A stretch of DNA of 64,000 nucleotides. Source: Halomonas sp. Its GTDB lineage: Bacteria; Pseudomonadota; Gammaproteobacteria; Pseudomonadales; Halomonadaceae. The stretch covers positions 62,001-126,000 of the forward strand of contig NZ_JAGOBJ010000007.1 of the NCBI RefSeq assembly GCF_017983445.1. The letters run 5' to 3'. Shown in pieces: positions 1 through 64,000 of the stretch. Positions within the stretch are counted from its first letter, which is position 1; each line of letters opens with the position of its first letter. Both the position numbers and the translations under genes were made by a program. The notes under the pieces were generated by a model that was not told where the DNA came from, ran no database searches, and saw only the letters and a program-made list of their open reading frames with translations.

Positions 1-235
1 ATAGCTATTTTACCCTTGCACTATCGTCGACATGACCAGTGTCGAGTCAGTATTTCCAGATATGCTATAAACCGCGTTGACTCAAGCAAGTACAGCCCGG
101 CACTACCATTCAATAGTGAAATTTTGGCCAATATTTTGTCTTCTTTGACGTTAAAATAATTGGTCTCGCTATGTATTAAATTAACGCTTATAGTCACTGA
201 CATTAGGCGTTGAGGCTTCATGGTGGAGACCATTT
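1..235. other. AT-rich leader before the first gene
   Basis: I see no supported gene here. A 70-residue minus-strand open frame (21-233) has no recognisable domain and no clear ribosome binding site. The stretch is AT-rich compared with the coding DNA around it and probably holds the promoter of the downstream antiporter gene. A TGGAG at 224-228 sits 7 bases before the ATG at 236 and serves as its ribosome binding site. Confidence 0.5.
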
Positions 236-1198
236 ATGTTGCTCTATGGACTGAGTTTACTAGCAGGTATTGCGCTTTTAACGCTAGGCGGCGAAGGGTT
301 GATTCGCGGCGCCGTCGCCGGAGCTAAACGACTGGGTGTATCGCCTCTTTTTACCGGGCTGGTGATTGTAGGGTTTGGTACCTCATCGCCGGAGCTTGTG
401 GTCTCGATCCACGCCGCCATGAACCAGCAGCCTGATATCGCGATTGGTAACGTGGTCGGCAGCAACATTGGCAATATCTTATTGATCCTGGGCGTTTGCG
501 CTCTTATCTGTCCGATGACCACCCAGCCACAGGCGCTCAAGCGCGACGGGCTGGTAATGATACTGGCTGCAGTGCTATTTATTATTTTGGCTTCTAACGG
601 CAGTCTAGGGCGTTTTGATGCGGCCATATTCCTCGTTAGTCTGGCAGCTTATCTGATATGGGCCTACCGCAGCGAAAGTGGTCAGCATACCCCTTCCGCC
701 GAGTTACATGCTGCCGAGGCAGACGAAGTCACCAAGCTGCCCAGCAGCACGCTGTTTATCGTAATGGCCTTGATTGTCGGCCTGGCCCTGCTGATCGGCG
801 GGTCTCAGCTGTTGCTCTATGGTGCCATTGGTATTGCCCAGGCGATGGGTATTTCAGAAGCGGTGATCGGGCTTACTATCGTGGCCATTGGTACATCACT
901 GCCCGAGCTTGCGGTCTCGGTCATTGCAGCTCTACGACGGCACGCTGATGTGGCAGTGGGTAATATCCTGGGCAGCAATATCTTTAACATACTTGGCATA
1001 CTGGGCGTGTCCGCCTTCTTGCAGCCGCTGGCGCTGGTCGAGCGTATGGCAGCGTTTGATCAGTGGGTAATGCTGGGTGCCTCCGCGCTTCTTATCGCAT
1101 TCCTTTATACCGGTCTGCGCCTGTCACGCGGTGAAGGGTTCTTACTATTGATGGGGTACGCAGCCTATCTGATAGCCAGTTTCACCGTCATCAGCTAG
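236..1198 (+). CDS. CaCA-family Na+/Ca2+ (cation) antiporter, YrbG-like
   Basis: Inner-membrane cation antiporter of the calcium/cation exchanger family, 320 residues. The two inverted alpha-repeats that define the family are visible: GTSSPELVVS followed by GNVVGSNIGNI near residues 50-80, and GTSLPELAVS followed by GNILGSNIFNI near residues 220-255. The acidic residue in each PEL motif and the GSN motifs form the ion-binding centre in this family. About ten hydrophobic segments are visible, and the length is typical of the bacterial YrbG type. The substrate is probably Ca2+ exchanged for Na+ or H+, which cannot be settled from sequence. The next gene follows 48 bases later on the same strand. 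Confidence 0.9.
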   Translation: MLLYGLSLLAGIALLTLGGEGLIRGAVAGAKRLGVSPLFTGLVIVGFGTSSPELVVSIHAAMNQQPDIAIGNVVGSNIGNILLILGVCALICPMTTQPQALKRDGLVMILAAVLFIILASNGSLGRFDAAIFLVSLAAYLIWAYRSESGQHTPSAELHAAEADEVTKLPSSTLFIVMALIVGLALLIGGSQLLLYGAIGIAQAMGISEAVIGLTIVAIGTSLPELAVSVIAALRRHADVAVGNILGSNIFNILGILGVSAFLQPLALVERMAAFDQWVMLGASALLIAFLYTGLRLSRGEGFLLLMGYAAYLIASFTVIS

Positions 1199-1246
1199 AA
1201 CGCCCTGATCGTTATTAAACGTATTGTTATTAGCTATTAATTAAAA

Positions 1247-1804
1247 GTGGAGCGACGTTTGATTCTTGGCACTTTAGGCCCTGGCGATAGCAATCATGCG
1301 CTGATTGCTCAACGCTACCTTGCTCGCCATGCAGTAAAGCAAGCAAAGCTTACGCTGTTTGATGATTTCGAAATGGCCTTTGAATCCCTACTGAAAGGCA
1401 CGATCACGCATGTGCTCCAATGTACTGCACATTTCAGCCATGCAGACTGCGTTGGGCATTATATGCATCGCGCTTATCCAGTGGATGCCGTAATTGCTGC
1501 CAGCAAACCGTTAGCACTATTGGCACGGCGGGATATAGAGATGCCCAGGCACGTGGCATTACAACCTGCCACGCGCTTTTACACGGACCTGAGCGAGTTT
1601 AAAGCAATTATCGAAGCGCCTACCACCGTAGCGGTTGCCCAAGGGCTACTTGACGGGCGTTATCAGGCAGGCATCTGTGCCGAGGAGGTGCTTGAAAAAG
1701 CACCCGACACGCTTCGCTTGGTGAAATCCTTGGGCGCAGCACTAGATACCTGGGTTGTGTATGCCACCACGCCGCTTAAAGCCGACTCACCACTTATTTT
1801 ATAA
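1247..1804 (+). CDS. Unassigned protein, distant prephenate-dehydratase-like fold
   Basis: 185-residue soluble protein with no signal peptide or membrane segment. The start is a GTG with no good Shine-Dalgarno sequence, so the true start is uncertain. The N-terminus (LGTLGPGDSNHALIAQRYL) recalls the nucleotide-like opening of prephenate dehydratase and BacA-type prephenate decarboxylases. The later pattern, a domain of alternating strands with AQGLLDGRYQAGIC, fits a periplasmic-binding-protein-like two-lobed fold. The usual prephenate dehydratase Thr-Arg-Phe motif is not evident. It may be co-transcribed with the antiporter upstream. I do not assign a reaction. Confidence 0.55.
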   Translation: MERRLILGTLGPGDSNHALIAQRYLARHAVKQAKLTLFDDFEMAFESLLKGTITHVLQCTAHFSHADCVGHYMHRAYPVDAVIAASKPLALLARRDIEMPRHVALQPATRFYTDLSEFKAIIEAPTTVAVAQGLLDGRYQAGICAEEVLEKAPDTLRLVKSLGAALDTWVVYATTPLKADSPLIL

Positions 1805-1855
1805 CCTATCTCGTCAGCCACACCCCTACCATCCGTTCAAGATGTTTGCTTAGTC

Positions 1856-3646
1856 CTAAATCACAAAGATAACAATAGCCCCCACCACGAGAAGCGCCGC
1901 ACGCAGCCACAGAGCTTTACGGGCAATAACTCCAAATGATATGGCGCTCAGCCCAACGGCAACTTTACCGGCATCAAACAACGCCCCGGCAGGGTCGAAA
2001 GCCAGCCGAATCATGTCAGGATTGGCCACCATGGCCAGCGGAATTACATACAGCCCTATGCCCAGCGCCATGGCTTTAAGCGCCACTTTTAACCAGTTTT
2101 CGCCCACCATGCCCGCCGCGATAAATACCCCACCGCATACCGGCGGTGTAATAGTCGAAAGCAGCGCATACCAGAACACAAACAGGTGTGCGAGCAGTGG
2201 CTCAAGCCCCAAGGATGTGAGCGCAGGCCCTGCTACCGAGACACAGATGACATAAGCCGCCGTAGTGGGTACTTCCATACCTAAAATCAAACAGGCAAGA
2301 GCCGTCAACAGCAGCGCAGGCCACAGCATATCATTGGAAAGCGACAGGATCCCCGACGTTATCTTGACGCCAAGCCCCGTTAACGAGAGCACGCCAATCA
2401 CAAGGGAAGCGCAAATAATAATGGCGCCAATCATCGCAATTTGCCGCCCGGCAGTCACCATGGCGAGCATGAAACGGGCTGCAAAACCGGGTAGAGAAAA
2501 GCGTAGCGTAACGTTGAAAAACAAAAGTGCCAGTCCAGCAAAGATAGCAATGCTTGCCGCGTACTGGGGCGTATACCCACCTATGAAAATACATACCAGC
2601 AGCAGTACAAATGGCACCGCAAAAAACAGCGAAGTAATCAGCACTTCTTTCCGCTTGGGCCGCTCGCTTTCGGCGACAGGCTGAAGATCGTGACGCGTGG
2701 CATAAGCGTTAATGCCGACCCAAACGGTCAGAAAGTAAAGAAAAGCGGGCAATAAAGCGGCGGCCATTATCTGTGTATAGGGTGTCCCGGTCAGCTCGAC
2801 CATTACAAAGGCCCCCGCTCCCATTAGCGGCGGCATAATCTGACCGCCTGAGGAAGCCACCGCTTCTACCGCGCCTGCCAGGGATTTTGGATAGCGTAGA
2901 CGCACCATTGAGGGAATGGTAATAGCCCCCGTGGACGCCACATTGGCTGAAGCGGAACCTGAAATTGACCCCATCAGTGCCGAAGAAATTACCGCGACTT
3001 TAGCAGCGCCGCCGGTCAAGCGACCTGCCATAGCACTCGCCAAGTTCATAAACCCCTGGCCCGCCTCACCTGCGTTGAGCACTGCGCCAAAAATAACAAA
3101 AATCGCGACGACGCCTACACTAACGCCGGTAAGCGATCCCCAGAGGCCACCTTCGGCAATAGTAAGCGTACCCACCATGCTTTGCAGAGGAATACCCGGA
3201 TGACCGAATGTACCTGGAACATACTGCCCTAAAGCGCCATACAACAAGGCAAGTAACGCCACTAAAGGCAGAGGCCAGCCAATGGCCCGCCGCGCCGCTT
3301 CAAGTGCCAGCGCAATCAGAAAAACGCCGACTCCCATTTGCAGATGGTTATCGATAAACCCGTACTGGTTGGCAAGCGCCGCTTCGTTCAGCGCGATATA
3401 ACCACACGCAGCGATCCCTAACGCTGTCAGCAGCCAGCCACTTGCCCGCTGCCAGGGCGTTTTCGCCATAAAGATCAAGACCCACGGCAGCAGTAACGCC
3501 ATGTGTAGCGGGCGGCTAATCAGCGCCGGCGTCAAGCCGTAAAAGATAAGCCCCAAGTGAAAGGCCACGCTTAAGCTGCCCAGCGCTACCCAGCCACCAG
3601 CAACAGGAGCCTCATCGCTTGAAGTAGAAGTCGAAAAAAGAGTCAT
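1856..3646 (-). CDS. TRAP transporter fused permease, TAXI type (DctQM)
   Basis: 596-residue integral membrane protein in which the small (4-TM, DctQ-like) and large (12-TM, DctM-like) TRAP subunits are fused, as is usual for TAXI-type TRAP systems. About 16-18 hydrophobic segments can be counted. The large-subunit signature around GSISGSASANVASTGAITIP and the following SGGQIMPPLMGAGAF stretch is clear. It uses the Na+ gradient to import a substrate delivered by the periplasmic binding protein encoded just upstream (3731-4699). An 84-base gap with a strong hairpin separates the two genes. The substrate is unknown; carboxylates or amino acids are common for the family. Confidence 0.93.
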   Translation of the reverse strand: MTLFSTSTSSDEAPVAGGWVALGSLSVAFHLGLIFYGLTPALISRPLHMALLLPWVLIFMAKTPWQRASGWLLTALGIAACGYIALNEAALANQYGFIDNHLQMGVGVFLIALALEAARRAIGWPLPLVALLALLYGALGQYVPGTFGHPGIPLQSMVGTLTIAEGGLWGSLTGVSVGVVAIFVIFGAVLNAGEAGQGFMNLASAMAGRLTGGAAKVAVISSALMGSISGSASANVASTGAITIPSMVRLRYPKSLAGAVEAVASSGGQIMPPLMGAGAFVMVELTGTPYTQIMAAALLPAFLYFLTVWVGINAYATRHDLQPVAESERPKRKEVLITSLFFAVPFVLLLVCIFIGGYTPQYAASIAIFAGLALLFFNVTLRFSLPGFAARFMLAMVTAGRQIAMIGAIIICASLVIGVLSLTGLGVKITSGILSLSNDMLWPALLLTALACLILGMEVPTTAAYVICVSVAGPALTSLGLEPLLAHLFVFWYALLSTITPPVCGGVFIAAGMVGENWLKVALKAMALGIGLYVIPLAMVANPDMIRLAFDPAGALFDAGKVAVGLSAISFGVIARKALWLRAALLVVGAIVIFVI

Positions 3647-3683
3647 GCCTTATGCCTGTTGAAAACTAACCATCAATAAATAG

Positions 3684-3713
3684 CGACGCCACGAAGCGCG
3701 ATTCGTGGCGTCG
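3684..3713 (-). terminator. Intercistronic hairpin between TAXI binding protein and permease genes
   Basis: Perfect 12-bp stem (CGACGCCACGAA paired with TTCGTGGCGTCG) and 6-base loop, lying between the stop of the binding-protein gene and the start of the permease gene. There is no U-tract. It probably acts as a partial terminator or as a 3'-end stabiliser that lets the binding protein be made in excess of the permease. Confidence 0.6.
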
Positions 3714-3730
3714 GCAATGCTTAGAGAGAA

Positions 3731-4699
3731 TTAACGTAGCGACTCAGGAATTTCGACGCCTGCTTCCTCGTAATAACGTAAAGCACCGGGGTGCAGCGTA
3801 CCGGCCATATTGGTGAGCTGCGCAGGAGATATCCCCCCCCACCACGCGGTTTCCTCAGCCATGGCATCACGGCGCTCCCAGAAGGTTTTCGTCAACATAT
3901 ACGCAGTATCATCATCCATTTGCGACGTGGTATACGCCATGACCGGCAACGAGGTGGTGTGTACGTCCTCATTAATACCCGGATACGTGCCCCCAGGAAT
4001 GGTCTGGCGCGCTGCTCCAGTCAGCTCGATTTGCTCATCGGTGAGACTCACCATCGCAATCGGCATACTGGCGGCCACTTCAATGATGTTGGGCGTTGGG
4101 TAGGAGCTGGCCGTTACAAAACCATCAATCTGACCGTTTTTCAACGCGTCGGGGCCGCTACCTAGCGCAGCATCCGCTATCTGCACGTTTTCATCCAACT
4201 CGAACAGGGTTAGATAGCGCGCGGCTTCTCGAGCACCAAAAGTGCCGCGACCGATCAGAAGGTGCTTGCCTTCAAGCGCCTCAACACCCACAACGCCGGT
4301 ATCTCCGGCCAGGATAAAGTGCATGGTAATGGCGGGAATAGGGAACAAGCCTCGAATCTCCTGAAAACGCGGATTCTGGCGCTCGGCAAACGGTCCTTCG
4401 CCGGCCATCGCTTGTTCAACCAAAGCCGGGGGCGTAGTAAAAACGTAGTTACCCTGGCGCGCCATAACTTCCATTACGTTCTGAACCGAGCCTTGGCTCT
4501 CTTCCAGGGTAAGAACGATACCATCGTCTGTGCCCTGGCGAATGGCTTCAGATAACTCTACACCCATTTGATAATAGGCCGTTCCAGCGGTGGCTGATTT
4601 ATAGGTAACGCGGGTATCCGCCTGGGCTGCCAAACTCAGTGACAGTGTGGTGACAGCTAATACAGACGTACGAAGAGCAGAGCGTAGAAAGGGGAGCAT
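3731..4699 (-). CDS. TAXI-family TRAP transporter solute-binding protein
   Basis: Periplasmic substrate-binding protein, 322 residues. It has a typical Sec signal peptide (hydrophobic core LAVTTLSLSLAAQA, probable cleavage after AQA), then TRVTYKSATAGTAYYQMGVELSEAI. This glycine/Tyr-rich opening is the hallmark of TAXI (NMT1-like) proteins. I chose the ATG at 4699 rather than an in-frame TTG at 4705, because AGGA sits 7 bases upstream of the ATG. It hands its ligand to the fused permease encoded downstream. The ligand is not predictable; a single polycistronic unit with the permease is likely. Confidence 0.92.
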   Translation of the reverse strand: MLPFLRSALRTSVLAVTTLSLSLAAQADTRVTYKSATAGTAYYQMGVELSEAIRQGTDDGIVLTLEESQGSVQNVMEVMARQGNYVFTTPPALVEQAMAGEGPFAERQNPRFQEIRGLFPIPAITMHFILAGDTGVVGVEALEGKHLLIGRGTFGAREAARYLTLFELDENVQIADAALGSGPDALKNGQIDGFVTASSYPTPNIIEVAASMPIAMVSLTDEQIELTGAARQTIPGGTYPGINEDVHTTSLPVMAYTTSQMDDDTAYMLTKTFWERRDAMAEETAWWGGISPAQLTNMAGTLHPGALRYYEEAGVEIPESLR

Positions 4700-5242
4700 A
4701 TACAATTCCTAATGTTCAGCGACCTTTGATGGTCTGTTTTTTTATGTCGCGCTGAAGATGTGGCGTGTCTCAACGAGCCAGCCTATGTGCAGGATCTGGC
4801 GCAATCAACATAGCATGTAAAGTGCCTGTCAGGAACGCTCCTGGTGCCTACGATGGTTTGGCTCACGCTAGCCCCGCGGCTACCTCTCATACGACTTTTC
4901 TGGCCTAGCAACCCTCCCCGAATATAAACAAACCCAATAACAATAATCGCTAATGTTAAAACGTTATTAAACGTTCGTTTTATTAACCCTTCGTCTTATT
5001 ATTATTCACTCATTATCATGGGATGATTTGGGCTTAGCAAAGCTGCACTTGTTTATTTTTAAACTGTCTTGCCCTTTACTAAAGAACTTACTTTTAACAG
5101 CACGAATAATTTATAAAAAAGTATTCATCAGCTAGTGATCGCTTTTTTATAACTTTATTTTGAATATTTAGCAGCCAAGTGGTTGTCACAAACAATTTGA
5201 TCATCAACGCCTTCTAATAAACTTAAAAAAGGATAATGCACC
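4700..5242. promoter_or_regulatory. Divergent AT-rich intergenic region between TAXI operon and nhaD
   Basis: About 540 bases without a gene, markedly AT-rich in the right half. It must hold the promoters of the leftward TAXI operon and the rightward nhaD gene. A direct pair of AACGTT palindromes separated by ATTA lies near 4959-4975, possibly an operator. An AAGGA at 5229-5233 serves the nhaD start. I could not choose a convincing promoter hexamer pair. Confidence 0.4.
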
Positions 5243-6718
5243 ATGCTGACGCAGCGCCATGATTCAGGCCAGCCACGAGCTTCTCGTCGCTGGCTTTTTT
5301 TGTTGACCACTTTACTATCTTTTTATAGCACCTCGACCTTGGCTGTCACCGGAGAGCTCGATTTAACCTCATCAGGCGTCGGCTTTTTTGCTGTCGCGGT
5401 CTTTGTTCTAGCATATGCCTTGGTAATGGCAGAAGAAAAAATCCATATGCGCAAGTCCAAGCCGGTCTTGGTGGCGGCGGGGATTATCTGGTGCCTGATC
5501 GGTTGGGTGTATGTTCAAAACGGCATGTCCGACACGTCAGAATACGCATTTCGCATGACGCTTTTAGAGTTTACCGAGCTGATGCTGTTTCTGCTGGTCG
5601 CGATGACCTATATCAACGCCATGGAAGAGCGCCGGGTATTCGATGCCTTACGTTCCTGGATGCTGCGTAAAGGGTTTAGCTATCGCTCGCTATTCTGGCT
5701 GACCGGCGGCCTGGCCTTTGCTCTCTCCCCGGTTGCCGATAACTTGACCACCGCCCTACTCATGTGTGCAGTCATTACCAAAGTTGCTGAAGGCGATACG
5801 CGGTTTATCAATCTAGCGTGCATCAATATTGTCGTTGCCGCCAATGCGGGCGGGGCGTTTAGCCCGTTTGGCGACATTACCACGCTGATGGTATGGCAAG
5901 CGGGGATCATCCATTTCCAGGAGTTCTTTACGCTCTTCTTGCCCTCTCTGGTCAATTTCTTGATCCCTGCCGTGGTGATGAGCCTGTGCATCAAGAATCA
6001 AAAGCCCACCAGCGTGTATGAAGATGTCCAGCTTAAGCGTGGCGCCCGACGCATCATCGGACTTTTTTTACTCACGATTGCCACCGCCGTAATGTGTCAT
6101 ACGTTCCTGGACTTGCCGCCGGTGCTCGGCATGATGACCGGGCTTGGCTATCTTCAGTTCTTTGGCTATTACCTGCGCACAAGCTTACCGCGATCGCTTG
6201 AGCGCAAACGGGAACGTTATAGCCGCTGCGGCGATAAGCAGAAACTGGCACAGCTGGGTAGCGTCGTCCCGTTCGATGTATTCAACCGCGTGGCGCGGGC
6301 CGAGTGGGATACCCTGCTGTTTTTCTATGGCGTGGTCATGTGCGTGGGCGGCCTTGGGTTTATGGGCTATCTGAGCCTGCTGTCCGACGCGCTTTATACA
6401 AACTGGGATGCCACCTGGGCCAACATTGTGCTTGGAGTGGTCTCCGCCGTGGTCGATAACATTCCGGTGATGTTTGCCGTTCTGACCATGCAGCCGGAAA
6501 TGTCGCACGGCCACTGGCTGCTGATTACGCTAACCGCGGGGGTTGGAGGAAGCCTGCTTTCCATTGGCTCTGCCGCAGGCGTTGCGGTAATGGGTCAGGC
6601 AAGAGGTTCTTACACGTTTATGGGCCATTTACGCTGGACACCGGTGATTGCGCTGGGCTATGTCGCCAGTATTGCCGTTCATCTGTGGCTTAATGCAGGC
6701 AGCTTTACCAACTATTGA
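5243..6718 (+). CDS. nhaD: NhaD-type Na+/H+ antiporter
   Basis: 491-residue inner-membrane Na+/H+ antiporter of the NhaD family (ion-transporter superfamily), which expels Na+ (and Li+) using the proton gradient and supports growth in salt and alkali. A signal-peptide-like N-terminus (RRWLFLLTTLLSFYSTSTLA) is followed by about 12 membrane segments. Conserved stretches include SPVADNLTTALLMCAV, NIVVAANAGGAFSPFGDITT and the C-terminal AVVDNIPVMFAVLTM with GGSLLSIGSAAGVAVMG. The Asp-Asn pairs in VADN and VDN are of the type needed for Na+ binding in the superfamily. It is transcribed alone; a bidirectional terminator follows. Confidence 0.95.
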   Translation: MLTQRHDSGQPRASRRWLFLLTTLLSFYSTSTLAVTGELDLTSSGVGFFAVAVFVLAYALVMAEEKIHMRKSKPVLVAAGIIWCLIGWVYVQNGMSDTSEYAFRMTLLEFTELMLFLLVAMTYINAMEERRVFDALRSWMLRKGFSYRSLFWLTGGLAFALSPVADNLTTALLMCAVITKVAEGDTRFINLACINIVVAANAGGAFSPFGDITTLMVWQAGIIHFQEFFTLFLPSLVNFLIPAVVMSLCIKNQKPTSVYEDVQLKRGARRIIGLFLLTIATAVMCHTFLDLPPVLGMMTGLGYLQFFGYYLRTSLPRSLERKRERYSRCGDKQKLAQLGSVVPFDVFNRVARAEWDTLLFFYGVVMCVGGLGFMGYLSLLSDALYTNWDATWANIVLGVVSAVVDNIPVMFAVLTMQPEMSHGHWLLITLTAGVGGSLLSIGSAAGVAVMGQARGSYTFMGHLRWTPVIALGYVASIAVHLWLNAGSFTNY

Positions 6719-6752
6719 TACGGGCTCGGTAAGGCAGGCTTATCACGTTTAT

Positions 6753-6777
6753 ATAACGCCCTGGCTCAGGGCGTTAT
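6753..6777. terminator. Bidirectional hairpin between nhaD and a GGDEF/EAL gene
   Basis: Perfect 11-bp stem (ATAACGCCCTG paired with CAGGGCGTTAT) with a GCT loop in the 64-base gap between two convergent genes. The U-tract is weak on both sides, but the position makes a shared terminator likely. Confidence 0.7.
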
Positions 6778-6782
6778 CGCTT

Positions 6783-9392
6783 TCAATAGCTCTCAAACAA
6801 GTATTCGATGGGAGTGGGCCGCCCAAACAGATAGCCCTGATAACGGTAACAGCCATGGCCCTTTAGCCAATCCAGCTGCTCTTTTTTCTCCACGCCTTCG
6901 GCTACCACGGTTAACCCCAGGCTCACGGCCAGAAGGATGGTGGTATCCACAATCGCTGCATCGGCCTTATCGGTCAGCAGCTCGCGAATAAACGATTGAT
7001 CAATTTTCAGCTCATCCAGCGGCAATCGCTTAAGGTAGCTCAACGAAGAGTAACCCGTACCAAAGTCATCAATGGCAAAACGGATACCTTGAGCACGCAG
7101 TTTTAGCATCGTATTGCGTACCCGTGTAGGCTCGTGCATCAGCAGACTTTCGGTTACCTCCAGCACCAGCCGCCCTGGCGGCGCCTGAGTCTGGGCGAGC
7201 AGCCCCTCCAGGTTGCGTACAAACTCCGGCTGCTGGAACTGAACGGAGCTAACGTTGACTGAGATGGTCAGCGCCGCATAAGAGGCTTGATTGGCCCATT
7301 TGGCAAGCTGTTCACAGGCGGACTGAAGCACCCAATAGCCAATGGGTATAATGAGCCCATTCTCTTCCGCCAGAGGAATAAAGGTGCACGGCGATACCCA
7401 GCCACGCTGAGGGTGATACCAGCGCAAAAGCGCTTCTACGCCGATCGTTTTGCCTTGATGGTCAACCTGTACCTGATAGTGCAGCGCAAGCTCCTTGCGC
7501 TCCAGGGCGTGACGTAAATCGCCTTCTAGGTTGGTCCGCTCAATAAGGCTGGTTTGCATGTCCTGATTAAAAAAGCGCAACGTGCCGCCACCCGCCGTCT
7601 TGGCCTGCTGTAACGCCAGGTCGGCCTGCTGCAGCACGCTGTTCATAGTGTGATCGGCACCATCGAACAGCGCAATGCCGATGCTCGCATTGACCGGTAG
7701 CGAACGGTTGGCACGCAGCTGGGCAACGGCATCCAGTAATTGCCGGGCAGCACGCTCAGCGCTTAATGCCGCTTCGGCTTGATGCTCGCCGAGTCTTGCC
7801 AGAAGGGCAACAAACTCATCACCACTGAAGCGCGCAAGTACCGCGCCTTCGGGTAAATGCTGGCGCAGCTGTTTGGCAACCTCGATTAACAGCTGGTCGC
7901 CACTTTCATGGCCCTGTATATCGTTGACCAAGTGGAAATTATCCAGGTCGATCACTAATAATGCGCTATATGGACGCGTGGTATTTTCCTGCTCGATTTC
8001 CCAGGTTAGCGACTCCATCAATAAACGCCGGTTGGGCAGCCCGGTCAGCACATCGTAAAACGCCAGATGATTGGTACGCGACTGCATCTCCAGGTAGTCC
8101 GTCATCTCGGTTGAAATGCCGCACAGACTGGCAGGCGTGCCTGGCGACAAGACCAGTGGCATTTTGATAGTTAGAAACGTACGCACCTGATCGCTATTTT
8201 GCAGAACATTGTTCTCTTCAATGGTTATCTTTTTACCTGACTCTATTACGCTGCGATCGACCTGCGCAATTTCATGCGCGGTCGTGCTATCAAAAAATTC
8301 CTCATCGCTTTTGCCCAGGATTTGCTCTGCCGGTAAACCAAAGAGCTCACTCACTTTCTGGTTTACAAACTGATAATGCAGGGACGGCGTTTTAATATAG
8401 ATATACGCATCAACGCTATCCAGAATGGTTGCCAGCATCAATTTATTGGCGTTGAGCTGCTCGCGGTTAGACGCAATGTGCCGTTTCAACCACAGTGCAG
8501 TGCCCAGCACGATAATGCAGCAAACGGCCAGTAGCCCCAGGCACCACCACAGCCAGGCGGGAATAGCGGCTGGAGGCGGCGCTTCAGCCCGCCAGGCACG
8601 CAGCGTGCTGAAATACTCAGAATGAGGGTCGCGCTTCCAGCGAAGCAGCACCTGGTCAATACGCTCCAGTACCGTTTTCGATAAAGTGGGCGAGCCCGCG
8701 AAGAAAAGCCGAATCGGCTGAAAGATAATGGCCGTCTCATACAGGCCGTAATTATGCGCGCGCCAGTCGCCAAACAGATGATCGGAAACCGCCAGATCAG
8801 CCTGGCCCATCGCGACGGCCTGGAAAGCTTGCGCATAGCTATCCACCGCCATCCAGGAGACCATCACGTCAAAGCGTTCAGTCACCGCTGCCAGATAATT
8901 TTGCTGAATGGACCCCTGCACCACTGCAATACGCTTGTTCTCAAGGTCAAGGATCGCCTCAACCCCCTCGCCTTCATGCTGGTAAAGCTGCGACCAGCTG
9001 TGCATCACCGGCTCATTATGAAAAGCCAGGCGTCTGGCGCGTTCTTCACTCCAGGCGACATCCGGCACAAGATCGATATCGCCTTGCGCAAGCAGATCAA
9101 GACAGTGCTGGAATTCACAGGCGATGCTTTCAAGCTGCCAATCTTCCTGCTTGGCAATCGCTTCAAGCAGCTCACCCAAAATACCTCTTAGCTGTCCCTT
9201 ATCGTCGACAAATAGTTTGGGAGGATTGTGATAGACCCCAACTAATAAAGTCTCGTTCGCCATGCTTGAAAAAGCCAAGCTGCATGATCCAAGCAACATA
9301 CCTGCATTGAAGGCCCACCGCCGAGGGCGGTTTACAGCCCCCGCGTTTTTAGGCGAACGCAGCATTCTCCGTGAGGCAAACATCGCGAGCAT
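6783..9392 (-). CDS. Membrane c-di-GMP enzyme: SBP3 sensor-PAS-GGDEF-EAL
   Basis: 869-residue bifunctional cyclic-di-GMP protein. In order: an N-terminal signal/anchor region; a periplasmic extracellular solute-binding family 3 domain (about residues 48-270, with ETLLVGVYHNPPKLF and DIDLVPDVAWSEERA); one membrane helix (about 278-302); a PAS domain (about 315-435); GGDEF (about 440-605, signature SGDEF at 523-527); and EAL (about 620-865, E653 in VEALLRW, plus DDFGTGYSS and AEGVE). The SGDEF variant is commonly still active. The sensor probably binds an amino-acid-like ligand that tunes synthesis or breakdown of c-di-GMP. It starts 8 bases after the glutathione transferase gene, so the two may be co-transcribed. 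Confidence 0.93.
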   Translation of the reverse strand: MLAMFASRRMLRSPKNAGAVNRPRRWAFNAGMLLGSCSLAFSSMANETLLVGVYHNPPKLFVDDKGQLRGILGELLEAIAKQEDWQLESIACEFQHCLDLLAQGDIDLVPDVAWSEERARRLAFHNEPVMHSWSQLYQHEGEGVEAILDLENKRIAVVQGSIQQNYLAAVTERFDVMVSWMAVDSYAQAFQAVAMGQADLAVSDHLFGDWRAHNYGLYETAIIFQPIRLFFAGSPTLSKTVLERIDQVLLRWKRDPHSEYFSTLRAWRAEAPPPAAIPAWLWWCLGLLAVCCIIVLGTALWLKRHIASNREQLNANKLMLATILDSVDAYIYIKTPSLHYQFVNQKVSELFGLPAEQILGKSDEEFFDSTTAHEIAQVDRSVIESGKKITIEENNVLQNSDQVRTFLTIKMPLVLSPGTPASLCGISTEMTDYLEMQSRTNHLAFYDVLTGLPNRRLLMESLTWEIEQENTTRPYSALLVIDLDNFHLVNDIQGHESGDQLLIEVAKQLRQHLPEGAVLARFSGDEFVALLARLGEHQAEAALSAERAARQLLDAVAQLRANRSLPVNASIGIALFDGADHTMNSVLQQADLALQQAKTAGGGTLRFFNQDMQTSLIERTNLEGDLRHALERKELALHYQVQVDHQGKTIGVEALLRWYHPQRGWVSPCTFIPLAEENGLIIPIGYWVLQSACEQLAKWANQASYAALTISVNVSSVQFQQPEFVRNLEGLLAQTQAPPGRLVLEVTESLLMHEPTRVRNTMLKLRAQGIRFAIDDFGTGYSSLSYLKRLPLDELKIDQSFIRELLTDKADAAIVDTTILLAVSLGLTVVAEGVEKKEQLDWLKGHGCYRYQGYLFGRPTPIEYLFESY

Positions 9393-9400
9393 AATAAGGA

Positions 9401-10072
9401 TTACTCGCCAGGCATGGTAAGTGGTCCGGCACGCTCGATTACCCGCTGCCAGGCAGGGTCGGCTTCAATGCGCTCAACAAAACCTGCAATGGCTGGATAT
9501 GCTGCCAAAGATCGAGCTGCCTGCATGGCCTGAAGAGGAAAACTCATTTGAATATCGGCACCGCTTGGCCATTCACCAGCAAAATTACCTTTTTGAGCCA
9601 GGTGATGTTCGATAAAACCTAAATGTTGTTTGAGCTGAGGATTTAAGAAGCGCTGACTAACCTTATCGTTAATTCCCTTGGCCAGAGGCTTAATAAACCA
9701 TGGCGATTGTTTAGACACTTGTTTGAATACCAGCTGCATGACTAATAAAGGCATTAAAGAGCCTTCGGCATAGTGCAACCAATACCGATAGTCAACCCAC
9801 TCATGAGTGTCATCAGGAGAAGGTTGTAAACGGCCACGTCCATACGCTTGTATTAAATAATCAATAATAGCGCCCGACTCTGCGACCACAAGATCACCAT
9901 CCGAAATAACCGGTGATTTGCCCAAAGGATGAATGTCTTTTAATGCTTCAGGCGCTTGCTGGGTTTTATTATTGCGCTGATAAACATGTATTTCATACTC
10001 TACTTCAAGCACTTCGAGAAGCCATAAAACTCGATGTGAACGCGATTTTTCCAAGTGATGAACGTGGATCAT
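9401..10072 (-). CDS. Glutathione S-transferase family protein
   Basis: 223-residue cytoplasmic protein with an N-terminal thioredoxin-like domain (MIHVHHLEKSRSHRVLWLLE; the SRSHRVLW segment is the glutathione-binding helix region) and the conserved ESGAIIDYL motif at the end of that domain. An all-helical C-terminal half follows (about residues 95-220). The ATG at 10072 has GGAG 6 bases upstream, which is better than the in-frame ATG at 10084. It lies directly upstream of the SBP3-PAS-GGDEF-EAL gene with an 8-base gap. Conjugation or reduction of small electrophiles is typical; the substrate is unknown. Confidence 0.9.
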   Translation of the reverse strand: MIHVHHLEKSRSHRVLWLLEVLEVEYEIHVYQRNNKTQQAPEALKDIHPLGKSPVISDGDLVVAESGAIIDYLIQAYGRGRLQPSPDDTHEWVDYRYWLHYAEGSLMPLLVMQLVFKQVSKQSPWFIKPLAKGINDKVSQRFLNPQLKQHLGFIEHHLAQKGNFAGEWPSGADIQMSFPLQAMQAARSLAAYPAIAGFVERIEADPAWQRVIERAGPLTMPGE

Positions 10073-10209
10073 ATAATACTCCATGGAAGCGACGTGCTAT
10101 GCAGGCTTTGCGCCCACGCCCGTTATCCTTTTCCTGCAAGCATATTCAGCTTAGCAGCGTTGCCTACCAGGGAGTAAATATCCAAGTAAAAAAGACTTAT
10201 ATTACCAAT

Positions 10210-10788
10210 TTACGCTCGAGGTACATGACGCAGGCGTATCCAGATATCCGACAGCGACCATTTACCTTGAAGCCAAGGCGATAAAAGGCGGGTCGAAAGC
10301 GGGATAAACACAAACACCATCATCGGCGTCAACATCAGAGTGCTTACCAGCACCCGAGGAATTAACATCCAATCACTTAATAAGTCGCCAAATACCCATT
10401 GAAAGAGCAGCGAGATGGGAAAAAACGCCAACCAGACGGCTACGGCCTGCTTCCAACGTGGTGGTGTGCGGCCTGAAGCAGTTTGAAACCAGGCGTCAAG
10501 CCCCGTGGCGCGATGTTCATGAGGAGCATCATAAAGCCCTTTACCACGCATTAGCCAAGCGTTGCGTGAAGCAGAATGCTCCCAAACATGCAGGGTTTCA
10601 CTACTGCTAAAGCGAAAGATAATCTGATATTCATCATCATGGTTGGGCGGTGCCAGTACCCCCGAACCCAGATAGCCGGGAAAATCAGCCGCCAGCTCGC
10701 GGCCTTCGTTCAACCAGCGGTTGAAATCATGATAGCGGCCGCTGGCAACGCGCCTAGCCACCATAAGAGTGACAGGTGAGGCAGACAT
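10210..10788 (-). CDS. Antibiotic-biosynthesis-monooxygenase-domain membrane protein
   Basis: 192 residues. The N-terminal part (about 1-100, PVTLMVARRVASGRYHDFNRWLNEG) matches the ABM ferredoxin-like fold. The C-terminal part has two or three hydrophobic helices (AVAVWLAFFPISLLFQWVF and LVSTLMLTPMMVFVFIPL), a combination often annotated as an ABM-domain membrane protein. AGGAG lies just upstream of the ATG at 10788, so I reject the longer open frame starting at 10839. Function is unknown; an association with heme or quinone chemistry is only known for other members of the fold. Confidence 0.8.
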   Translation of the reverse strand: MSASPVTLMVARRVASGRYHDFNRWLNEGRELAADFPGYLGSGVLAPPNHDDEYQIIFRFSSSETLHVWEHSASRNAWLMRGKGLYDAPHEHRATGLDAWFQTASGRTPPRWKQAVAVWLAFFPISLLFQWVFGDLLSDWMLIPRVLVSTLMLTPMMVFVFIPLSTRLLSPWLQGKWSLSDIWIRLRHVPRA

Positions 10789-11146
10789 GGTATATCTCCT
10801 AGTAGTGCCACAGCCGATGCCGGGTAGGCAGGCTGTCAATTGACAGGCGGGTAAGCCTGAAAGTATTTATGGCATCAATGATGGGCGCATTATATAGGCA
10901 ACTTATGGGTAATGTACTATCCATTTAATAGATCTGACCCCATTAGCATCAACTAATGAATATCCATTAATACTGATTAATTGGTCAACATTAACCCTGT
11001 CAAATAAATGAGACAGTAAAAAAGTAGTAAAGAAGGAACAGCGGTTTAAAGCAGGACTTTTTACATGATAACGATGTAATCAAAACACGCCCGCAAATCT
11101 AGAGAGTTGCAGACTTTTGCTGATCACCATGAAAAACCAATTAAGG
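10789..11146. other. Intergenic stretch without a recognised gene
   Basis: About 358 bases, AT-rich in the middle. It presumably contains the promoter of the leftward ABM-domain gene and the terminator of the leftward DUF2835 gene is not needed here, since that gene ends at 11147 reading toward this region. I see no convincing open frame, tRNA or strong hairpin. Confidence 0.4.
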
Positions 11147-11374
11147 TTAGATATGCGTAAGCGGCTGAATATTCATAAAGCGCCCCTCGCCTGAAAAGAT
11201 AAGACGAAAAACGCCATGCACGCCATTCTGCCCCACAATACGCCTTATGGCATCGGCAGGAAAAACTACCCAGCGCCCATCAACGCTACGCGCACGCACA
11301 TTGGCAATTCGCCCTTCATAGTGGGCTAAACATTCATCGGGACTCAGGTGGAGAATGACGTCGATAGAAGGCAT
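11147..11374 (-). CDS. DUF2835 family small protein
   Basis: 75-residue soluble protein. The pattern of an N-terminal strand, then LSPDECLAHYEG, an aromatic or basic strand, VVFPADAIRRIV, NGVHGVFRLIF and a short C-terminal tail matches my memory of the gammaproteobacterial DUF2835 family. That family has no known function and is usually about 70 residues, so the length fits. No clear Shine-Dalgarno sequence was seen. Probably monocistronic. Confidence 0.75.
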   Translation of the reverse strand: MPSIDVILHLSPDECLAHYEGRIANVRARSVDGRWVVFPADAIRRIVGQNGVHGVFRLIFSGEGRFMNIQPLTHI

Positions 11375-11541
11375 GGAATATTCAGTAGATAAGGGGTGTT
11401 AAGCAAACAATACGCCTTGGGCTCTTTTGCTCTCAAACGGCGGCGCTATAGTAACCTAATCGTACAATAGCGTCATAACGCCGCCTTACTGCCGTCTCTT
11501 TAAACCAGCCGTTTTGGTTTCTGGACTGTGGCGTTAATAGT

Positions 11542-13311
11542 CTACATTAGCGTCAGCGCCTGCCAATCAGTTTGGTGCGGCCATTGCGCCACCCAGTCGG
11601 GTATTGCCTCTGCGGGCATAGGCCTCGCAATCCCAAACCCCTGGGCCAGAAAACAGCCTAGTTTCATCAGCGCCTTGGCATGGCCCAATGTTTCTACCCC
11701 TTCCGCCAGCATGGGCCGATCAAAGCGGTTGGCCATATAGATAACGCTTTCCACAATGGCCATATCGTTAGGGTCACTGAGCATATCGCGCACGAAGCTT
11801 CGATCAATTTTGATCAGATTCACCGGCAACTGGCGTAAATGGGTCAGCGATGAAAAGCCGGTGCCAAAGTCGTCAATGGCAAATCCCACCCCCAATGACT
11901 GACAGCGCGCCATATTCTTAAGCGCCGCCTTCATATCGTGCATGGCAGCGCTTTCCAGCACTTCCAGCTTCAGCATTCTGGGCGGCACATGCGAATAACG
12001 CTCTAACAGCTCGCCCAGGCGCTGGCTAAAATCGTTGGTCAGCAGGTGCGTTGGGCTAATGTTCACACTGATCGGTATCGCAATACCCTCTGCTTGCCAC
12101 TGAGTAAGTTGATTAAGCGCCTGCGCCAGCACCCACTCGCCCAAATCTATTTCAAGCGAGGTGGTATCAATCGTGGACAGAAACTGCCCGGGCGACAGCA
12201 ACCCATCCTCAGGATGCTGCCAGCGAACGAGTGCCTCAACACCAATAATCTGACCGCTACGCATATCCACCTGTGGCTGGAAATACAGGCACAGTTCATC
12301 ATTATTAAGCGCATCGATAAAGCGCTGACGCTGTTCGTAGCGTACCTGAAGCAACCGGTCCTGATCAGGATCAAAGAAGTGATACGTATCACGCCCGCGC
12401 TGCTTGGCGCGGTACATGGCCTGATTGGCGTGGCGCAGCAGTACATCCCCCTGAACATGGTCGCGAGGGTAAAGAGTCACCCCGAGGCTAACCGTCAGAT
12501 AAATGCTCTGTCCTTCGATCACGATGGGCTGGCGAATCGCCGCCAGCAGCTTTTCAAAAAACATATTATCCACACCGTGATGCAGCAACAGGACAAACTC
12601 ATCGCCGCCCACGCGGGCTAATACATCGTCGCCATACAGCAGGTGACTAATACGCTGAGCGAATGAGGAGAGTAGAATATCCCCCATTTGAGCACCCAGG
12701 CGTTCATTTATCGTTTGGAAAAAATCAATATCCAGCGAGCAGATAGCAAGCGGCAACTGCTTTTGATCAGCATGCAGAATCGACTCCTGGATCAATTGCG
12801 TTAGCAGCTGCAAATTCGGCAGGCCGGTCAACGCATCAAAATAAACCTCACGGTTTAAATGCCGCGCATGAGAGGGAATCGCCGATAAATCTGACAACAC
12901 GATTACATGATGATCAACACACCCCTGATCATCGTGCACCCGGTTAATCGACATCATGCCAGGATAATACTGTCCGTCATGGCTTCGATAACTCACTTGG
13001 TGCTTACTACGATCACGCAGCCTCAGCTCCTCACGTACCAGCGGCGTTCTACGGCTATCATCCAGCGGCAAGATACTAAAGGCTTCCGGCGTCTTGTCAC
13101 TGACCTCACCAAGGGTCAACCCCGTGAGTTCACAAAATGCCGGATTGACGTCAATTACCCGATTATCTTTATCGGTAATAATGATCGCTTCGTTGGCAAA
13201 CAAAAACGTGGTGTCGGCAGGTGAACAACGCCCCTGCATGCTCTTGACTGGAATAGCATCCACCTGGCGCTGAAAAGGCGTCTTTTGCGGCACGTCGGTA
13301 GGCGGATACAT
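11542..13311 (-). CDS. Cytoplasmic PAS-GGDEF-EAL c-di-GMP protein
   Basis: 589-residue soluble protein. A PAS domain (about residues 35-150, ANEAIIITDKDNRVIDVNPAF) is followed by GGDEF (about 160-325, canonical GGDEF at 235-239) and EAL (about 335-585, E359 in VEALVRW, with DDFGTGFSS and MLAEGVE). Both domains look catalytically intact. I chose the ATG at 13311 because AAGGAG lies 7 bases upstream; the open frame itself extends to 13356. No membrane segment is present, so it senses an internal signal, if any. It appears to be transcribed alone. Confidence 0.92.
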   Translation of the reverse strand: MYPPTDVPQKTPFQRQVDAIPVKSMQGRCSPADTTFLFANEAIIITDKDNRVIDVNPAFCELTGLTLGEVSDKTPEAFSILPLDDSRRTPLVREELRLRDRSKHQVSYRSHDGQYYPGMMSINRVHDDQGCVDHHVIVLSDLSAIPSHARHLNREVYFDALTGLPNLQLLTQLIQESILHADQKQLPLAICSLDIDFFQTINERLGAQMGDILLSSFAQRISHLLYGDDVLARVGGDEFVLLLHHGVDNMFFEKLLAAIRQPIVIEGQSIYLTVSLGVTLYPRDHVQGDVLLRHANQAMYRAKQRGRDTYHFFDPDQDRLLQVRYEQRQRFIDALNNDELCLYFQPQVDMRSGQIIGVEALVRWQHPEDGLLSPGQFLSTIDTTSLEIDLGEWVLAQALNQLTQWQAEGIAIPISVNISPTHLLTNDFSQRLGELLERYSHVPPRMLKLEVLESAAMHDMKAALKNMARCQSLGVGFAIDDFGTGFSSLTHLRQLPVNLIKIDRSFVRDMLSDPNDMAIVESVIYMANRFDRPMLAEGVETLGHAKALMKLGCFLAQGFGIARPMPAEAIPDWVAQWPHQTDWQALTLM

Positions 13312-13584
13312 GGTATTGCTCCTTGGTCCTTGCGCATTTAAAGCGTGTGCCACCAAGCAGCCTCTCTACTGCCGCTTACGCGCTTTTGATAGAAGGTAAT
13401 GCGACAGTCTAACACCGTCGGCCAGTCCAGCGCCCTAGACCTTATTAGATGTTTTCATGCACTAAGATTAGCTTATTCAGCCTGGTGAAAGGATTAAAAA
13501 GGAGCCTGGCGCACCGGCTAGCTTAAGCTGCAATAAGGCAGGACGGTACGCTAAAGAAACAGGCAGAGGAAAAACAGACCGAGG

Positions 13585-14070
13585 TCAAGGCGCAAGCGTA
13601 GCTGCACCTAAAAAGCGCTGCTGCCAATAGTCGATATCCAAGGGGACGCTGACCACTGCACGACCGCTTCCAGGGGCATGAATCATTTGCCGATTGCCGC
13701 GATAGATGCCCACATGGGTTGCCTTGCTGCGCTCGCCAAAAAACAGCAGATCGCCGGGTTTGGGCATGTCAGCGGCGGGAAGAGCCCGAAACTGCTCATC
13801 AGCGGTGCGCGGCACGCGCATACCGGCGGCGCGATAAGCCAGTTCCACCAGCCCCGAACAGTCCAGGCCATCAGGGGTATTACCGCCAAAACGGTACGGC
13901 GTGCCGATGGCCTGCTGCGCATGCGCCAGAATCAGTACACGCTCCATGGAAAGCCCTTCCTGGGGTGGCGAAGGCGGGAGCTGAGAGATATCGACGCCAC
14001 GGCTGGCACAGCCTGAAAGCCACATTAACAACATCAAAACGAACGTAAGTTTTCCCAACGTGACGGGCAT
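13585..14070 (-). CDS. NlpC/P60 family lipoprotein (cell-wall peptidase)
   Basis: 161-residue outer-membrane lipoprotein. It has a lipoprotein signal with lipobox LSGC near residue 21 and an NlpC/P60 catalytic domain (about 45-160). The catalytic Cys is in LDCSGL, a His in ATHVGIY, and a third polar residue in MIHAPG. The domain resembles Spr/MepS, which cuts meso-DAP-D-Ala crosslinks of peptidoglycan; the exact bond is inferred. The ATG at 14070 has AAGGAG 8 bases upstream and is preferred over the ATG at 14091. It follows the histidine phosphatase gene on the same strand. Confidence 0.92.
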   Translation of the reverse strand: MPVTLGKLTFVLMLLMWLSGCASRGVDISQLPPSPPQEGLSMERVLILAHAQQAIGTPYRFGGNTPDGLDCSGLVELAYRAAGMRVPRTADEQFRALPAADMPKPGDLLFFGERSKATHVGIYRGNRQMIHAPGSGRAVVSVPLDIDYWQQRFLGAATLAP

Positions 14071-14135
14071 TGGCGACTCTCCTTGTGGCAACGCCTCTTA
14101 TCATGGCGCAAACCTTGTGATGTCGCCAAGCGTAA

Positions 14136-14765
14136 CTAACGTCCAATCCACTCAATAAAGCTGGTTTCGCCCAACATATGCCGTTCATGGCGCACGCGGC
14201 TCATCGCGGCATAAGGTAAATCCATTGCCAATATGCGCCCCAACGACTGCTCGAGTACCTGGCGCAGCAGGCCATTGCAGACAAACAGATGGGCAACCAC
14301 CAGCACATGTTTACCGGGCGGATTGGCCAATAGATTGCGCCATACTTCAGCCAGCCGGTGATCAAAGGCGTCAATGGCTTCACCTTGCGGTGGTGAAACC
14401 GTCGCCGGGCTATTCCAGAAGGCACTCATGGGGGCGGTGCCCTCCTCGCTAAATACTTCTGCATGGGTTTTGCCTTCCCACTTCCCCAGATGCAGCTCAG
14501 CAAGGTCATCCTCGATCTGCACTGGCAGCTCAAACTCCTCACCCAACCACAGCGCAAACTCTCGGCAGCGCATGAGCGGTGACGTTACCACCGCATCATA
14601 GGGCAGCCTGCCGTCAACGGTATGGCGCATCACGGCTTCGGTGACCTGCTGCCAGCCGGTTTCACTTAGCGGATGGTCGGTTGAGCCACGCAGCATACGC
14701 CCGCCTACGGGCTCACCGTGGCGCAATAAATCAATCGTCGTAACGCTTGCATCAGGAAAACGCAT
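14136..14765 (-). CDS. Histidine phosphatase family protein (phosphoglycerate-mutase-like)
   Basis: 209-residue soluble phosphatase. The catalytic LLRHGEP motif lies near residue 13-19 with its nucleophilic His, the acidic partner appears in ELHLGKWEGKTHAE, and the second His is in VLVVAHLFVCNGLLR (the usual Gly is replaced by Leu after AH). It resembles alpha-ribazole phosphatase (CobC) in length and in the REFALWLGEEF helix, but no cobalamin genes are nearby. It lies downstream of the phosphonate-type transporter operon behind a 117-base repeat-rich gap. A role in releasing phosphate in the phosphorus-limited state is conjecture. Confidence 0.85.
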   Translation of the reverse strand: MRFPDASVTTIDLLRHGEPVGGRMLRGSTDHPLSETGWQQVTEAVMRHTVDGRLPYDAVVTSPLMRCREFALWLGEEFELPVQIEDDLAELHLGKWEGKTHAEVFSEEGTAPMSAFWNSPATVSPPQGEAIDAFDHRLAEVWRNLLANPPGKHVLVVAHLFVCNGLLRQVLEQSLGRILAMDLPYAAMSRVRHERHMLGETSFIEWIGR

Positions 14766-14780
14766 CCGGGGTCCCTATCT

Positions 14781-14841
14781 GGTTCTTGTCGATTACTGGT
14801 TCTTGTCGATTACTGGTTCTTGTCGATTACTGGTTCTTGTC
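14781..14841. repeat. 17-bp tandem repeat, 3.6 copies
   Basis: Unit GGTTCTTGTCGATTACT at 14781-14797, 14798-14814 and 14815-14831 with no mismatch, then a fourth partial copy (GGTTCTTGTC). Two shorter echoes, CTTGTCATC, follow at 14851 and 14866, so the core TTGTC occurs six times at 17- and 15-bp steps. It fills the gap between a phnE stop and the phosphatase start. Confidence 0.95.
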
Positions 14842-14882
14842 ATCTAAAGACTTGTCATCTAGCCGCTTGTCATCAAACCACT

Positions 14883-15698
14883 TTAAATAATCGCATGGCG
14901 CACGCGCGCAGATATCCACTCGGAAACCAGCACCGTCGCGAAGATCATCACAAAAATGACGCTGACCTGGTTCCAGGCGAGGGTATTGATCGAGGCATTG
15001 AGCTGTAAGCCGATCCCTCCCGCGCCGACAAGGCCCAGCACCGTGGATTCACGGATATTGATATCCCAGCGATAAACGCTGATACCCGCAAATGCCGGCA
15101 TTATCTGGGGCAATACGCCGTAGTTCATGATCTGCAAGCGGCTGGCGCCGGTCGCGCTGATCGCCTCGACAGGGGTTGGATGAATTTCTTCAATGGCCTC
15201 ATAAAGCAGCTTGCCCACGAAACCAATCGAGCGTAGCGCAATGGCAATGATGCCGGCCAAAACGCCAGGGCCAAGAATGGTGACCAGAAGCATCGCCCAG
15301 ATCAGCGAATTGATAGAGCGAGATGAGACAATCACCATCAATGCCAGGCTACGCACCAACGGGTGAGGCGTTGTGTTGCGTGCGGCGAGAAACGCCACGG
15401 GAAACGCCATCACGATCCCCAGCGCCGTGCCGAGCGTGGCAATATTCAGAGTGTCCCACATGGGCTTCCAGAGAATGTTGGCGTACTCCCACTTGGGGGG
15501 CATCATCCGGCTGAGAAGATCACTCCCCTGGCGTCCGGCATCTTCCACAAACACCCACATCGTATTGTCGGAAATCACCTTCCAGCAGAGCAGGAACAGA
15601 CTGACCCCTAAAAGCCATGCGCCAAACTGCAGCCACTGGGCGCGCGTAGTGCGCAGCCGCCAGGCAGGTATCCCCTGCGGGGAAGTTGAAACAGGCAT
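14883..15698 (-). CDS. phnE: Phosphonate/phosphite ABC transporter permease, PhnE type (second copy)
   Basis: 271-residue inner-membrane permease of a binding-protein-dependent ABC importer. About six membrane helices are visible. The cytoplasmic EAA loop is clear: EAISATGASRLQIMNYGVLPQIMPAF near residues 175-200, and after it RWDINIRESTVLGLVGAGGIG, the PhnE-type signature. It probably pairs as a heterodimer with the other PhnE (15729-16565). It is the last transport gene of the phnD-C-E-E operon, separated by 30 bases from its partner. Substrate class (phosphonate, phosphite, or hypophosphite) is not decidable here. Confidence 0.92.
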   Translation of the reverse strand: MPVSTSPQGIPAWRLRTTRAQWLQFGAWLLGVSLFLLCWKVISDNTMWVFVEDAGRQGSDLLSRMMPPKWEYANILWKPMWDTLNIATLGTALGIVMAFPVAFLAARNTTPHPLVRSLALMVIVSSRSINSLIWAMLLVTILGPGVLAGIIAIALRSIGFVGKLLYEAIEEIHPTPVEAISATGASRLQIMNYGVLPQIMPAFAGISVYRWDINIRESTVLGLVGAGGIGLQLNASINTLAWNQVSVIFVMIFATVLVSEWISARVRHAII

Positions 15699-15728
15699 AT
15701 CCGTTCTCCAAAATTACCCAGCCTAGGA

Positions 15729-16565
15729 TTACTGCGTCCAGCGGCGGACGTGGCTTGAGCTATATTCGCACAGCAGCACGATGGCGATGATTATCAGCAA
15801 GATGGCCGCCGAGGTATCGTACTCATAGCGGCTAAGCGAGGTATTCAGCGTGGCGCCTATGCCGCCCGCGCCAACGATGCCGATGACGGATGACTCGCGG
15901 AAGTTGATATCCAGCCGGTACATGGAAAGTCCGATCAAACGCGGCATGACCTGAGGCTGAATCGCGTGATTCATGGTCTGCCACCAGCTGGCCCCGGTTG
16001 CCCGAACGGCTTCCACCTGACGCCAGTCCAGGTCTTCGATATCTTCCGCCAGCAGTTTGGCCATAAAGCCAATGGTGGCAAACGCCAGCGTCAGCATCCC
16101 GGCCAATGGCCCGAAGCCAAACATCACCACGAAGAGAATCGCGATGATGATCTCCTGAAAGGTGCGCGATACGGCAATGATGCTACGACACACCACGTAA
16201 ACCGGCAGCGGCGCAATATTGCGCGCCGCTCCCAGGCCCACAGGAATGGCCAGCATTACGCCGATCACGGTAGACGTCAGCGTCATGGTCAGGCTTTCGA
16301 TCAGACCGTCGACGATATCGCCGCTGCGGCTTATAAAATCAGGCTGAGCAAACGCGCCAAGAAAGCGCAGGCCGCGGCTGGCACCCTCGGCCACACGCGC
16401 CCAGTTCACCTCAACAGATGAAAGCGCCAGGATCAGATACACCACGACACCCAAAGCGATGGCCCAGCGTAACCATTGGCGATGAATCAGCGGTAGCCTG
16501 CGCCACTGCCCCTGGCGGGCCGCCTGCTGACGGGCTTCTAAATACGCCTCGGCGTGCTCACTCAT
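15729..16565 (-). CDS. phnE: Phosphonate/phosphite ABC transporter permease, PhnE type (first copy)
   Basis: 278-residue permease related to the other PhnE. It has a long cytoplasmic N-terminus (about 30 residues, Arg/Gln-rich), then about six helices. The EAA loop reads [20 protein letters not shown] and is followed by [21 protein letters not shown]. Its start overlaps the stop of phnC by 4 bases (ATGA), implying translational coupling. With PhnC and PhnD it forms a high-affinity importer for phosphorus compounds with a reduced or C-P-bonded phosphorus. Confidence 0.93.
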
Positions 16566-17407
16566 GACGCGGCTCCAGTCGCCATGGCGCTAGCGATATC
16601 CCGGCGTTCATACTCGGCAGGCGCGGGTTCGCTTTCAGGCTCATCCGCCGATTCTGGCGACGTATCCCAATCCTCTTCGCCATAAATAGTGGTCAGGATA
16701 TCGCTGGTCAGCTCGTCAGGCCGGCCATCAAACACGATCTGGCCTGCCCGTAGACCCACAATGCGGTCAGCGAACTGCTGGGCGAGCGCCACGTCATGAA
16801 TATTGATAATCGTCGCCAATTCACGCTCCGCACACAGCTCGCGAATCAGGCGCATAATCTGGCGCGAGGTTTTGGGATCAAGGCTTGCGGTGGGTTCATC
16901 CACCAATAAGAGCTTGGGGCTTTGCAGCAGCGCTCGGGCGATACCCACTCGCTGTCGCTGACCGCCTGACAACGCATCGGCACGCTTATCAATGGCATGT
17001 GGCAGGCCTACCCGCTCAAGCAGGCGAAACGCTTCGGCGACAGCGTCCTTGGGGTAGCGGCGCAGAAAGCTGCGCCAGAAGCCCACGTAGCCCAGCCGAC
17101 CCGAAAGCACGTTCTCCATGACCGTCAGACGGTCAACCAGCGCATACTCCTGAAAAATCATGCCCATCGAGCGGCGCGCCTTGCGCAGCCCACTGCCTGA
17201 AAGCCGGGTAAGCTCCACGTCGTCCAGACGAATGCTACCTTGGGTAGGTTCCACCAGGCGATTCACGCAGCGAATCAGCGTACTTTTACCTGCACCGGAT
17301 GGTCCGATCAGCGCCATCACCTGCCCTTTGGGGAGCGTAAGTTCGATATCGGTGAGCGCACGATCTCCGGTGGGATAACGCTTGGTAACGCCGCTGAGTG
17401 TCAACAT
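16562..17407 (-). CDS. phnC: Phosphonate/phosphite ABC transporter ATP-binding protein
   Basis: 281-residue ABC ATPase. Walker A is GPSGAGKST (about residues 36-44), the signature is [15 protein letters not shown] (about 146-160), Walker B is [12 protein letters not shown], and the switch His is in [10 protein letters not shown]. The acidic C-terminal extension after residue 245 ([18 protein letters not shown]) is longer than in typical PhnC and has no evident function. It is coupled to the first phnE by a 4-base overlap and is separated from phnD by an 80-base gap with a strong hairpin. Confidence 0.95.
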
Positions 17408-17433
17408 CGTTCTACCTCATATACATAATGTAA

Positions 17434-17461
17434 CGGCCAGAAGGGATTAACCTTCTGGCCG
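17434..17461 (-). terminator. Intercistronic hairpin between phnD and phnC
   Basis: Perfect 11-bp stem (CGGCCAGAAGG paired with CCTTCTGGCCG) with a GATTAA loop, sitting between the binding-protein gene and the ATPase gene. No long U-tract follows, so partial termination or protection of the upstream message from exonucleases is more likely than full termination. Confidence 0.65.
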
Positions 17462-17487
17462 AATGCCTGCAGAAATTATTGGCTGAC

Positions 17488-18453
17488 TCAGTCGCAGTCG
17501 TACGTCACACCGTTGGCATCGGCAATAGTGCGAATAACTGCCCAATGCTCTTCGTAGGTGATCGGGATGAACTGTGCTTCATCCGAGTTGGAGAACTCTT
17601 CCTGCAGCGCAGAGCCTTCCCAGTCGTAGCTGAAGAACGCATCCTGAATTTTCTCAGCAAGCTCCGGGTTCAGGTTATGCGCCAGACCGTAGCCCGTGGT
17701 AGGAAAGGTTTCAGAGGTGTAAATAATCTCGTAGTCGCCTTCATTGACCACACCACGGGCAATCATGCGCTTGCCTACCGAGTTGGCAATGGCGGCGGCG
17801 GCGTAGTCTTTATTCACCACGCCTAAAATGGAGTTATCGTGGGAGCCGGAGAAAGCGGTCTCGAAATCTTCACCGGCTTCCAGGCCATATTCAGAGCGCA
17901 GCAGCGCAGAAGGCGCCCGAAAGCCTGAGTTGGATGTCTCAGAGGTAAACGCCAGTTGACGGCCTTCCAGATCCTCGACCGATGCAATACCGCTGCCTGG
18001 GTAAGTGATAATTTCCATCTCGTAACCAAAACTGCCGTCATCGGCTGCCATGATGGCAAACGGACGGAAACCGCCGCAGTTCACGGCAACCGGTACCCCG
18101 CCGGTGTTAAAGCCTGCGACATGCAAACGGCCAGCGCGCAGAGCTTCCTGCTGTGCGGCATTGGACTGTACCGGAAAAAACTGAACCTTCTTGCCGGTCG
18201 TCTCACTCAGGTGATCAAGAAAATCCGCCCATACATCGGCGTAAACCGCCGGGTCTTCAACCGGGGTATAGGCAAAAATCAGTGTATCGGGGTCGACCCA
18301 CTGCGACTCGTCACTCGGCGTATCCGCCACCATATCGCCATCGTTATCCACATAGCGTGCGGAAAGATCTGCCGAGGCATTGGCGGCTACCAGAGCAAAA
18401 GCACTAATGACAGCCGCGCTGATGAGGGTGCGGGGCAGAAACGAAGCGTGCAT
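17488..18453 (-). CDS. phnD: Phosphonate/phosphite-type periplasmic binding protein
   Basis: 321-residue periplasmic binding protein with a Sec signal peptide (cleavage likely after ANASA near residue 28). Family features include TLIFAYTPVEDPAVY, NTGGVPVAVNCGG (ligand-loop region), QLAFTSETSNSGF and a TTGYGLAHNL segment, all typical of the PhnD/PtxB/HtxB group. It captures the phosphorus compound for PhnC/PhnE. It is the first gene of the operon and is preceded by Pho-box-like repeats (18503-18542). No C-P lyase or phosphite dehydrogenase gene is in the window, so the substrate remains open. Confidence 0.92.
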   Translation of the reverse strand: MHASFLPRTLISAAVISAFALVAANASADLSARYVDNDGDMVADTPSDESQWVDPDTLIFAYTPVEDPAVYADVWADFLDHLSETTGKKVQFFPVQSNAAQQEALRAGRLHVAGFNTGGVPVAVNCGGFRPFAIMAADDGSFGYEMEIITYPGSGIASVEDLEGRQLAFTSETSNSGFRAPSALLRSEYGLEAGEDFETAFSGSHDNSILGVVNKDYAAAAIANSVGKRMIARGVVNEGDYEIIYTSETFPTTGYGLAHNLNPELAEKIQDAFFSYDWEGSALQEEFSNSDEAQFIPITYEEHWAVIRTIADANGVTYDCD

Positions 18454-18502
18454 AGATCACCTGAAGTGTTGTTCGAAGATAGTGCTATCCTGCCGACACT
18501 AG

Positions 18503-18542
18503 ATGACAACACCGAGACACTCTAATGACTAATTAATGACGC
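18503..18542 (-). promoter_or_regulatory. Pho-box-like array upstream of phnD
   Basis: Read on the minus strand: GCGTCAT, TAGTCAT, GTGTCTC, TTGTCAT, each 7 bp and each exactly 11 bp from the next. This is the unit size and spacing of PhoB binding half-sites (consensus CTGTCAT with AT-rich 4-bp spacers). The array ends about 50 bases before the phnD start, a fitting position for activation. Inferred to place the operon under phosphate-starvation control. Confidence 0.75.
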
Positions 18543-18563
18543 ATCGGAAAAGCCGAGGCGAGA

Positions 18564-20315
18564 TTAAAGTGCCTGAAGTGAACAGGCGCGGCGCTCGACA
18601 AACAGGCTGTTACCCGCGATCTTTTTAGCCTGATGCTTTAACTCGGAGAGCTGCGCGGCAATATCCAGCGCTTTGCAGGCGACGGGCTCAATGACCGGCT
18701 TAACGGCAACAGAGACGCTTACAAACGGAAAAAAGCTCACGCTGCCCTGGCGGTTTTCGATCGAGATGCCGCCTTGTTCGCGGTCGCTATCCTCATAAAA
18801 ACCCGGGGCCATCACTTCAAACGATTCCAGTATCTGCTGACATACGTTTTCCCAGTGGCTTAACGGCAGCAGCATCATAAAATCATCGCCGCCAATATGG
18901 CCGATAAAGCCGCCCGCGGTATCTACCTGGGCCTGAAGCAAGCGGGATAAGGCAATAATGACATGATCGCCACGCGCATAGCCGTAAGCATCGTTAAACG
19001 CCTTAAAGTTATCCAGGTCGACATAGGCCGCGGCAAAGCCCTGCTCGGCGGCAAGATAATTGGTCAGTGTCTCGTTGATCAGTATGTTGCCTGGAAGCCC
19101 GGTGAGCGGATTGGCATGGCGCGCCTGACGCACCTGAATGGCGGTAATCTCGCGCAGCAAATCAATGATGCTGCCCATCCCCAGGTAATCGCCATTGGCA
19201 TCCACAATCACGAAATCCTCTTGTTCGATGTCGTGACTGTCGGTCAACTGCTGACTCAATACTTCAAGCGGGGTATCCGCATTGGCAATCAGCGGCTTGG
19301 CATCCGCGATATCCCAGACGCGGCGCTTGGAATAGAGCGAATGGCTATACGGGTTGGTGAACAGGGTTAAAAAGGCGTTACGGCGCACCACCGCGATAGG
19401 CTTACCGTTATCCACCACCGCGACACAGCGCAAATCCGTATTATTCCTGAATCGCTCGGCCAGCATAAGCACCGAGCAGTCGGGCGAGACGGCGTCAATC
19501 ATGCGAAAAATCGAGCGTGCCGTGCGACCGGCAGGGCTGGATAGCTGGGTAGTGGCAGGTAGCAGAGTATGCAGCTGCAACGGCGGCTCAACGCTTGGGC
19601 GGGCAAAATAGAAGCCCTGAAGAAGCGCCAAGCTGCGGTCCAGCTCCCAAAGGCAAAGATGCTCAGCCGCGGTCTCCACGCCCTCAGCAATCAACTGACA
19701 GTCGAGACTACGCGCCACGTCCAGAATCGAGCGTAAAAATTCGCGCTTGGCAGGCTCCTGATCAATTCCCGAAATGAAGTGCCGGTCGAGCTTGACGAAA
19801 TCAGGGCGCAGCTCCGACCAGTGGCGCAAACTCGAATGTCCGGCACCCAGGTCATCAAGCGCCACCTTAAACCCCATATCGCGATAGTGATCCACTGCCT
19901 GACGCATCAAGTCGTAATCATGAATCGGCACATGCTCGGTAAGTTCGATGACCACCCGCTCAGGCGGCAGCCCGCTTTCGCGAATGAACCCTAGCGTTAA
20001 CCCTTCCTCAAAATCACGCTCAACAATGGTCAGCGGCATCACGTTTAAAAACAAAAGCCCCGGTAGCTTAAGCGCTGCAAAGCGGCGAATGGCCAACCGC
20101 CTGCACAGCAGATCCAGCTCAACTAAAAGCCCCGCCTGCATGGCTACATCAAACAAGCGTAGCGGCGAGTGAAGCGGCGACATTTCAGGCCCTCGAATCA
20201 GCGCTTCGTAGCCATAAATGGCCTGTTGGCTCGCATCCACAATGGGCTGAAACAATACATGCAGATCTTCTGCTTCAATGATGCGGTTAAGCCAGTGTGC
20301 TTCTTGGGCGGTCAT
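18564..20315 (-). CDS. EAL-CBS-GGDEF c-di-GMP protein
   Basis: 583-residue soluble protein with the order reversed from usual. An EAL domain comes first (about 10-245, E37 in YEALIRG, DDLGAGHSS, KLDRHF, AEGVET). A pair of CBS-like motifs follows (about 265-400, RCVAVVDNGKPIAVVRRNAF and DFVIVDANGDYLGMGSIIDLL). A GGDEF-type domain ends it (about 410-575), whose motif is GGDDF (475-479). The EAL residues look intact. The Asp for Glu change at the fourth motif position may lower or abolish cyclase activity. CBS pairs often bind adenine nucleotides, so an energy-state input is plausible. Confidence 0.9.
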   Translation of the reverse strand: MTAQEAHWLNRIIEAEDLHVLFQPIVDASQQAIYGYEALIRGPEMSPLHSPLRLFDVAMQAGLLVELDLLCRRLAIRRFAALKLPGLLFLNVMPLTIVERDFEEGLTLGFIRESGLPPERVVIELTEHVPIHDYDLMRQAVDHYRDMGFKVALDDLGAGHSSLRHWSELRPDFVKLDRHFISGIDQEPAKREFLRSILDVARSLDCQLIAEGVETAAEHLCLWELDRSLALLQGFYFARPSVEPPLQLHTLLPATTQLSSPAGRTARSIFRMIDAVSPDCSVLMLAERFRNNTDLRCVAVVDNGKPIAVVRRNAFLTLFTNPYSHSLYSKRRVWDIADAKPLIANADTPLEVLSQQLTDSHDIEQEDFVIVDANGDYLGMGSIIDLLREITAIQVRQARHANPLTGLPGNILINETLTNYLAAEQGFAAAYVDLDNFKAFNDAYGYARGDHVIIALSRLLQAQVDTAGGFIGHIGGDDFMMLLPLSHWENVCQQILESFEVMAPGFYEDSDREQGGISIENRQGSVSFFPFVSVSVAVKPVIEPVACKALDIAAQLSELKHQAKKIAGNSLFVERRACSLQAL

Positions 20316-20454
20316 ATCCGGGCTGCCTTATCAAACGTCATGAGGGCTTTTTTTTAAAGACTGTTAATAAAGGCTTTTAATGCGAGTTGTCTTATCCGCC
20401 AGCGTGCGACATTTTTATGACGCTGGGATGACGATTAGCAGGCTAAAGACAGCC

Positions 20455-22374
20455 TTACTGCTGCAAATCAGCAGGCGGTGGGAAGACAACATCATTACCA
20501 TCGACATCCAACTGGCGAATATCCACCGGACGACCCTCGTCATCCAATGTCACCAGGCCAATGCCGCTGGCATTCCAGAGCCGCTCCCCGGCACTTGCTC
20601 CACTGGGGTCGCGGGGGTAAACGCTTAATTTGCGGCGCTTGGTGAACCAGTTAAGCGGCGACCAGGGTGCGTAGAGCCAGCGATTGAGCCGGTCGAAGGT
20701 GTTTAACAGCTGCACCGGGAAGGTGTTCTTGATTCCGCTGGAGGTTACCTGCCATAAATGCGGCGCACGCTTTTGGCGGCGAACAATAATGTCATAGGCA
20801 AACGAGTAGTGGACATCGCCGGAAAGAATCACGTAATTGCCCGGCGTTTTGGAGTGCCGCCAGATCTGCAGCAGCACGTTGGCCGCCCCGCGGTGAGCCA
20901 TCCAGTTTTCAGCATCCACCACCAGCGGCTTGCCCACCCAGGTAAACAGCTTTTGAACGCCCTCGATCAGCTTGACTCCAAACATGGGAGCCGGTGAGAC
21001 AATCACGGCACTTTTACATCCCAGCAGGGCCTGCTGCATTTCCATGAGCGCCTCCCAGTCCATCAAGCCAGAAGGATGTTTGGGGCTACGTTCGCTGCGC
21101 CAGCGACGAGTACGGGTATCCAGGACAATCAAGGCAGGCGTGCCGGGCACCTGAAATTCCCAACCCTGAAAGCGCAGTAACCGCTCGATCAACGCATCCT
21201 GCGGGCTAATTGCCAGCGGCCCTGTCTCAGTCAATAGCTCAGCTGCCTGCTCGATCAGCGGGTTGAGCTTATCCGGTGCGTTGCCCCACCCCTGACACAG
21301 CAGATAGGCTACCAGCGCGTTGCCAATAATACGTTTCGAGAACGGATGACCGTAAGCACAGCGCTCCCAATCGGCGGTCAGGTTCCAGTCGTCGGTGACA
21401 TCATGATCATCAAAAATCATCAGGCTGGGCAGGTGAGCCAAAAGCCTTGCGCACTGCGGCAAGCCTGCCACAAAGTCATCTACAATGGCCTGCTCCTGCC
21501 GGTAGGTCTCGGCGTCCTTCTCGTCAAGAGCAGGCTCCTCAGGCGTCATGATCTGCCAGGGGACCGGCGACCAGACAAGACAGTACATGGCGAGCATTTC
21601 CGCCAGCGTCATCAAATGATTAGATGCATTGGTCGAGGTAAATACCGGCTTCTTCACCCCGCCAAAAAAGCGCTCGCGCAAGGCCACGTTACTGGTGATA
21701 TCGGGCAGTAAAGCTTCACGGTGGTAGTAGCTTTCAGGCGCAGCGTAAAGCGCCTGGCTGTCCTTGACTGTCGCGCCCTCAAGCAGTTCATCCACCAGCC
21801 CCAGGCGCTCAATCAAGGTATGTACAGCGCGCAGCATGGGGCCGGCCACATCATCTACATACACCTGGTCGCCGGTCATCAGCAGCCACGCGGGCCATTC
21901 GGCAGGCGCCTGCTGCCTTTCGGCCAGAAAGTGGTCGGCGCGCATGAGCCCATCGGCACTGGGGTGGTGAGGTTTACGGCACGAGCCGTGCATTAGCCGA
22001 TGATGGCGCGAGGCGATGACAAAGGCCGGGTAGGCCGCGCCTTCATAACATAGCCAGGGCGCCCAATCGGGCAGGGCCTGCCACTCACCTTGCATCGTTT
22101 GAATACGCAGGTCGTATTCAATGCGCTCGTCGGTGGGCAACGCCTGGGGTAAGCGAACGTCAATCAGGTAGATAAACGCGTGTCGGCCAATGGGCAGGCG
22201 CTGGTGGTGATCATTTACATTAAACCGCTGCTCGTCACTATCCCCAGGGCACAGCACCAACGACATCGCCAGAGGGCGCGAGGCAACCAGCCACATTACC
22301 AGGCGCGTAGGGCTAATACGCCGCAGAAGCGGCCCCACCAGCACATCAGGCAGCGCATCATCCACAGCGGTCAT
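20455..22374 (-). CDS. PhoD-like metallophosphatase (alkaline phosphatase D family)
   Basis: 639-residue protein with metallophosphatase motifs of the PhoD-like type: LMTGDQVYVDD near residue 165, LMIFDDHDVTDDWN near 315, and VILSGDVHYSFAYD near 520. These carry the Asp/His/Asn ligands of the two-metal centre. No Tat or Sec signal is apparent at the N-terminus, unlike secreted PhoD, so it is probably cytoplasmic; similar long family members of unknown substrate occur in proteobacteria. It follows the histidine kinase gene by 29 bases on the same strand and may be the last gene of that operon. Confidence 0.85.
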   Translation of the reverse strand: MTAVDDALPDVLVGPLLRRISPTRLVMWLVASRPLAMSLVLCPGDSDEQRFNVNDHHQRLPIGRHAFIYLIDVRLPQALPTDERIEYDLRIQTMQGEWQALPDWAPWLCYEGAAYPAFVIASRHHRLMHGSCRKPHHPSADGLMRADHFLAERQQAPAEWPAWLLMTGDQVYVDDVAGPMLRAVHTLIERLGLVDELLEGATVKDSQALYAAPESYYHREALLPDITSNVALRERFFGGVKKPVFTSTNASNHLMTLAEMLAMYCLVWSPVPWQIMTPEEPALDEKDAETYRQEQAIVDDFVAGLPQCARLLAHLPSLMIFDDHDVTDDWNLTADWERCAYGHPFSKRIIGNALVAYLLCQGWGNAPDKLNPLIEQAAELLTETGPLAISPQDALIERLLRFQGWEFQVPGTPALIVLDTRTRRWRSERSPKHPSGLMDWEALMEMQQALLGCKSAVIVSPAPMFGVKLIEGVQKLFTWVGKPLVVDAENWMAHRGAANVLLQIWRHSKTPGNYVILSGDVHYSFAYDIIVRRQKRAPHLWQVTSSGIKNTFPVQLLNTFDRLNRWLYAPWSPLNWFTKRRKLSVYPRDPSGASAGERLWNASGIGLVTLDDEGRPVDIRQLDVDGNDVVFPPPADLQQ

Positions 22375-22403
22375 AATGTTTGCTCTTTATTAAACATGGG
22401 TTG

Positions 22404-23771
22404 TTAACCACGGACCACCACAGGAAGTTCGATAGAGACCTTCAATCCTCCCGCCTCGGCACGTTGGAGCTGCATGTCACCTTGGTAGAGAGTGACGAGA
22501 TCAGCCACGATTGCCAGGCCAAGGCCGCTTTGTGAGCGCTGTTCATCCAGGCGCTTGCCACGCTGAACGGCTTCCTGGCACTCGGCTTCCGTCATACCGG
22601 GGCCGTCATCGCTCACGGTCAGTTGAAGGGTCAAATCTACTGCCTGCACCTCAAGCGTTACCTCGTGGCTTGCCCAGCGTAGCGCATTATCCAGCAGGTT
22701 ACCGATAAGCTCCTGAATATCCTGGGTATCCATATGCACTCGCGGCTGACTTTTCCAGTATTGATGCAGAGTAATATTGCGCCGCTGCGCTAGCCTGCCC
22801 AGACCACTGAGCAAAGGAGAGAGCGTGTCATACACATGAATTGGCGCAAAGCGCCCGCCTTCACCGGCGGCGGAGGCCCGCGCCAGGTGATGCCGAACGG
22901 CGCTGTCCACGCGGGTTAATTCGACCTCCCAGGCACCCCGGCGCTCTTCGGGCAGTTGGCGTACCAGCAAGCGCATCACGCTTAATGGGGTTTTCAGCGC
23001 ATGGGCCAAATTGCCGGCCGTATGCCGCCCTCGCTCGATCAGCCGCTGATCACGCGCCAACACGGCGTTCATGGAGGCCGCGAGCGTGGCAAGCTCATCT
23101 GGAAGATCAACAGCCAACTGCTCGGCCCGCCCCTGCTCGACGTCTTTCAAATTGGCCTGCATACGCCGTAACGGCGCAAGCCCCCAGCGGACCTGCAAGC
23201 CCAATACCCCCAGCAGCAGCGCGCCAAGACCCAGCAACCCTAGCCACAGCAAGCGCTGGAACTCATGCATATCGCGGACCAGCTCGTCATCCCGGGCGCC
23301 GACGCTAACATGTAGCGGTGCTTCTAACGGTGCCAGATAGATATCGCGCTCCACCACGCGCAGTGATTGTTCTCGCGGGCCGGTCACCTCACGACCACTG
23401 GTTTTCTCATTATCCGTTACCGGCAGGCGCTGATCCCAAAGCGAGCGCGAGGTGACCGTGTGCCCCTGCTGATCGGTAATCTGCCAGTACCAGCCTGAAA
23501 ACACCTGATCAAAGCGCGGATCGCCCAGCGCCCGTTCATAGCGCAGCTGTTGGGCTAAAGGGTCAAAGGCAACGCCTGCAATAATCACGTTCAGGGTTGC
23601 TTCAAGCCGCTCGTCAAAGGCCTCCGTCGCCGCGTTTTGATAGTGGTGTGCCAGTAGCGTACCCGCGACCGGCAGGGCAATCCCAATCATCATTAAAACG
23701 GCGAGCAGCAGCCGCAGGCTGATCGAGCGGCCTGACCAGCGGGTTCGCCATGAAGGCGTAAGCTTACTCAT
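22404..23771 (-). CDS. PhoQ-like sensor histidine kinase
   Basis: 455-residue inner-membrane sensor kinase. Helix 1 (about 20-42), periplasmic sensor (about 43-165), helix 2 (about 168-190), HAMP-like linker (about 190-240), dimerisation domain with phospho-acceptor His257 in NLAHALKTPL, and ATPase domain with NLLDNALRWA, DDGPGM and GLGLAIV. The NLAHALKTPL box is the PhoQ-subfamily type. Its start overlaps the response regulator stop by 4 bases. Upstream of both lies a PepSY protein gene, so the operon is PepSY-regulator-kinase. The signal is unknown; a metal or cationic stress is typical of relatives. Confidence 0.93.
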   Translation of the reverse strand: MSKLTPSWRTRWSGRSISLRLLLAVLMMIGIALPVAGTLLAHHYQNAATEAFDERLEATLNVIIAGVAFDPLAQQLRYERALGDPRFDQVFSGWYWQITDQQGHTVTSRSLWDQRLPVTDNEKTSGREVTGPREQSLRVVERDIYLAPLEAPLHVSVGARDDELVRDMHEFQRLLWLGLLGLGALLLGVLGLQVRWGLAPLRRMQANLKDVEQGRAEQLAVDLPDELATLAASMNAVLARDQRLIERGRHTAGNLAHALKTPLSVMRLLVRQLPEERRGAWEVELTRVDSAVRHHLARASAAGEGGRFAPIHVYDTLSPLLSGLGRLAQRRNITLHQYWKSQPRVHMDTQDIQELIGNLLDNALRWASHEVTLEVQAVDLTLQLTVSDDGPGMTEAECQEAVQRGKRLDEQRSQSGLGLAIVADLVTLYQGDMQLQRAEAGGLKVSIELPVVVRG

Positions 23772-24442
23772 TGATCGTCTGGCGCTTCAGCCAACAGGCG
23801 GTAGCCCAACCCTCGAAGCGTGGCAAATCGCCAAGCACCCAGCTTACGGCGCAGCCGGCTTATCTGTACATCGATAACGTTTGAATCCGGTTCGTGGTCG
23901 CGGTCGTAAACATGCTCAGCAAGCTCGCTTCGACTCACCACACGCGGCGCGGCGTGCATTAAATAACTCAGCAGGCGCGTTTCCTGGGCAGTGAGCCCGA
24001 CTGGCCTTCCCGCAAGAGTGACGTGCTGGGTGTGGGTATCCAGGCTTATTTCGCCAACTTTAAGTATGGGATGCGAATGGCCGTGACTTCGGCGCACCAG
24101 GGCACGCAAACGAAAGAGTACTTCAGCGGATTCAAAAGGCTTGGTGACATAGTCATCTGCCCCGGCAGTAAAACCAGCGGCTTTATCGGCCCAGCGCTCG
24201 CGGGCGGTTAATATAAGCACCGGCAGATCGATACCATCTTCACGCCAGGAGGCGAGCCAGCGGGTGCCGTCACCATCAGGCAGGCCCACGTCGAGAATCA
24301 ACGTATCGTAGGTTTCCGTACGCACCAGAAAGTCGGCCTCCTGGCCGTTTTCTGCATGCTCAACCAGCCAGTCACCATCACGCAGTGCCTGGCTAAGCTC
24401 GCGCGCCAACGCCTGGTCATCCTCTACCAGTAAACACTTCAT
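23768..24442 (-). CDS. OmpR-family response regulator
   Basis: 224 residues: receiver domain (1-115) with the acidic pair EDD at 7-9, phospho-acceptor Asp51 in ILDVGLPDGDG and conserved Lys in DDYVTKPF; then a winged-helix DNA-binding domain (about 125-220, SRLRRKLG, LRGLGYRL). The ATG at 24442 begins the canonical MKCLLVEDD, so I reject the longer frame to 24514, which would overlap the upstream PepSY gene. Translationally coupled to the kinase. Likely targets are the two PepSY genes flanking it. Confidence 0.94.
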   Translation of the reverse strand: MKCLLVEDDQALARELSQALRDGDWLVEHAENGQEADFLVRTETYDTLILDVGLPDGDGTRWLASWREDGIDLPVLILTARERWADKAAGFTAGADDYVTKPFESAEVLFRLRALVRRSHGHSHPILKVGEISLDTHTQHVTLAGRPVGLTAQETRLLSYLMHAAPRVVSRSELAEHVYDRDHEPDSNVIDVQISRLRRKLGAWRFATLRGLGYRLLAEAPDDQ

Positions 24443-24476
24443 GTTATATGCCTTATGCGGGCTTGATTTGACAGAT

Positions 24477-24848
24477 TCAGGGGCGGCGCATTTCGTTGAT
24501 ACGCACACCCTCAATCGACATCAGCTGACCGCTGTGACCATCAAATTCAAACTCTACCACCTGATTTTGAGGGCCCAGCATTTTTATTTCATACTCGACC
24601 GCGCCTTTTTCACGTTCAACTTCTACCTCTAATACCTCACCCATATAATGCGCGTCCAGCCAGTCCAGTATGCTTTCTAACGACACTACATCGCCACGCC
24701 GTACTTCACCATGCAGCGCTTCCCAGTGCTGATCGCCCACGGCGCTGCCCGAAAGCAGTGCAGCCAGCAGCACCCCGGCGCCGATAATAGACACCAGGTG
24801 CTGGCAGGATTGGTTTAGTCGTGTGTTAAGACGCGCGAGTGCTTTCAT
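24477..24848 (-). CDS. PepSY-domain protein in the two-component operon
   Basis: 123-residue protein with an N-terminal signal anchor (about 20-40, LVSIIGAGVLLAALLSGSAVG) and a periplasmic PepSY domain (about 50-115, VVSLESILDWLDAHYMGEVLEVEVEREKG and FDGHSGQLMSIEGVR). PepSY domains are thought to inhibit proteases or modulate sensors. Its gene heads the operon with the response regulator (35-base gap) and kinase. A companion PepSY protein is encoded divergently at 25034, so both are probably controlled by this regulator. Confidence 0.88.
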   Translation of the reverse strand: MKALARLNTRLNQSCQHLVSIIGAGVLLAALLSGSAVGDQHWEALHGEVRRGDVVSLESILDWLDAHYMGEVLEVEVEREKGAVEYEIKMLGPQNQVVEFEFDGHSGQLMSIEGVRINEMRRP

Positions 24849-24965
24849 AGGGCAAGGATGCCAAAGGCAACATGAACGCTAGATGAACAGCTTGTTCAGT
24901 TTGGAGAAATAAGCGTGGTGCTATAAATACCCTGACGCATTCACGCAATACCATTACGTGACGAA

Positions 24966-25022
24966 AGTATTTGACGACTAAAGAAGTATTTAAAGACTAA
25001 AGCAGTATTTAAAGACTAGAGA
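24966..25022. repeat. 19-bp tandem repeat, three copies
   Basis: Copies at 24966-24984, 24985-25003 and 25004-25022, unit AGTATTTAAAGACTAAAGC with a few substitutions. The array lies immediately before the ribosome binding site and ATG of the rightward PepSY gene. Copy number changes would alter promoter-to-start or leader length. Confidence 0.92.
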
Positions 25023-25033
25023 AGGATTTTGCC

Positions 25034-25510
25034 ATGAACGCCATGAAAAAAATGTTGTTGATCCCGACCTCTGCCCTGCTGTTGGCTGCGGCGGCAGGTA
25101 GTGCCCAGGCAGACTCGCTGCCCATGGATCGCATTGACGACGTCTTGACCCACGCCTCAGAGTACGGGTTCAGTCATTATGAGGAAATTAGTATTAAAAG
25201 CCGTGGCCGTGCTGAGGTAGAAGGCTGGCTGGACGATGAGTGGTATGCCGACATTGAGTTTTCGCTCGATAACGGTGAAACGCTACAAGAGAAGCGTGAG
25301 CGTTTAATTACCGGTGCATGGGGAATGAGCGAAGACGATATCCGTCAGGCACTGGAGGTAGCGGCTCAGGAAGGCATGGTCGAGTTTGAAGACCTGGATA
25401 TCGATAAAAGCGGCATCATCGATATCGAAGGGCGTGACGAAAGCGGCCGCGAGCTTGAAATCAGCGTACGTCAGGGCTCTTCTGAGGTTACCCAGATCGA
25501 CCGTGATTAA
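25034..25510 (+). CDS. Secreted PepSY-domain protein
   Basis: 158-residue periplasmic protein with a clear signal peptide (KKMLLIPTSALLLAAAAGSAQA, cleavage after AQA near residue 26). It has two acidic PepSY-like repeats: about 33-80 (DDVLTHASEYGFSHYEEISIK with VEGWLDDEW) and about 100-155 (IRQALEVAAQEGMVEFEDLDIDKSG with IEGRDESGRELEISV). It is divergent from the PepSY-regulator-kinase operon and probably regulated by it. AGAAGGA lies upstream, next to the 19-bp tandem repeats. The high Asp/Glu content suits a halophile's periplasm. Confidence 0.88.
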   Translation: MNAMKKMLLIPTSALLLAAAAGSAQADSLPMDRIDDVLTHASEYGFSHYEEISIKSRGRAEVEGWLDDEWYADIEFSLDNGETLQEKRERLITGAWGMSEDDIRQALEVAAQEGMVEFEDLDIDKSGIIDIEGRDESGRELEISVRQGSSEVTQIDRD

Positions 25511-25544
25511 ATAACTGTGATTAAATAACCGTGATTAAAAAATA
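25503..25544. repeat. 14-bp tandem repeat spanning a stop codon
   Basis: GTGATTAAATAACT at 25503-25516, GTGATTAAATAACC at 25517-25530 and a degenerate third copy from 25531. The first copy includes the last codons and the TAA stop of the PepSY gene, so the duplication repeats the gene end. Confidence 0.9.
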
Positions 25545-25571
25545 GTTATTAAAAACAGTTAGCTAATCGTT

Positions 25572-25598
25572 AAGCGGGTTCCCTTTGGGAGCCCGCTT
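25572..25598. terminator. Bidirectional terminator between PepSY and glutamate dehydrogenase genes
   Basis: 12-bp stem (AAGCGGGTTCCC with GGGAGCCCGCTT, one G-T pair) and TTT loop, placed between two convergent genes. A short T-run follows on the plus strand. Confidence 0.8.
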
Positions 25599-25612
25599 TC
25601 GTTTGCCTGCGC

Positions 25613-26962
25613 TTAACGACAATCCAGACAGTTGCCGCGCGCCATAAGGGCATCGGCAATACGTTCAATGCCCTGGCGGTAAGCGGCCTGTCGGTAGGTA
25701 ATATTTTCCTGATCGGCGCGAGTCAAGACACAATTCGCTTCACTGCTTAACCGCACATCCAGACGCTGGTTCACATCCTCTTCGCTCCAGGTTTCCCCCG
25801 ACCGGTTTTGCAGCCACTCAAAGTAGCTAACGATCACCCCGCCCGTATTGGCCAGCACATCGGGTAATACCGGAATCTCGCGCTTGGCGAGTGCGGCATC
25901 GGCATCGCTGGTAAGCGGCCCGTTGGCGATTTCCAGAATCGCCCCGGCTTGTACTGCCTCGACGTTATCGCAATGGATCTGATTTTCCAGCGCGGCGAGC
26001 ACCAATACATCCACCTCCAACGCCAGCAGCTCTTGTCCGCTGATTTGCGTACCGGCCTGACTCATGGACAGCTGGCCGTGCTGGTCTTTGTCCTGTTTCG
26101 CCACCGCGACGTCCAGACCGTCAGCGCTGTAGATCGCGCCGCTTGAGTCTGAAAGCCCGACGATCTTGTAGCCCCGCTCGCTGGCTAAACGGGCAAAATG
26201 GTACGCGGCGTTGCCAAATCCCTGCACGGCCACGATCGTTTCCTGAGGCTTGCGTTCATTCTGCTCGGCCCATAAATCCAGCACTTTTAGTGCGCCTCGG
26301 CCGGTAGCTGAGACGCGCCCAGGCGAGCCGCCCAGCGACAGCGGTTTACCCGTTATCGCCGCAGGCGCATGGGCACGCACGATATGCTCGTACTCGTCGA
26401 TCATCCAGCCCATGACGGTGGCGTCGGTGTTGACGTCCGGTGCGGGGATATCTCGGTCAGGCCCCATGATGTCGGCAATCGCACGAATATAGCCTCGTGC
26501 TAAACGCTCGCGCTCCAGCGCCGAAAGCGCCTTGGCATCTACCTGAACACCCCCTTTGCCGCCCCCGTAAGGCAACCCCACCACCGCGCACTTAACCGCC
26601 ATCCAAAAACTTAGCGTGGTGACTTCGTGCTGATTGACATCGGGATGAAAGCGCACGCCGCCCTTGGCAGGCCCCAGGCTTGTATCGTATTGCACCCGCC
26701 ACGCAGGGAACGCTTTCAAACTGCCGTCATCCATACGCACAGGAACACTTACCTGAAGCGACAGGCTCGGTTGCATCAAGCGCGCCTGGGCATCAGGGTG
26801 AATGTTCAGTTCTCTGAACACATCTTCAAGGCGTGAACGCGCGTCTTCAAAAAGCGATGCGCCGGTTTGCGGCGTTAACGCCTGCGGGGCGGTCGTCTGT
26901 GCCTGACTCTTAAGAGACTTTTTGTCTTTCCCTTTCGCCTTTTTGGATTTGGTCTTGCCCAT
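25613..26962 (-). CDS. Glutamate dehydrogenase (Glu/Leu/Phe/Val dehydrogenase family)
   Basis: 449-residue cytoplasmic enzyme that interconverts glutamate and 2-oxoglutarate with NAD(P)H. It has the catalytic region GPAKGGVRFHPDV, then MAVKCAVVGLPYGGGKGGV with the essential Lys residues near 115-130, DIPAPDVNTD, and a Rossmann motif in VAVQGFGNAAYHFA. The first 35 residues are a Lys/Ala/Gln-rich low-complexity extension (six KK or KxK clusters) that the family core does not need. The core length is normal. It is monocistronic and convergent with the PepSY gene. Whether it favours NAD or NADP is not decided. Confidence 0.92.
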   Translation of the reverse strand: MGKTKSKKAKGKDKKSLKSQAQTTAPQALTPQTGASLFEDARSRLEDVFRELNIHPDAQARLMQPSLSLQVSVPVRMDDGSLKAFPAWRVQYDTSLGPAKGGVRFHPDVNQHEVTTLSFWMAVKCAVVGLPYGGGKGGVQVDAKALSALERERLARGYIRAIADIMGPDRDIPAPDVNTDATVMGWMIDEYEHIVRAHAPAAITGKPLSLGGSPGRVSATGRGALKVLDLWAEQNERKPQETIVAVQGFGNAAYHFARLASERGYKIVGLSDSSGAIYSADGLDVAVAKQDKDQHGQLSMSQAGTQISGQELLALEVDVLVLAALENQIHCDNVEAVQAGAILEIANGPLTSDADAALAKREIPVLPDVLANTGGVIVSYFEWLQNRSGETWSEEDVNQRLDVRLSSEANCVLTRADQENITYRQAAYRQGIERIADALMARGNCLDCR

Positions 26963-27073
26963 TCAGCACGCTCCTTGCCTTGGCGGGTGACGGTTATCAC
27001 GCTAATGTCGCTGTATAGGAAAGCGTAGCAGCTCAGCGCCGGTTAAGAGCGACCACCTTCAAAGGAGAACTTC

Positions 27074-28123
27074 TTGCTGAATTCCCCGCCTGCTGAAGGC
27101 GTTCGCCGCGAACGTTACTCTTCGTCAGACTTGCCGCCGTCAGGGTCGCCTGTAGCACGCGATCTAGCATGGCTTGCGCTCACGCCTGACCTCGTCAAAC
27201 TGCCGCCACCCATCCCTGATGGCGGGCGGCCGACGCTTCATGAGCTAGGCTTAGAGCATCATTTAAACGCCTGGCTTTCGGCGCTTACTCCCGCATCACT
27301 TGCGGCGGTCAGTCATCAGCAGGCGACGCGCATGGGCCATTATCACGAACGGCTGTGGCATCTTCTGTTGGACACCGCCCCCAATACGCGCCTGCTCGCC
27401 AAGAACGTGCGGATTTATCATAAGCGCATCACCCTGGGCGAGCTGGATATGGTCTACCGTACGCGCGACAATCCGGCGCCGGTGCATCTGGAAGTCGCCA
27501 TCAAGTTTTATCTCGGCCTGCCCGAAGGACATGGCCCGGCGAACAGTCTAGATCGATGGATTGGCCCGGGAGGGCTGGATAGCCTGGCGTTGAAATGCGC
27601 TCACCTACGCCGCCATCAGCTGCCGCTTTCCACAACACCGCTGGCGCTTGCCACGCTTGCACACTGGTTAACCCCCCGCGACACAATGCCTTACTCACTC
27701 AATGTGGGTGAGTTTCTTACCCATCGTGTCGCCATACCCGGCGTGCTGTTTTATCCCTGGCATACGTCACTACCCGCCCCTCAAGGGGCTACGCTTAACC
27801 ACCGGCGTGGCTTATGGTGCTTTTTACGTGACTGGCCCGCGCTTGTAGATAGCTTGGTGAATTGCTCGATGCATCGCTCAATGGAGAGCCTAGACACGCC
27901 GATACGCATGGCCTGGCTGCGCAAGCCTCACTGGCTAGCGCCGCCCAAGGTTGAGGATTTCGAGCCAATCGCCGTAGTAATGCCAGGCGTAGAGCGCTTG
28001 GTTGAGCAGTACGGGCCGCAGCAGGTGATGCTCTATATGCCTGATCAGCAGCGCGTTGAGCGGGTATTTATCGTGCCCAATAGTTGGCCCCGCCAGATAC
28101 CGCTACCGTCACGCGCGCAATAA
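27074..28123 (+). CDS. DUF1853 family protein
   Basis: 349-residue cytoplasmic protein. Landmarks of DUF1853 are present: ARDLAWLALTPDLV near the start, GHYHERLWHLLL near residue 95, ITLGELDMVYRTRDN and HLEVAIKFYLGL near 130-155, and WIGPGGLDSLALK near 175. The E-x-D and E-x-A-x-K spacing (GELD, LEVAIK) resembles a PD-(D/E)XK nuclease-like core; that is my inference, and the family has no assigned function. The start is a TTG with AAAGGAG 6 bases upstream. It is followed by a strong terminator shared with proB. Confidence 0.85.
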   Translation: MLNSPPAEGVRRERYSSSDLPPSGSPVARDLAWLALTPDLVKLPPPIPDGGRPTLHELGLEHHLNAWLSALTPASLAAVSHQQATRMGHYHERLWHLLLDTAPNTRLLAKNVRIYHKRITLGELDMVYRTRDNPAPVHLEVAIKFYLGLPEGHGPANSLDRWIGPGGLDSLALKCAHLRRHQLPLSTTPLALATLAHWLTPRDTMPYSLNVGEFLTHRVAIPGVLFYPWHTSLPAPQGATLNHRRGLWCFLRDWPALVDSLVNCSMHRSMESLDTPIRMAWLRKPHWLAPPKVEDFEPIAVVMPGVERLVEQYGPQQVMLYMPDQQRVERVFIVPNSWPRQIPLPSRAQ

Positions 28124-28134
28124 CGGCCCATATA

Positions 28135-28170
28135 AAAACGCCGCTTACTGATCACAGTAAGCGGCGTTTT
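28135..28170. terminator. Strong bidirectional terminator between DUF1853 gene and proB
   Basis: Perfect 16-bp stem (AAAACGCCGCTTACTG with CAGTAAGCGGCGTTTT) and ATCA loop, with an A-run on one side and a T-run on the other, so it can end transcription from both convergent genes. Confidence 0.92.
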
Positions 28171-28203
28171 GTATTGCCCATTTTCCGTTAAAGCGCGCTT
28201 GCG

Positions 28204-29343
28204 CTAGATCACCACGAGGTTATCGCGGTGAATAAGCTCATGAGCTTCTACATAGCCTAGAATCGCTTCGATCTGGTGGCTGGGCTGTCCAACCAACAGG
28301 CGCGCTTCCTCGACGCCGTAATTGACCAGGCCCTTGGCGACGGATGTGCCCTGCTCATCAACACAGACCACCATATCGCCACGCTTGAACACCCCCTTGA
28401 CGTCACGCACGCCCACCGGCAGCAGGCTGGAGCCTTTTTCACGCAGGACTTTTATCGCCCCGGCATCCAATACCAGCGTGCCGCGCACCTGCAGCTGGCC
28501 CGCCAGCCAACGCTTACGCGCCGCCATCGGTGCCTGCTCAGGGTGGAGCAACGTGCCCAGCGCCTCGCCACTCATGATCCGGGTAATAACCTCAGGCTGA
28601 CGGCCGCTGGCAATCACCGTCACCGCACCTGAACGCGCGGCAAGCTTGGCTGCCCGTACCTTGGTGCTCATGCCACCACGCCCCAGCGCCCCGCCACTGC
28701 CCGCCACGGCGGCAAGGCGTGGGTCATCGGCACGCCCTTCGGCGATCATCTGGGCATCAGGATGATGGCGTGGGTCAGCGTCGAACAGGCCTTCCTGGTC
28801 GGTAAGCAGCAATAACGCATCGGCTTCGAGCAGGTTGGCTACTAGCGCCCCCAGCGTATCGTTATCGCCAAAGCGGATTTCATCGGTGACCACCGTGTCG
28901 TTTTCGTTGATCACGGGGACCACGCGCATTTCCACCAGCGTACGCAGGGCCGATAGCGCATTCAGGTAGCGCTTGCGGTTGGAAAGATCGTCATGGGTCA
29001 GCAGAATCTGTGCGGTCAGCATATCGTGACGGGCAAAATGCTGCTCATAGCACTGGGTCAGGCCATTTTGGCCCACGGCGGCAGCGGCCTGCAGTTCATG
29101 CACCGCACTTGGGCGAGCGTGCCAGCCTAAGCGCACCATGCCAGCCGCGACAGCACCGGAGGACACCAGCACCACTTCGATACCCTGTCGATGCAGCGCG
29201 GCCACCTGGTCAACCCAGCCGCCAATGGCGGTTTCATCAAGGCCACGCCCGTCATTGGTCAGTAGCGCACTGCCAATTTTCACCACCACCCGCCGAGCGC
29301 GGCTTAGCGCATGGCGGCCGCCCCTCTGCTCATGACTCTCCAT
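28204..29343 (-). CDS. proB: Glutamate 5-kinase
   Basis: 379-residue cytoplasmic enzyme of proline synthesis that phosphorylates glutamate at the gamma carboxyl. The amino-acid kinase domain (about 15-265) shows [50 protein letters not shown] and [14 protein letters not shown]-terminal PUA domain (about 285-370, [26 protein letters not shown]) is present as in E. coli ProB. Proline is also an osmolyte, which suits this organism. It lies downstream of obg on the same strand (80-base gap) and could be co-transcribed with it. Confidence 0.97.
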
Positions 29344-29422
29344 CCATCTCTACCTTATCAGGCACGTTATTAGATACGTTTACCGTCAGGCGCGAACACT
29401 TAAAGCAAGCTTGACGTGTCTT

Positions 29423-30640
<1,218 letters not shown>

Positions 30641-30691
30641 CTATATGCAACCCCCTGCCTCTACCAGTAGGGCAAGGGGACTTAAACAGAC

Positions 30692-30721
30692 AAAAAAGCC
30701 CCGCCATAGCGGGGCTTTTTT
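30692..30721 (-). terminator. Terminator after rpmA
   Basis: Perfect 13-bp stem (AAAAAAGCCCCGC with GCGGGGCTTTTTT) and CATA loop. On the minus strand it has a T-rich end and lies between rpmA and obg. The conserved order suggests some read-through into obg or a separate obg promoter. Confidence 0.9.
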
Positions 30722-30752
30722 CATTAACTACGCTCTACACAACCTGAGTTGC

Positions 30753-31010
30753 TTATTCAGAAACGATGCTAACGAATTTGCGGTTTTTAGGACCTTTGGT
30801 CTCGAACTTCACAAAGCCTTCGTTCAGTGCGAACAAAGTGTGATCACGACCTAAACCTACGCCAGTACCCGCGTGGAAACGCGTGCCGCGCTGACGAACG
30901 ATGATGCTACCTGCGTTCGCTGCTTGGCCACCGAAAAGTTTAACACCGAGGCGTTTGGATTCGGAATCGCGACCGTTACGCGTGGAGCCGGCTGCCTTTT
31001 TATGTGCCAT
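30753..31010 (-). CDS. rpmA: 50S ribosomal protein L27
   Basis: 85 residues. The opening [21 protein letters not shown] and the [28 protein letters not shown] block are diagnostic for L27, whose N-terminus reaches the peptidyl-transferase centre. It is the second gene of the rplU-rpmA operon, 32 bases after rplU. Confidence 0.98.
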
Positions 31011-31042
31011 TGCAAAACTCTCCTTTCAGGGAATGTAACCGC

Positions 31043-31354
31043 TTACGCGGAAATTCCAGTAATTTTGACTTCAGTGAACCACTGACGGTGGCCCTGACGC
31101 TTCATGCTGTGCTTACGGCGACGGAATTTGATAATAGTTACCTTGTCACCGCGACCGTGAGAAACGATCTCAGCGGAAACCTTGGCACCACTGATCAGCG
31201 GCGCGCCGATGTTGAAATCGTCGCCATCTGCAACCAGCAGTACTTCATCAAACTCAATCGTTTCGCCGGTAGCGACTTCGATTTTCTCGAGCTTAAGGGT
31301 CTGACCTTCTTGAACGCGGTACTGCTTACCACCGCTCTTGATAATTGCGTACAT
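31043..31354 (-). CDS. rplU: 50S ribosomal protein L21
   Basis: 103-residue ribosomal protein with [18 protein letters not shown] at the start, [22 protein letters not shown] in the middle and [19 protein letters not shown]-type RNA-binding loop (here [19 protein letters not shown]). The ATG at 31354 is the family start; the open frame running back to 31396 is not needed. It heads the operon with rpmA, and a candidate promoter lies at 31506-31534. Confidence 0.98.
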
Positions 31355-31676
31355 GTCGCTCTCCGGACTTGTCGTTAATGCGGTTATGCCCTGCATAACC
31401 AGCGCTCATCACTTACGCTCTGTCGAGTCGTGCTCTTATCAACCTGCTGCGAGTGGCGCCCCTTTTGGCAGCCATCTGACAGGGAGCATGATGAGTGGGT
31501 CGCGGATTATAACGATAATCGCCTTCTACCACAAGACCACAGGCTATTGTCAATTGATGATTGTTGTTTGCTGCACGAGACATGCCTTGAACGCGCCTTG
31601 ACGCTTTCCCGGCAGCCCCATAGCATGACCTCAATTTAGGGGCGCGCCCCTCCACCTGCCGCGATGAACGGAACCC
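31355..31676. other. Divergent promoter region between rplU and ispB
   Basis: About 320 bases without a gene. It holds the promoter for leftward rplU-rpmA and should hold that for rightward ispB. A second TTGACA-like hexamer (minus strand, near 31550) has no well-placed -10 partner. Confidence 0.55.
31506..31534 (-). promoter_or_regulatory. Candidate sigma-70 promoter for rplU-rpmA
   Basis: On the minus strand, TTGTGG (31529-31534), a 17-base spacer and a perfect TATAAT (31506-31511), followed by GC-rich sequence. The -35 is a weak match, the -10 is consensus. Distance to the rplU start is about 150 bases. Confidence 0.55.
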
Positions 31677-32681
31677 ATGACCGCCAACGTCTCCCCAACC
31701 CCGACTGCCAGCCCAACGCCCTCACCGCTGCACGCCGTGGTGGCAGATGACTTTGAAGCCGTCAACCGGACGATCGTTGAGCAACTCACCTCGAAAGTCC
31801 CGCTCGTCGAAACCATCAGTCAGTACATTATTGAAAGCGGCGGCAAGCGTTTGCGGCCCATGCTGGTGCTGCTGGCGGCCCGCTCACTGGGCTACCAGGG
31901 CGACAAGCACATCACATTGGCTACGCTGATCGAGTTCATGCATACCTCGACGCTGCTCCACGACGATGTGGTCGATGAGTCGCACATGCGGCGCGGCAAA
32001 AAAACCGCCAACGACGCCTGGGGCAACGCGCCTTCGGTACTGGTCGGCGATTTTCTCTATTCGCGCTCGTTTCAGCTGATGGTGGATGTGGGTTCGATGG
32101 AGATCATGGCGATTCTCTCAAGTGCCACCTGCACCATTGCCGAAGGCGAAGTGCTGCAACTGACCAATATCGGCAACCCAAGCATTTCCGAGGCGGACTA
32201 CTTCGAGACCATTCAGGGCAAGACCGCCATGCTGTTCGAAGCTGCAACCCACAGCGGCGCGGTATTGGCCGGCGCCACCGCCGAGCAGGCCGAAGCGCTC
32301 AAGCTTTATGGCCGCTACCTGGGCCTCGCCTTCCAGTTGATCGATGACCTGCTGGATTACCAGGGCGATGCCGACGCCATGGGTAAAAACGTCGGCGATG
32401 ACCTGGCCGAGGGCAAGCCTACCCTGCCGCTGATTCACGCCATGGAGCAGGGCACGCCAGAGCAAGCCAAGCTGATTCGCCAGGTGATCCGTAAAGGCGG
32501 CCTTGAGCAGTTGGATGAAGTGCTCGCGATTATTCACGCCACGGGCGCGCTTGAGTACACGCGTAAACGCGCCGACGAGATGGCCGATAAAGCGCTGGCG
32601 CAATTAGAACTCCTTCCGCCCAGCCCTTACCGTGACAGCATGGCCCAGCTCGCCCGACTGGCCGTTGACCGGCAAGCATGA
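31677..32681 (+). CDS. ispB: Octaprenyl diphosphate synthase
   Basis: 334-residue cytoplasmic trans-prenyltransferase that makes the ubiquinone side chain. First Asp-rich motif LLHDDVVDE (near residue 95), second LIDDLLDYQGD (near 222), and GGKRLRPMLVLL near 60, all standard for the long-chain class. An extra Pro/Thr/Ser-rich stretch of about 18 residues at the start is not family core. The divergent arrangement with rplU-rpmA matches E. coli and many gammaproteobacteria. Confidence 0.95.
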   Translation: MTANVSPTPTASPTPSPLHAVVADDFEAVNRTIVEQLTSKVPLVETISQYIIESGGKRLRPMLVLLAARSLGYQGDKHITLATLIEFMHTSTLLHDDVVDESHMRRGKKTANDAWGNAPSVLVGDFLYSRSFQLMVDVGSMEIMAILSSATCTIAEGEVLQLTNIGNPSISEADYFETIQGKTAMLFEAATHSGAVLAGATAEQAEALKLYGRYLGLAFQLIDDLLDYQGDADAMGKNVGDDLAEGKPTLPLIHAMEQGTPEQAKLIRQVIRKGGLEQLDEVLAIIHATGALEYTRKRADEMADKALAQLELLPPSPYRDSMAQLARLAVDRQA

Positions 32682-32720
32682 ATTCGCGCTAATAAATTCG
32701 CACCACAGAGGCGCCAGGGC

Positions 32721-32749
32721 TTGATAAAAAGCGTCCATTTGTGTACGAT
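32721..32749 (+). promoter_or_regulatory. Promoter of the tRNA-Pro gene
   Basis: TTGATA (32721-32726), exactly 17 bases, TACGAT (32744-32749), then a GC-rich discriminator (GCGCCCCG) as in stringently controlled stable-RNA promoters. The tRNA starts 33 bases after the -10. Confidence 0.8.
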
Positions 32750-32781
32750 GCGCCCCGTTGCTGAGCACCGCTCACAACCTT

Positions 32782-32858
32782 CGGAATATAGCTCAGCTTG
32801 GTAGAGCGCTGCCTTCGGGAGGCAGAGGTCGTAGGTTCGAATCCTGCTATTCCGACCA
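32782..32858 (+). tRNA. tRNA-Pro (anticodon CGG)
   Basis: 77 bases including an encoded CCA end. The acceptor stem CGGAATA pairs with TATTCCG. D-arm GCTC/GAGC, anticodon stem CTGCC/GGCAG with loop TTCGGGA (anticodon CGG, reading CCG), and T-arm GTAGG/CCTGC with TTCGAAT loop are all intact. A terminator follows directly, and the accessory-looking PrpF cluster begins less than 100 bases further on. Confidence 0.97.
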
Positions 32859-32873
32859 GACATCAAGAAAAAA

Positions 32874-32904
32874 GGACTCCATCATCGATGGGGTCCTTTT
32901 TTTT
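32874..32904 (+). terminator. Rho-independent terminator after tRNA-Pro
   Basis: 10-bp stem (GGACTCCATC with GATGGGGTCC, one G-T pair) and ATC loop, followed by eight T residues. It closes the tRNA transcript. Confidence 0.9.
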
Positions 32905-32953
32905 GTGACATCGTTTCGTCAGCGTCACCCAAAGGCGGCTTCACCCCGAGCGC

Positions 32954-34168
32954 CTAAAACACAGCTTCGTGCTGCGCCTCGAGGGCGCGCAATAGAGCTC
33001 CCGAGGGCTGATACAGGGGCGCGTACCCCGCCAGCAGTACCTGCGCACTGCGCTGATAAGCGGCGGATTCAATGATGACCGTATCATCACCCTGCTTCCG
33101 AGCAACAATCTTGGTGGCCAGAATGCCGGCCGGATTTTCGATGGCGACGTCTATCTCGGTGCTGACCGCGGTGAGGGCCTTGGGTGCCAGTCGATGAGCC
33201 ACCGTCCCAGGCACCAGCGTGGCTGCGGCTAGACAGCAGCCACCGGATACGGCAAGCGATCCGTGAAACGTCTGAGGGGTCAGGTAGCGCACGCAGATAT
33301 CGCCGCCTTGACGCGCTTCTCCTACCAGGCAGACCTTGGGTACCGTTTCGCTTCGCGCGAGCTCTTCCCGAGACATGAGCGTGCCATCGGCGTGACGCAA
33401 CCGCATCCTCTCTCCCGCCGCGACCCATACCCTCTTCAAGTGTTCCATAAAGGCCGTGTCGGCGCTCAGCTGCGCGACGCTTTCATGCCCCGTCCTGCCA
33501 ACATCGGCGGCCTTGATGATAACCATGGGGACAGCTACGTCGACACAGCTTACTTCGACACCTTCGATCAAGTCCACGGCATTGCCCGTCGGAAGCAAGG
33601 CGCTGGTCTTTGCCCCAACGGGCGACTGCAGGAAGAGCTCGACGGCGGGATGGGCGCCCATCACTCCGGGAATGGACGCCATGGCGAAGCCTTCGTCCGT
33701 GTTTCTCATGCGCGAGTGGCTAACGACCCCGGTATTGGTATTGTAGATCGTCAGGTGCTGCGTTTGCGCGGCGCTTGTCGCCACCAGCCCGGTATCAAGC
33801 GCCCATAACTGCAGAGCAGAAGACATGTTGCCGCAGTTGACGCTCCAATCGATGCGATCATGAGCGGCCGCAAGCTGAGCCAGCGTGCTGACCAGCCGCT
33901 CACCGGAAGTGGTGCGTTCGATATCGGCGAAGAAAACCTTGTTGCTCGTCGCCGGTCCGCGACCCAAGCCCGTCGTCTGGGTATTGCCCGGATAGTCCCC
34001 CTTCAAGGGCACTCCCATCACGTGACGCAGCAGCTCTTCACGCAGAGCCCTATCCCGAGGAGTGATTCTTTCCCACAGGATCGCACCCGTGGAGGTGCCC
34101 CCGCGCATGTAGTGAACCGGAAAGTGCCACACGTTCTGGTCACGATAGGGAGTGCGTGATTTCATCAT
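32954..34168 (-). CDS. PrpF-family isomerase/tautomerase (copy 1)
   Basis: 404-residue soluble protein of the PrpF family (diaminopimelate-epimerase fold), whose characterised members isomerise 2-methylaconitate or tautomerise 4-oxalomesaconate. Key features: HYMRGGTSTGAILWE near the start, TSNKVFF, and NCGNMSSALQLWAL, carrying the conserved Cys-Gly-Asn loop. A second half repeats the fold (PMVIIKAADVG, SGGCCLAAATLVPGT). The start at 34168 has GAGGA 9 bases before it. It is the last gene of a run prpF2-ridA-GNAT-prpF1. No prpBCD methylcitrate genes are present, so propionate metabolism is not indicated. The substrate is unknown. Confidence 0.85.
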   Translation of the reverse strand: MMKSRTPYRDQNVWHFPVHYMRGGTSTGAILWERITPRDRALREELLRHVMGVPLKGDYPGNTQTTGLGRGPATSNKVFFADIERTTSGERLVSTLAQLAAAHDRIDWSVNCGNMSSALQLWALDTGLVATSAAQTQHLTIYNTNTGVVSHSRMRNTDEGFAMASIPGVMGAHPAVELFLQSPVGAKTSALLPTGNAVDLIEGVEVSCVDVAVPMVIIKAADVGRTGHESVAQLSADTAFMEHLKRVWVAAGERMRLRHADGTLMSREELARSETVPKVCLVGEARQGGDICVRYLTPQTFHGSLAVSGGCCLAAATLVPGTVAHRLAPKALTAVSTEIDVAIENPAGILATKIVARKQGDDTVIIESAAYQRSAQVLLAGYAPLYQPSGALLRALEAQHEAVF

Positions 34169-34295
34169 GCCTGGGGATCCTCGTACTCTACTTGACAATG
34201 CCGGTTATCGGTTTGGAAACCGTGCAGCAGACCGATCAAGCTCGCCGCTTGGCTGGGAAGCCGCCGGCATAGAGCGACCTTGCGCACGGGAGGCG

Positions 34296-34769
34296 TTACA
34301 ACTTGAGTTTGTAACCCAAATGGCTGTTTTCAAAGCCCAGTCGTTCGTAAAACCGATGGGCATCGGGCCGCTCGATATCAGTGGTCAGTTGAACCAGCTC
34401 GCACCCACGATCACGGCACTCATCGATCGCCCGCTGAAACATCTGCTGCCCGAGTCCCGAGCTCCGCTGCGCCGATGCAATACGCACGCCTTCGATCTGC
34501 CCACGCCAGGCGCCCTGCCGCGCGAGTCCCGGAATGAACGTGAGCTGAAGCGTACCTACGAGCTCATCTCCTGCCAGCGCCACGAGCTGCAGCTGATTGG
34601 GATCGGCATCGATGGCGTCGAATGCCGCCCTGTAGAGCGGGTTCAAAGGGCTGCCCACATCCTCGCGTTGGCGCCCCAGTACGTCGTCGGCCAGCAAGGC
34701 AACGATGCTGGCCACATCGTCGCTTCGAGCACGCCTAAACTGAATCGTCAGAGTCATTCGCTTCTCCAT
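34296..34769 (-). CDS. GNAT-family N-acetyltransferase
   Basis: 157-residue acetyltransferase. The acetyl-CoA loop is seen in IASAQRSSGLGQQMFQRAI (R/Q-x-x-G-x-G/A pattern at RSSGLGQ), followed by CELVQLTTDIERPDAHRFYERLGFENSHLGYKL, the usual C-terminal strand-helix-strand. Similar proteins acetylate amino groups of small molecules. It lies between ridA and prpF1 in the same direction (62- and 127-base gaps), so it may modify an amino substrate or intermediate of the cluster, or detoxify it. Confidence 0.85.
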   Translation of the reverse strand: MEKRMTLTIQFRRARSDDVASIVALLADDVLGRQREDVGSPLNPLYRAAFDAIDADPNQLQLVALAGDELVGTLQLTFIPGLARQGAWRGQIEGVRIASAQRSSGLGQQMFQRAIDECRDRGCELVQLTTDIERPDAHRFYERLGFENSHLGYKLKL

Positions 34770-34831
34770 GGAAAAGACGCCCGAGCGCCTGAATCAACGC
34801 AGCGTCGGTCGAACCGCCTCCTGCTGTCGCT

Positions 34832-35212
34832 TTAAATCACCGCCGCCTGCAACGCAATCTCAACGGCGAACTGAGAGCGTCCCGGCGTCGATTCGATGCA
34901 GGAACGGGAGGGCGCGCAGCCTTTTGGCATCCACGCATTCCAGACGCTGTTCATGCGGGGGGCGTGCTCGACGTCCTTGAGCCAAACGGTAGCGGTCAGA
35001 ATACGCGTTTTATGAGAGCCCGCCTGCTCGAGCCAACCATCGATGCGCGTCAGAATGTTCTGTGTCTGCTCTTCGACCGTGCCGTTCGAGTCCTCCGCCA
35101 GCGTACCGCTGATATAGACAATACCATGGTGAACGAGAATGCGGCTCAAGCGATCTTCGGTTTCAAAGCGCTGGATATCGTCCTGTCGGGCGATGTGAGT
35201 AGTATCGAACAT
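34832..35212 (-). CDS. RidA-family (YjgF/YER057c) enamine/imine deaminase
   Basis: 126-residue protein. RidA family members hydrolyse reactive 2-aminoacrylate-type enamines or imines. The Arg in CAPSRSCIES and the Glu in FAVEIALQAAV sit at the positions of the catalytic Arg105 and Glu120 of RidA. The HHGIVYISGTLA strand is also typical. I chose the ATG at 35212 (AAGGA upstream) over the much longer frame to 35395, which would overlap prpF2. Its start practically touches the prpF2 stop (35215), so the two are co-translated. It suits a pathway with a PLP enzyme that can release enamines. Confidence 0.88.
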   Translation of the reverse strand: MFDTTHIARQDDIQRFETEDRLSRILVHHGIVYISGTLAEDSNGTVEEQTQNILTRIDGWLEQAGSHKTRILTATVWLKDVEHAPRMNSVWNAWMPKGCAPSRSCIESTPGRSQFAVEIALQAAVI

Positions 35213-35214
35213 GA

Positions 35215-36393
35215 TCAGCTTTCCTTTTTGGCGGGCTCGCTGGTTGAAAACAAAGGGACGTAGACCGTCCCTTCCATGAGAAGTCGAGAGGTACGGCCGA
35301 GGGTGACGGACAGGATCGAAGGCGAATGCCCCTGCACGGAGCGAATATTCACCTCGATCACGCCGGAGGCATGGCCGATACGCACTCGCTGGCATGCTGC
35401 AGGGGCAAGCCTTGCCATTTGGTTGACGATGGACCCTTCAAGCACCGCAGCGGCGGCCGTGGCAATGGAGCCCGTCACTTCGTAGGCGTGGTGAAGCTTT
35501 CCCATCGAGACACCCCGGGCGACGAGATCGATCGCATCGGCCTCGATCGTTTGCTCGCCGACGACGCGATGCGTCACGCCCCGGCTGACAAAGGCGATCT
35601 TGGGAAGCGCTGGCGTCGCTGCTGCTGCGTCGTCGGCCCGCGTACACAGGCCAAGCCGTATGGCAACGGCGCCGCGTATCGCCTCCAACCGCGACAGCAG
35701 TTCCGGCCGGGCGTCGACGTCTGCCTTGGACTCGGTACCCGAAAGCCCCAAATCCTCGGCGCGCACGAAGGCCATGACCATACCGGCATCAATGACACTG
35801 ACCTCAAGAACACCGACGCCGGGGACATCGACCGTGTCGACGATGCAACCTGTCGGCAGCAGGGTACCGAAGGAGCTACCGGCGGGGTCGACAAATTCGA
35901 GATCGATCCTGGCACCGCTTCCCCGAACTCCGTCGATGCAATACTCCCCCGCTTCGACGGGTATGCCCTGTTCGACGGGCACGTGGGCAATGATGCGGCG
36001 GGCCGTGTTCTCCTGCCAAATACGCACCTCGGTGATGCCTTCCTGGGGCTCGACCAGTCCGGCGCGCAGGGCGTAGGGGCCGATCGCCGATGAAAGATTT
36101 CCACAGTTGGCGGTGTAGTCGACGATGGGGCGCTCGACGTCCACTTGGGCGATGAGATAGTCCACGTCACAGTCATCCCGTGCGGAAGCGCCGACGAGCG
36201 CGACCTTGCTGGTGCTCGAGCTTGCGCCTCCCATGCCATCCATCTGCTTGCCGTAGGGGTCAGGGCTGCCCATCAGCGCAAGCAGAAGAGCGTCTCGCTG
36301 CGCCGGGCCTGCGGGCAGATCTTCTCGCAGAATGATCAGGCCCTTGCTCGTTCCGCCACGAACAAAGGCTGCCGACACGCTGATTGTCGTCAT
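35215..36393 (-). CDS. PrpF-family isomerase/tautomerase (copy 2)
   Basis: 392-residue paralogue of the product of 32954-34168. It has AAFVRGGTSKGLIILRED, GGASSSTSKVALV and NCGNLSSAIGPYALRAGLV with the same Cys-Gly-Asn loop, and a second-half GKLHHAYEVTGSIATAAAAVLEGS segment, as in 4-oxalomesaconate tautomerase-like members. The start at 36393 follows an AGGGGAAA. It heads the operon prpF2-ridA-GNAT-prpF1, behind an operator-like palindrome at 36496-36510. Two divergent paralogues in one operon suggest two isomerisation steps or a heteromer; the reactions are unknown. Confidence 0.87.
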   Translation of the reverse strand: MTTISVSAAFVRGGTSKGLIILREDLPAGPAQRDALLLALMGSPDPYGKQMDGMGGASSSTSKVALVGASARDDCDVDYLIAQVDVERPIVDYTANCGNLSSAIGPYALRAGLVEPQEGITEVRIWQENTARRIIAHVPVEQGIPVEAGEYCIDGVRGSGARIDLEFVDPAGSSFGTLLPTGCIVDTVDVPGVGVLEVSVIDAGMVMAFVRAEDLGLSGTESKADVDARPELLSRLEAIRGAVAIRLGLCTRADDAAAATPALPKIAFVSRGVTHRVVGEQTIEADAIDLVARGVSMGKLHHAYEVTGSIATAAAAVLEGSIVNQMARLAPAACQRVRIGHASGVIEVNIRSVQGHSPSILSVTLGRTSRLLMEGTVYVPLFSTSEPAKKES

Positions 36394-36495
36394 AAGCGTT
36401 TCCCCTTTTAATACGTCGATGGCACAGGGCATCACACTCGCAGCCAAAGGGCGCCATCTAAATCTGCTTTAAAGTCTCTACTAAAGAGACTATGA

Positions 36496-36510
36496 TTTCT
36501 TTAATTGAAA
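36496..36510. promoter_or_regulatory. Operator-like palindrome before prpF2
   Basis: TTTCTTTAATTGAAA, followed 1 base later by ATGCTAGCCGATAG. The same pair of elements in the same order stands before the symporter gene (40106-40120 with ATGCTAGC at 40144-40151). Probable binding site of the IclR regulator encoded between them. Confidence 0.55.
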
Positions 36511-36602
36511 CATGCTAGCCGATAGCGCACTCTCAGTCAATTGCGCCGCGAACCGCTTCCTTGCGACGCGCCTTTATCGGCGACGATGGTCGATCAGCGG
36601 GC

Positions 36603-36635
36603 AAAAAAAACCGCTCGCAAGAATGATGCGAGCGG
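36603..36635 (-). terminator. Terminator of the iclR-aldolase unit
   Basis: On the minus strand, CCGCTCGC pairs with GCGAGCGG around a 9-base loop, followed by eight T residues (36603-36610). It lies 41 bases beyond the aldolase stop and separates that unit from the prpF2 operon. Confidence 0.85.
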
Positions 36636-36676
36636 CGGAAAACAGGGGGGCGATCCGTGAGCAGCCTGCGCTCCGA

Positions 36677-37825
36677 TCAGCGGCCTCTTGCCTGGATAGG
36701 CCAGATCGCCGTCAATGTCTCCCCTTTCACGACATGCAGTTGGTCGTATAGATTGATGGTGGGGTCGCAATGGGGCACCTGGACTTCGACGAGGCTGCCC
36801 AGAGCCAATGCTTCCCCCGCGGCAAGCGTGATCTGACCGTGCTCATCGCTGGTGGCGCGGTATTCACTACCGGCAGGCGCACCACGCGTGATGCGCGGCT
36901 CCATGCCGTACTTACTTGCCAGCCGCTTCTCGCCGCCATCAGTGGTCACGCTGCCAGCATGATTGGCGCTGATGACCGCCGTCGCCATGAAGAGACTGGG
37001 CGCGAACAGCGGCACGCCGGTGCCGTCCGGGTCGACCGCGTCGTATTCGGTGTCCATCAGGGCGTAGCTGCCGCACTGCAGCTCAGTATAGGGCCCGTCG
37101 ATCTCTTGGAGCAGCGCTCCTGTGCTGCCACCCGTGACCCACTCGATCGCCTGGCCGCGCATCTGTTCGACGGCCCGCTTCACCGCGCCCAGCGTATTGC
37201 CCGCCAACGCCGCTTCCCGCTGCCGCTCGCGCGCATCCCAGCAGTGCGAAAGATGGCCTGCATACCCTTGAAGGCCGACCAGCCGCACGCCCCGAGTCGC
37301 CTCAATCGTCGCGGCCAGCGCAGCGGCCTGTCGCGGCGAGGCAACACCGGCTCGGTGCCGCCCCATGTCGACATCGATCAGAACGTCAAGTGTCACCTGG
37401 CTCGCATACGCCAGCGCGCCGAGCCGGGATACCACTTCCGAATGATCGACAACGCAGGCAAGCCTTACGCCCTGCGCTTTCAACTTCACCGCCCGCCGAA
37501 AGGCGCCCTCGGTGGCGAAGGTCGAGGTACATAAGATGTCGTCGATACCGGCGCTGGCAAAACATTCGGCTTCCCCAAGCGTGGCCACACAGATGCCCAC
37601 AGCCCCGACGGCCAACTGTCGATGAGCGATCTCGGGACACTTATGCGCCTTGGCGTGAGGGCGCAAGGCGATACCGGCACGATCGCACAGCGCCTGCATC
37701 TTGCTCATATTGGCGTGCAGCACGTTTTCGTCGATCAGCAGGGCAGGGGTTACTAGCCGACGACGCGCATCGGCCACGTGAACAAGATCGGCGTTGATGA
37801 CCGACAAAGCGTTTGAAACATTCAT
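36677..37825 (-). CDS. D-threonine-aldolase-type PLP enzyme (alanine racemase fold III)
   Basis: 382-residue PLP enzyme of the D-threonine aldolase/D-serine dehydratase family. The PLP Lys is in PHAKAHK (residues 56-62, most likely Lys59). A TIM-barrel N-terminal domain is followed by a beta domain ending with VPHCDPTINLYDQL, where His352 and Asp354 give an H-x-D metal motif as in D-threonine aldolase, rather than the H-x-C of D-serine dehydratases. It may cleave a D-beta-hydroxy amino acid to glycine plus an aldehyde, or act like D-3-hydroxyaspartate aldolase. It is 25 bases downstream of iclR, with AAGGAGG before its ATG. Confidence 0.85.
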   Translation of the reverse strand: MNVSNALSVINADLVHVADARRRLVTPALLIDENVLHANMSKMQALCDRAGIALRPHAKAHKCPEIAHRQLAVGAVGICVATLGEAECFASAGIDDILCTSTFATEGAFRRAVKLKAQGVRLACVVDHSEVVSRLGALAYASQVTLDVLIDVDMGRHRAGVASPRQAAALAATIEATRGVRLVGLQGYAGHLSHCWDARERQREAALAGNTLGAVKRAVEQMRGQAIEWVTGGSTGALLQEIDGPYTELQCGSYALMDTEYDAVDPDGTGVPLFAPSLFMATAVISANHAGSVTTDGGEKRLASKYGMEPRITRGAPAGSEYRATSDEHGQITLAAGEALALGSLVEVQVPHCDPTINLYDQLHVVKGETLTAIWPIQARGR

Positions 37826-37850
37826 GTTTCTTGCCTCCTTGAAGATGGAC

Positions 37851-38630
37851 TTACCCGTTCCCGGCCATCTCCGCAGAAAGCAGGTACTGGTGGATCGGCG
37901 TAAACCGCTCCATGATCACGGGTATTGCCGACTGCATCGACTCACGGCTCCAGCGATCGGCGGGTCCGGAAATGGTCAAGGCGTTAAAGGTTCCATCAAA
38001 CCCGGCCAGCGGAATCGAGACGGAGCCCACGCCCGGGGTGCGCGTCCCTACCCCGATAAAGAAGCCATCTTGGCGAGTACGCTCGATGTCCCTTTGAAGA
38101 GCGTTGACATCGACCCCCTGTTCCAGCGCGTACTCGAGCTGGGGCGCGAGCTCTTTTGGCGATAGACAGGCGAGCAGCGCGCGCCCCGTTTCCCCCGCAA
38201 ACGCCGGGTGATTCTCGCCAATGGGGATAACGCGGCGCACCGGATGCGTGCCTTCGGCGACGTCGACACACACCCGGCGATGACCACTGAGCATGTGCAG
38301 CGATACCGTTTCGCCAAAACGCTCGACAAGCTCTTGCATCACGGGACGCAATATACTGCCAAGATCGAAACGTCTAGCGACGGATACGCTCATCGCCACC
38401 AGCCGTGGCCCAACGCGGTAACCGCCGCCCTCTTCCTGACGCGCCACGTAACCGGCGCTTTCGAGCGACCGCAGCAGCCGATAGACAATACTGCGATGCA
38501 GTTCGGCCACTGCCGAGACGCGCTCAAGCGATACCGACTCCTCGGCATCGACGATCACGTTCAGTACGGTCAACGCCCGATCCACCGTTTGCGATCCACC
38601 ACTAGAGGCTTGCTTCATTGAAGAACTCAT
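37851..38630 (-). CDS. IclR-family transcriptional regulator
   Basis: 259-residue DNA-binding regulator. The N-terminal winged helix (about 12-75, TVDRALTVLNVIVDAEESVSLERVSAVAELHRSIVYRLLRSLESAGYV) is followed by the IclR effector domain (about 85-255, including HPVRRVIPIGENHPAFAGETGRALLACLS). The start is uncertain (38630 or 38618; no strong ribosome site). It is co-directional and co-transcribed with the aldolase gene, and sits between the symporter gene and the prpF2 operon, both of which have the shared operator-like motif. It probably controls the whole cluster in response to the substrate. Confidence 0.9.
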   Translation of the reverse strand: MSSSMKQASSGGSQTVDRALTVLNVIVDAEESVSLERVSAVAELHRSIVYRLLRSLESAGYVARQEEGGGYRVGPRLVAMSVSVARRFDLGSILRPVMQELVERFGETVSLHMLSGHRRVCVDVAEGTHPVRRVIPIGENHPAFAGETGRALLACLSPKELAPQLEYALEQGVDVNALQRDIERTRQDGFFIGVGTRTPGVGSVSIPLAGFDGTFNALTISGPADRWSRESMQSAIPVIMERFTPIHQYLLSAEMAGNG

Positions 38631-38760
38631 GAAAGTCGGTTGAAACACAATGACCACCCGATGGGCGCTCTGCACCGGTCGGGTGAATCCAGCCGTAGAG
38701 TAGCACACCGGCTTCTAGCGCAAGAATCGGTTCAACGCGGCCAAGGATTCATCACGGCGT

Positions 38761-40017
38761 TTATGATGCGTTCTGAGCTGGCGTCTCCAACTCCTCAATG
38801 CTGCTACCCACAAGCCGGTTGGTCATGATCGCGCCGGTTAAGTCTCCCAGCACGTTGGTGGTTGTGGTGCCCATGTCGAAAAAGCGGTAGAAACCGGCAA
38901 CGATCATGCCGACTTCCAGCGGCAACCCCAGAAACTGAAGGGCGATCAAAATCTTGACGATACCGCTTCCCGGCACGCCGCCACCGATGAACGACACCAG
39001 AATCGAAATCAGGGCCGCCTTGATCAGGTACCCCAGGTTGACGTCGATTCCTGTCGCCAGGCCGGCGAACACGATTACCGCCGGGAACAACAGCGCATGT
39101 CCGTCGGAGTTGATTTGCGACCCCAGCGGGATGACGAAGTCACAAATTCGCTTTTTGACGCCGAATTTTTCGTGGGCGACCTTGATATTGACCGGAATCG
39201 AGGCAACGCTGCTGGTGGTCGCGATGGAGAACATCCAAAGGTTCGACGCCTTAGAGACGAAGGCCAGTGGGTTCATGCCCGTGGCAAGCCACACCGAAAT
39301 TCCATAGACGACGAAGACCTGCATCATGACCCCGGCATAGAACACGCCGAGCAGCACCGCCACGGCACCCAGTAGTGCCCCGCCGTTATGGCCGATGGTG
39401 CTGGCCATCAGGAAGAAAACGCCGATGGGCGACAGGGCAATGGCGATACGCAGATAGGCAAACACCCACTCGCTGATGATGCTCAGTCCCGCGGCGATCT
39501 TCGTGCGCGTCTCGACATTGGGAATCATCTTGACCGACAAGCCCAGCAACACCGAAATGACCAGCACCTGGATCATGTTGCCGTCAGCAAAGGAAGCGAA
39601 CAGGTTGTTCGAGACCAGTCCGGTGAAAAAACCGTCCAACGTGACTTCCGGGGTCTCGATTGGCGCGCCCGCGCTGCCAAGGTCCAGATCGAACCCCAAA
39701 CCCGGCTTGACAATGTAGGCCAGCCCACCCCCCAGGAATACCGCCACCAGCGTCGTGAACAGGTAATAAGGCAGGCAGGCGGCCACTACCTTACCGACCC
39801 CACCGGTGTGCCCGTTGCCCACAATCGCCTGCATCAGAATGATCAGTGCCAGAGGCACGATGATCAGCTTGATCAGGTTGATCAGGTTGAGCCACATGGT
39901 GCCGATGAACTTGAACCCGCTGACTTCGTTGGGAAAGAAAATGCCCGCCAATACACCCAGTATCAACGACAGAAATATCCAGGTGGTGAGCGAAATTTTT
40001 CTGGAGCGCAATGTCAT
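38761..40017 (-). CDS. SDF-family (DAACS) amino acid:cation symporter, predicted neutral substrate
   Basis: 418-residue inner-membrane symporter of the glutamate transporter fold, with about eight helices and two re-entrant loops. Signatures include the second hairpin GGGVPGSGIVKILIAL and helix 8 FFDMGTTTTNVLGD, with Asp381 as the amino-group ligand. The residue that is Arg397 in GltPh (DMGRT) is Thr384 here. In ASCT1-type neutral transporters the equivalent Arg is also lost, so a neutral amino acid rather than Glu/Asp is likely. AGGAG lies 7 bases before the ATG at 40017. It probably imports the substrate of the cluster. Confidence 0.9.
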   Translation of the reverse strand: MTLRSRKISLTTWIFLSLILGVLAGIFFPNEVSGFKFIGTMWLNLINLIKLIIVPLALIILMQAIVGNGHTGGVGKVVAACLPYYLFTTLVAVFLGGGLAYIVKPGLGFDLDLGSAGAPIETPEVTLDGFFTGLVSNNLFASFADGNMIQVLVISVLLGLSVKMIPNVETRTKIAAGLSIISEWVFAYLRIAIALSPIGVFFLMASTIGHNGGALLGAVAVLLGVFYAGVMMQVFVVYGISVWLATGMNPLAFVSKASNLWMFSIATTSSVASIPVNIKVAHEKFGVKKRICDFVIPLGSQINSDGHALLFPAVIVFAGLATGIDVNLGYLIKAALISILVSFIGGGVPGSGIVKILIALQFLGLPLEVGMIVAGFYRFFDMGTTTTNVLGDLTGAIMTNRLVGSSIEELETPAQNAS

Positions 40018-40355
40018 GTCTGTTCTCCTGCCTTTCGTTTTTTTGATTTTATTTTTCTCTTCACTCAAGACTCAGCCGAAGAAGCATGAAATCTGACCGA
40101 AAAGATTTCTATAATAGAAACGAACGTCTCATTAATGGAAATAATGCTAGCGATAGACTTTCCTGAGGTCAAATCTTTATTGCGTGGCACACTGACTCAC
40201 TGCATTAAAAATTGTGAACCGCGAAAGAGCCTGAGATATGAACTATCACTACGCTTCTAGAGACCTAAGTATTCTTTAATTAAATAGCCTGCTAACAGAC
40301 ATGTTAAGCTCGCTATCTGTACCGTTGCTTTCATTCTCATATTAGGAAAACGACC
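40018..40355. promoter_or_regulatory. Divergent promoter region between symporter and MFS genes
   Basis: About 340 bases without a gene, AT-rich. It holds the palindrome at 40106-40120 near the leftward symporter gene and should hold the rightward MFS promoter. No tRNA fragment or integration site repeat was seen at this apparent right edge of the accessory cluster. Confidence 0.5.
40106..40120. promoter_or_regulatory. Operator-like palindrome before the symporter gene
   Basis: Perfect 15-bp palindrome TTTCTAT-A-ATAGAAA, about 90 bases upstream of the symporter start. A second half-match (TTAATGGAAA) and ATGCTAGCGATAG follow at 40131-40156, mirroring the prpF2 upstream region. Confidence 0.6.
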
Positions 40356-41528
40356 ATTAACCGTTTAGCACATACAAAAGCCGTGCTGCTGTTTGCCAGC
40401 ACCATGACCGTGATGTCGGGCGCGATTATTGCGCCTGCCTTGCCGGGTATCAGCCGCCATTTTTCTGAACACTCTCAGGTACTGATTCAACTGATCCTGA
40501 CCCTTCCCGCGCTGATGATTACCCTATTCAGCCCGCTGATGGGCTATCTGGCCGACAGGTTTGGCCGCAAGCCGCTGCTTTTGCTGATGCTGTCCATTTA
40601 CGGGCTGGCGGGCGGGGCGGGGTTTTTGATTGATAGCGTGAATCTCTTATTGGCCTCACGGGCGCTGATGGGGGTAGCCGTGGCGGGCATTTTAAGTATC
40701 AGCACGACGCTGGTGGGCGACTATCTGGAAGGCTCTGAGCGGGTACGCTTTCTGGGCTTGCAGAGTAGCTGTATGGCGCTGGGCGGGGTGGTGTTTATCA
40801 ACCTGGGCGGGGTGCTCTCCGACTGGAGTTGGCGAGGGCCTTTCCTGCTTTACCTGACCGGGGTATTCCTGCTGCCCTACGCCTGGGCGATGCTCAAGGA
40901 GCCTCATGCCCAGAGTGGCGGGCAGGCAGGTCACGCCACGGCGCCGGTCAACGTCGACTTTATGCGTACCGGGATTGCCTATTTCGTGGGCATGTTGAGC
41001 ATGATGATGTTTTACATGTTCCCTGCCCAGCTGCCGTTTCTACTCTCCGAACAGGGTGAGATCAGCGGTATAGCCATCGGGATTGCCCTTTCCACCGCCG
41101 CCTTGACGGCGAGTGTTGTGTCGTTCTGCTACGGCTACTACAAACCCTTTTTATCGGTGATCACGATCTATGTCGCCGGCTTTGTATTAGCAGCCGCGGG
41201 CTTTTTGGTCGTTGGGCTTACCGAAAGCTATGCCATGGCGATTGTCGGTGCGGCCCTTTCCGGCTTTGGCCTGGGCGCCTTCATGCCCAACACGACCGCA
41301 TGGCTGATGCGTATTACGCCGCAGCGAGTGCGTGGCCGTGTATTTGGTGGTTTTACCGCGACTTTCTTCTTTGGCCAGTTTATCTCGCCAATTGCGGTAG
41401 CCCCTGCGATTACCTGGCTGGAGTCACTGCGCAACGTCTACACGGGCATGGCAGTGCTCTGCTGCGTGTTGGCCGTGATACTGGCTATCCTGGGCAAGAC
41501 GCTGTTACGCGCCGACAGCAAACTCTAG
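40356..41528 (+). CDS. MFS exporter (Bcr/CflA-like), probable ATT start
   Basis: Major facilitator superfamily protein of about 390 residues with 12 hydrophobic helices. Loop 2-3 carries GYLADRFGRKPLLL, the family signature A. Helix 1 has ASTMTVMSGAIIAPALPGI, typical of drug exporters. The first in-frame GTG (40383) has no Shine-Dalgarno sequence and cuts into helix 1. Nine codons earlier an ATT (40356) stands 8 bases after AGGA (40344-40347) and gives the MFS-like N-terminus (M)NRLAHTKA, so I favour that rare start. Function as an efflux pump is inferred; the gene stands alone. Confidence 0.85.
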   Translation: MNRLAHTKAVLLFASTMTVMSGAIIAPALPGISRHFSEHSQVLIQLILTLPALMITLFSPLMGYLADRFGRKPLLLLMLSIYGLAGGAGFLIDSVNLLLASRALMGVAVAGILSISTTLVGDYLEGSERVRFLGLQSSCMALGGVVFINLGGVLSDWSWRGPFLLYLTGVFLLPYAWAMLKEPHAQSGGQAGHATAPVNVDFMRTGIAYFVGMLSMMMFYMFPAQLPFLLSEQGEISGIAIGIALSTAALTASVVSFCYGYYKPFLSVITIYVAGFVLAAAGFLVVGLTESYAMAIVGAALSGFGLGAFMPNTTAWLMRITPQRVRGRVFGGFTATFFFGQFISPIAVAPAITWLESLRNVYTGMAVLCCVLAVILAILGKTLLRADSKL

Positions 41529-41555
41529 CAGGCGACGTTTACCACACTAGGCGCT

Positions 41556-42614
41556 CTATTCGCTTTCCAGCAGCCGTTGATAGAGCGCCTCATAGTCCTT
41601 AGCCATTCGCTTCGCGGTAAAGCGCTTAAGAAACGCCTGTCGAACACGGTAGCGGTCAAGCTCCGGCAGCCTCTTGACGGCGGCAACGGCTTCTTCGTAG
41701 GAGTCGACGATAAAGCCGCTAACGCCCTCTTCGATAATTTCCTCCACCGAGCCGTTACGCCAAGCAATCACTGGCGTACCGCAGGCCATCGCCTCAATCA
41801 TTACCAACCCGAAGGGCTCCGGCCAGTCGATGGGGAACAAGAGTGCGTCCGCTTCGCCCAGAAATGCCTGTTTTTGGTGATCGTTAATGACACCCACATG
41901 CTGGATGCGATCATCAAGTTCAGGCGCTACATGGCGATCGAACCACCCGGGGTTACCTGCATCAATACCGCCTGCCAAACGTAATTCATACCCTGTAGCG
42001 CGTGCCACCTCAATGGCTCGCTCAGGACGCTTCTGATCGGTCATGCGGCCGATAAAGGCCAGATATCCTTTCGAATCTTTACTTAAGTTAAAGCGCCTAG
42101 CGTCCAAGCCATGGTAAACCGTACCTAAGTGATTTTGGGGAGGCAGCGTACGGCCTTGCGATCGAGAGATGGAAGCCACTGGCAGATCGGGAAATCCTTC
42201 GAAAAAAAGCTGACGGTCCAGCTCATCAACACGCCAGTGAACGGTGGTCACACTATGGCGGCGACGCTCGCCCAGTACCGCTGCGTGGCAGAATTCGCCA
42301 TGGCAGTGGATGATATCGAACTCATCCAGATGCTGGCGCAAGCGCTCCAGCACCAGCGCTTCAAGAACGCCGGGTACGCCTGGCGGCACGTTGTCATGAA
42401 GCTGCTGCAAGCGGTGAAGACTTGGCGAGGTGGCCAGATGGCGTGCGCTCGTCTGACTATCGGAAGGTGCAATCAGCGTTACCTCGTGGCCCATGGCCAC
42501 CAGCGCTTCGGTCAGGTCAAAGACAATTCGCTCGGTGCCACCACTGTCTACCGGCGGTGCTGGAAAGATAACGGGCGCAATCTGCGCAATGCGTATACGC
42601 TTTTTATGGGGCAT
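41556..42614 (-). CDS. GT4-family glycosyltransferase
   Basis: 352-residue glycosyltransferase with GT-B fold. The N-terminal lobe shows GGTERIVFDLTEALVAMGHEVTLIAPSDS, and the C-terminal nucleotide-sugar site shows LLFPIDWPEPFGLVMIEAMACGTPVIAWRNGSVEEII, with the E-x7-E motif of the family. It is divergent from the sucrose synthase/phosphatase fusion with only 40 bases between, so they may share a regulatory region. Substrate unknown. It converges with the MFS gene (27-base gap). Confidence 0.9.
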   Translation of the reverse strand: MPHKKRIRIAQIAPVIFPAPPVDSGGTERIVFDLTEALVAMGHEVTLIAPSDSQTSARHLATSPSLHRLQQLHDNVPPGVPGVLEALVLERLRQHLDEFDIIHCHGEFCHAAVLGERRRHSVTTVHWRVDELDRQLFFEGFPDLPVASISRSQGRTLPPQNHLGTVYHGLDARRFNLSKDSKGYLAFIGRMTDQKRPERAIEVARATGYELRLAGGIDAGNPGWFDRHVAPELDDRIQHVGVINDHQKQAFLGEADALLFPIDWPEPFGLVMIEAMACGTPVIAWRNGSVEEIIEEGVSGFIVDSYEEAVAAVKRLPELDRYRVRQAFLKRFTAKRMAKDYEALYQRLLESE

Positions 42615-42654
42615 AGATTAGGTGCACCCTATCAAGTGAAAAGGAATTCACAAC

Positions 42655-44739
42655 ATGCATATCGTACATCTGGCGTTACAGGGTTGTTTGCGCGGCAAGG
42701 ATATTGAGTATGGCATCACAGCCGACACGGGCGGCCATATTCGCTACCTGCTGGAGCTGGTGGAAGCGTCCGAGCACGACCCCGCCATTGAACGTATCAC
42801 CTTGATAACCCGCGCCTTCGAGTGTGAGTTTAGCCAAGTAGACTATACCTGCCCAATCGAGGTCATCAGCCCTAAGGTTACCCTGGTGCGTTTGCCAACC
42901 GGGCGGGCTGACTATCTACCCAAAGAAGAGCTCTGGCAGGAGCTACCTGCGTTTATCACCGCGTTTGAGCGTTGGTTAAAGGCACTGCCCACCCCACCAG
43001 ATGCGCTGCATGCCCACTACGCCGATGCCGGTGAAGTCGCTGCCGAAATCAGTGCCCGCCACGCCATACCGTTTGTGTTTACAGCGCATTCATTAGGGCG
43101 TTGCAAGCTTAAGTGCCTGGCGGATGGCAAGCTGAGCCTGGACGCAAAAGCGCAGCAAACGCTGCAAAGGCGCATCGCCTTTGAAGAGCGTGCCATTCGC
43201 GACGCTACGCTGATTATCGCAAGCTCCCGGGATGAGGCCGAAGTTCAGTACGCCGACTACCTGCACTACGATACGGGGCGCATTCGCGTCATTCCGCCTG
43301 GCAGCCATCTGGCGGATTTTACCAATGCGGTCTCGACGCCTGCGGTTGAGTCGATGATGCAGCCCTTCCTGCTTGACCCAGATAAACCCGTTCTGCTCGC
43401 GATTGCACGGCCCGTTACTCGCAAAAATCTGGCCGCGCTGGTTCGCGCGTATGGGCAAAGCGAGGCACTGCGCACGATAGCGAACCTGGTGATTGTGGCG
43501 GGCGTGCGTGAGCATATCGATGCCTTGGAACCTGAGCTTGCCGAGAATCTGCACGAGCTTTTAACGCTGATTGATGATTACGACCTTTACGGTCACATCG
43601 CCTACCCCAAGCATCACGCGCCGGAGGATATTCCCGCGCTTTACGCCTGGGCACGCGAGCGCGGCGGGGTGTTCATCAATCCGGCGCTTAACGAGCCGTT
43701 CGGACTAACCCTGCTAGAAGCTTCAGCGGCCGGTCTGCCTCTCATTGCCACCGACAGCGGCGGCCCGAGCGATATTATCGAGCAGTGCGGCAATGGCATC
43801 CTGATGAACCCACGCCATAGTGGTGATATTACCCGGCACGCGCTCAATCTATTTCAGAACCCAGATCGCTGGCAGCGCATGGCGGATAACGGCCGGGAAG
43901 CCGTTAAAGCCTACGACTGGCAGCGCCATACCCAGTGCTATCATGATCTGCTTAACCGGCTTAGCCAGCCACAGCTTGTTCCTTCCACACCCAAAGCACT
44001 GCTGATCTGCGATATCGACAACACTCTGACCGGCTCACCTGAAGGTATTCGCGCTTTTACGGCATGGTACGAAGAGCAGCCTACGCTCGGATTTGGCGTC
44101 GCTACCGGGCGCAGTTTTCACAGTGCATTATCAATTCTGGAACAGGCCGGAATTCCTTACCCAAGAGTCATCATTTCATCGGTAGGATCAGAGATTTATT
44201 ACCGAAACACCAACGGCGTGACCTACCACCAGGACGTTGAGTGGGCAGAATTGATCGATCGCAGCTGGCAGCGGGAAGCCATACATCAGGCTCTGCTCGA
44301 CTTCACTGAGTTGACGCCTCAAGGGCCACTGGAACAGCGTCGGCATAAGCTGAGCTACTTCAGCGACGGCGACCCAATGCTGGTCACAAGACTTCAGGCT
44401 CATTTAAAAAAGCACGGCCTGACGGGTACGGTTATTCAGAGCCACGGCCGCTATGTGGATATTCTTCCGGTAGGCGCATCCAAAGGGCAGGCCGTCGAGC
44501 ATGTGCGTCAGCGCCTGCATATCGACCGCCAAGCGCTGTATGTTGCCGGCGACTCCGGCAATGATCTGGATATGCTGCGCTCAACTCCCTGCTCTATTGC
44601 GGTCGCCAACCATTGCGATGGGCTGCTTGATGCCCCCGGCATGACCCACGTGTATAGCGCCAGCGCCCGGCATGCTCTGGGCGTTATTGAAGGCGTGAAG
44701 CACTTTCAGCGTCAGCAAAAAATGGGAGGCATCGCATGA
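42655..44739 (+). CDS. Bifunctional sucrose-phosphate synthase/phosphatase-like protein
   Basis: 694-residue fusion. The N-terminal GT4 domain (about 1-430) opens with the SPS-like DTGGHIRYLLELV (near 22-34) and has NPALNEPFGLTLLEASAAGLPLIATDSGGP. The C-terminal HAD phosphatase domain (about 445-690) has nucleophile Asp453 in DIDNTL, a Lys in GASKGQ and AGDSGNDLDML. The layout matches bidomain sucrose-phosphate synthases that also have the phosphatase. It would make the osmolyte sucrose from UDP-glucose and fructose-6-phosphate, although a different sugar acceptor cannot be excluded. It is followed by a glycosyltransferase overlapping by 4 bases. Confidence 0.88.
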   Translation: MHIVHLALQGCLRGKDIEYGITADTGGHIRYLLELVEASEHDPAIERITLITRAFECEFSQVDYTCPIEVISPKVTLVRLPTGRADYLPKEELWQELPAFITAFERWLKALPTPPDALHAHYADAGEVAAEISARHAIPFVFTAHSLGRCKLKCLADGKLSLDAKAQQTLQRRIAFEERAIRDATLIIASSRDEAEVQYADYLHYDTGRIRVIPPGSHLADFTNAVSTPAVESMMQPFLLDPDKPVLLAIARPVTRKNLAALVRAYGQSEALRTIANLVIVAGVREHIDALEPELAENLHELLTLIDDYDLYGHIAYPKHHAPEDIPALYAWARERGGVFINPALNEPFGLTLLEASAAGLPLIATDSGGPSDIIEQCGNGILMNPRHSGDITRHALNLFQNPDRWQRMADNGREAVKAYDWQRHTQCYHDLLNRLSQPQLVPSTPKALLICDIDNTLTGSPEGIRAFTAWYEEQPTLGFGVATGRSFHSALSILEQAGIPYPRVIISSVGSEIYYRNTNGVTYHQDVEWAELIDRSWQREAIHQALLDFTELTPQGPLEQRRHKLSYFSDGDPMLVTRLQAHLKKHGLTGTVIQSHGRYVDILPVGASKGQAVEHVRQRLHIDRQALYVAGDSGNDLDMLRSTPCSIAVANHCDGLLDAPGMTHVYSASARHALGVIEGVKHFQRQQKMGGIA

Positions 44740-45611
44740 AGGTAAGTGCCCTGACGCTGGTTAGAAACCGCCGCGAGCATCTGGTTAATCTCATGCTGAG
44801 CCTGGAGGCGCAACAGCAACCGCCTGACGAACTGGTGATCGCCTGGATGCAGCCCGAACCGGAACGCAACCTGCCCGAAACCCGCTTTCCCGTGCGCCAT
44901 ATCAAGGTCGAAGGGGAAGCGCTTCCCTTGGCGCGAGCACGCAATGCCGCGGTGAACGCCGCCGCCTTCGATGCGTTAGTGTTTCTGGATGTGGACTGTA
45001 TCGCCTCGCCTAGCTTAATAGCACGCTACCGCGAAGCGCTGGCGCAAACGCCTGCGCTATATATCGGTGAAGTACACTACCTGCCGGCTAATGCCGTCGG
45101 CTATCACAAGGATGGAACGTTGGATTGGGCTGCGCTTACCACACTTGGCGAGCGCCATCCCGCACGCCCGGCCATCCCAAAAGACGAAATTCGTTTTGAG
45201 CCTGACCACGGCAACCTGTGGGGCTTGTCGTTTGCTCTGGTGCGTCAGGACCATCTTCGCGCCGGTGGAATGGATGAGGGCTATGTGGGTTACGGCGGGG
45301 AGGAAACCGATTACGCCTGGCGCTTGGCAAAAGCCGACGTGCCGCTTTACTGGGTAGGCGGGGCACTGGCATGGCATCAGCATCACCCCATGTACGCCCC
45401 GCCCTGGCCCCACTTTGATGCGATCATCGCCAATGCACGGCGCTTCTATCAACGCTGGGAGCGCTGGTGCATGGATTACTGGTTAAACCAGTTTTGCGAA
45501 GCGGGCGCCATTCAATGGTCACCCAATGGCAACCATATTGAAGTGCTAAGGCGCCCTACCCAGCATGAGATAGCCGCAGCGCGCCTACCCGCCAGTGCTC
45601 GCTACGGCTGA
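44736..45611 (+). CDS. GT2-like glycosyltransferase with galactosyltransferase C-domain
   Basis: 291 residues, GT-A fold. MKVSALTLVRNRREHLVNLMLSLE forms the nucleotide-sugar strand-loop, VFLDVDCI is the metal-binding D-x-D, and GYVGYGGEETDYAWRLAKADVPLYWVGG is the glycosyltransferase-7 C-terminal motif. It overlaps the sucrose synthase/phosphatase stop by 4 bases (ATGA), so it is translationally coupled to it. Its 3' end overlaps the convergent gene at 45602 by 10 bases. Product unknown. Confidence 0.88.
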   Translation: MKVSALTLVRNRREHLVNLMLSLEAQQQPPDELVIAWMQPEPERNLPETRFPVRHIKVEGEALPLARARNAAVNAAAFDALVFLDVDCIASPSLIARYREALAQTPALYIGEVHYLPANAVGYHKDGTLDWAALTTLGERHPARPAIPKDEIRFEPDHGNLWGLSFALVRQDHLRAGGMDEGYVGYGGEETDYAWRLAKADVPLYWVGGALAWHQHHPMYAPPWPHFDAIIANARRFYQRWERWCMDYWLNQFCEAGAIQWSPNGNHIEVLRRPTQHEIAAARLPASARYG

Positions 45612-46777
45612 GATGGGTTAATGGTTGCTTGTGGCGCACTCGGCTTAACAGCTACTTTGCAATCTTCCTGAGTAGCTTCAGAGCTGCTCCATAAGCGGTC
45701 AACGCAGGCTTCAAGCCACTGGGCTGCACGCTTGGCCGCATCAAGACTGTAAAGCTCACTCAGTTTACCAACATCCAGCGCGCGGGCCTCTTCAAGAACG
45801 GCCCGCCAGCCAGCAAAATCCGCAGGCCAATTAGCCATGTTCACCGCGGCACCCAGCGCTTCCAGACGCTCTGCTTTGCGCGTCTGTTCACCGAAGTAAC
45901 GCCACTCCGGCGCTACAATATAAGGACGCTTGAGCATAGCGGTTTCATGCACGGTATTATCGCCTGCCGATGCCAGCACGATATCGCTGGCCGCAAGATA
46001 GTCCACCACGTTATCCACCCAGCCGCAGTTGACCAGGTTAGCGAAATCCGTTTCGTGACCTTCCAGATGAAGCGGCCCTACGGTTAAGAATAGCGTTTCG
46101 GGAGCAGCCCTCGCCGCCACGGTGAGCGGTGCATAAGGCGTACCCGAACCGCCTCCGCCGGTAAACGCCACAACGATCTCGCGATCAGGGTCAAGCCCCA
46201 GCCGTCGCCTGGCCTCAGCACGCTCCGGTACTTGAGGCGCAGTAGTGCACAGCCCGCCGCTATAAAACGTTTTTTGTCGTAAATAGTGGGGGTAATCGTC
46301 CTGCTCCAGACGCTCATCAAAAGGCGCCAACATGCCCACGCAGGCCTCATAGGCGCCAAGATGGCCTGGGTCGTTGCGATCGCCGTGCATACGGATCTTG
46401 ACCGCCGGAACGCTGGCAATACGCGAAAGCAGGGCAAGCTCCGCCGAGACATCAATGACGAAAAGCCCCGCCTCTATATCATCCAGATGATCCAGAATGC
46501 GCCGCATGGTCTGGCGCATTTCCACCACCCCCATAGGCACACAGTGCATCACTGAAGGCGTGGGCTGCTCATAAAGTGCCTGGGTGGGCACATCGGCACC
46601 GATCATATCTGGTAGAGCAATCAGGTCGATATCGCGCTCAAACCCGTCGAACAGGGAAGGGTCGGCGGTCATCACACTGACCGGACGATCAGGTGAAAAC
46701 TCACGAATAATAGCCATGGTGCGATGAGCGTGACCACGCCCCTGATGGTGAACAAAAAAGCTGATAGGTTTTTTCAT
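45602..46777 (-). CDS. GT28/MurG-like glycosyltransferase
   Basis: 391-residue protein starting SFFVHHQGRGHAHRTMAIIREF, the H-x-G-x-G-H opening of MurG/glycolipid glucosyltransferase-like enzymes. The second half has VVAFTGGGGSGTPYAPLTVAA (diphosphate-binding Gly loop) and DIVLASAGDNTVHETAMLKRPYIVAP. Three start sites are possible (46822, 46795, 46777); I chose the last because it matches the family N-terminus. It converges with and overlaps the GT2-like gene. Its neighbours suggest joint work on one glycan or glycoside. Confidence 0.82.
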   Translation of the reverse strand: MKKPISFFVHHQGRGHAHRTMAIIREFSPDRPVSVMTADPSLFDGFERDIDLIALPDMIGADVPTQALYEQPTPSVMHCVPMGVVEMRQTMRRILDHLDDIEAGLFVIDVSAELALLSRIASVPAVKIRMHGDRNDPGHLGAYEACVGMLAPFDERLEQDDYPHYLRQKTFYSGGLCTTAPQVPERAEARRRLGLDPDREIVVAFTGGGGSGTPYAPLTVAARAAPETLFLTVGPLHLEGHETDFANLVNCGWVDNVVDYLAASDIVLASAGDNTVHETAMLKRPYIVAPEWRYFGEQTRKAERLEALGAAVNMANWPADFAGWRAVLEEARALDVGKLSELYSLDAAKRAAQWLEACVDRLWSSSEATQEDCKVAVKPSAPQATINPSQP

Positions 46778-46926
46778 AACGCCATACGTTTCCATGTAGT
46801 AACAACGGCTGAATTTCATCAACCGCTGCGGCCGCCTCCGTGGCCAGGTGAATCAAATCGTCTTGTCATTGCCTACTGCTAGCTAAGCATAGCTCGCGCC
46901 GCCCAAAATGCCTGGCAGCCGGCCCT

Positions 46927-47706
46927 TCAAGAAGGAGAAAAAACCAGCCCGATGATGCTGACAAAGATCAGCACCCCGCCCAACACCCGGAAGAACACCG
47001 CCGTATCGGCTTTGATGATATAGCGGTGCGCCCGTTCGCCCAGCAGATGGCCGGCAAATGCGCAGGGCAATAGCCACAGCTGGTGAATCAGCTGTAGATC
47101 CACGCCGGCAAATAAAAACGAGATCATCTTGATCACGACCAGAATGAACCACAGCACGAACATGGTATCGCGCAGCTGCTCCTTGACGACATGCGAAGCA
47201 AACACGGCCACGATCAGCGGGGCGCCAATCAGTGAAGTACCGCTGACATAGCCACCCAGCGCCAGCAGCACATAGTCGACATACTTGTTATTGCTTTTAA
47301 ACGGTTTATTGAGCACATAACCGATGGCGTAGACCAATACGATGCCGAAAATGATGCTGGTCATGATATTGGCGGGCAGCGTCAACAAGCCCACCACGCC
47401 AATCAGCTTGGGGATGATCATGATCTTGAGGGCTTTCCCTAAATAGCCCCAATCGATATTGCTCTCAACAGCAGTGTTGCCGCTCTCAAGCTTCAACTGA
47501 CGATTGCCCTGCCAAGCAATCCAACTGGAGAAGATCAGTAGGTGAACGGCGATAATGGGTAGAAACAGCAGCGGATCGTTAACCACCAGTAATAAGAAAG
47601 GCAAGGCCAGCACCGCGCCGCCAAACCCCAGGCTGGTTCTGACAAAGCCGCTCCAGGCAAAAATCAGACCGATCAACGCATACTGATACCACAACAAATC
47701 CGCCAT
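46927..47706 (-). CDS. TSUP-family permease (TauE/SafE-like)
   Basis: 259-residue membrane protein with eight hydrophobic helices and the family's repeated motif: WSGFVRTSLGFGGAVLALPFLL near the start and GGYVSGTSLIGAPLIVAVFAS in the second half. Relatives export sulfite, sulfoacetate or similar organic sulfur anions, or import anions. There is no sulfur gene nearby, so the substrate is unknown. It lies in the same direction as the glycosyltransferase and the helicase genes; a 12-bp tandem repeat stands just upstream. Confidence 0.9.
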   Translation of the reverse strand: MADLLWYQYALIGLIFAWSGFVRTSLGFGGAVLALPFLLLVVNDPLLFLPIIAVHLLIFSSWIAWQGNRQLKLESGNTAVESNIDWGYLGKALKIMIIPKLIGVVGLLTLPANIMTSIIFGIVLVYAIGYVLNKPFKSNNKYVDYVLLALGGYVSGTSLIGAPLIVAVFASHVVKEQLRDTMFVLWFILVVIKMISFLFAGVDLQLIHQLWLLPCAFAGHLLGERAHRYIIKADTAVFFRVLGGVLIFVSIIGLVFSPS

Positions 47707-47720
47707 TCACTTGCTTCCCT

Positions 47721-47756
47721 GGTTATCAAGATAGTTATCAAGCTGGTTATTAACGA
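47721..47756. repeat. 12-bp tandem repeat spanning a stop codon
   Basis: Units GGTTATCAAGAT (47721-47732), AGTTATCAAGCT (47733-47744) and GGTTATTAACGA (47745-47756). The last unit includes the TAA stop of the helicase gene (47750-47752). Confidence 0.85.
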
Positions 47757-50065
47757 CTGTATTGCCTGCCTATCGACCACCAGCTGGGTAACAGCGCCTG
47801 CACGCTGGTGTGGGCAAAGCGGTCATCCATTAATACCACAACCCCTTCATCGTAGGGGCTGCGGATTACCCGCCCGGCGGCCTGTACCACCTTGATCATC
47901 CCTGGAATGCGGTAGGTGTAGTCATCGCCTTTGCCAAACCGTGTTGTCAGGCGCGCTTTGAGGGCTTCGTTGAAGGCATTAAACGGCGGCAGGCCCAGCG
48001 TTGCGATAAACGCTCCAATCAGCCGGTCGCCGGGCAGGTCCACCCCTTCAGCAAAGGCGCCACCCAATACCGCAAAGCCGATGCCACGGCCGCCCGGTGT
48101 AAAACGCTGCAAGAATGCTTCGCGCTCGGCTTCACGCATGCCCGGTGTTTGGGCAAACACGGGTACGTCAGGGTGCTGTTGGCCAAACCGCTTAAGCGCG
48201 GCTTCGAGGTAGGTAAAGCTACTGAAAAACGCCAGATAGTGACCCGGCGCCTGATCATATTGCTGGGCCATTTCGGCCACCATCGGCGCAAGCGATGCCT
48301 CCCGGTCGCGAAAGCGGGTCGAAATATCCCGACGAATGCGCACTTCAAGCTGGCGGGCTACAAAGGGTGAGCATACTTCACGCCACACGGTGTTCGCTGG
48401 CAGGCCCAGCAGATCGCGGTAGTAGTGGGCTGGTGTCAAGGTGGCGGAGAACAGCACGGCGCTATGCGCGGCCTTGAAGCGCGGCGCTAGAAAGTCCGCT
48501 GGTATCAGATTACGCAGGCCGATTAGCGCCTTTCCCCGACCTTTTAGGGTTATATCGCACAGCGAGTGATCGCCGAAATTCTCCGCCAGCCGACAAAACG
48601 CTAACGCCTCAAACAGTAGCTCCTGGAGCTCAAAAGAGGCATCTTCCGGATGCTCGCCCAAGTGGTTGGTGATCGAGGCGGCAGTATTTTGAAGGTTACC
48701 CACCAGCTTATGGGGGAGCGACTCAAGCAAGTGGTAGCCTGCCGGCTCCGGATCATCCGGCTTACTTTCGGCGACATCTTTCACCACTGCCTGCCACTGC
48801 CGACCCAAGCTTGCCAGTGAGCGACTAATGGCTTTCGGGGCGCTACGCTTGACGCGATTAAAACGCTGCTGGTCAAGCTCAGCGCTATACATGCCGCGCG
48901 CCCGCTCCACCAGGTTATGCGCTTCATCCACCAGCAGCCCGACACGCCAATCATTCGCCTGGGCCAGGCCATGAAGCAGCGCTTGGCGATCAAACCAGTG
49001 GTTAACGTCGCCTACGATCACATCCGCCCAGCGGGCCAGCTCCTGGCCCAGGTAATACGGGCAGACGCTGTGGGCAAGCGCTACCTTGCGCAGTGCGTCG
49101 CGATCCCACCAGCTTTCAGCCACGGCGGCCTGGCGCGCAGCAGGCAGGCGGTCATAGAAGCCAGCAGCTAACGGACAGGCATCGCCATGACAGGCGGTTC
49201 CGGGATATTCACAAATTTTCTCCCGAGCGATCAGTTCGAGTACGCGAGGCGACTTGCCACACGGGCTACCATCCTCTTTGGCGTTAAGGCGCATTTGCGC
49301 CAGGGCATCAAGCGCCAAACGCCGACCCGGCGTTTTCATGGTCAAAAAGGCGATACGGTCAAGGCGCTGGCGGGGCATGGCGGTAAGCATGGGAAACAGC
49401 GTGCCCAGGGTTTTACCGATACCGGTAGGCGCCTGGGCCAGCAGGCAGCGCCCTGTGCTGGCGGCCTTGTAAACATCTTCAGCCAATTCGCGCTGGCCGG
49501 GGCGAAACGTAGTGTGAGGAAACTGAAGGTCTTTTAACGCTGCATCGCGGGCTTCACGATGCGCTGCTTCCTGCTCGGCCCAGGCAATAAAGTGCTCGCA
49601 CTGGGTGATAAAAAACGCCTCCAGCTCCTCTACCAGCGCTTTTTGACTCAGCAGCGTCTCTTTTTGGGTGGCGATATCCAGATACACCAGCGTGAGCGTT
49701 ACCTCTTCCAACCCGCGCGCCTTGCATAATAGCGCGCCGTAGATCTTTACCTGCGCCCAGTGCAGCGCGCGCTGATTATCGGCCATGCGCTCAAGGTTTC
49801 CGCGGTAGGTCTTGACCTCTTCCAGGCGGTTTTCAGCAGGGTCATACCCATCGGCACGCCCGGTAACGGTAAGGCTTTTGTAAGTGCCTGACAGCGGCAT
49901 TTCGGCAAGGTAGCCATCGCCTCGGCGGCTTGCCACCAGGGTATGCCCGGCAATGCCCTCCTGGGCGCTGGGCGAGGGAGTAAAACGGTGGTCCAGATCG
50001 CCCTCGCGGGCAGTAAAATCGCATAGCGCACGGACGGCAATCCGGTACTCCGCCGGGCCACTCAT
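47750..50065 (-). CDS. PD-(D/E)XK-like nuclease fused to DinG/XPD-type helicase
   Basis: 771 residues. The N-terminal part (about 1-180) has GRADGYDPAENRLEEVKTYRG, an E-x-K with upstream Asp as in RecB/Cas4-like PD-(D/E)XK domains. The helicase core has AQAPTGIGKTLGTLFP (Walker A) and LLVDEAHNLVE (DEAH box). Four Cys between them (KICEYPGTACHGDACPL and SVCPYYLG) match an iron-sulfur domain of XPD/DinG. C-terminal motif VI is in MIKVVQAAGRVIRS. It begins 10 bases after the FAN1-like gene stop and is surely its operon partner in DNA repair. Confidence 0.88.
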   Translation of the reverse strand: MSGPAEYRIAVRALCDFTAREGDLDHRFTPSPSAQEGIAGHTLVASRRGDGYLAEMPLSGTYKSLTVTGRADGYDPAENRLEEVKTYRGNLERMADNQRALHWAQVKIYGALLCKARGLEEVTLTLVYLDIATQKETLLSQKALVEELEAFFITQCEHFIAWAEQEAAHREARDAALKDLQFPHTTFRPGQRELAEDVYKAASTGRCLLAQAPTGIGKTLGTLFPMLTAMPRQRLDRIAFLTMKTPGRRLALDALAQMRLNAKEDGSPCGKSPRVLELIAREKICEYPGTACHGDACPLAAGFYDRLPAARQAAVAESWWDRDALRKVALAHSVCPYYLGQELARWADVIVGDVNHWFDRQALLHGLAQANDWRVGLLVDEAHNLVERARGMYSAELDQQRFNRVKRSAPKAISRSLASLGRQWQAVVKDVAESKPDDPEPAGYHLLESLPHKLVGNLQNTAASITNHLGEHPEDASFELQELLFEALAFCRLAENFGDHSLCDITLKGRGKALIGLRNLIPADFLAPRFKAAHSAVLFSATLTPAHYYRDLLGLPANTVWREVCSPFVARQLEVRIRRDISTRFRDREASLAPMVAEMAQQYDQAPGHYLAFFSSFTYLEAALKRFGQQHPDVPVFAQTPGMREAEREAFLQRFTPGGRGIGFAVLGGAFAEGVDLPGDRLIGAFIATLGLPPFNAFNEALKARLTTRFGKGDDYTYRIPGMIKVVQAAGRVIRSPYDEGVVVLMDDRFAHTSVQALLPSWWSIGRQYSR

Positions 50066-50075
50066 GAGGTACCCG

Positions 50076-51770
50076 TCATGGCATACCCGGCGGGTCAGCT
50101 AGCCACTGCACGTAGCACACCGCAACCGGAATATGATGCTGATAAAAAAACGCCAGCCAGCGGCGCTGGTTATCCTGTAGCCGGTCGCCGGGGCCTTTTA
50201 CCTCGATAAGCCGATAGCGGGGTTCCCCCAGCGGTGCATCAGGCAGAAACTGGATTAGATCGGGTAGCCCCGCCCGGTTGGCCTTAATGTCCTGTAAGAA
50301 CCTCTCAAAACAGACTTTCAAGTGAGCGGCAGGCAGGCACTCAAGCGCCAGCGTTAAAAGCGTTTCATCCAGCAACGGCCAGTGCACAAAGGGTGATGCT
50401 AAGCCGTGCTTCTCCTGCCAGGCTGTGTGAATCGCCTGCCGGTAGCTACCATCTTCCAGCCGGGCCAGGCACTCATCAAACAACCCACATCGCCGGACGA
50501 CGAAATCTTCGCGATGTAAATCCGCAGGGCCGCTATGGAACGGATGAAAAAACGCTCCCGGCAGCGGAGCAAAGATGGCGGGCCAGCAGAGCAGGCCAAA
50601 CAGCCCGGTGATCAAGGTATTTTCCGCGTAATAAACTGGCGCGCCAGGTGAGCTGACATGCTGGGCAACAGCGCGCTCCACCGGCTGAGGCCCAGGAAGC
50701 GTTAGCTCCCACCGCGTATAGGTTGGTTCGCACACGGGCGGCTGCGCGTCAATTTTCAACTTTTTGCGCAGCCGGGGTAGTAATCGAGCGAGTGCCTGGG
50801 CTTCGGTTTCATTAGGCGTATGACGCTGGGCGTTCATCGCCAGATCAAATGCTTCCTGATGCCTGCCCAAGCGCTCCAGCACGCGCAGTTGGCGGATACG
50901 CGCTTCGCTACTCTTGGCTTGGGCATACAGTAAAACGGCCTGCTCGGCTTGACCGCTGCGCTCCGCTTCACGCCCCAGCTGCAGCAGCAAGCGGGCGCGG
51001 CGGGTAGCAAGCCAGGCGTTATCGGGCCTGGGGGGTAGCTCAAGGCTCAGCTGTTCAAGGGGCTCGCCCTCGTCAAGGCGCTGGCGCAGCCGGTGCAGGG
51101 CCAAATAGGCATCCACTTCTTCACGCTGCTGAAAGGCGCGCGAGGTGGTGGTGAACGGTACGTTTTCAAACCGCTGTAGGCCCAGCTCTGTAAGCACGAA
51201 CTCGGCCCAGTCCTGGCGCAGGTTGCCAAAGAACATCAGCCGCAGCCGGTCACAGATGTCCATCACCTTAAGGCGAACGATGTTATCCGATGCCGTTGGC
51301 CACCACTCGGCTAGCGGTTTTATCTCGGTTAGCCGGGGCGTTAGCGTGGCCTGGAGTACCGCCTTGCCAGCCGATGCGGGAAGCCCTGCATCGCGCATCG
51401 GCATTGCCAGAGCTGAGCGCAGCTCGGCCAGGCGCAATTGATGAAACAGCTCATCCACACTGAGCGTTGGGTCAGTATCCACCCAGCCAAGCTCAACCAG
51501 AGGCGCCAAAGCATCTGCCGTATCGCCTATTTCACGGTAGTTGAGTTTGCCCAGCCGAAATAGCTCGCCCTTGCGCATCACCATGCGCGTGAGCAGCGCC
51601 TGGGAGATACGCGGCAGCGCGTCAAAGCGGTTTAAAAAGGCAAGCTCGTCGGGATGTAAAAGATCGGCATGGCGTTCACTCACCCACCCCAGCACGAAGC
51701 GAAAGTTCGTCAGGTAGTAGAAAGGATCATCGAGTGAGGCAGTAACGGAAACGGCAGAAGCACTGTTCAT
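50076..51770 (-). CDS. FAN1-like VRR-NUC nuclease
   Basis: 564-residue nuclease. The C-terminal VRR-NUC domain (about 440-555) shows GLPDLIQFLPD, then RLIEVKGPGDRLQDNQRRWLAFFYQHHIPVAVCYV, with the P-D...E-x-K-G and Gln catalytic motif. The N-terminal and middle regions are mostly helical, as expected for FAN1 SAP/TPR regions. Bacterial FAN1 cuts DNA near interstrand crosslinks. It is directly followed by the helicase-nuclease gene. No membrane segment or signal peptide. Confidence 0.9.
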   Translation of the reverse strand: MNSASAVSVTASLDDPFYYLTNFRFVLGWVSERHADLLHPDELAFLNRFDALPRISQALLTRMVMRKGELFRLGKLNYREIGDTADALAPLVELGWVDTDPTLSVDELFHQLRLAELRSALAMPMRDAGLPASAGKAVLQATLTPRLTEIKPLAEWWPTASDNIVRLKVMDICDRLRLMFFGNLRQDWAEFVLTELGLQRFENVPFTTTSRAFQQREEVDAYLALHRLRQRLDEGEPLEQLSLELPPRPDNAWLATRRARLLLQLGREAERSGQAEQAVLLYAQAKSSEARIRQLRVLERLGRHQEAFDLAMNAQRHTPNETEAQALARLLPRLRKKLKIDAQPPVCEPTYTRWELTLPGPQPVERAVAQHVSSPGAPVYYAENTLITGLFGLLCWPAIFAPLPGAFFHPFHSGPADLHREDFVVRRCGLFDECLARLEDGSYRQAIHTAWQEKHGLASPFVHWPLLDETLLTLALECLPAAHLKVCFERFLQDIKANRAGLPDLIQFLPDAPLGEPRYRLIEVKGPGDRLQDNQRRWLAFFYQHHIPVAVCYVQWLADPPGMP

Positions 51771-51845
51771 GCATCCATTGTATCAGCGCGGCGCGACCCG
51801 CGTCATGGGCTATTCGGCATCAGAGGATATCGGACCCACTACAGC

Positions 51846-52211
51846 TTAGCCGACGCGGTGCTGCATCAATATCTCCAGTGCCCCATCTGCTTCTTCCAAG
51901 GACGCTGGGGAAGGCGCAGCGATGCGGTTTTGGGTACCAGCTTTTGCGCCGCTGCCTACCAGCACATACCATTCGGCTTCGGTAAGATAACGCTGACACC
52001 AGCGGCCCAGGCCATCAGCCGCCACTTCGCGGCTACGTTCGCCATTGCGAAAGGTACACACAAGGTGCAGCAGGTCTTGACGGGCAGTACGTGCACGCGC
52101 ATTGCCTCCGTGCACTTTGGAAAGCGGACAGCGTCGGTCATAGGCCGCGTTGGTTAACGCATTAAGCCAACGCTCCAATTCATGTGCCTGAATACCGCCG
52201 TAAACTGCCAC
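51846..52211 (-). CDS. Unrecognised small soluble protein
   Basis: 121 residues, GTG start with GGGAG 7 bases upstream. I do not recognise the family. There is no signal peptide or membrane helix. The N-terminal half is helical with NALTNAAYDRRCPLSKVHGG; the middle has DLLHLVCTFRNGERSREVAADGLGRWCQRYLTEAEWYVL; the end is Ala/Ser/Glu-rich. Three Cys are present. It lies between the FAN1-like and the HDAC-like genes on the same strand, separated by 76 and 57 bases. Confidence 0.7.
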   Translation of the reverse strand: MAVYGGIQAHELERWLNALTNAAYDRRCPLSKVHGGNARARTARQDLLHLVCTFRNGERSREVAADGLGRWCQRYLTEAEWYVLVGSGAKAGTQNRIAAPSPASLEEADGALEILMQHRVG

Positions 52212-52267
52212 GCCTGCGCTCCCTGCCCGTTAATGGGGCATTAGCCTGCCCGAATTAACGGCGGCTG

Positions 52268-53311
52268 TCACCATTCTCGCGAGCTTCCCCGCGTAAATCC
52301 CTGCAACACATTGACTACGTTGACACCTATTTCATCAACCGCATAGCCCCCTTCCATTAAAAAGGTAGTGGGCAGTCCGGCTTCTGCCAAACGTTGGCCC
52401 AGGGCGATAAAGTCTTCGCTCTTGAAAGTGAACGCGCTGATAGGGTCACCTTCAAAAATATCCACGCCTAACGACACGATTAAAAGCTCACACTCATGCG
52501 TTTTAATGGCCGCTAGCGCCTGTTCCAAACGCTGCATCCACTCGGCTACGCTGGTGCCGGGCGCCATGGGGTAGTTGAGGTTGAAACCCTCTCCCTCGCC
52601 TGCCCCTGTTTCATCGGCGTAGCCAAGGTAGTAGGGAAAGGTTACGTCCGGGTCGCCGTGTAGCGAAGCAAACAGCACATCATTGCGTGAGTAGAAAATC
52701 TGCTGAGTGCCGTTGCCGTGATGGAAGTCAACGTCCAGCACCGCCACGCGGTGCTTGCCAGCATTAAGCGCATGTTGAGCTGCCACGGCTGCATTATTAA
52801 AAAAGCAGTAACCGCCAAACTGATCAAAGGCGGCGTGATGCCCAGGCGGCCGACACAGCGCAAAACTGGGCTCCTGGGTTTCAAGCGTATGCGATATGGC
52901 GCCTAACGCGGCATCCTTGCTTCCCATGGCAGCACTGAAAGTGCCTTCCGAAATCGAGGTTTCCGCCGCCAGGGCATAATAGCCCAGCTGCCCGCTAATC
53001 GAGCGGGGAATATGATCGCCACGCATGGATCGGGCAGGCCAGATATTGGGTATCGCTTCACCCTGATGTCCGTCGGCCTGCCACGCTTGCCAGCAGGTTT
53101 CCAGAAAGCTTACGTAGCCCGCATCGTGAACGGCGCGTACCGGCTCAAGGCCATAGGCATCGGGATTGCGCACTTCAAAGCCAGCCTGACGAATATGTTT
53201 AAGCACCAGATCAATACGCTCGGGACACTCGAAGGGGCTAACGAGCGCTCCGTCATGAAGCTCGGTACGCGCCTGGCGCAAACGACTATCTTCAGAGAAA
53301 AACGTAATCAT
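52268..53311 (-). CDS. Histone-deacetylase-family amidohydrolase
   Basis: 347-residue zinc amidohydrolase of the class II HDAC/acetylpolyamine amidohydrolase family. Motifs: CRPPGHHAAFDQFGGYCFFNNAAVAA (the two His of the charge relay) and VLDVDFHHGNGTQQIF (the D-x-H zinc ligands), plus a Gly-rich MEGGYAVDEIG at the end. The second zinc Asp is in LIVSLGVDIFEGDPI. In bacteria the substrate may be an acetylated polyamine, acetoin-related compound or protein lysine. No acetylpolyamine pathway gene is adjacent. Confidence 0.9.
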   Translation of the reverse strand: MITFFSEDSRLRQARTELHDGALVSPFECPERIDLVLKHIRQAGFEVRNPDAYGLEPVRAVHDAGYVSFLETCWQAWQADGHQGEAIPNIWPARSMRGDHIPRSISGQLGYYALAAETSISEGTFSAAMGSKDAALGAISHTLETQEPSFALCRPPGHHAAFDQFGGYCFFNNAAVAAQHALNAGKHRVAVLDVDFHHGNGTQQIFYSRNDVLFASLHGDPDVTFPYYLGYADETGAGEGEGFNLNYPMAPGTSVAEWMQRLEQALAAIKTHECELLIVSLGVDIFEGDPISAFTFKSEDFIALGQRLAEAGLPTTFLMEGGYAVDEIGVNVVNVLQGFTRGSSREW

Positions 53312-53389
53312 GCTGGCTCCTGAATCAGTGGCGGCTCACCGCTTAAAGACGGGCTGAACTTGCTTCACAGCCGCCATTTAGCGTGTATG

Positions 53390-53671
53390 TTAATCCACTT
53401 CTAGCGGATGCGGCCAACACATTGCCCAGCGGCGTTTTTGAACGGGGGTTTGCTGTTTTAACCGATACTCTGCCCGGCTGGCCGACGCTCTATCCTCAAA
53501 CGGCTGGGCGCCAAGCAGTGCCGTTGGTGGGTTAGCACGGGTATAACGCGCCCCTTTACCCGTGCAGTGAGCCCGGTAGCGTTTGGCGATATTATTGGTG
53601 ATGCCCACATAAGTACCCCGCTGGCACTCCAATAAATAGACGTACCAGGGGCTCGATGAGGATAACGACAT
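53390..53671 (-). CDS. GIY-YIG nuclease-like protein
   Basis: 93-residue protein of the small stand-alone GIY-YIG (UPF0213/YhbQ-type) group. The opening WYVYLLEC followed by GTYVGITNNIAKRYRAH gives the GIY-like and YIG-like strands and the Arg of the active site. A Glu in RASASRAEYRLKQ is the metal-binding position. Usually the group's physiological role is unclear. It starts 9 bases after the stop of the LOV-GGDEF-EAL gene (53681). Confidence 0.9.
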   Translation of the reverse strand: MSLSSSSPWYVYLLECQRGTYVGITNNIAKRYRAHCTGKGARYTRANPPTALLGAQPFEDRASASRAEYRLKQQTPVQKRRWAMCWPHPLEVD

Positions 53672-53680
53672 CCCTGCTCC

Positions 53681-56600
53681 TTAACGGGATAGATTGATAA
53701 TAAACGCTTCAAGTGCCTCTATCGGCATCGGCTTGGCCAATACGTAACCCTGGAATATATCGCATTGATAGCTCAAAAGGCGCTGATACTGCTCTTCGGT
53801 TTCCACGCCCTCAGCCACCACTTTAAGCCCCAGATGGTGCGCCATGGAGATAATCCCCTGCACAATCGCCGAATCATCTTCGCTGTTGGTCAGCTCATGA
53901 ATGAAACTGCGGTCGATTTTTACCGTACTGATGGGCAGATGCTTAAGATAACTCAGGCTTGAATAGCCCGTTCCAAAGTCATCAATAGAAACCCCGATAT
54001 GCATGCTGCGCAGCGCGTGCAGCGTATCGATTGCACCTTCAGTGTTATCCATCAGGATGCCTTCGGTCAGCTCCAGGCTTAACTGCTCGGCAGGCAGGCC
54101 GGTGGTTAGCAGGGTTTGACGCAGCGTGGCGAGAAAGCTTGAACGCTGAAACTGTAACGGCGAAAGGTTAACCGCGACGCGTATCTCACCCAGCCCCTGC
54201 TTAGCCAATGACTGCATATCCAGGCAGGCGCGCTGGAGTACCCATTCGCTGATTGGAATAATCTGGCCTGTCGTTTCAGCTAAAGGAATGAAGCGGGCTG
54301 GAGAAATAAAGCCTTTTTCAGGGTGCTCCCAGCGCAGCAGCGCCTCAACGCCTTCGAGTTTGCCTTCCCGATCCAGCAATGGCTGATAGTGCAGCGAGAA
54401 CTCATCACGCTCAATGGCTTCCTGAAGATCGTTTCGCAGTACCATGCGTTCGCTGACCGTGTCGGTAAACGCATGCATATACCATTCGTAGGCGTTACGC
54501 CCTTGCTGCTTGGCCTTGTACATCGCCATATCGGCCTGCTGAATCAGCGTTTGCGGCTGGAGCGTATCCTCCTGACTAATGGCAATGCCGATACTTGCGG
54601 TCAGATAAAGCTCATGGGGTTCAATGCGGTAAGGACGCGCCAACATCGGCAGCAATCGCTCAACCAGATCGACGACTTCAGATTCATAGTTGATCGACGT
54701 TTGTAAAATCACGAACTCATCGCCCCCCATTCGGGCAACGGTATCATCGGGGCCCACTGCGCTGGAAAGCCGCCGGGCAACCTCAACGAGCACCTGATCA
54801 CCCACCGCATGCCCCAGGTTGTCGTTGATCGGTTTGAAGTCATCCAGATCCACGAACAGTACCGCCAGACGCTTTTTATGTTGGCGCAGAAGAGAGAACT
54901 GCTTAAACAACGTTTCTTCAAAGAGCATGCGATTAGGCAGACGGGTCAAATCATCATGGGAGGCGTGATAGGCCAGCCGCGCTTCGTAGGCTTTATGTTT
55001 GGAAATATCATGCTGCACGCCGACAAAGTGCGTTACGCGACCGTCATGATCTCGCACCGGCGCAATATACAGATCGTTCCAGAACGGCGTGCCATCCTTA
55101 CGGTAGTTGCATATCGTCACATTGACTTCACGATGCGCTTCAATGCAGCTCTGAATATGCTGAATCACTTCAGGCTCGCTCCCTGGCCCCTGAAGTAAAC
55201 GGCAGTTCTTGCCGATGATCTCTTCCTGGCTATACCCCGTCATCACGCTAAACGCATTGTTGGCATAGATAATGGGCAAGTCAGGCTGTTCGGCATCGGC
55301 AATTAAAATACCGTTGACGCTGGCCTCCACGCTGCGCTCCAGCGTCCGCAGCCGAGACTCCTGCTCACGCGCCGCGGTCACTTCCTGAGCAATCGCGTGT
55401 ACGCCTTTAACGGTATTATTCACCATCATGGGCAGGTGAATAATATCCAGTATATGGAGATGGCCCGCGCGATCCTTGAGGGTCAGTTCATAGCGGTTAA
55501 TGCCGCCCTGCATGGCCGTTTCAATGTAGGCCTCTACCCGCACGCTATCCTGGGCGTCAATAAAGAAAGTGAACGGCTTACCCAGTATTTCCTCAACCGA
55601 ATAGCCGGTCAGTGATGCACAGGTGGCATTGGCGGTGACAAAGCAGCCGTTCGCATCCAGGGTAAATACCGCATCAGGGTGGTGGGTAAACAACGAGCGG
55701 TAGCGCTGTTCGCTTTCCTCCAGCGAACGCCGCACCTGAAAACGCTCAATGGCCAGCGCCATCAGATCGGCGGCTTTCTCGATTTGCGCCGTATCGGCGC
55801 CGCTTGGCGTACTGGGTTGCGGGTAGTAAACCGCAATAGTGCCCACCAACTGACCATCGCCGCCGTACACGGGGCTTGACCAGCAGGAAGCCAGCCCTGC
55901 TTTTTTGGCAACGCCATGATAGCCACGCCAGCGCTCGTCCTCGGCAATATTGGCACAGATGACTGTTCTGCCCTGATAGGCCGCGCTACCGCATGCACCG
56001 TTATTCGCACTGATCAAGATACGCTGTATCGCGCTTCGGTACGCCGCAGGCAAGCGATCGCCCGCGGCAAACTCCAGATGGGTGGCCGCCTCGTTAACCA
56101 GCATGACCGAACACATCGCCTGGGGCAGTTCGCGCTCAAGCATACGGCACAGGCTTTCCAGTGTTTCCTTTAGCGGCTGCTCCTGGGCAATCATGCGCTG
56201 AATTGCCTGCTGGTCTTCCAGCGATTGCCGCGTCTGGGCAAGCTCGCGGGCCCGCGAAACGCTCACGCTAACGACGCCAAGGCTGAAAGCTAATAAACCG
56301 CTAAACAGCAGGCTGCCTAGCGCCACCGCAAACGACAGCAGGTTTAGTTGATGCCAGTTGTACTGACTTCCAGGGTAGGCATAAAGCTCCATATTAATGC
56401 CACCGGGCAAGCCGATATAGCGCGATGCCAGCGCAAGCTCAGGTATTTCCATACGGTCAGCGGAGAAGCCTGCGGGGTGCAGCTTCATCAGTGATGTGGC
56501 ATCACGATTGACCCTGACCTGAAAAGGCCCGACCTCCAGGCGCAGCTCGTTTTCCAAAAGGGTAGCCAGATTAAAGCTGGCAAACAGGTAATGGCCGTTG

Positions 56601-57652
56601 GCGGCAATGGGAATAACAAACATGGCCTCATGGGGCCGGCTGGTATCTGCCATCAATAGCCGTGGGCGCTCCAGGGGGATTTGCATCCAGGCACGCGTAT
56701 ATTCCTCGTTCAGCTGCTGGCGTAACCATTGCTCCATTTCAGCGGTTCGCCCTACTCCCCAGCTCCAGGTAAGCGCTTGCTGATCCACCAGCGCAATAGC
56801 GCTAATACTCGGCGTATCACGCAGATAATTTTGCGCATCATTTTCCAGCAGATCCAAATCCCAGCGTGGCCCCATTGCATTCAAGCGTTCGGACATCCGC
56901 TGCATCAAGCGCAAGCGATCCTGGGTTGCCCGCTCAATATTGAGCTGGACGTTATCCAATAGATAGGCAGCCTGCTGTTGCAGCGCGGTTTGTTGATAGT
57001 TATTCAGCAGAAGCCAGATCAAACAGCTTATCGTAACGCCCCACAGCGAGGCGGCGACGGTCACCCGCCCTGGGTTTAAACGCTGAGCCTTGCCGCGCAA
57101 ACCGGCAGCCAGCATGGCGGTGCCTAAAAAGCCTGTAAACACCAGCGCCGTCATGGGCGAGGATGCAAACAGCGGAGAAGCATCGTTTAATCCAAGCCAT
57201 AGCTTTCCCATCACAAACAGGGCAAGCCCCCACAGGCTAAGCCCACCGGCTACCCATAGCCAGCGTCGCCAGGAGGTAGCAAGCCCCGCCCCAAAACACA
57301 CGCAGACCAGCAAGAGAAAAACCGCTGACAAGCTGGTAATACGCGGCCCAGCGCTGAGCCATGAGTCGCCCCCGCCGCCTTCCAGCGTATTGTGTACCAA
57401 GGTGTATAGGATGATTAACAGCAGCGCAAAAGCACTGGCGATCCGAGCTTTCGTCCAGCCTTGTAGCGACGCCAGTAATGCAATGCCGACCAGGAGAGTG
57501 ACTAATGCTCCATCAGGTACCAACGTGGCAAAAAAAGGCCGCGTCGGTAAGCTGATCCCCACCACTACCCCAACCGCTCCCATGCAGATGAGGGTTGCCG
57601 ATATCATCAGCAAAAGGGTTTCCAGCGCTAAATGGCGCGTATCAATCGGCAT
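53681..57652 (-). CDS. Membrane GAF-PAS-LOV-GGDEF-EAL protein, probable blue-light receptor
   Basis: 1323 residues. Seven N-terminal helices (about 10-230), a periplasmic segment (about 230-435) and another helix (about 440-465) precede the cytoplasmic part: GAF (about 485-625), PAS (about 640-760), LOV (about 775-885), GGDEF (motif 976-980) and EAL (E1103 in VEALLRW; DDFGTGYSS; AEGVE). In the LOV region GKNCRLLQGPGSE gives the photoactive Cys817, and N-Y-R-K-D-G with FWN and GVQHD supply the flavin-binding Asn and Gln. Catalytic motifs of both enzyme domains are intact. It lies 37 bases after a Bug-type binding-protein gene. Confidence 0.9.
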   Translation of the reverse strand: MPIDTRHLALETLLLMISATLICMGAVGVVVGISLPTRPFFATLVPDGALVTLLVGIALLASLQGWTKARIASAFALLLIILYTLVHNTLEGGGGDSWLSAGPRITSLSAVFLLLVCVCFGAGLATSWRRWLWVAGGLSLWGLALFVMGKLWLGLNDASPLFASSPMTALVFTGFLGTAMLAAGLRGKAQRLNPGRVTVAASLWGVTISCLIWLLLNNYQQTALQQQAAYLLDNVQLNIERATQDRLRLMQRMSERLNAMGPRWDLDLLENDAQNYLRDTPSISAIALVDQQALTWSWGVGRTAEMEQWLRQQLNEEYTRAWMQIPLERPRLLMADTSRPHEAMFVIPIAANGHYLFASFNLATLLENELRLEVGPFQVRVNRDATSLMKLHPAGFSADRMEIPELALASRYIGLPGGINMELYAYPGSQYNWHQLNLLSFAVALGSLLFSGLLAFSLGVVSVSVSRARELAQTRQSLEDQQAIQRMIAQEQPLKETLESLCRMLERELPQAMCSVMLVNEAATHLEFAAGDRLPAAYRSAIQRILISANNGACGSAAYQGRTVICANIAEDERWRGYHGVAKKAGLASCWSSPVYGGDGQLVGTIAVYYPQPSTPSGADTAQIEKAADLMALAIERFQVRRSLEESEQRYRSLFTHHPDAVFTLDANGCFVTANATCASLTGYSVEEILGKPFTFFIDAQDSVRVEAYIETAMQGGINRYELTLKDRAGHLHILDIIHLPMMVNNTVKGVHAIAQEVTAAREQESRLRTLERSVEASVNGILIADAEQPDLPIIYANNAFSVMTGYSQEEIIGKNCRLLQGPGSEPEVIQHIQSCIEAHREVNVTICNYRKDGTPFWNDLYIAPVRDHDGRVTHFVGVQHDISKHKAYEARLAYHASHDDLTRLPNRMLFEETLFKQFSLLRQHKKRLAVLFVDLDDFKPINDNLGHAVGDQVLVEVARRLSSAVGPDDTVARMGGDEFVILQTSINYESEVVDLVERLLPMLARPYRIEPHELYLTASIGIAISQEDTLQPQTLIQQADMAMYKAKQQGRNAYEWYMHAFTDTVSERMVLRNDLQEAIERDEFSLHYQPLLDREGKLEGVEALLRWEHPEKGFISPARFIPLAETTGQIIPISEWVLQRACLDMQSLAKQGLGEIRVAVNLSPLQFQRSSFLATLRQTLLTTGLPAEQLSLELTEGILMDNTEGAIDTLHALRSMHIGVSIDDFGTGYSSLSYLKHLPISTVKIDRSFIHELTNSEDDSAIVQGIISMAHHLGLKVVAEGVETEEQYQRLLSYQCDIFQGYVLAKPMPIEALEAFIINLSR

Positions 57653-57689
57653 GTCACTGCGCCTCTTCGGGCATTAAGGTTTACGACGC

Positions 57690-58679
57690 TTACCGTTCGA
57701 AGTGTACTCGCTCTATGAGCGGTACAAGCTCATGAAATTGCTCATCCAAATAACCGCTATAAGTACCAAGCGTGCGGTAATCAATTAATGAGCCATATTC
57801 ATGCGTAATTCGGTGGCGCAATGGCGCATTGGCAAGTGCATACGCCAACGCATCGGCCAGAATCGCAAGCGTTTGTGGCGGCGTGCCTATGGGGGCAAAT
57901 ATACCGCGGTCGGTGGTATGCACCAGATCAATCCCCTGCTCACGAAGTGTCAAGATATCCGGCAGTCCGGCTAGCCGTTCGCTCCCTGCTACCGCCAGAG
58001 GCACTAAGGCGCCTGAAGCAAAGAGAGCACCTGCCGAAGGCAGGTTAAGCATGGCAAAATCAATTTCCTTAGCCAATAAGGCTTCTACCTGAGATGCAGT
58101 ATCAGGAAAACGAACCAGCTGTACGTCTGAAAGCGAGATATCGTCTTGCTCAAAGAACTCCAGCCAGAAAAGATGATCCGTGGAGTTGGCAATAACGCCG
58201 AACATGAGAGGATTTGAGGAAGAGTGGATTAATGCTTCAATATCGTTGGCTTGTTGGGCTGCATGTCCTTCATAGGTGGCAGGAATATTCACCGTGCGAA
58301 CCAGCAATGATACGGGTGCAAAATCAGCATGGGAAAACGAGGCGAGCCCCGACAGATACGAAAGGTCGATCGTTTGATGGCTGCCGAGCAGTGTATAACC
58401 ATCAGGCGCGGCATTCCTGACATACTGCGCGCCGTATACGGCATCACGACCGGGCATATTAACCACCAGAACGGGCTGGCCCAGGTAGGTTTGTGCCGTT
58501 TCAAAAATATCCCGAAACAGCACATCGCTCGCTCCACCCTCACTAAATGGAACCACTAGCGTAATTTCACGTTGCGGATAGTGCTCGTCGGCAATGGCCG
58601 CCGCCATCATCAGCAAAAAACTGCCTAAAAGGCTAAGTTTAAAGCAATAACGCACCGCTACCCTGCAACTATACGCCAT
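57690..58679 (-). CDS. Bug/TctC-family periplasmic binding protein, orphan
   Basis: 329 residues with a Sec signal (LSLLGSFLLMMAAAIADE, cleavage near residue 30). The Bug/TctC signature is present: YPQREITLVVPFSEGGASDVLFRDI and GAQYVRNAAPDGYTLLG, and later VHTTDRGIFAPIGTPPQTLAIL. Such proteins normally feed tripartite tricarboxylate transporters, but no TctA or TctB gene is present. Instead a large membrane sensor gene follows 37 bases later on the same strand, so it may serve as its ligand-sensing partner rather than in transport. Confidence 0.88.
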   Translation of the reverse strand: MAYSCRVAVRYCFKLSLLGSFLLMMAAAIADEHYPQREITLVVPFSEGGASDVLFRDIFETAQTYLGQPVLVVNMPGRDAVYGAQYVRNAAPDGYTLLGSHQTIDLSYLSGLASFSHADFAPVSLLVRTVNIPATYEGHAAQQANDIEALIHSSSNPLMFGVIANSTDHLFWLEFFEQDDISLSDVQLVRFPDTASQVEALLAKEIDFAMLNLPSAGALFASGALVPLAVAGSERLAGLPDILTLREQGIDLVHTTDRGIFAPIGTPPQTLAILADALAYALANAPLRHRITHEYGSLIDYRTLGTYSGYLDEQFHELVPLIERVHFER

Positions 58680-58714
58680 GCTCCCGTCCCCTTGTTTTTT
58701 TAGTTAACGCATAG

Positions 58715-59206
58715 CTATTCTTTGCAACATAGCTTTAATTTTCGACCGCTACCACAAAAGCAGGGATCGTTGCGGCGCGGCTTGAGACGCATCACTTCCG
58801 GAGTACCGTCCATGTACCACCAGCGACTCTGCTCAAACACAAAGCGTGAATTCTCCTCCAGCCTATGCCAGCGGTCGCGCTCCTTGAAATATGCACGAAA
58901 GTGCACATAACCAATATTGACTTGGCAAGGTGTACTTTGAACAGTAGGTAGTGCATTAACAATTGATAAACCTTTCCACTGTGTATGCGAGTCGGGCGCA
59001 ATGTCAGCAGGCCGGGTACTCGCATGCCAAGTGGCTAACAGGTAATTATATAGATTAAGCGCAAAGGCACTGTAGCGGGAGCGCATCAGAGCTTCTGGGG
59101 TAGGGGCGGGAACGCCCCCATGATAACGACCACAGCATACGTCAGTCGGCAACCCTGTACCGCAGGGGCAGTTTTTTTCGGTTAGGGAAATCATAGAACG
59201 GCTCAT
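58715..59206 (-). CDS. YchJ-family SEC-C motif protein
   Basis: 163-residue soluble protein (157 if starting at the ATG at 59194). It has two Cys-rich metal-binding SEC-C motifs, CPCGTGLPTDVCCGRYHGG near the N-terminus and NDPCFCGSGRKLKLCCKE at the C-terminus. The YchJ core between them includes APTPEALMRSRYSAF and a SNTL2-like fold (TVQSTPCQVNIGYVHFRA). SEC-C Zn motifs of SecA bind SecB and ribosomes, but the YchJ role is unknown. Monocistronic, minus strand. Confidence 0.9.
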   Translation of the reverse strand: MSRSMISLTEKNCPCGTGLPTDVCCGRYHGGVPAPTPEALMRSRYSAFALNLYNYLLATWHASTRPADIAPDSHTQWKGLSIVNALPTVQSTPCQVNIGYVHFRAYFKERDRWHRLEENSRFVFEQSRWWYMDGTPEVMRLKPRRNDPCFCGSGRKLKLCCKE

Positions 59207-59380
59207 TTCTCAAGGTTACTTCAGCCTAACCGATAATTCTTAAAACCCTGCTATCCATAGATCAGGTTTTCGTTCGATTTTAACCTTGTATTAAGCGTAT
59301 AGTGGCTAAGCAAGATTTTTTTGACTGACGGAGTACGAAATACGACCCCCATATTCTTTCCAAATGCAGCGGAGGTTCTC

Positions 59381-59692
59381 ATGAAGGTTTATAAACCGGA
59401 ATGGCAGTGCACGTTTAGCGTAAACGAAAGCGCAGAAGAATCAGCTAACTGGAAAGAGCGAGTCGCCTGGCGACTTCGCGCAGTGGCCGACCGTCTAGAC
59501 GGTGTCGGCCGTACGCTCAAGGTTAATTGTCATGTTTCCCCTCAGGTCAGTCGGGATGAAGTGGATACCTGCCTGGGCAAAGGGTTTGAAGTGACTCAAC
59601 AGTTGCTAACCCAGCTGGCACATCAGCAGGCTTGCGAAGACGTGATGCGCAACGCCAAGGCTAATCTTTTCGAAGAGCACTCTTCGCCCTAG
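59381..59692 (+). CDS. Small conserved-looking protein, function unknown
   Basis: 103 residues; a GGAGG at 59371-59375 decides the ATG at 59381 (the open frame begins further back at 59321). The protein is soluble and largely helical. It has an aromatic KPEWQCTF opening, then ESANWKERVAWRLRAVADRLDGVGRTL, and an acidic-helical C-terminus with QQLLTQLAHQQACEDVM. I do not recognise the family. A clear terminator follows at 59723-59742. Confidence 0.7.
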   Translation: MKVYKPEWQCTFSVNESAEESANWKERVAWRLRAVADRLDGVGRTLKVNCHVSPQVSRDEVDTCLGKGFEVTQQLLTQLAHQQACEDVMRNAKANLFEEHSSP

Positions 59693-59722
59693 GTGGTTGT
59701 GCGTATAGAAAACGATTTGAAG

Positions 59723-59747
59723 ACACCCGCCTGTGCGGGTGTTTTTA
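59723..59747 (+). terminator. Terminator of the small unknown gene
   Basis: 8-bp perfect stem (ACACCCGC with GCGGGTGT), CTGT loop, then a T-run (TTTTTATTC). Confidence 0.88.
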
Positions 59748-59803
59748 TTCGAGGCGATCGCAAGAGACCGTTTGTGCCAGCCATGTCGGGCAGCCCTATC
59801 TTG

Positions 59804-60970
59804 TTACTCGAACGGTACTTCCAGCGCGCGGCCCATTTTGGTCATGAAGCCCAAACACGCCTCAAGCTCACTTTTATCGATGTACTCATCCGGCTGATGC
59901 GCCTGGGCAATACTGCCTGGCCCCAGAATAATCGTTTGTAATCCCTGCCCCTGAAACTGCCCCGCCTCGGTTGCATAGGCCACGGCGTGGTCGCAGCAGG
60001 CGCCGGGCAAGTGATCCTTGGCTAAGCGCAGCACATCCGCGTTATCGCGGTCAGCAAGACCTGGAACGGTCAGCGCCAGTGGCTCAGTGACTATTTCTAC
60101 GTGCTTACCCTTGGCCTGTAGCTCGGCGCTCAGCGCTTCGCAATAGGCTTCAAAGCGCGCAAACACTTCTTCGAACGTTTCAGTGGGTAGGTGGCGAATT
60201 TCCCAGTCGAACTGGCACTCTCGCGCCATGATATTGATGGCCGTACCGCCGTTAATTTTACCCACATGCAAACTGGTGTGGGGTACGTTGAACGCCTCAT
60301 CGACACGCCCTTCATCCACCAACACCGTCATGGTGTCTTCGATAAAGGTGATCAGACGTGCCGCCACATGAATTGCCGAGGTGCCCTGATTGACCTGACT
60401 ACTATGTGCCTCACGCCCGATGACCGTTGTGCGCAGGTTAGTCGCGCCTTTTTGCGCGACCACCGGCTGCATACTGGTCGGCTCACCGACAATCACATGC
60501 GCCGTGGTGGAATAGTGTTCATAGAAGCGCTTGATCAGCGCAGGCGCGCCCACACAGCCAATCTCTTCGTCATAGGAAAAGCCGAAATACACAGGCTGTT
60601 TTAGCGGCGCCTTTACCCAGGTGGGCACCATCGCCAGTGCGCAGGCGATAAAGCCCTTCATGTCGCAGGTGCCACGGCCATAGAGCCTGCCGTCTTGGCC
60701 GTCGTGCAGAGTAAAAGGATCGGTTGACCAGGGCTGTCCCGCGACCGGCACTACGTCAGTATGGCCTGACAGCATCACTCCACCCGGCGCATCAGGTCCT
60801 ACGCGGGCGATCAGGTTCGCCTTGGTACCGCAGGGGCTCATCACCCGCTCGGAGGTAACGCCGTACTCGGCCAGATACGCTTCGACAAATTCGATCAGTG
60901 CGAGGTTGGAGCCACGGGAGGTGGTATCGAAAGAGACCAGTTTGCTTAATAGCGCTATTGCGTCACTCAT
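59804..60970 (-). CDS. argE: Acetylornithine deacetylase
   Basis: 388-residue zinc M20-family enzyme of arginine synthesis that removes the N-acetyl group of N-acetylornithine. Metal-site motifs: LSGHTDVVPVAGQPW, LYGRGTCDMKGFIAC, FSYDEEIGCVGA, and the C-terminal HQPDEYI. The His in the central dimer region VIGREAHSSQV is typical. Length and order match ArgE. It is monocistronic and convergent with the small unknown gene. Confidence 0.94.
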   Translation of the reverse strand: MSDAIALLSKLVSFDTTSRGSNLALIEFVEAYLAEYGVTSERVMSPCGTKANLIARVGPDAPGGVMLSGHTDVVPVAGQPWSTDPFTLHDGQDGRLYGRGTCDMKGFIACALAMVPTWVKAPLKQPVYFGFSYDEEIGCVGAPALIKRFYEHYSTTAHVIVGEPTSMQPVVAQKGATNLRTTVIGREAHSSQVNQGTSAIHVAARLITFIEDTMTVLVDEGRVDEAFNVPHTSLHVGKINGGTAINIMARECQFDWEIRHLPTETFEEVFARFEAYCEALSAELQAKGKHVEIVTEPLALTVPGLADRDNADVLRLAKDHLPGACCDHAVAYATEAGQFQGQGLQTIILGPGSIAQAHQPDEYIDKSELEACLGFMTKMGRALEVPFE

Positions 60971-61045
60971 ATGATTCTCGTTGGTTATCCACTTCGTCTA
61001 ACCCTATCACCGGCGCCCCCGTACGCCTACTGCCAAAGTTGAACG

Positions 61046-61096
61046 TGGTCACACTCAGTTAACCAAGCGGTCATCAAAATGTCATCTACACTGACT
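61046..61096 (+). promoter_or_regulatory. Pho-box-like repeats upstream of ugpB
   Basis: CGGTCAT (61068-61074) and ATGTCAT (61079-61085) are exactly 11 bp apart. A further TGGTCAC (61046-61052) lies two steps (22 bp) upstream, and a weak ACTGACT (61090-61096) lies one step downstream. This is the PhoB half-site pattern (TGTCA core). It ends 75 bases before the ugpB start. In E. coli ugp is also in the Pho regulon. Confidence 0.65.
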
Positions 61097-61170
61097 ACTG
61101 TTCAGTGCATCCAAAAACCTTAACAAACGCACTGTGCCACTTGGCGATGCCAGGGCGACAAGGAGCTCTT

Positions 61171-62499
61171 ATGTCTCGTTTCATGTTACGCACGTTATCT
61201 GCCGGTATCGCGGCGGCCACCCTGAGTGTGACCGCCCACGCCGCTACCGAGATCAGCTGGTGGCACTCCATGGGAGGCGAACTTGGCGAACGTTTGAGCG
61301 CCCTTGCCGAAGACTTCAACGCCACCCAGGATGAGTACCGCGTCACGCCCTCCTATCGGGGCGAGTACGAGGCGACCATGGTCAACACCATTGCGGCCTT
61401 CCGCGCAGGAGAGCAGCCGCACATCGTACAGATCTACGAAGTGGGCACCGGCACCATGATGGCAGCCCAAGGCGCCATCTACCCGGTTTATGAGCTGATG
61501 GAAGCGCATGGCAACACTTTTGATCCAGCCGATTATCTGCCTGTGGTGACCGGTTACTACACCGACACCAACGGCAACATGCTTTCCATGCCGTTCAACT
61601 CGTCAACGCCGATTCTTTACTATAACAAAGACGTCTTTGAAGCCGCTGGCCTCGACCCTGAAACACCGCCGACCACCTGGCAAGAAATGGGCGAGATGGG
61701 TCAGCAAATCGTCGATCAGGGCGCGGCGTCCTGTGGCTTCACCATGGCTTACGCGGCCAACTGGGTCGGCCTTGAAAACTTCTCGGCACTCCATAATCAA
61801 CCGGTCGGCAGTCTGGAAAACGGCTTCGGCGGCCTTGAGACCGAGTTTACCTTTAACGGTGACGTTCAAGCGCGCTTCTGGGATCAGTTGAAAGAGTGGA
61901 GCGACAGCGGCGTTTACAGCTACGCAGGTCCCGCTAACGGCCCGGATGCTGCGCCCTCGTTCTACTCAAGCGACTGCGCGATGTACATGAACTCGTCGGC
62001 CTCGCGGGCCGATGTACTGGCCAACTCCGACTTCGAAGTAGGCTTTGGCATGCTGCCCTACTATGACGACGTAGAGGGTGCCCCGCAGAACTCGATCATC
62101 GGCGGCGCGACGCTTTGGGTACTCGCCGGTCATGAGGAAAATGAGTACACCGGCGTTGCTGAATTCCTTGAGTACCTCTCCTTGCCGAAAGTGCAGGCCG
62201 AATGGCATCAGGGCACCGGCTACCTGCCGATCACGACCGCCGCTTTTGAGCTGAGCCAGGAGCAGGGTTACTACGACGAAAATCCAGGCGCGGATATCGC
62301 CATCGAGCAGATCAACTTAAACGAGCCGACGGAAAACTCAAAAGGCCTGCGCTTTGGCAACTACCCGCAAGTACGTATGGTGCTGGACGAAGAGTTCCAG
62401 GCCGTATTGGCGGGCACAAAGAGTGGTCAACAAGCGCTGGATGATGCGGCACGTCGCGGCAATCAAATTCTGCGCGACTTTGAGTCGGCGAACAAATAA
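61171..62499 (+). CDS. ugpB: sn-glycerol-3-phosphate-binding protein
   Basis: 442-residue periplasmic binding protein. The Sec signal ends near residue 24 (VTAHA). The mature start TEISWWHSMGGELGERLSALAEDFN and the internal IVQIYEVGTGTMMAAQGAIYPVYELM, PFNSSTPILYYNKDVF and NSIIGGATLWVLAGHEENEYTG blocks are clearly of the UgpB type (G3P-binding). AAGGAG stands 5 bases before the ATG at 61171. It heads the ugpBAE operon; the ATPase gene ugpC must lie further on or elsewhere, outside the window. A terminator hairpin follows. Confidence 0.96.
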   Translation: MSRFMLRTLSAGIAAATLSVTAHAATEISWWHSMGGELGERLSALAEDFNATQDEYRVTPSYRGEYEATMVNTIAAFRAGEQPHIVQIYEVGTGTMMAAQGAIYPVYELMEAHGNTFDPADYLPVVTGYYTDTNGNMLSMPFNSSTPILYYNKDVFEAAGLDPETPPTTWQEMGEMGQQIVDQGAASCGFTMAYAANWVGLENFSALHNQPVGSLENGFGGLETEFTFNGDVQARFWDQLKEWSDSGVYSYAGPANGPDAAPSFYSSDCAMYMNSSASRADVLANSDFEVGFGMLPYYDDVEGAPQNSIIGGATLWVLAGHEENEYTGVAEFLEYLSLPKVQAEWHQGTGYLPITTAAFELSQEQGYYDENPGADIAIEQINLNEPTENSKGLRFGNYPQVRMVLDEEFQAVLAGTKSGQQALDDAARRGNQILRDFESANK

Positions 62500-62520
62500 C
62501 ACCACGCTGCATGCGTTTAA

Positions 62521-62545
62521 AACCCCGGCTTAATCAGCCGGGGTT
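62521..62545 (+). terminator. Hairpin between ugpB and ugpA
   Basis: Perfect 10-bp stem (AACCCCGGCT with AGCCGGGGTT) and TAATC loop, followed by TGTTA. It is the third case in this window of a strong hairpin between the binding-protein gene and the first membrane or ATPase gene of a transporter operon, and probably attenuates the downstream genes. Confidence 0.75.
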
Positions 62546-62554
62546 TGTTATGAG

Positions 62555-62614
62555 AGCCATCCCATACGCCCGGTAAAACGACCCCATCTATAACAACGGA
62601 CGTATGGGATGGCT
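62555..62614. repeat. 14-bp inverted repeat in the ugpB-ugpA gap
   Basis: AGCCATCCCATACG (62555-62568) and its exact reverse complement CGTATGGGATGGCT (62601-62614), 32 bases apart. It forms a potential second, long-loop stem after the ugpB terminator and before ugpA. Its role is unknown. Confidence 0.8.
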
Positions 62615-62680
62615 TACTTCCCGCCGATTATGCTCGGCGGGAAACCGAACCGACCACGCGCCCGCAAGATAGGATGTGCC

Positions 62681-63565
62681 ATGCAGACCAAACGTTCCAC
62701 CTATCAAAACCGGTGGCTCCCCTTTTTCCTTTTGGCGCCGCAGTTGGCCATTACGCTGGTGTTCTTTATCTGGCCGGCAAGTCAGGCGGTCAAATCAAGT
62801 TTCGAGCGTACTGATGCGTTTGGCTTCAAGACGACGTTTGTCGGCCTGGAAAACTACGCACGTATCCTGGCGGATCCCAGCTACCTGAACGCGCTGGGGC
62901 GTACCGCGATATTTGCCGTATCGGTGACGGTGCTCTCCATGGGCCTGGCGCTTTTGCTGGCCATTTGCGTCAACCGCGTCCTGAAGAGCGCCAAGTTCTA
63001 CACCACGCTGCTGGTTTGGCCCTATGCCGTCGCCCCGGTCGTTGCCGGGGTGCTGTGGTGGTTTCTGTTCAATCCGACCATCGGCCTTTTGCCGCATCTG
63101 CTCGACTGGTTCGGCATCAGCTGGAATCATCGAGTCTCGGGCACCCAGGCGATGATCCTGATCACCATCGCCGCCGCCTGGAAGCAGATCTCCTATAACT
63201 TTCTGTTCTTTCTCGCGGGCCTTCAATCAGTGCCGCAATCGCTGATCGAGGCGGCCGCGATTGACGGCGCCACACCGTTCAAACGTTTCTGGACCATCGT
63301 ACTGCCGCTTTTGTCGCCCACCACCTTCTTCCTGCTGATCATCAACATCAACTACGTGATGTTCGACACCTTCGGGGTGATCGATGCCACCACTGGTGGC
63401 GGGCCTGGGCAGGCCACCATGACTCTGGTTTACAAGGTCTACACCGACGGCGTGGCGGGGCTGAACATCGGATCTTCATCGGCTCAATCAGTCTTGCTGA
63501 TGGGCATCGTGATTATCCTGACGTTTATCCAGTTCCGATATGTGGAACGCCGGGTCAACTACTAG
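62681..63565 (+). CDS. ugpA: sn-glycerol-3-phosphate ABC transporter permease
   Basis: 294-residue inner-membrane permease with six helices. The N-terminus ([25 protein letters not shown]) and [24 protein letters not shown] (EAA loop) match UgpA. AGGA lies 6 bases before the ATG at 62681, so I prefer it to the earlier in-frame ATG at 62609. It follows ugpB after a 181-base gap with a terminator-like hairpin and an inverted repeat, and precedes ugpE by 18 bases. Imports glycerol-3-phosphate or glycerophosphodiesters. Confidence 0.95.
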
Positions 63566-63583
63566 TGCGTTAAGGACATGAAC

Positions 63584-64000
63584 ATGGTTGAAAGAAGACC
63601 CTTTCTGAATATTTTGACCCACCTGGTGCTGATTGCAGGTGTACTGGTGGTGGCATTTCCAGTGTACGTGGCGTTTATTGCCTCGACCCACGAACCGAGC
63701 GCCTTCGTGCGCGGCGTGCTGCCGCTTACGCCCGGCGACAACATGCTTGAATCTTACGGGCAGATGCTCAACGCCGGCTGGCAGACAGGCGGCACGCCGC
63801 CGGTCTGGCTGATGCTGGGTAACTCGATGATCATGGCGCTGACGATTGCCATCGGCAAGATCGCCATTTCGATTCTCTCCGCCTTTGCGATTGTCTATTT
63901 CCGCTTTCCGTTTCGCATGCTGGCATTCTGGATCATCTTCATCACGCTGATGCTGCCAGTCGAAGTTCGCATCATCCCCACTTACGCTGTTGTAGCCAAT
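63584..64000 (+). CDS. ugpE: sn-glycerol-3-phosphate ABC transporter permease (partial, cut by window end)
   Basis: First 139 residues of the UgpE permease; the gene runs past the window edge. VERRPFLNILTHLVLIAGVLVVAFPVYVAFIAST matches the UgpE opening, and LSAFAIVYFRFPFRMLAFWIIFITLMLPVEVRIIPTY matches its third and fourth helices. The ATG at 63584 has AAGGA 7 bases upstream; a second in-frame ATG at 63578 is too close to it. Co-transcribed with ugpA, the two permeases form a heterodimer. Confidence 0.92.
   Translation, partial: MVERRPFLNILTHLVLIAGVLVVAFPVYVAFIASTHEPSAFVRGVLPLTPGDNMLESYGQMLNAGWQTGGTPPVWLMLGNSMIMALTIAIGKIAISILSAFAIVYFRFPFRMLAFWIIFITLMLPVEVRIIPTYAVVAN

Follow-up and report, generated by a model that had tools for sequence, protein, structure and literature searches.

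A probable co-regulated catabolic module in Halomonas that joins a D-threonine-aldolase-type enzyme, two PrpF proteins and a Rid protein under an IclR-family regulator

In this work we describe a block of seven genes in Halomonas sp. that is probably a new co-regulated catabolic module assembled from known protein families. Our preferred reading, held tentatively and at somewhat less than even confidence, is that of a horizontally exchanged, IclR-controlled module for the catabolism of a neutral beta-hydroxy amino acid, most likely of the D-form, or of a mixture of related ones. What the sequence itself establishes is the order of the genes, two promoter/terminator arrangements, tandem palindromes, block exchange and the conservation of catalytic residues, and the folds of the module proteins are clear from their family matches. 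The window refers throughout to the whole stretch of DNA analysed, 64 kb in length.

Gene order and transcription units

Seven open frames, every one on the minus strand, were confirmed between positions 32954 and 40017, as an earlier note on this DNA had stated, and their Pfam families are those it had named: PrpF (181 and 395 bits), Ribonuc_L-PSP/Rid (72), GNAT (68), Ala_racemase_N with D-ser_dehydrat, IclR and SDF. They are transcribed in the order SDF, IclR, D-threonine-aldolase-type enzyme (DTA), PrpF1, Rid, GNAT, PrpF2. The same note had the cluster starting directly after a tRNA gene; a tRNA-Pro(CGG) does adjoin it, but on the plus strand and convergent, and the seven genes run toward it, so that it marks the end of the cluster and not its start. 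The features are as follows.

32859..40283, no strand: exchangeable module (DNA homology borders in the relatives G205 and G173)
40144..40172, minus: promoter-like site 1, TTGACC-17-TAGCAT, upstream of the symporter (consensus match; identical boxes in the sister species)
40106..40141, minus: candidate IclR operators, two tandem 15-bp palindromes (40127-40141, 40106-40120) that directly follow the -10 box at a spacing of 21 bp
38761..40017, minus: SDF-family symporter, 418 aa (Pfam PF00375, alignment to Asp/Glu transporters)
37851..38630, minus: IclR-family regulator, 259 aa with its start taken as 38630 (profile matches)
36677..37825, minus: D-threonine-aldolase-type PLP enzyme, DSD1 family, 382 aa (Pfam, profile match, alignment)
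36610..36636, minus: intrinsic terminator-like site that separates the two units (consensus match; counterpart in Halomonas sp. 707D7, L100)
36512..36540, minus: promoter-like site 2, TTGACT-17-TAGCAT, upstream of PrpF1 (consensus match; counterpart in L100)
36475..36510, minus: candidate IclR operators, tandem 15-bp palindromes at 36496-36510 and 36475-36489, 21 bp apart (counterparts in L100)
35215..36393, minus: PrpF1, 392 aa, Lys63 and Cys97 kept (Pfam, alignment, tree)
34832..35212, minus: Rid-family protein, 126 aa (Pfam, PDB matches)
34296..34757, minus: GNAT acetyltransferase, 153 aa, start assumed (Pfam, profile and PDB matches)
32954..34168, minus: PrpF2, 404 aa from an assumed start, with the catalytic Lys and Cys retained (Pfam, alignment, tree)
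32782..32858, plus: tRNA-Pro(CGG); the module's left border coincides with its 3' end (homology break in relatives)

The cluster is not a single operon, because the terminator-like site (36636-36610) and the second promoter-like site (36540-36512), both with counterparts in the sister species, lie between the aldolase and PrpF1 genes and divide it into two transcription units, SDF symporter–IclR–DTA-type aldolase and PrpF1–Rid2–GNAT–PrpF2. In the second unit the gaps are 2 bases between PrpF1 and Rid and, with the assumed starts, 74 between Rid and GNAT and 127 between GNAT and PrpF2.

Candidate IclR operators

Both promoters have the form TTGAC(C/T)-17-TAGCAT and are followed by two palindromes, TYTCNWTWRWNGARA, 21 bp from start to start. 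These are pairs of TTYC-N7-GRAA palindromes near a promoter, with centres 18-22 apart and at most three mismatches per pair, in keeping with the tandem-operator geometry of the IclR family, for which the group-1 core TTYCNNWWWNNGRAA and the tandem spacing are given in the part of the published account used here (PMC8222616). For this core, which was picked after the palindromes had already been seen, a scan for tandem copies 18-22 apart with at most three mismatches per pair found only these two places in the 64 kb window, in three listings with one place counted at two spacings; 150 shuffles gave a mean of 0.127 listings, and two or more in 2 of 150. Relaxing the core to TTYCN7GRAA with up to two mismatches yielded three listings, where shuffles averaged 0.75 and 30 of 150 reached two or more, and the full published IclR consensus, used as a scoring scan, did not single the sites out. 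In the sister species the pattern is matched by both palindromes at the PrpF1 promoter and by one at the symporter promoter, three sites of four; the fourth is off by one base, with the spacing of 21 kept. These findings suggest that the IclR protein binds the candidate tandem sites at both promoters, and because the operators share their geometry, the two units would belong together.

Block exchange and distribution

DNA homology to G205 and G173 ends at 32858, the 3' end of the tRNA-Pro gene, and in G173 picks up again at 40284, just past the cluster; the sharp break and resumption imply that the genes form one exchangeable module, and these seven are the only genes between the two borders. 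As judged from these borders, the module has been exchanged as a block. Among the seven genes there is no integrase, and a comparison of 32801-32900 with 39951-40500 on both strands found no flank repeats of at least 9 bases. Halomonas sp. 707D7 carries six of the seven genes on one contig in identical order, with its symporter gene on a separate contig. Its proteins are 83-97% identical to those of the module, dN is far lower than dS in each of the six compared, and the order has been kept despite a divergence of 11-17% in five of these six. The tandem operators at both promoters, the block-wise presence and the shared order in a second species thus bear out the claim of the earlier note that the genes make up one functional module.

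The check which that note had proposed, a search for the neighbourhood in other genomes, went against it: the set is not widespread, and comparative genomics therefore adds little weight. The aldolase was found at E <= 1e-60 in 2 of 82 congeneric genomes, and samples at the level of family, order, class and phylum gave no ortholog-level match to the single proteins, the best identities being at most 38% for the aldolase, 42% for PrpF2 and 47% for PrpF1. When the seven proteins were searched by tblastn against 80 loci kept from 258 relatives (flanks of up to 10 kb, several contigs being shorter), PrpF1, PrpF2, Rid and GNAT were not found outside L100, IclR was found in two loci (L100 and L148) and SDF in one (L176); HyuA, HyuB and MmgE queries matched in two (L101 and L102). 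At E <= 1e-95 PrpF1 has relatives in 10 of 349 phylum genomes, its own counted. In five of the other nine neighbourhoods (8.9-14 kb) these relatives are 58-74% identical to canonical PrpF as against 44-47% to PrpF1, and by tblastn none of the five has a match to Rid. For PrpF2, a single relative (G1109, 42% identical, at a contig end) was found at E <= 1e-52 in 398 phylum genomes, and a 33.8% relative lies on an Acinetobacter plasmid, adjoining a sterol-desaturase gene.

Aldolase, symporter and regulator

The aldolase carries the Ala_racemase_N and D-ser_dehydrat domain pair of the DSD1 family, shared with the D-threonine aldolase of Alcaligenes xylosoxidans (AxDTA, 4v15), which it matches with 216 bits. 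In AxDTA, Lys59 is assigned to PLP, His347 and Asp349 to the metal pair and His193 to the base (PMC4401734); in an alignment read by eye all are kept, as K59, H352/D354 (H-x-D) and H194. By the same alignment, 11 of the 12 active-site residues named in the part of that paper used here are retained (K59, R158, Y188, H194, T235, Q250, S253, Y261, D327, H352 and D354), and the cofactor contact Gln81 is replaced by Ala81, so that the full set of contacts is not present. The natural role of D-threonine aldolases is described in the same source as still largely unknown. For the module enzyme, the retained residues point to D-specific retro-aldol cleavage, in line with the D-beta-hydroxy-amino-acid PLP chemistry that the earlier note had expected; conversion of D-threonine to glycine and acetaldehyde, and with it a D-threonine pathway, is unproven. 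Such aldolases yield glycine and an aldehyde and no enamine.

In SDF aspartate transporters an Arg binds the side-chain carboxylate, and a nearby Asp holds the amino group. Aligned to Asp/Glu transporters, the module symporter has Thr in place of this Arg and keeps the neighbouring Asp and Asn, and by these residue roles it resembles the neutral amino-acid members of the family. Its substrate may thus be a neutral amino acid, as had been proposed.

Glyoxylate sensing by the IclR protein was considered and rejected: 8 of the 9 ligand positions listed in the part of PMC11323563 used here are not those of E. coli IclR, in an alignment whose many gaps make this a hint only.

PrpF, Rid and GNAT proteins

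Both PrpF proteins contain PF04303 and keep the Lys73/Cys107 pair of SoPrpF, as members of the PrpF superfamily do. SoPrpF variants at either residue fail to support growth on propionate alone, and C107 variants retain some function in a milder test, according to the part of PMC5690661 used here. In a tree made here, PrpF1 is the sister of canonical PrpF and PrpF2 forms a deep separate branch, in a group with very long branches; one row (L038) entered the tree as a 747-aa reading that exceeds its annotated gene. Both fall below the cut-offs of methylaconitate isomerase (TIGR02334, 440.55 bits; PrpF1 374.4, PrpF2 89.9) and of 4-oxalomesaconate tautomerase (NF033377, 440 bits; 317.2 and 234.4). 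The genome's own prpF, on another contig between AcnD- and PrpD-type genes, scores 735 bits, above cut-off. The fold and the Lys/Cys pair are shared with the AcnD/PrpF methylcitrate branch, and PrpF2 has its nearest solved structures in YbhH (154 bits) and LigU (149 bits), the latter belonging with GalD to the 4-oxalomesaconate enzymes; as the earlier note had observed, neither AcnD nor an aromatic ring-cleavage partner is among the module's seven genes. YbhH, labelled a putative isomerase in the PDB, is an example of a PrpF protein to which no reaction has been assigned. Known PrpF substrates are di- and tricarboxylates; what PrpF1 and PrpF2 act on is a guess.

The best PDB match of the Rid protein is PSPTO_0102, followed by NMB1025 (Neisseria) and PA5083. 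PSPTO_0102 and PA5083 are described as Rid2 imine deaminases in the part of PMC5619798 used here, and Arg103 of the module protein, which is nearest to Rid2, aligns with the conserved Rid2 Arg (equivalent to RidA Arg105). It may therefore be an active deaminase that hydrolyses imines. The Rid step proposed in the earlier note stands to the extent that this catalytic-type Arg is present; it cannot be concluded that Rid clears an enamine made by the PLP enzyme, because the metal pair of the aldolase implies glycine and aldehyde as products, and the imine must arise elsewhere.

The GNAT protein has its nearest PDB entry in 1z4e (147 bits), which was deposited under the label of transcriptional regulator. 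It matches phosphinothricin acetyltransferase weakly (E 6e-4) and, also weakly, a model for aminoalkylphosphonate acetyltransferase, with 58.8 of 142 bits; its substrate, too, is a guess.

Comparison with known systems

In the literature searched, consisting of open-licence papers only and hence weak evidence of absence, no title or opening of an abstract among the papers listed describes PrpF, Rid and a D-threonine-type aldolase together in one pathway; to that extent the earlier statement that this set belongs to no described pathway still holds. The ong cluster of Pseudoalteromonas, an inducible locus for the catabolism of an oxidised chitin monosaccharide, likewise brings together a fold-III PLP enzyme, distantly related to D-threonine aldolase, a RidA-family protein, whose role was left open, and a sodium symporter, all needed for growth (PMC9537276). 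Unlike the module, it has a deaminase (OngC), a MurR/RpiR regulator, and a deacetylase (OngB) and KdgK kinase that are not among the seven genes, and no PrpF is named for it in the part of the paper used here. The closest aldolases outside the module, 53-70% identical, come from MmgE/PrpD-HyuA-HyuB-DTA loci in Billgrantia, Afifella, Neorhizobium and Agrobacterium. There the aldolase gene is accompanied by MmgE/PrpD and by hydantoinase A/B, which is caprolactamase-like in L101; PrpF, Rid and IclR gave no match in L101 and L102, and none is annotated in L034 and L035.

Proposed pathway and alternative explanations

Under the preferred reading, the symporter would bring the amino acid into the cell, where the metal- and PLP-dependent aldolase would cleave a D-beta-hydroxy amino acid to glycine and an aldehyde, and the same regulator would turn on the second operon for a related or derived compound. 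One of the PrpF proteins would then shift a proton, in an allylic or tautomeric step, to give an enamine/imine, from which the Rid2-type protein would release a 2-oxo acid and ammonia, while the second PrpF and the acetyltransferase would deal with further or side products. More specifically, and in our view rather improbably, PrpF1 and Rid2 could form a cofactor-free deamination pair for a beta,gamma-unsaturated (vinylglycine-type) amino acid, with PrpF1 moving the double bond into conjugation at the alpha-carbon and Rid hydrolysing the enamine/imine to a 2-oxo acid and ammonia; we know of no amino-acid substrate for any PrpF protein.

Several observations run counter to the preferred reading: the module is found in two species only, a neutral-type symporter is odd beside PrpF with its di- and tricarboxylate substrates, the aldolase itself makes no imine and has Ala for AxDTA Gln81, and the nearest aldolases elsewhere lie beside hydantoinases and MmgE/PrpD, not PrpF.

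It is unlikely that one PrpF serves instead as an epimerase of the DapF/proline-racemase fold, converting an L-beta-hydroxy amino acid to the D-form for the aldolase while Rid clears stray imines. Such a role would join both operons in a single linear route and fits the retention of the Lys/Cys pair in both proteins, but we know of no PrpF-family racemase, and PrpF1 sits in the second operon, apart from the aldolase. Detoxification is equally doubtful: the second operon would disarm a toxic antimetabolite, for example of the vinylglycine type, by GNAT acetylation and by destruction through PrpF and Rid, with the aldolase unit feeding on a co-occurring amino acid. The patchy distribution and the presence in the block of a GNAT with weak matches to the two acetyltransferases above are consistent with this, yet its nearest PDB entry gives no substrate, and the symporter would bring the poison in.

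The terminator and separate promoter between the units, and the failure to find co-occurrence beyond two species, would also suit a pair of units with no functional connection, which were exchanged as one block and have a regulator in common through chance or general nutritional control. This we consider quite unlikely, given the identical tandem operator geometry at both promoters and at only two such places in 64 kb, a block containing just these genes, and the order kept in the diverged second species. Least probable by far is a beta-hydroxyaspartate-cycle (BhcABCD/BhcR) or dicarboxylate route with a BhcC-like aldolase and a BhcR-like regulator. That cycle has in common with the module a DSD1-family aldolase adjoining an IclR regulator, and BhcC (231.8 bits) and BhcR (105.5 bits) are the best NCBIfam names; however, these scores are about a third of the cut-offs of 690 and 350, BhcA, BhcB and BhcD are not among the seven genes, the symporter is without the carboxylate-binding Arg, and the IclR ligand positions differ from E. 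coli IclR as described above, in the same gappy alignment.

Implications

A compact module that places a D-threonine-aldolase-type enzyme and PrpF proteins under one regulator would make their natural roles testable, and the inducer of both promoters, once found, would point to the substrate. If the PrpF1-Rid pair does act as suggested, it would represent an amino-acid deamination free of both PLP and NAD, adding a new route.

Gene organisation and predicted regulation

All seven genes described in the earlier note are present, although their relation to the tRNA is the reverse of what was claimed there: they lie on the minus strand and run towards tRNA-Pro(CGG) on the plus strand, and the cluster therefore ends at the tRNA instead of starting from it. 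Nor do they form a single operon, since terminator-like and promoter-like sites between the aldolase and PrpF1 genes divide the cluster into two transcription units. Features are given in transcription order, with some gene starts within the cluster assumed.

40383-41528, plus strand, MFS gene, the other neighbour of the cluster
40017-38761, minus strand, SDF symporter (1st in transcription order)
38630-37851, minus strand, IclR regulator (2nd)
37825-36677, minus strand, D-threonine-aldolase-type enzyme, DTA (3rd)
36636-36610, minus strand, terminator-like site between DTA and PrpF1
36540-36512, minus strand, promoter-like site between DTA and PrpF1
36393-35215, minus strand, PrpF1 (4th)
35212-34832, minus strand, Rid protein (5th)
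34757-34296, minus strand, GNAT (6th)
34168-32954, minus strand, PrpF2 (7th)
32782-32858, plus strand, tRNA-Pro(CGG), bordering the cluster

Both promoters have the form TTGAC(C/T)-17-TAGCAT, and in each, one or two bases past the -10, there are two palindromes TYTCNWTWRWNGARA at 21 bp start to start. This pattern, built from the four places in question, fits only those four in the 64-kb window (shuffle mean 0.08 matches). A less circular test utilized the group-1 consensus published for the IclR family in PMC8222616 and its tandem spacing (18-22, mainly 19-21), with TTYCNNWWWNNGRAA as core and at most three mismatches per pair. With this core, which we picked after the sites had been seen, three listings were obtained at two places in the window, exactly the two module promoters, compared with a mean of 0.127 listings in 150 shuffles (two or more in 2). 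When the core was loosened to TTYCN7GRAA, at most two mismatches being allowed, the result was weak (three listings versus a shuffle mean of 0.75; two or more in 30/150), and scoring the full 17-base IclR consensus across the window did not single out the module sites. In the sister species Halomonas sp. 707D7, both sites of the PrpF1 promoter fit the palindrome pattern, as does one at the symporter promoter; the second site there deviates in a single central base, its arms and the 21-bp spacing being preserved. Our reading is that both units belong to a single IclR regulon with predicted operators, and we consider it highly likely that the seven genes are one co-regulated module.

The 707D7 symporter promoter (locus L181, contig C197, 1417-2545) carries a GntR/FCD regulator on one flank. 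A gene start that also flanks it resembles malonyl-CoA decarboxylase; this cut fragment is without a Pfam match.

Conservation and exchange of the block

In 707D7 (L100; G190) the genes run IclR-DTA-PrpF1-Rid-GNAT-PrpF2 and, as in the window, stop at tRNA-Pro and ispB, but the module is rare: its aldolase was found in 2/82 congeneric genomes (E <= 1e-60), the next best match among 151 genomes of the family is 38% identical, and the best match after 707D7 in a scan of genome contigs is 70% identical. Protein identities between the window and 707D7 are 88% (partial IclR), 89% (DTA), 83% (PrpF1), 97% (Rid), 84% (GNAT) and 85% (PrpF2), with 86% for the neighbouring IspB and 92% for ObgE. For these six module genes dN is well below dS, and NG86 ratios place the strongest constraint on Rid and the weakest on PrpF1. 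The 707D7 symporter (95% identity over 351 residues) is found on a separate contig, where it is cut off at its end; it presumably adjoins the cluster.

Homology breaks in three other relatives indicate that block 32859-40283, comprising these seven genes, is exchanged as a unit. In G173, DNA homology to the window ends at 32858, the final tRNA base, and restarts at 40284, the gap being filled by other genes, including a LysR regulator; in G205, 94% DNA identity continues up to the tRNA and homology ends at the same base; in G183 it ends at 32873. The block has a G+C content of 59.5% versus 55.5% for the remainder of the window. Behind tRNA-Pro(CGG) the sequence seems variable: none of the three relatives compared keeps homology to the window for more than 15 bases beyond the tRNA.

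Predicted functions of the module proteins

The symporter can be aligned with aspartate/glutamate transporters, in which an Arg binds the side-chain carboxylate and an Asp and an Asn bind the amino-acid backbone. Here the Arg is replaced by Thr while the Asp and Asn are kept; the pattern suggests that the substrate is rather likely a neutral amino acid. The Rid protein has PSPTO_0102 as best match and PA5083 third among distinct PDB sequences, both Rid2 proteins with imine deaminase activity reported in PMC5619798. It has the matching Arg, and is very probably an imine deaminase.

The best solved relatives of DTA are D-threonine aldolases (4v15, 216 bits). Alignment by eye shows that 11 of 12 active-site residues considered from the Alcaligenes xylosoxidans enzyme (AxDTA; PMC4401734) are kept, including K59, base H194 and metal pair H352/D354; Gln81 is replaced by Ala. 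The kept residues are compatible with D-specific retro-aldol cleavage, and aldolase activity is probable. The best NCBIfam name is BhcC, but the score falls short (231.8 bits against a cut-off of 690).

PrpF1 and PrpF2 each keep the Lys/Cys pair that has been investigated in SoPrpF. According to PMC5690661, variants at either residue gave no growth on propionate alone and none of the purified variants was active; C107 variants were functional in a milder growth test. Both module proteins fall below the cut-offs for methylaconitate isomerase and oxalomesaconate tautomerase. A tree of 66 rows places PrpF1 as sister to the canonical PrpF clade, along with one plasmid row, and puts PrpF2 on a deep branch that it shares with two very distant rows, a placement made unsure by long branches. 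A separate prpF above the cut-off lies elsewhere in the genome between AcnD- and PrpD-type genes, and thus neither protein is needed for the methylcitrate cycle. A PrpF2-like protein (42%) occurs at a contig end in another genome (L188 of G1109, 13-2631), where its neighbour is a gene for a putative YhgA-like transposase (Pfam Transposase_31).

Proposed pathway and evolutionary setting

In the proposed pathway, a neutral amino acid would be taken up and its D-beta-hydroxy form cleaved to glycine and an aldehyde; in the second operon, the inferred part of the scheme, a PrpF proton shift would deliver an enamine/imine to the Rid protein. Since no imine is produced by the aldolase, a role for Rid in this route would require one formed elsewhere, PrpF chemistry being the likeliest source within the module; the PrpF-Rid scheme itself is unlikely. 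PrpF may instead be an epimerase supplying the D-isomer, or the module may have a detoxification role involving GNAT. The two units may also be unrelated and have a common switch; shared operators and block exchange lend support to one system, as originally proposed, but the pathway, given how rare the module is and how tentative its PrpF chemistry, stays a proposal.

Literature searches aimed at this gene set listed no such pathway, in agreement with the earlier note. The best functional precedent is the ong cluster (PMC9537276), which shares a fold-III PLP enzyme, a RidA protein and a symporter, whereas its enzymes and regulator are unlike those of the module and the role of RidA is left open there.

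Beyond the module, the four aldolases closest to it (70, 59, 53 and 53% identity) all lie beside MmgE/PrpD and hydantoinase A/B genes. When two more distant, hand-picked loci are included, hydantoinase A/B occurs in five of six, and PrpF, annotated or matched, in none of the six. This hydantoinase association is true of near relatives and not of the family, hydantoinase queries matching only 2/80 aldolase loci kept from 258 relatives. The recurrent MmgE/PrpD-HyuA-HyuB-D-threonine-aldolase set (L101 of Billgrantia endophytica, 4770-11116; L102, L034 and L035) has differing transporters nearby and caprolactamase-like hydantoinases in L101, and may represent a lactam or hydantoin route yet to be characterised. 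Given that its near relatives keep this company without PrpF, the module aldolase was apparently drawn into a new gene context here.
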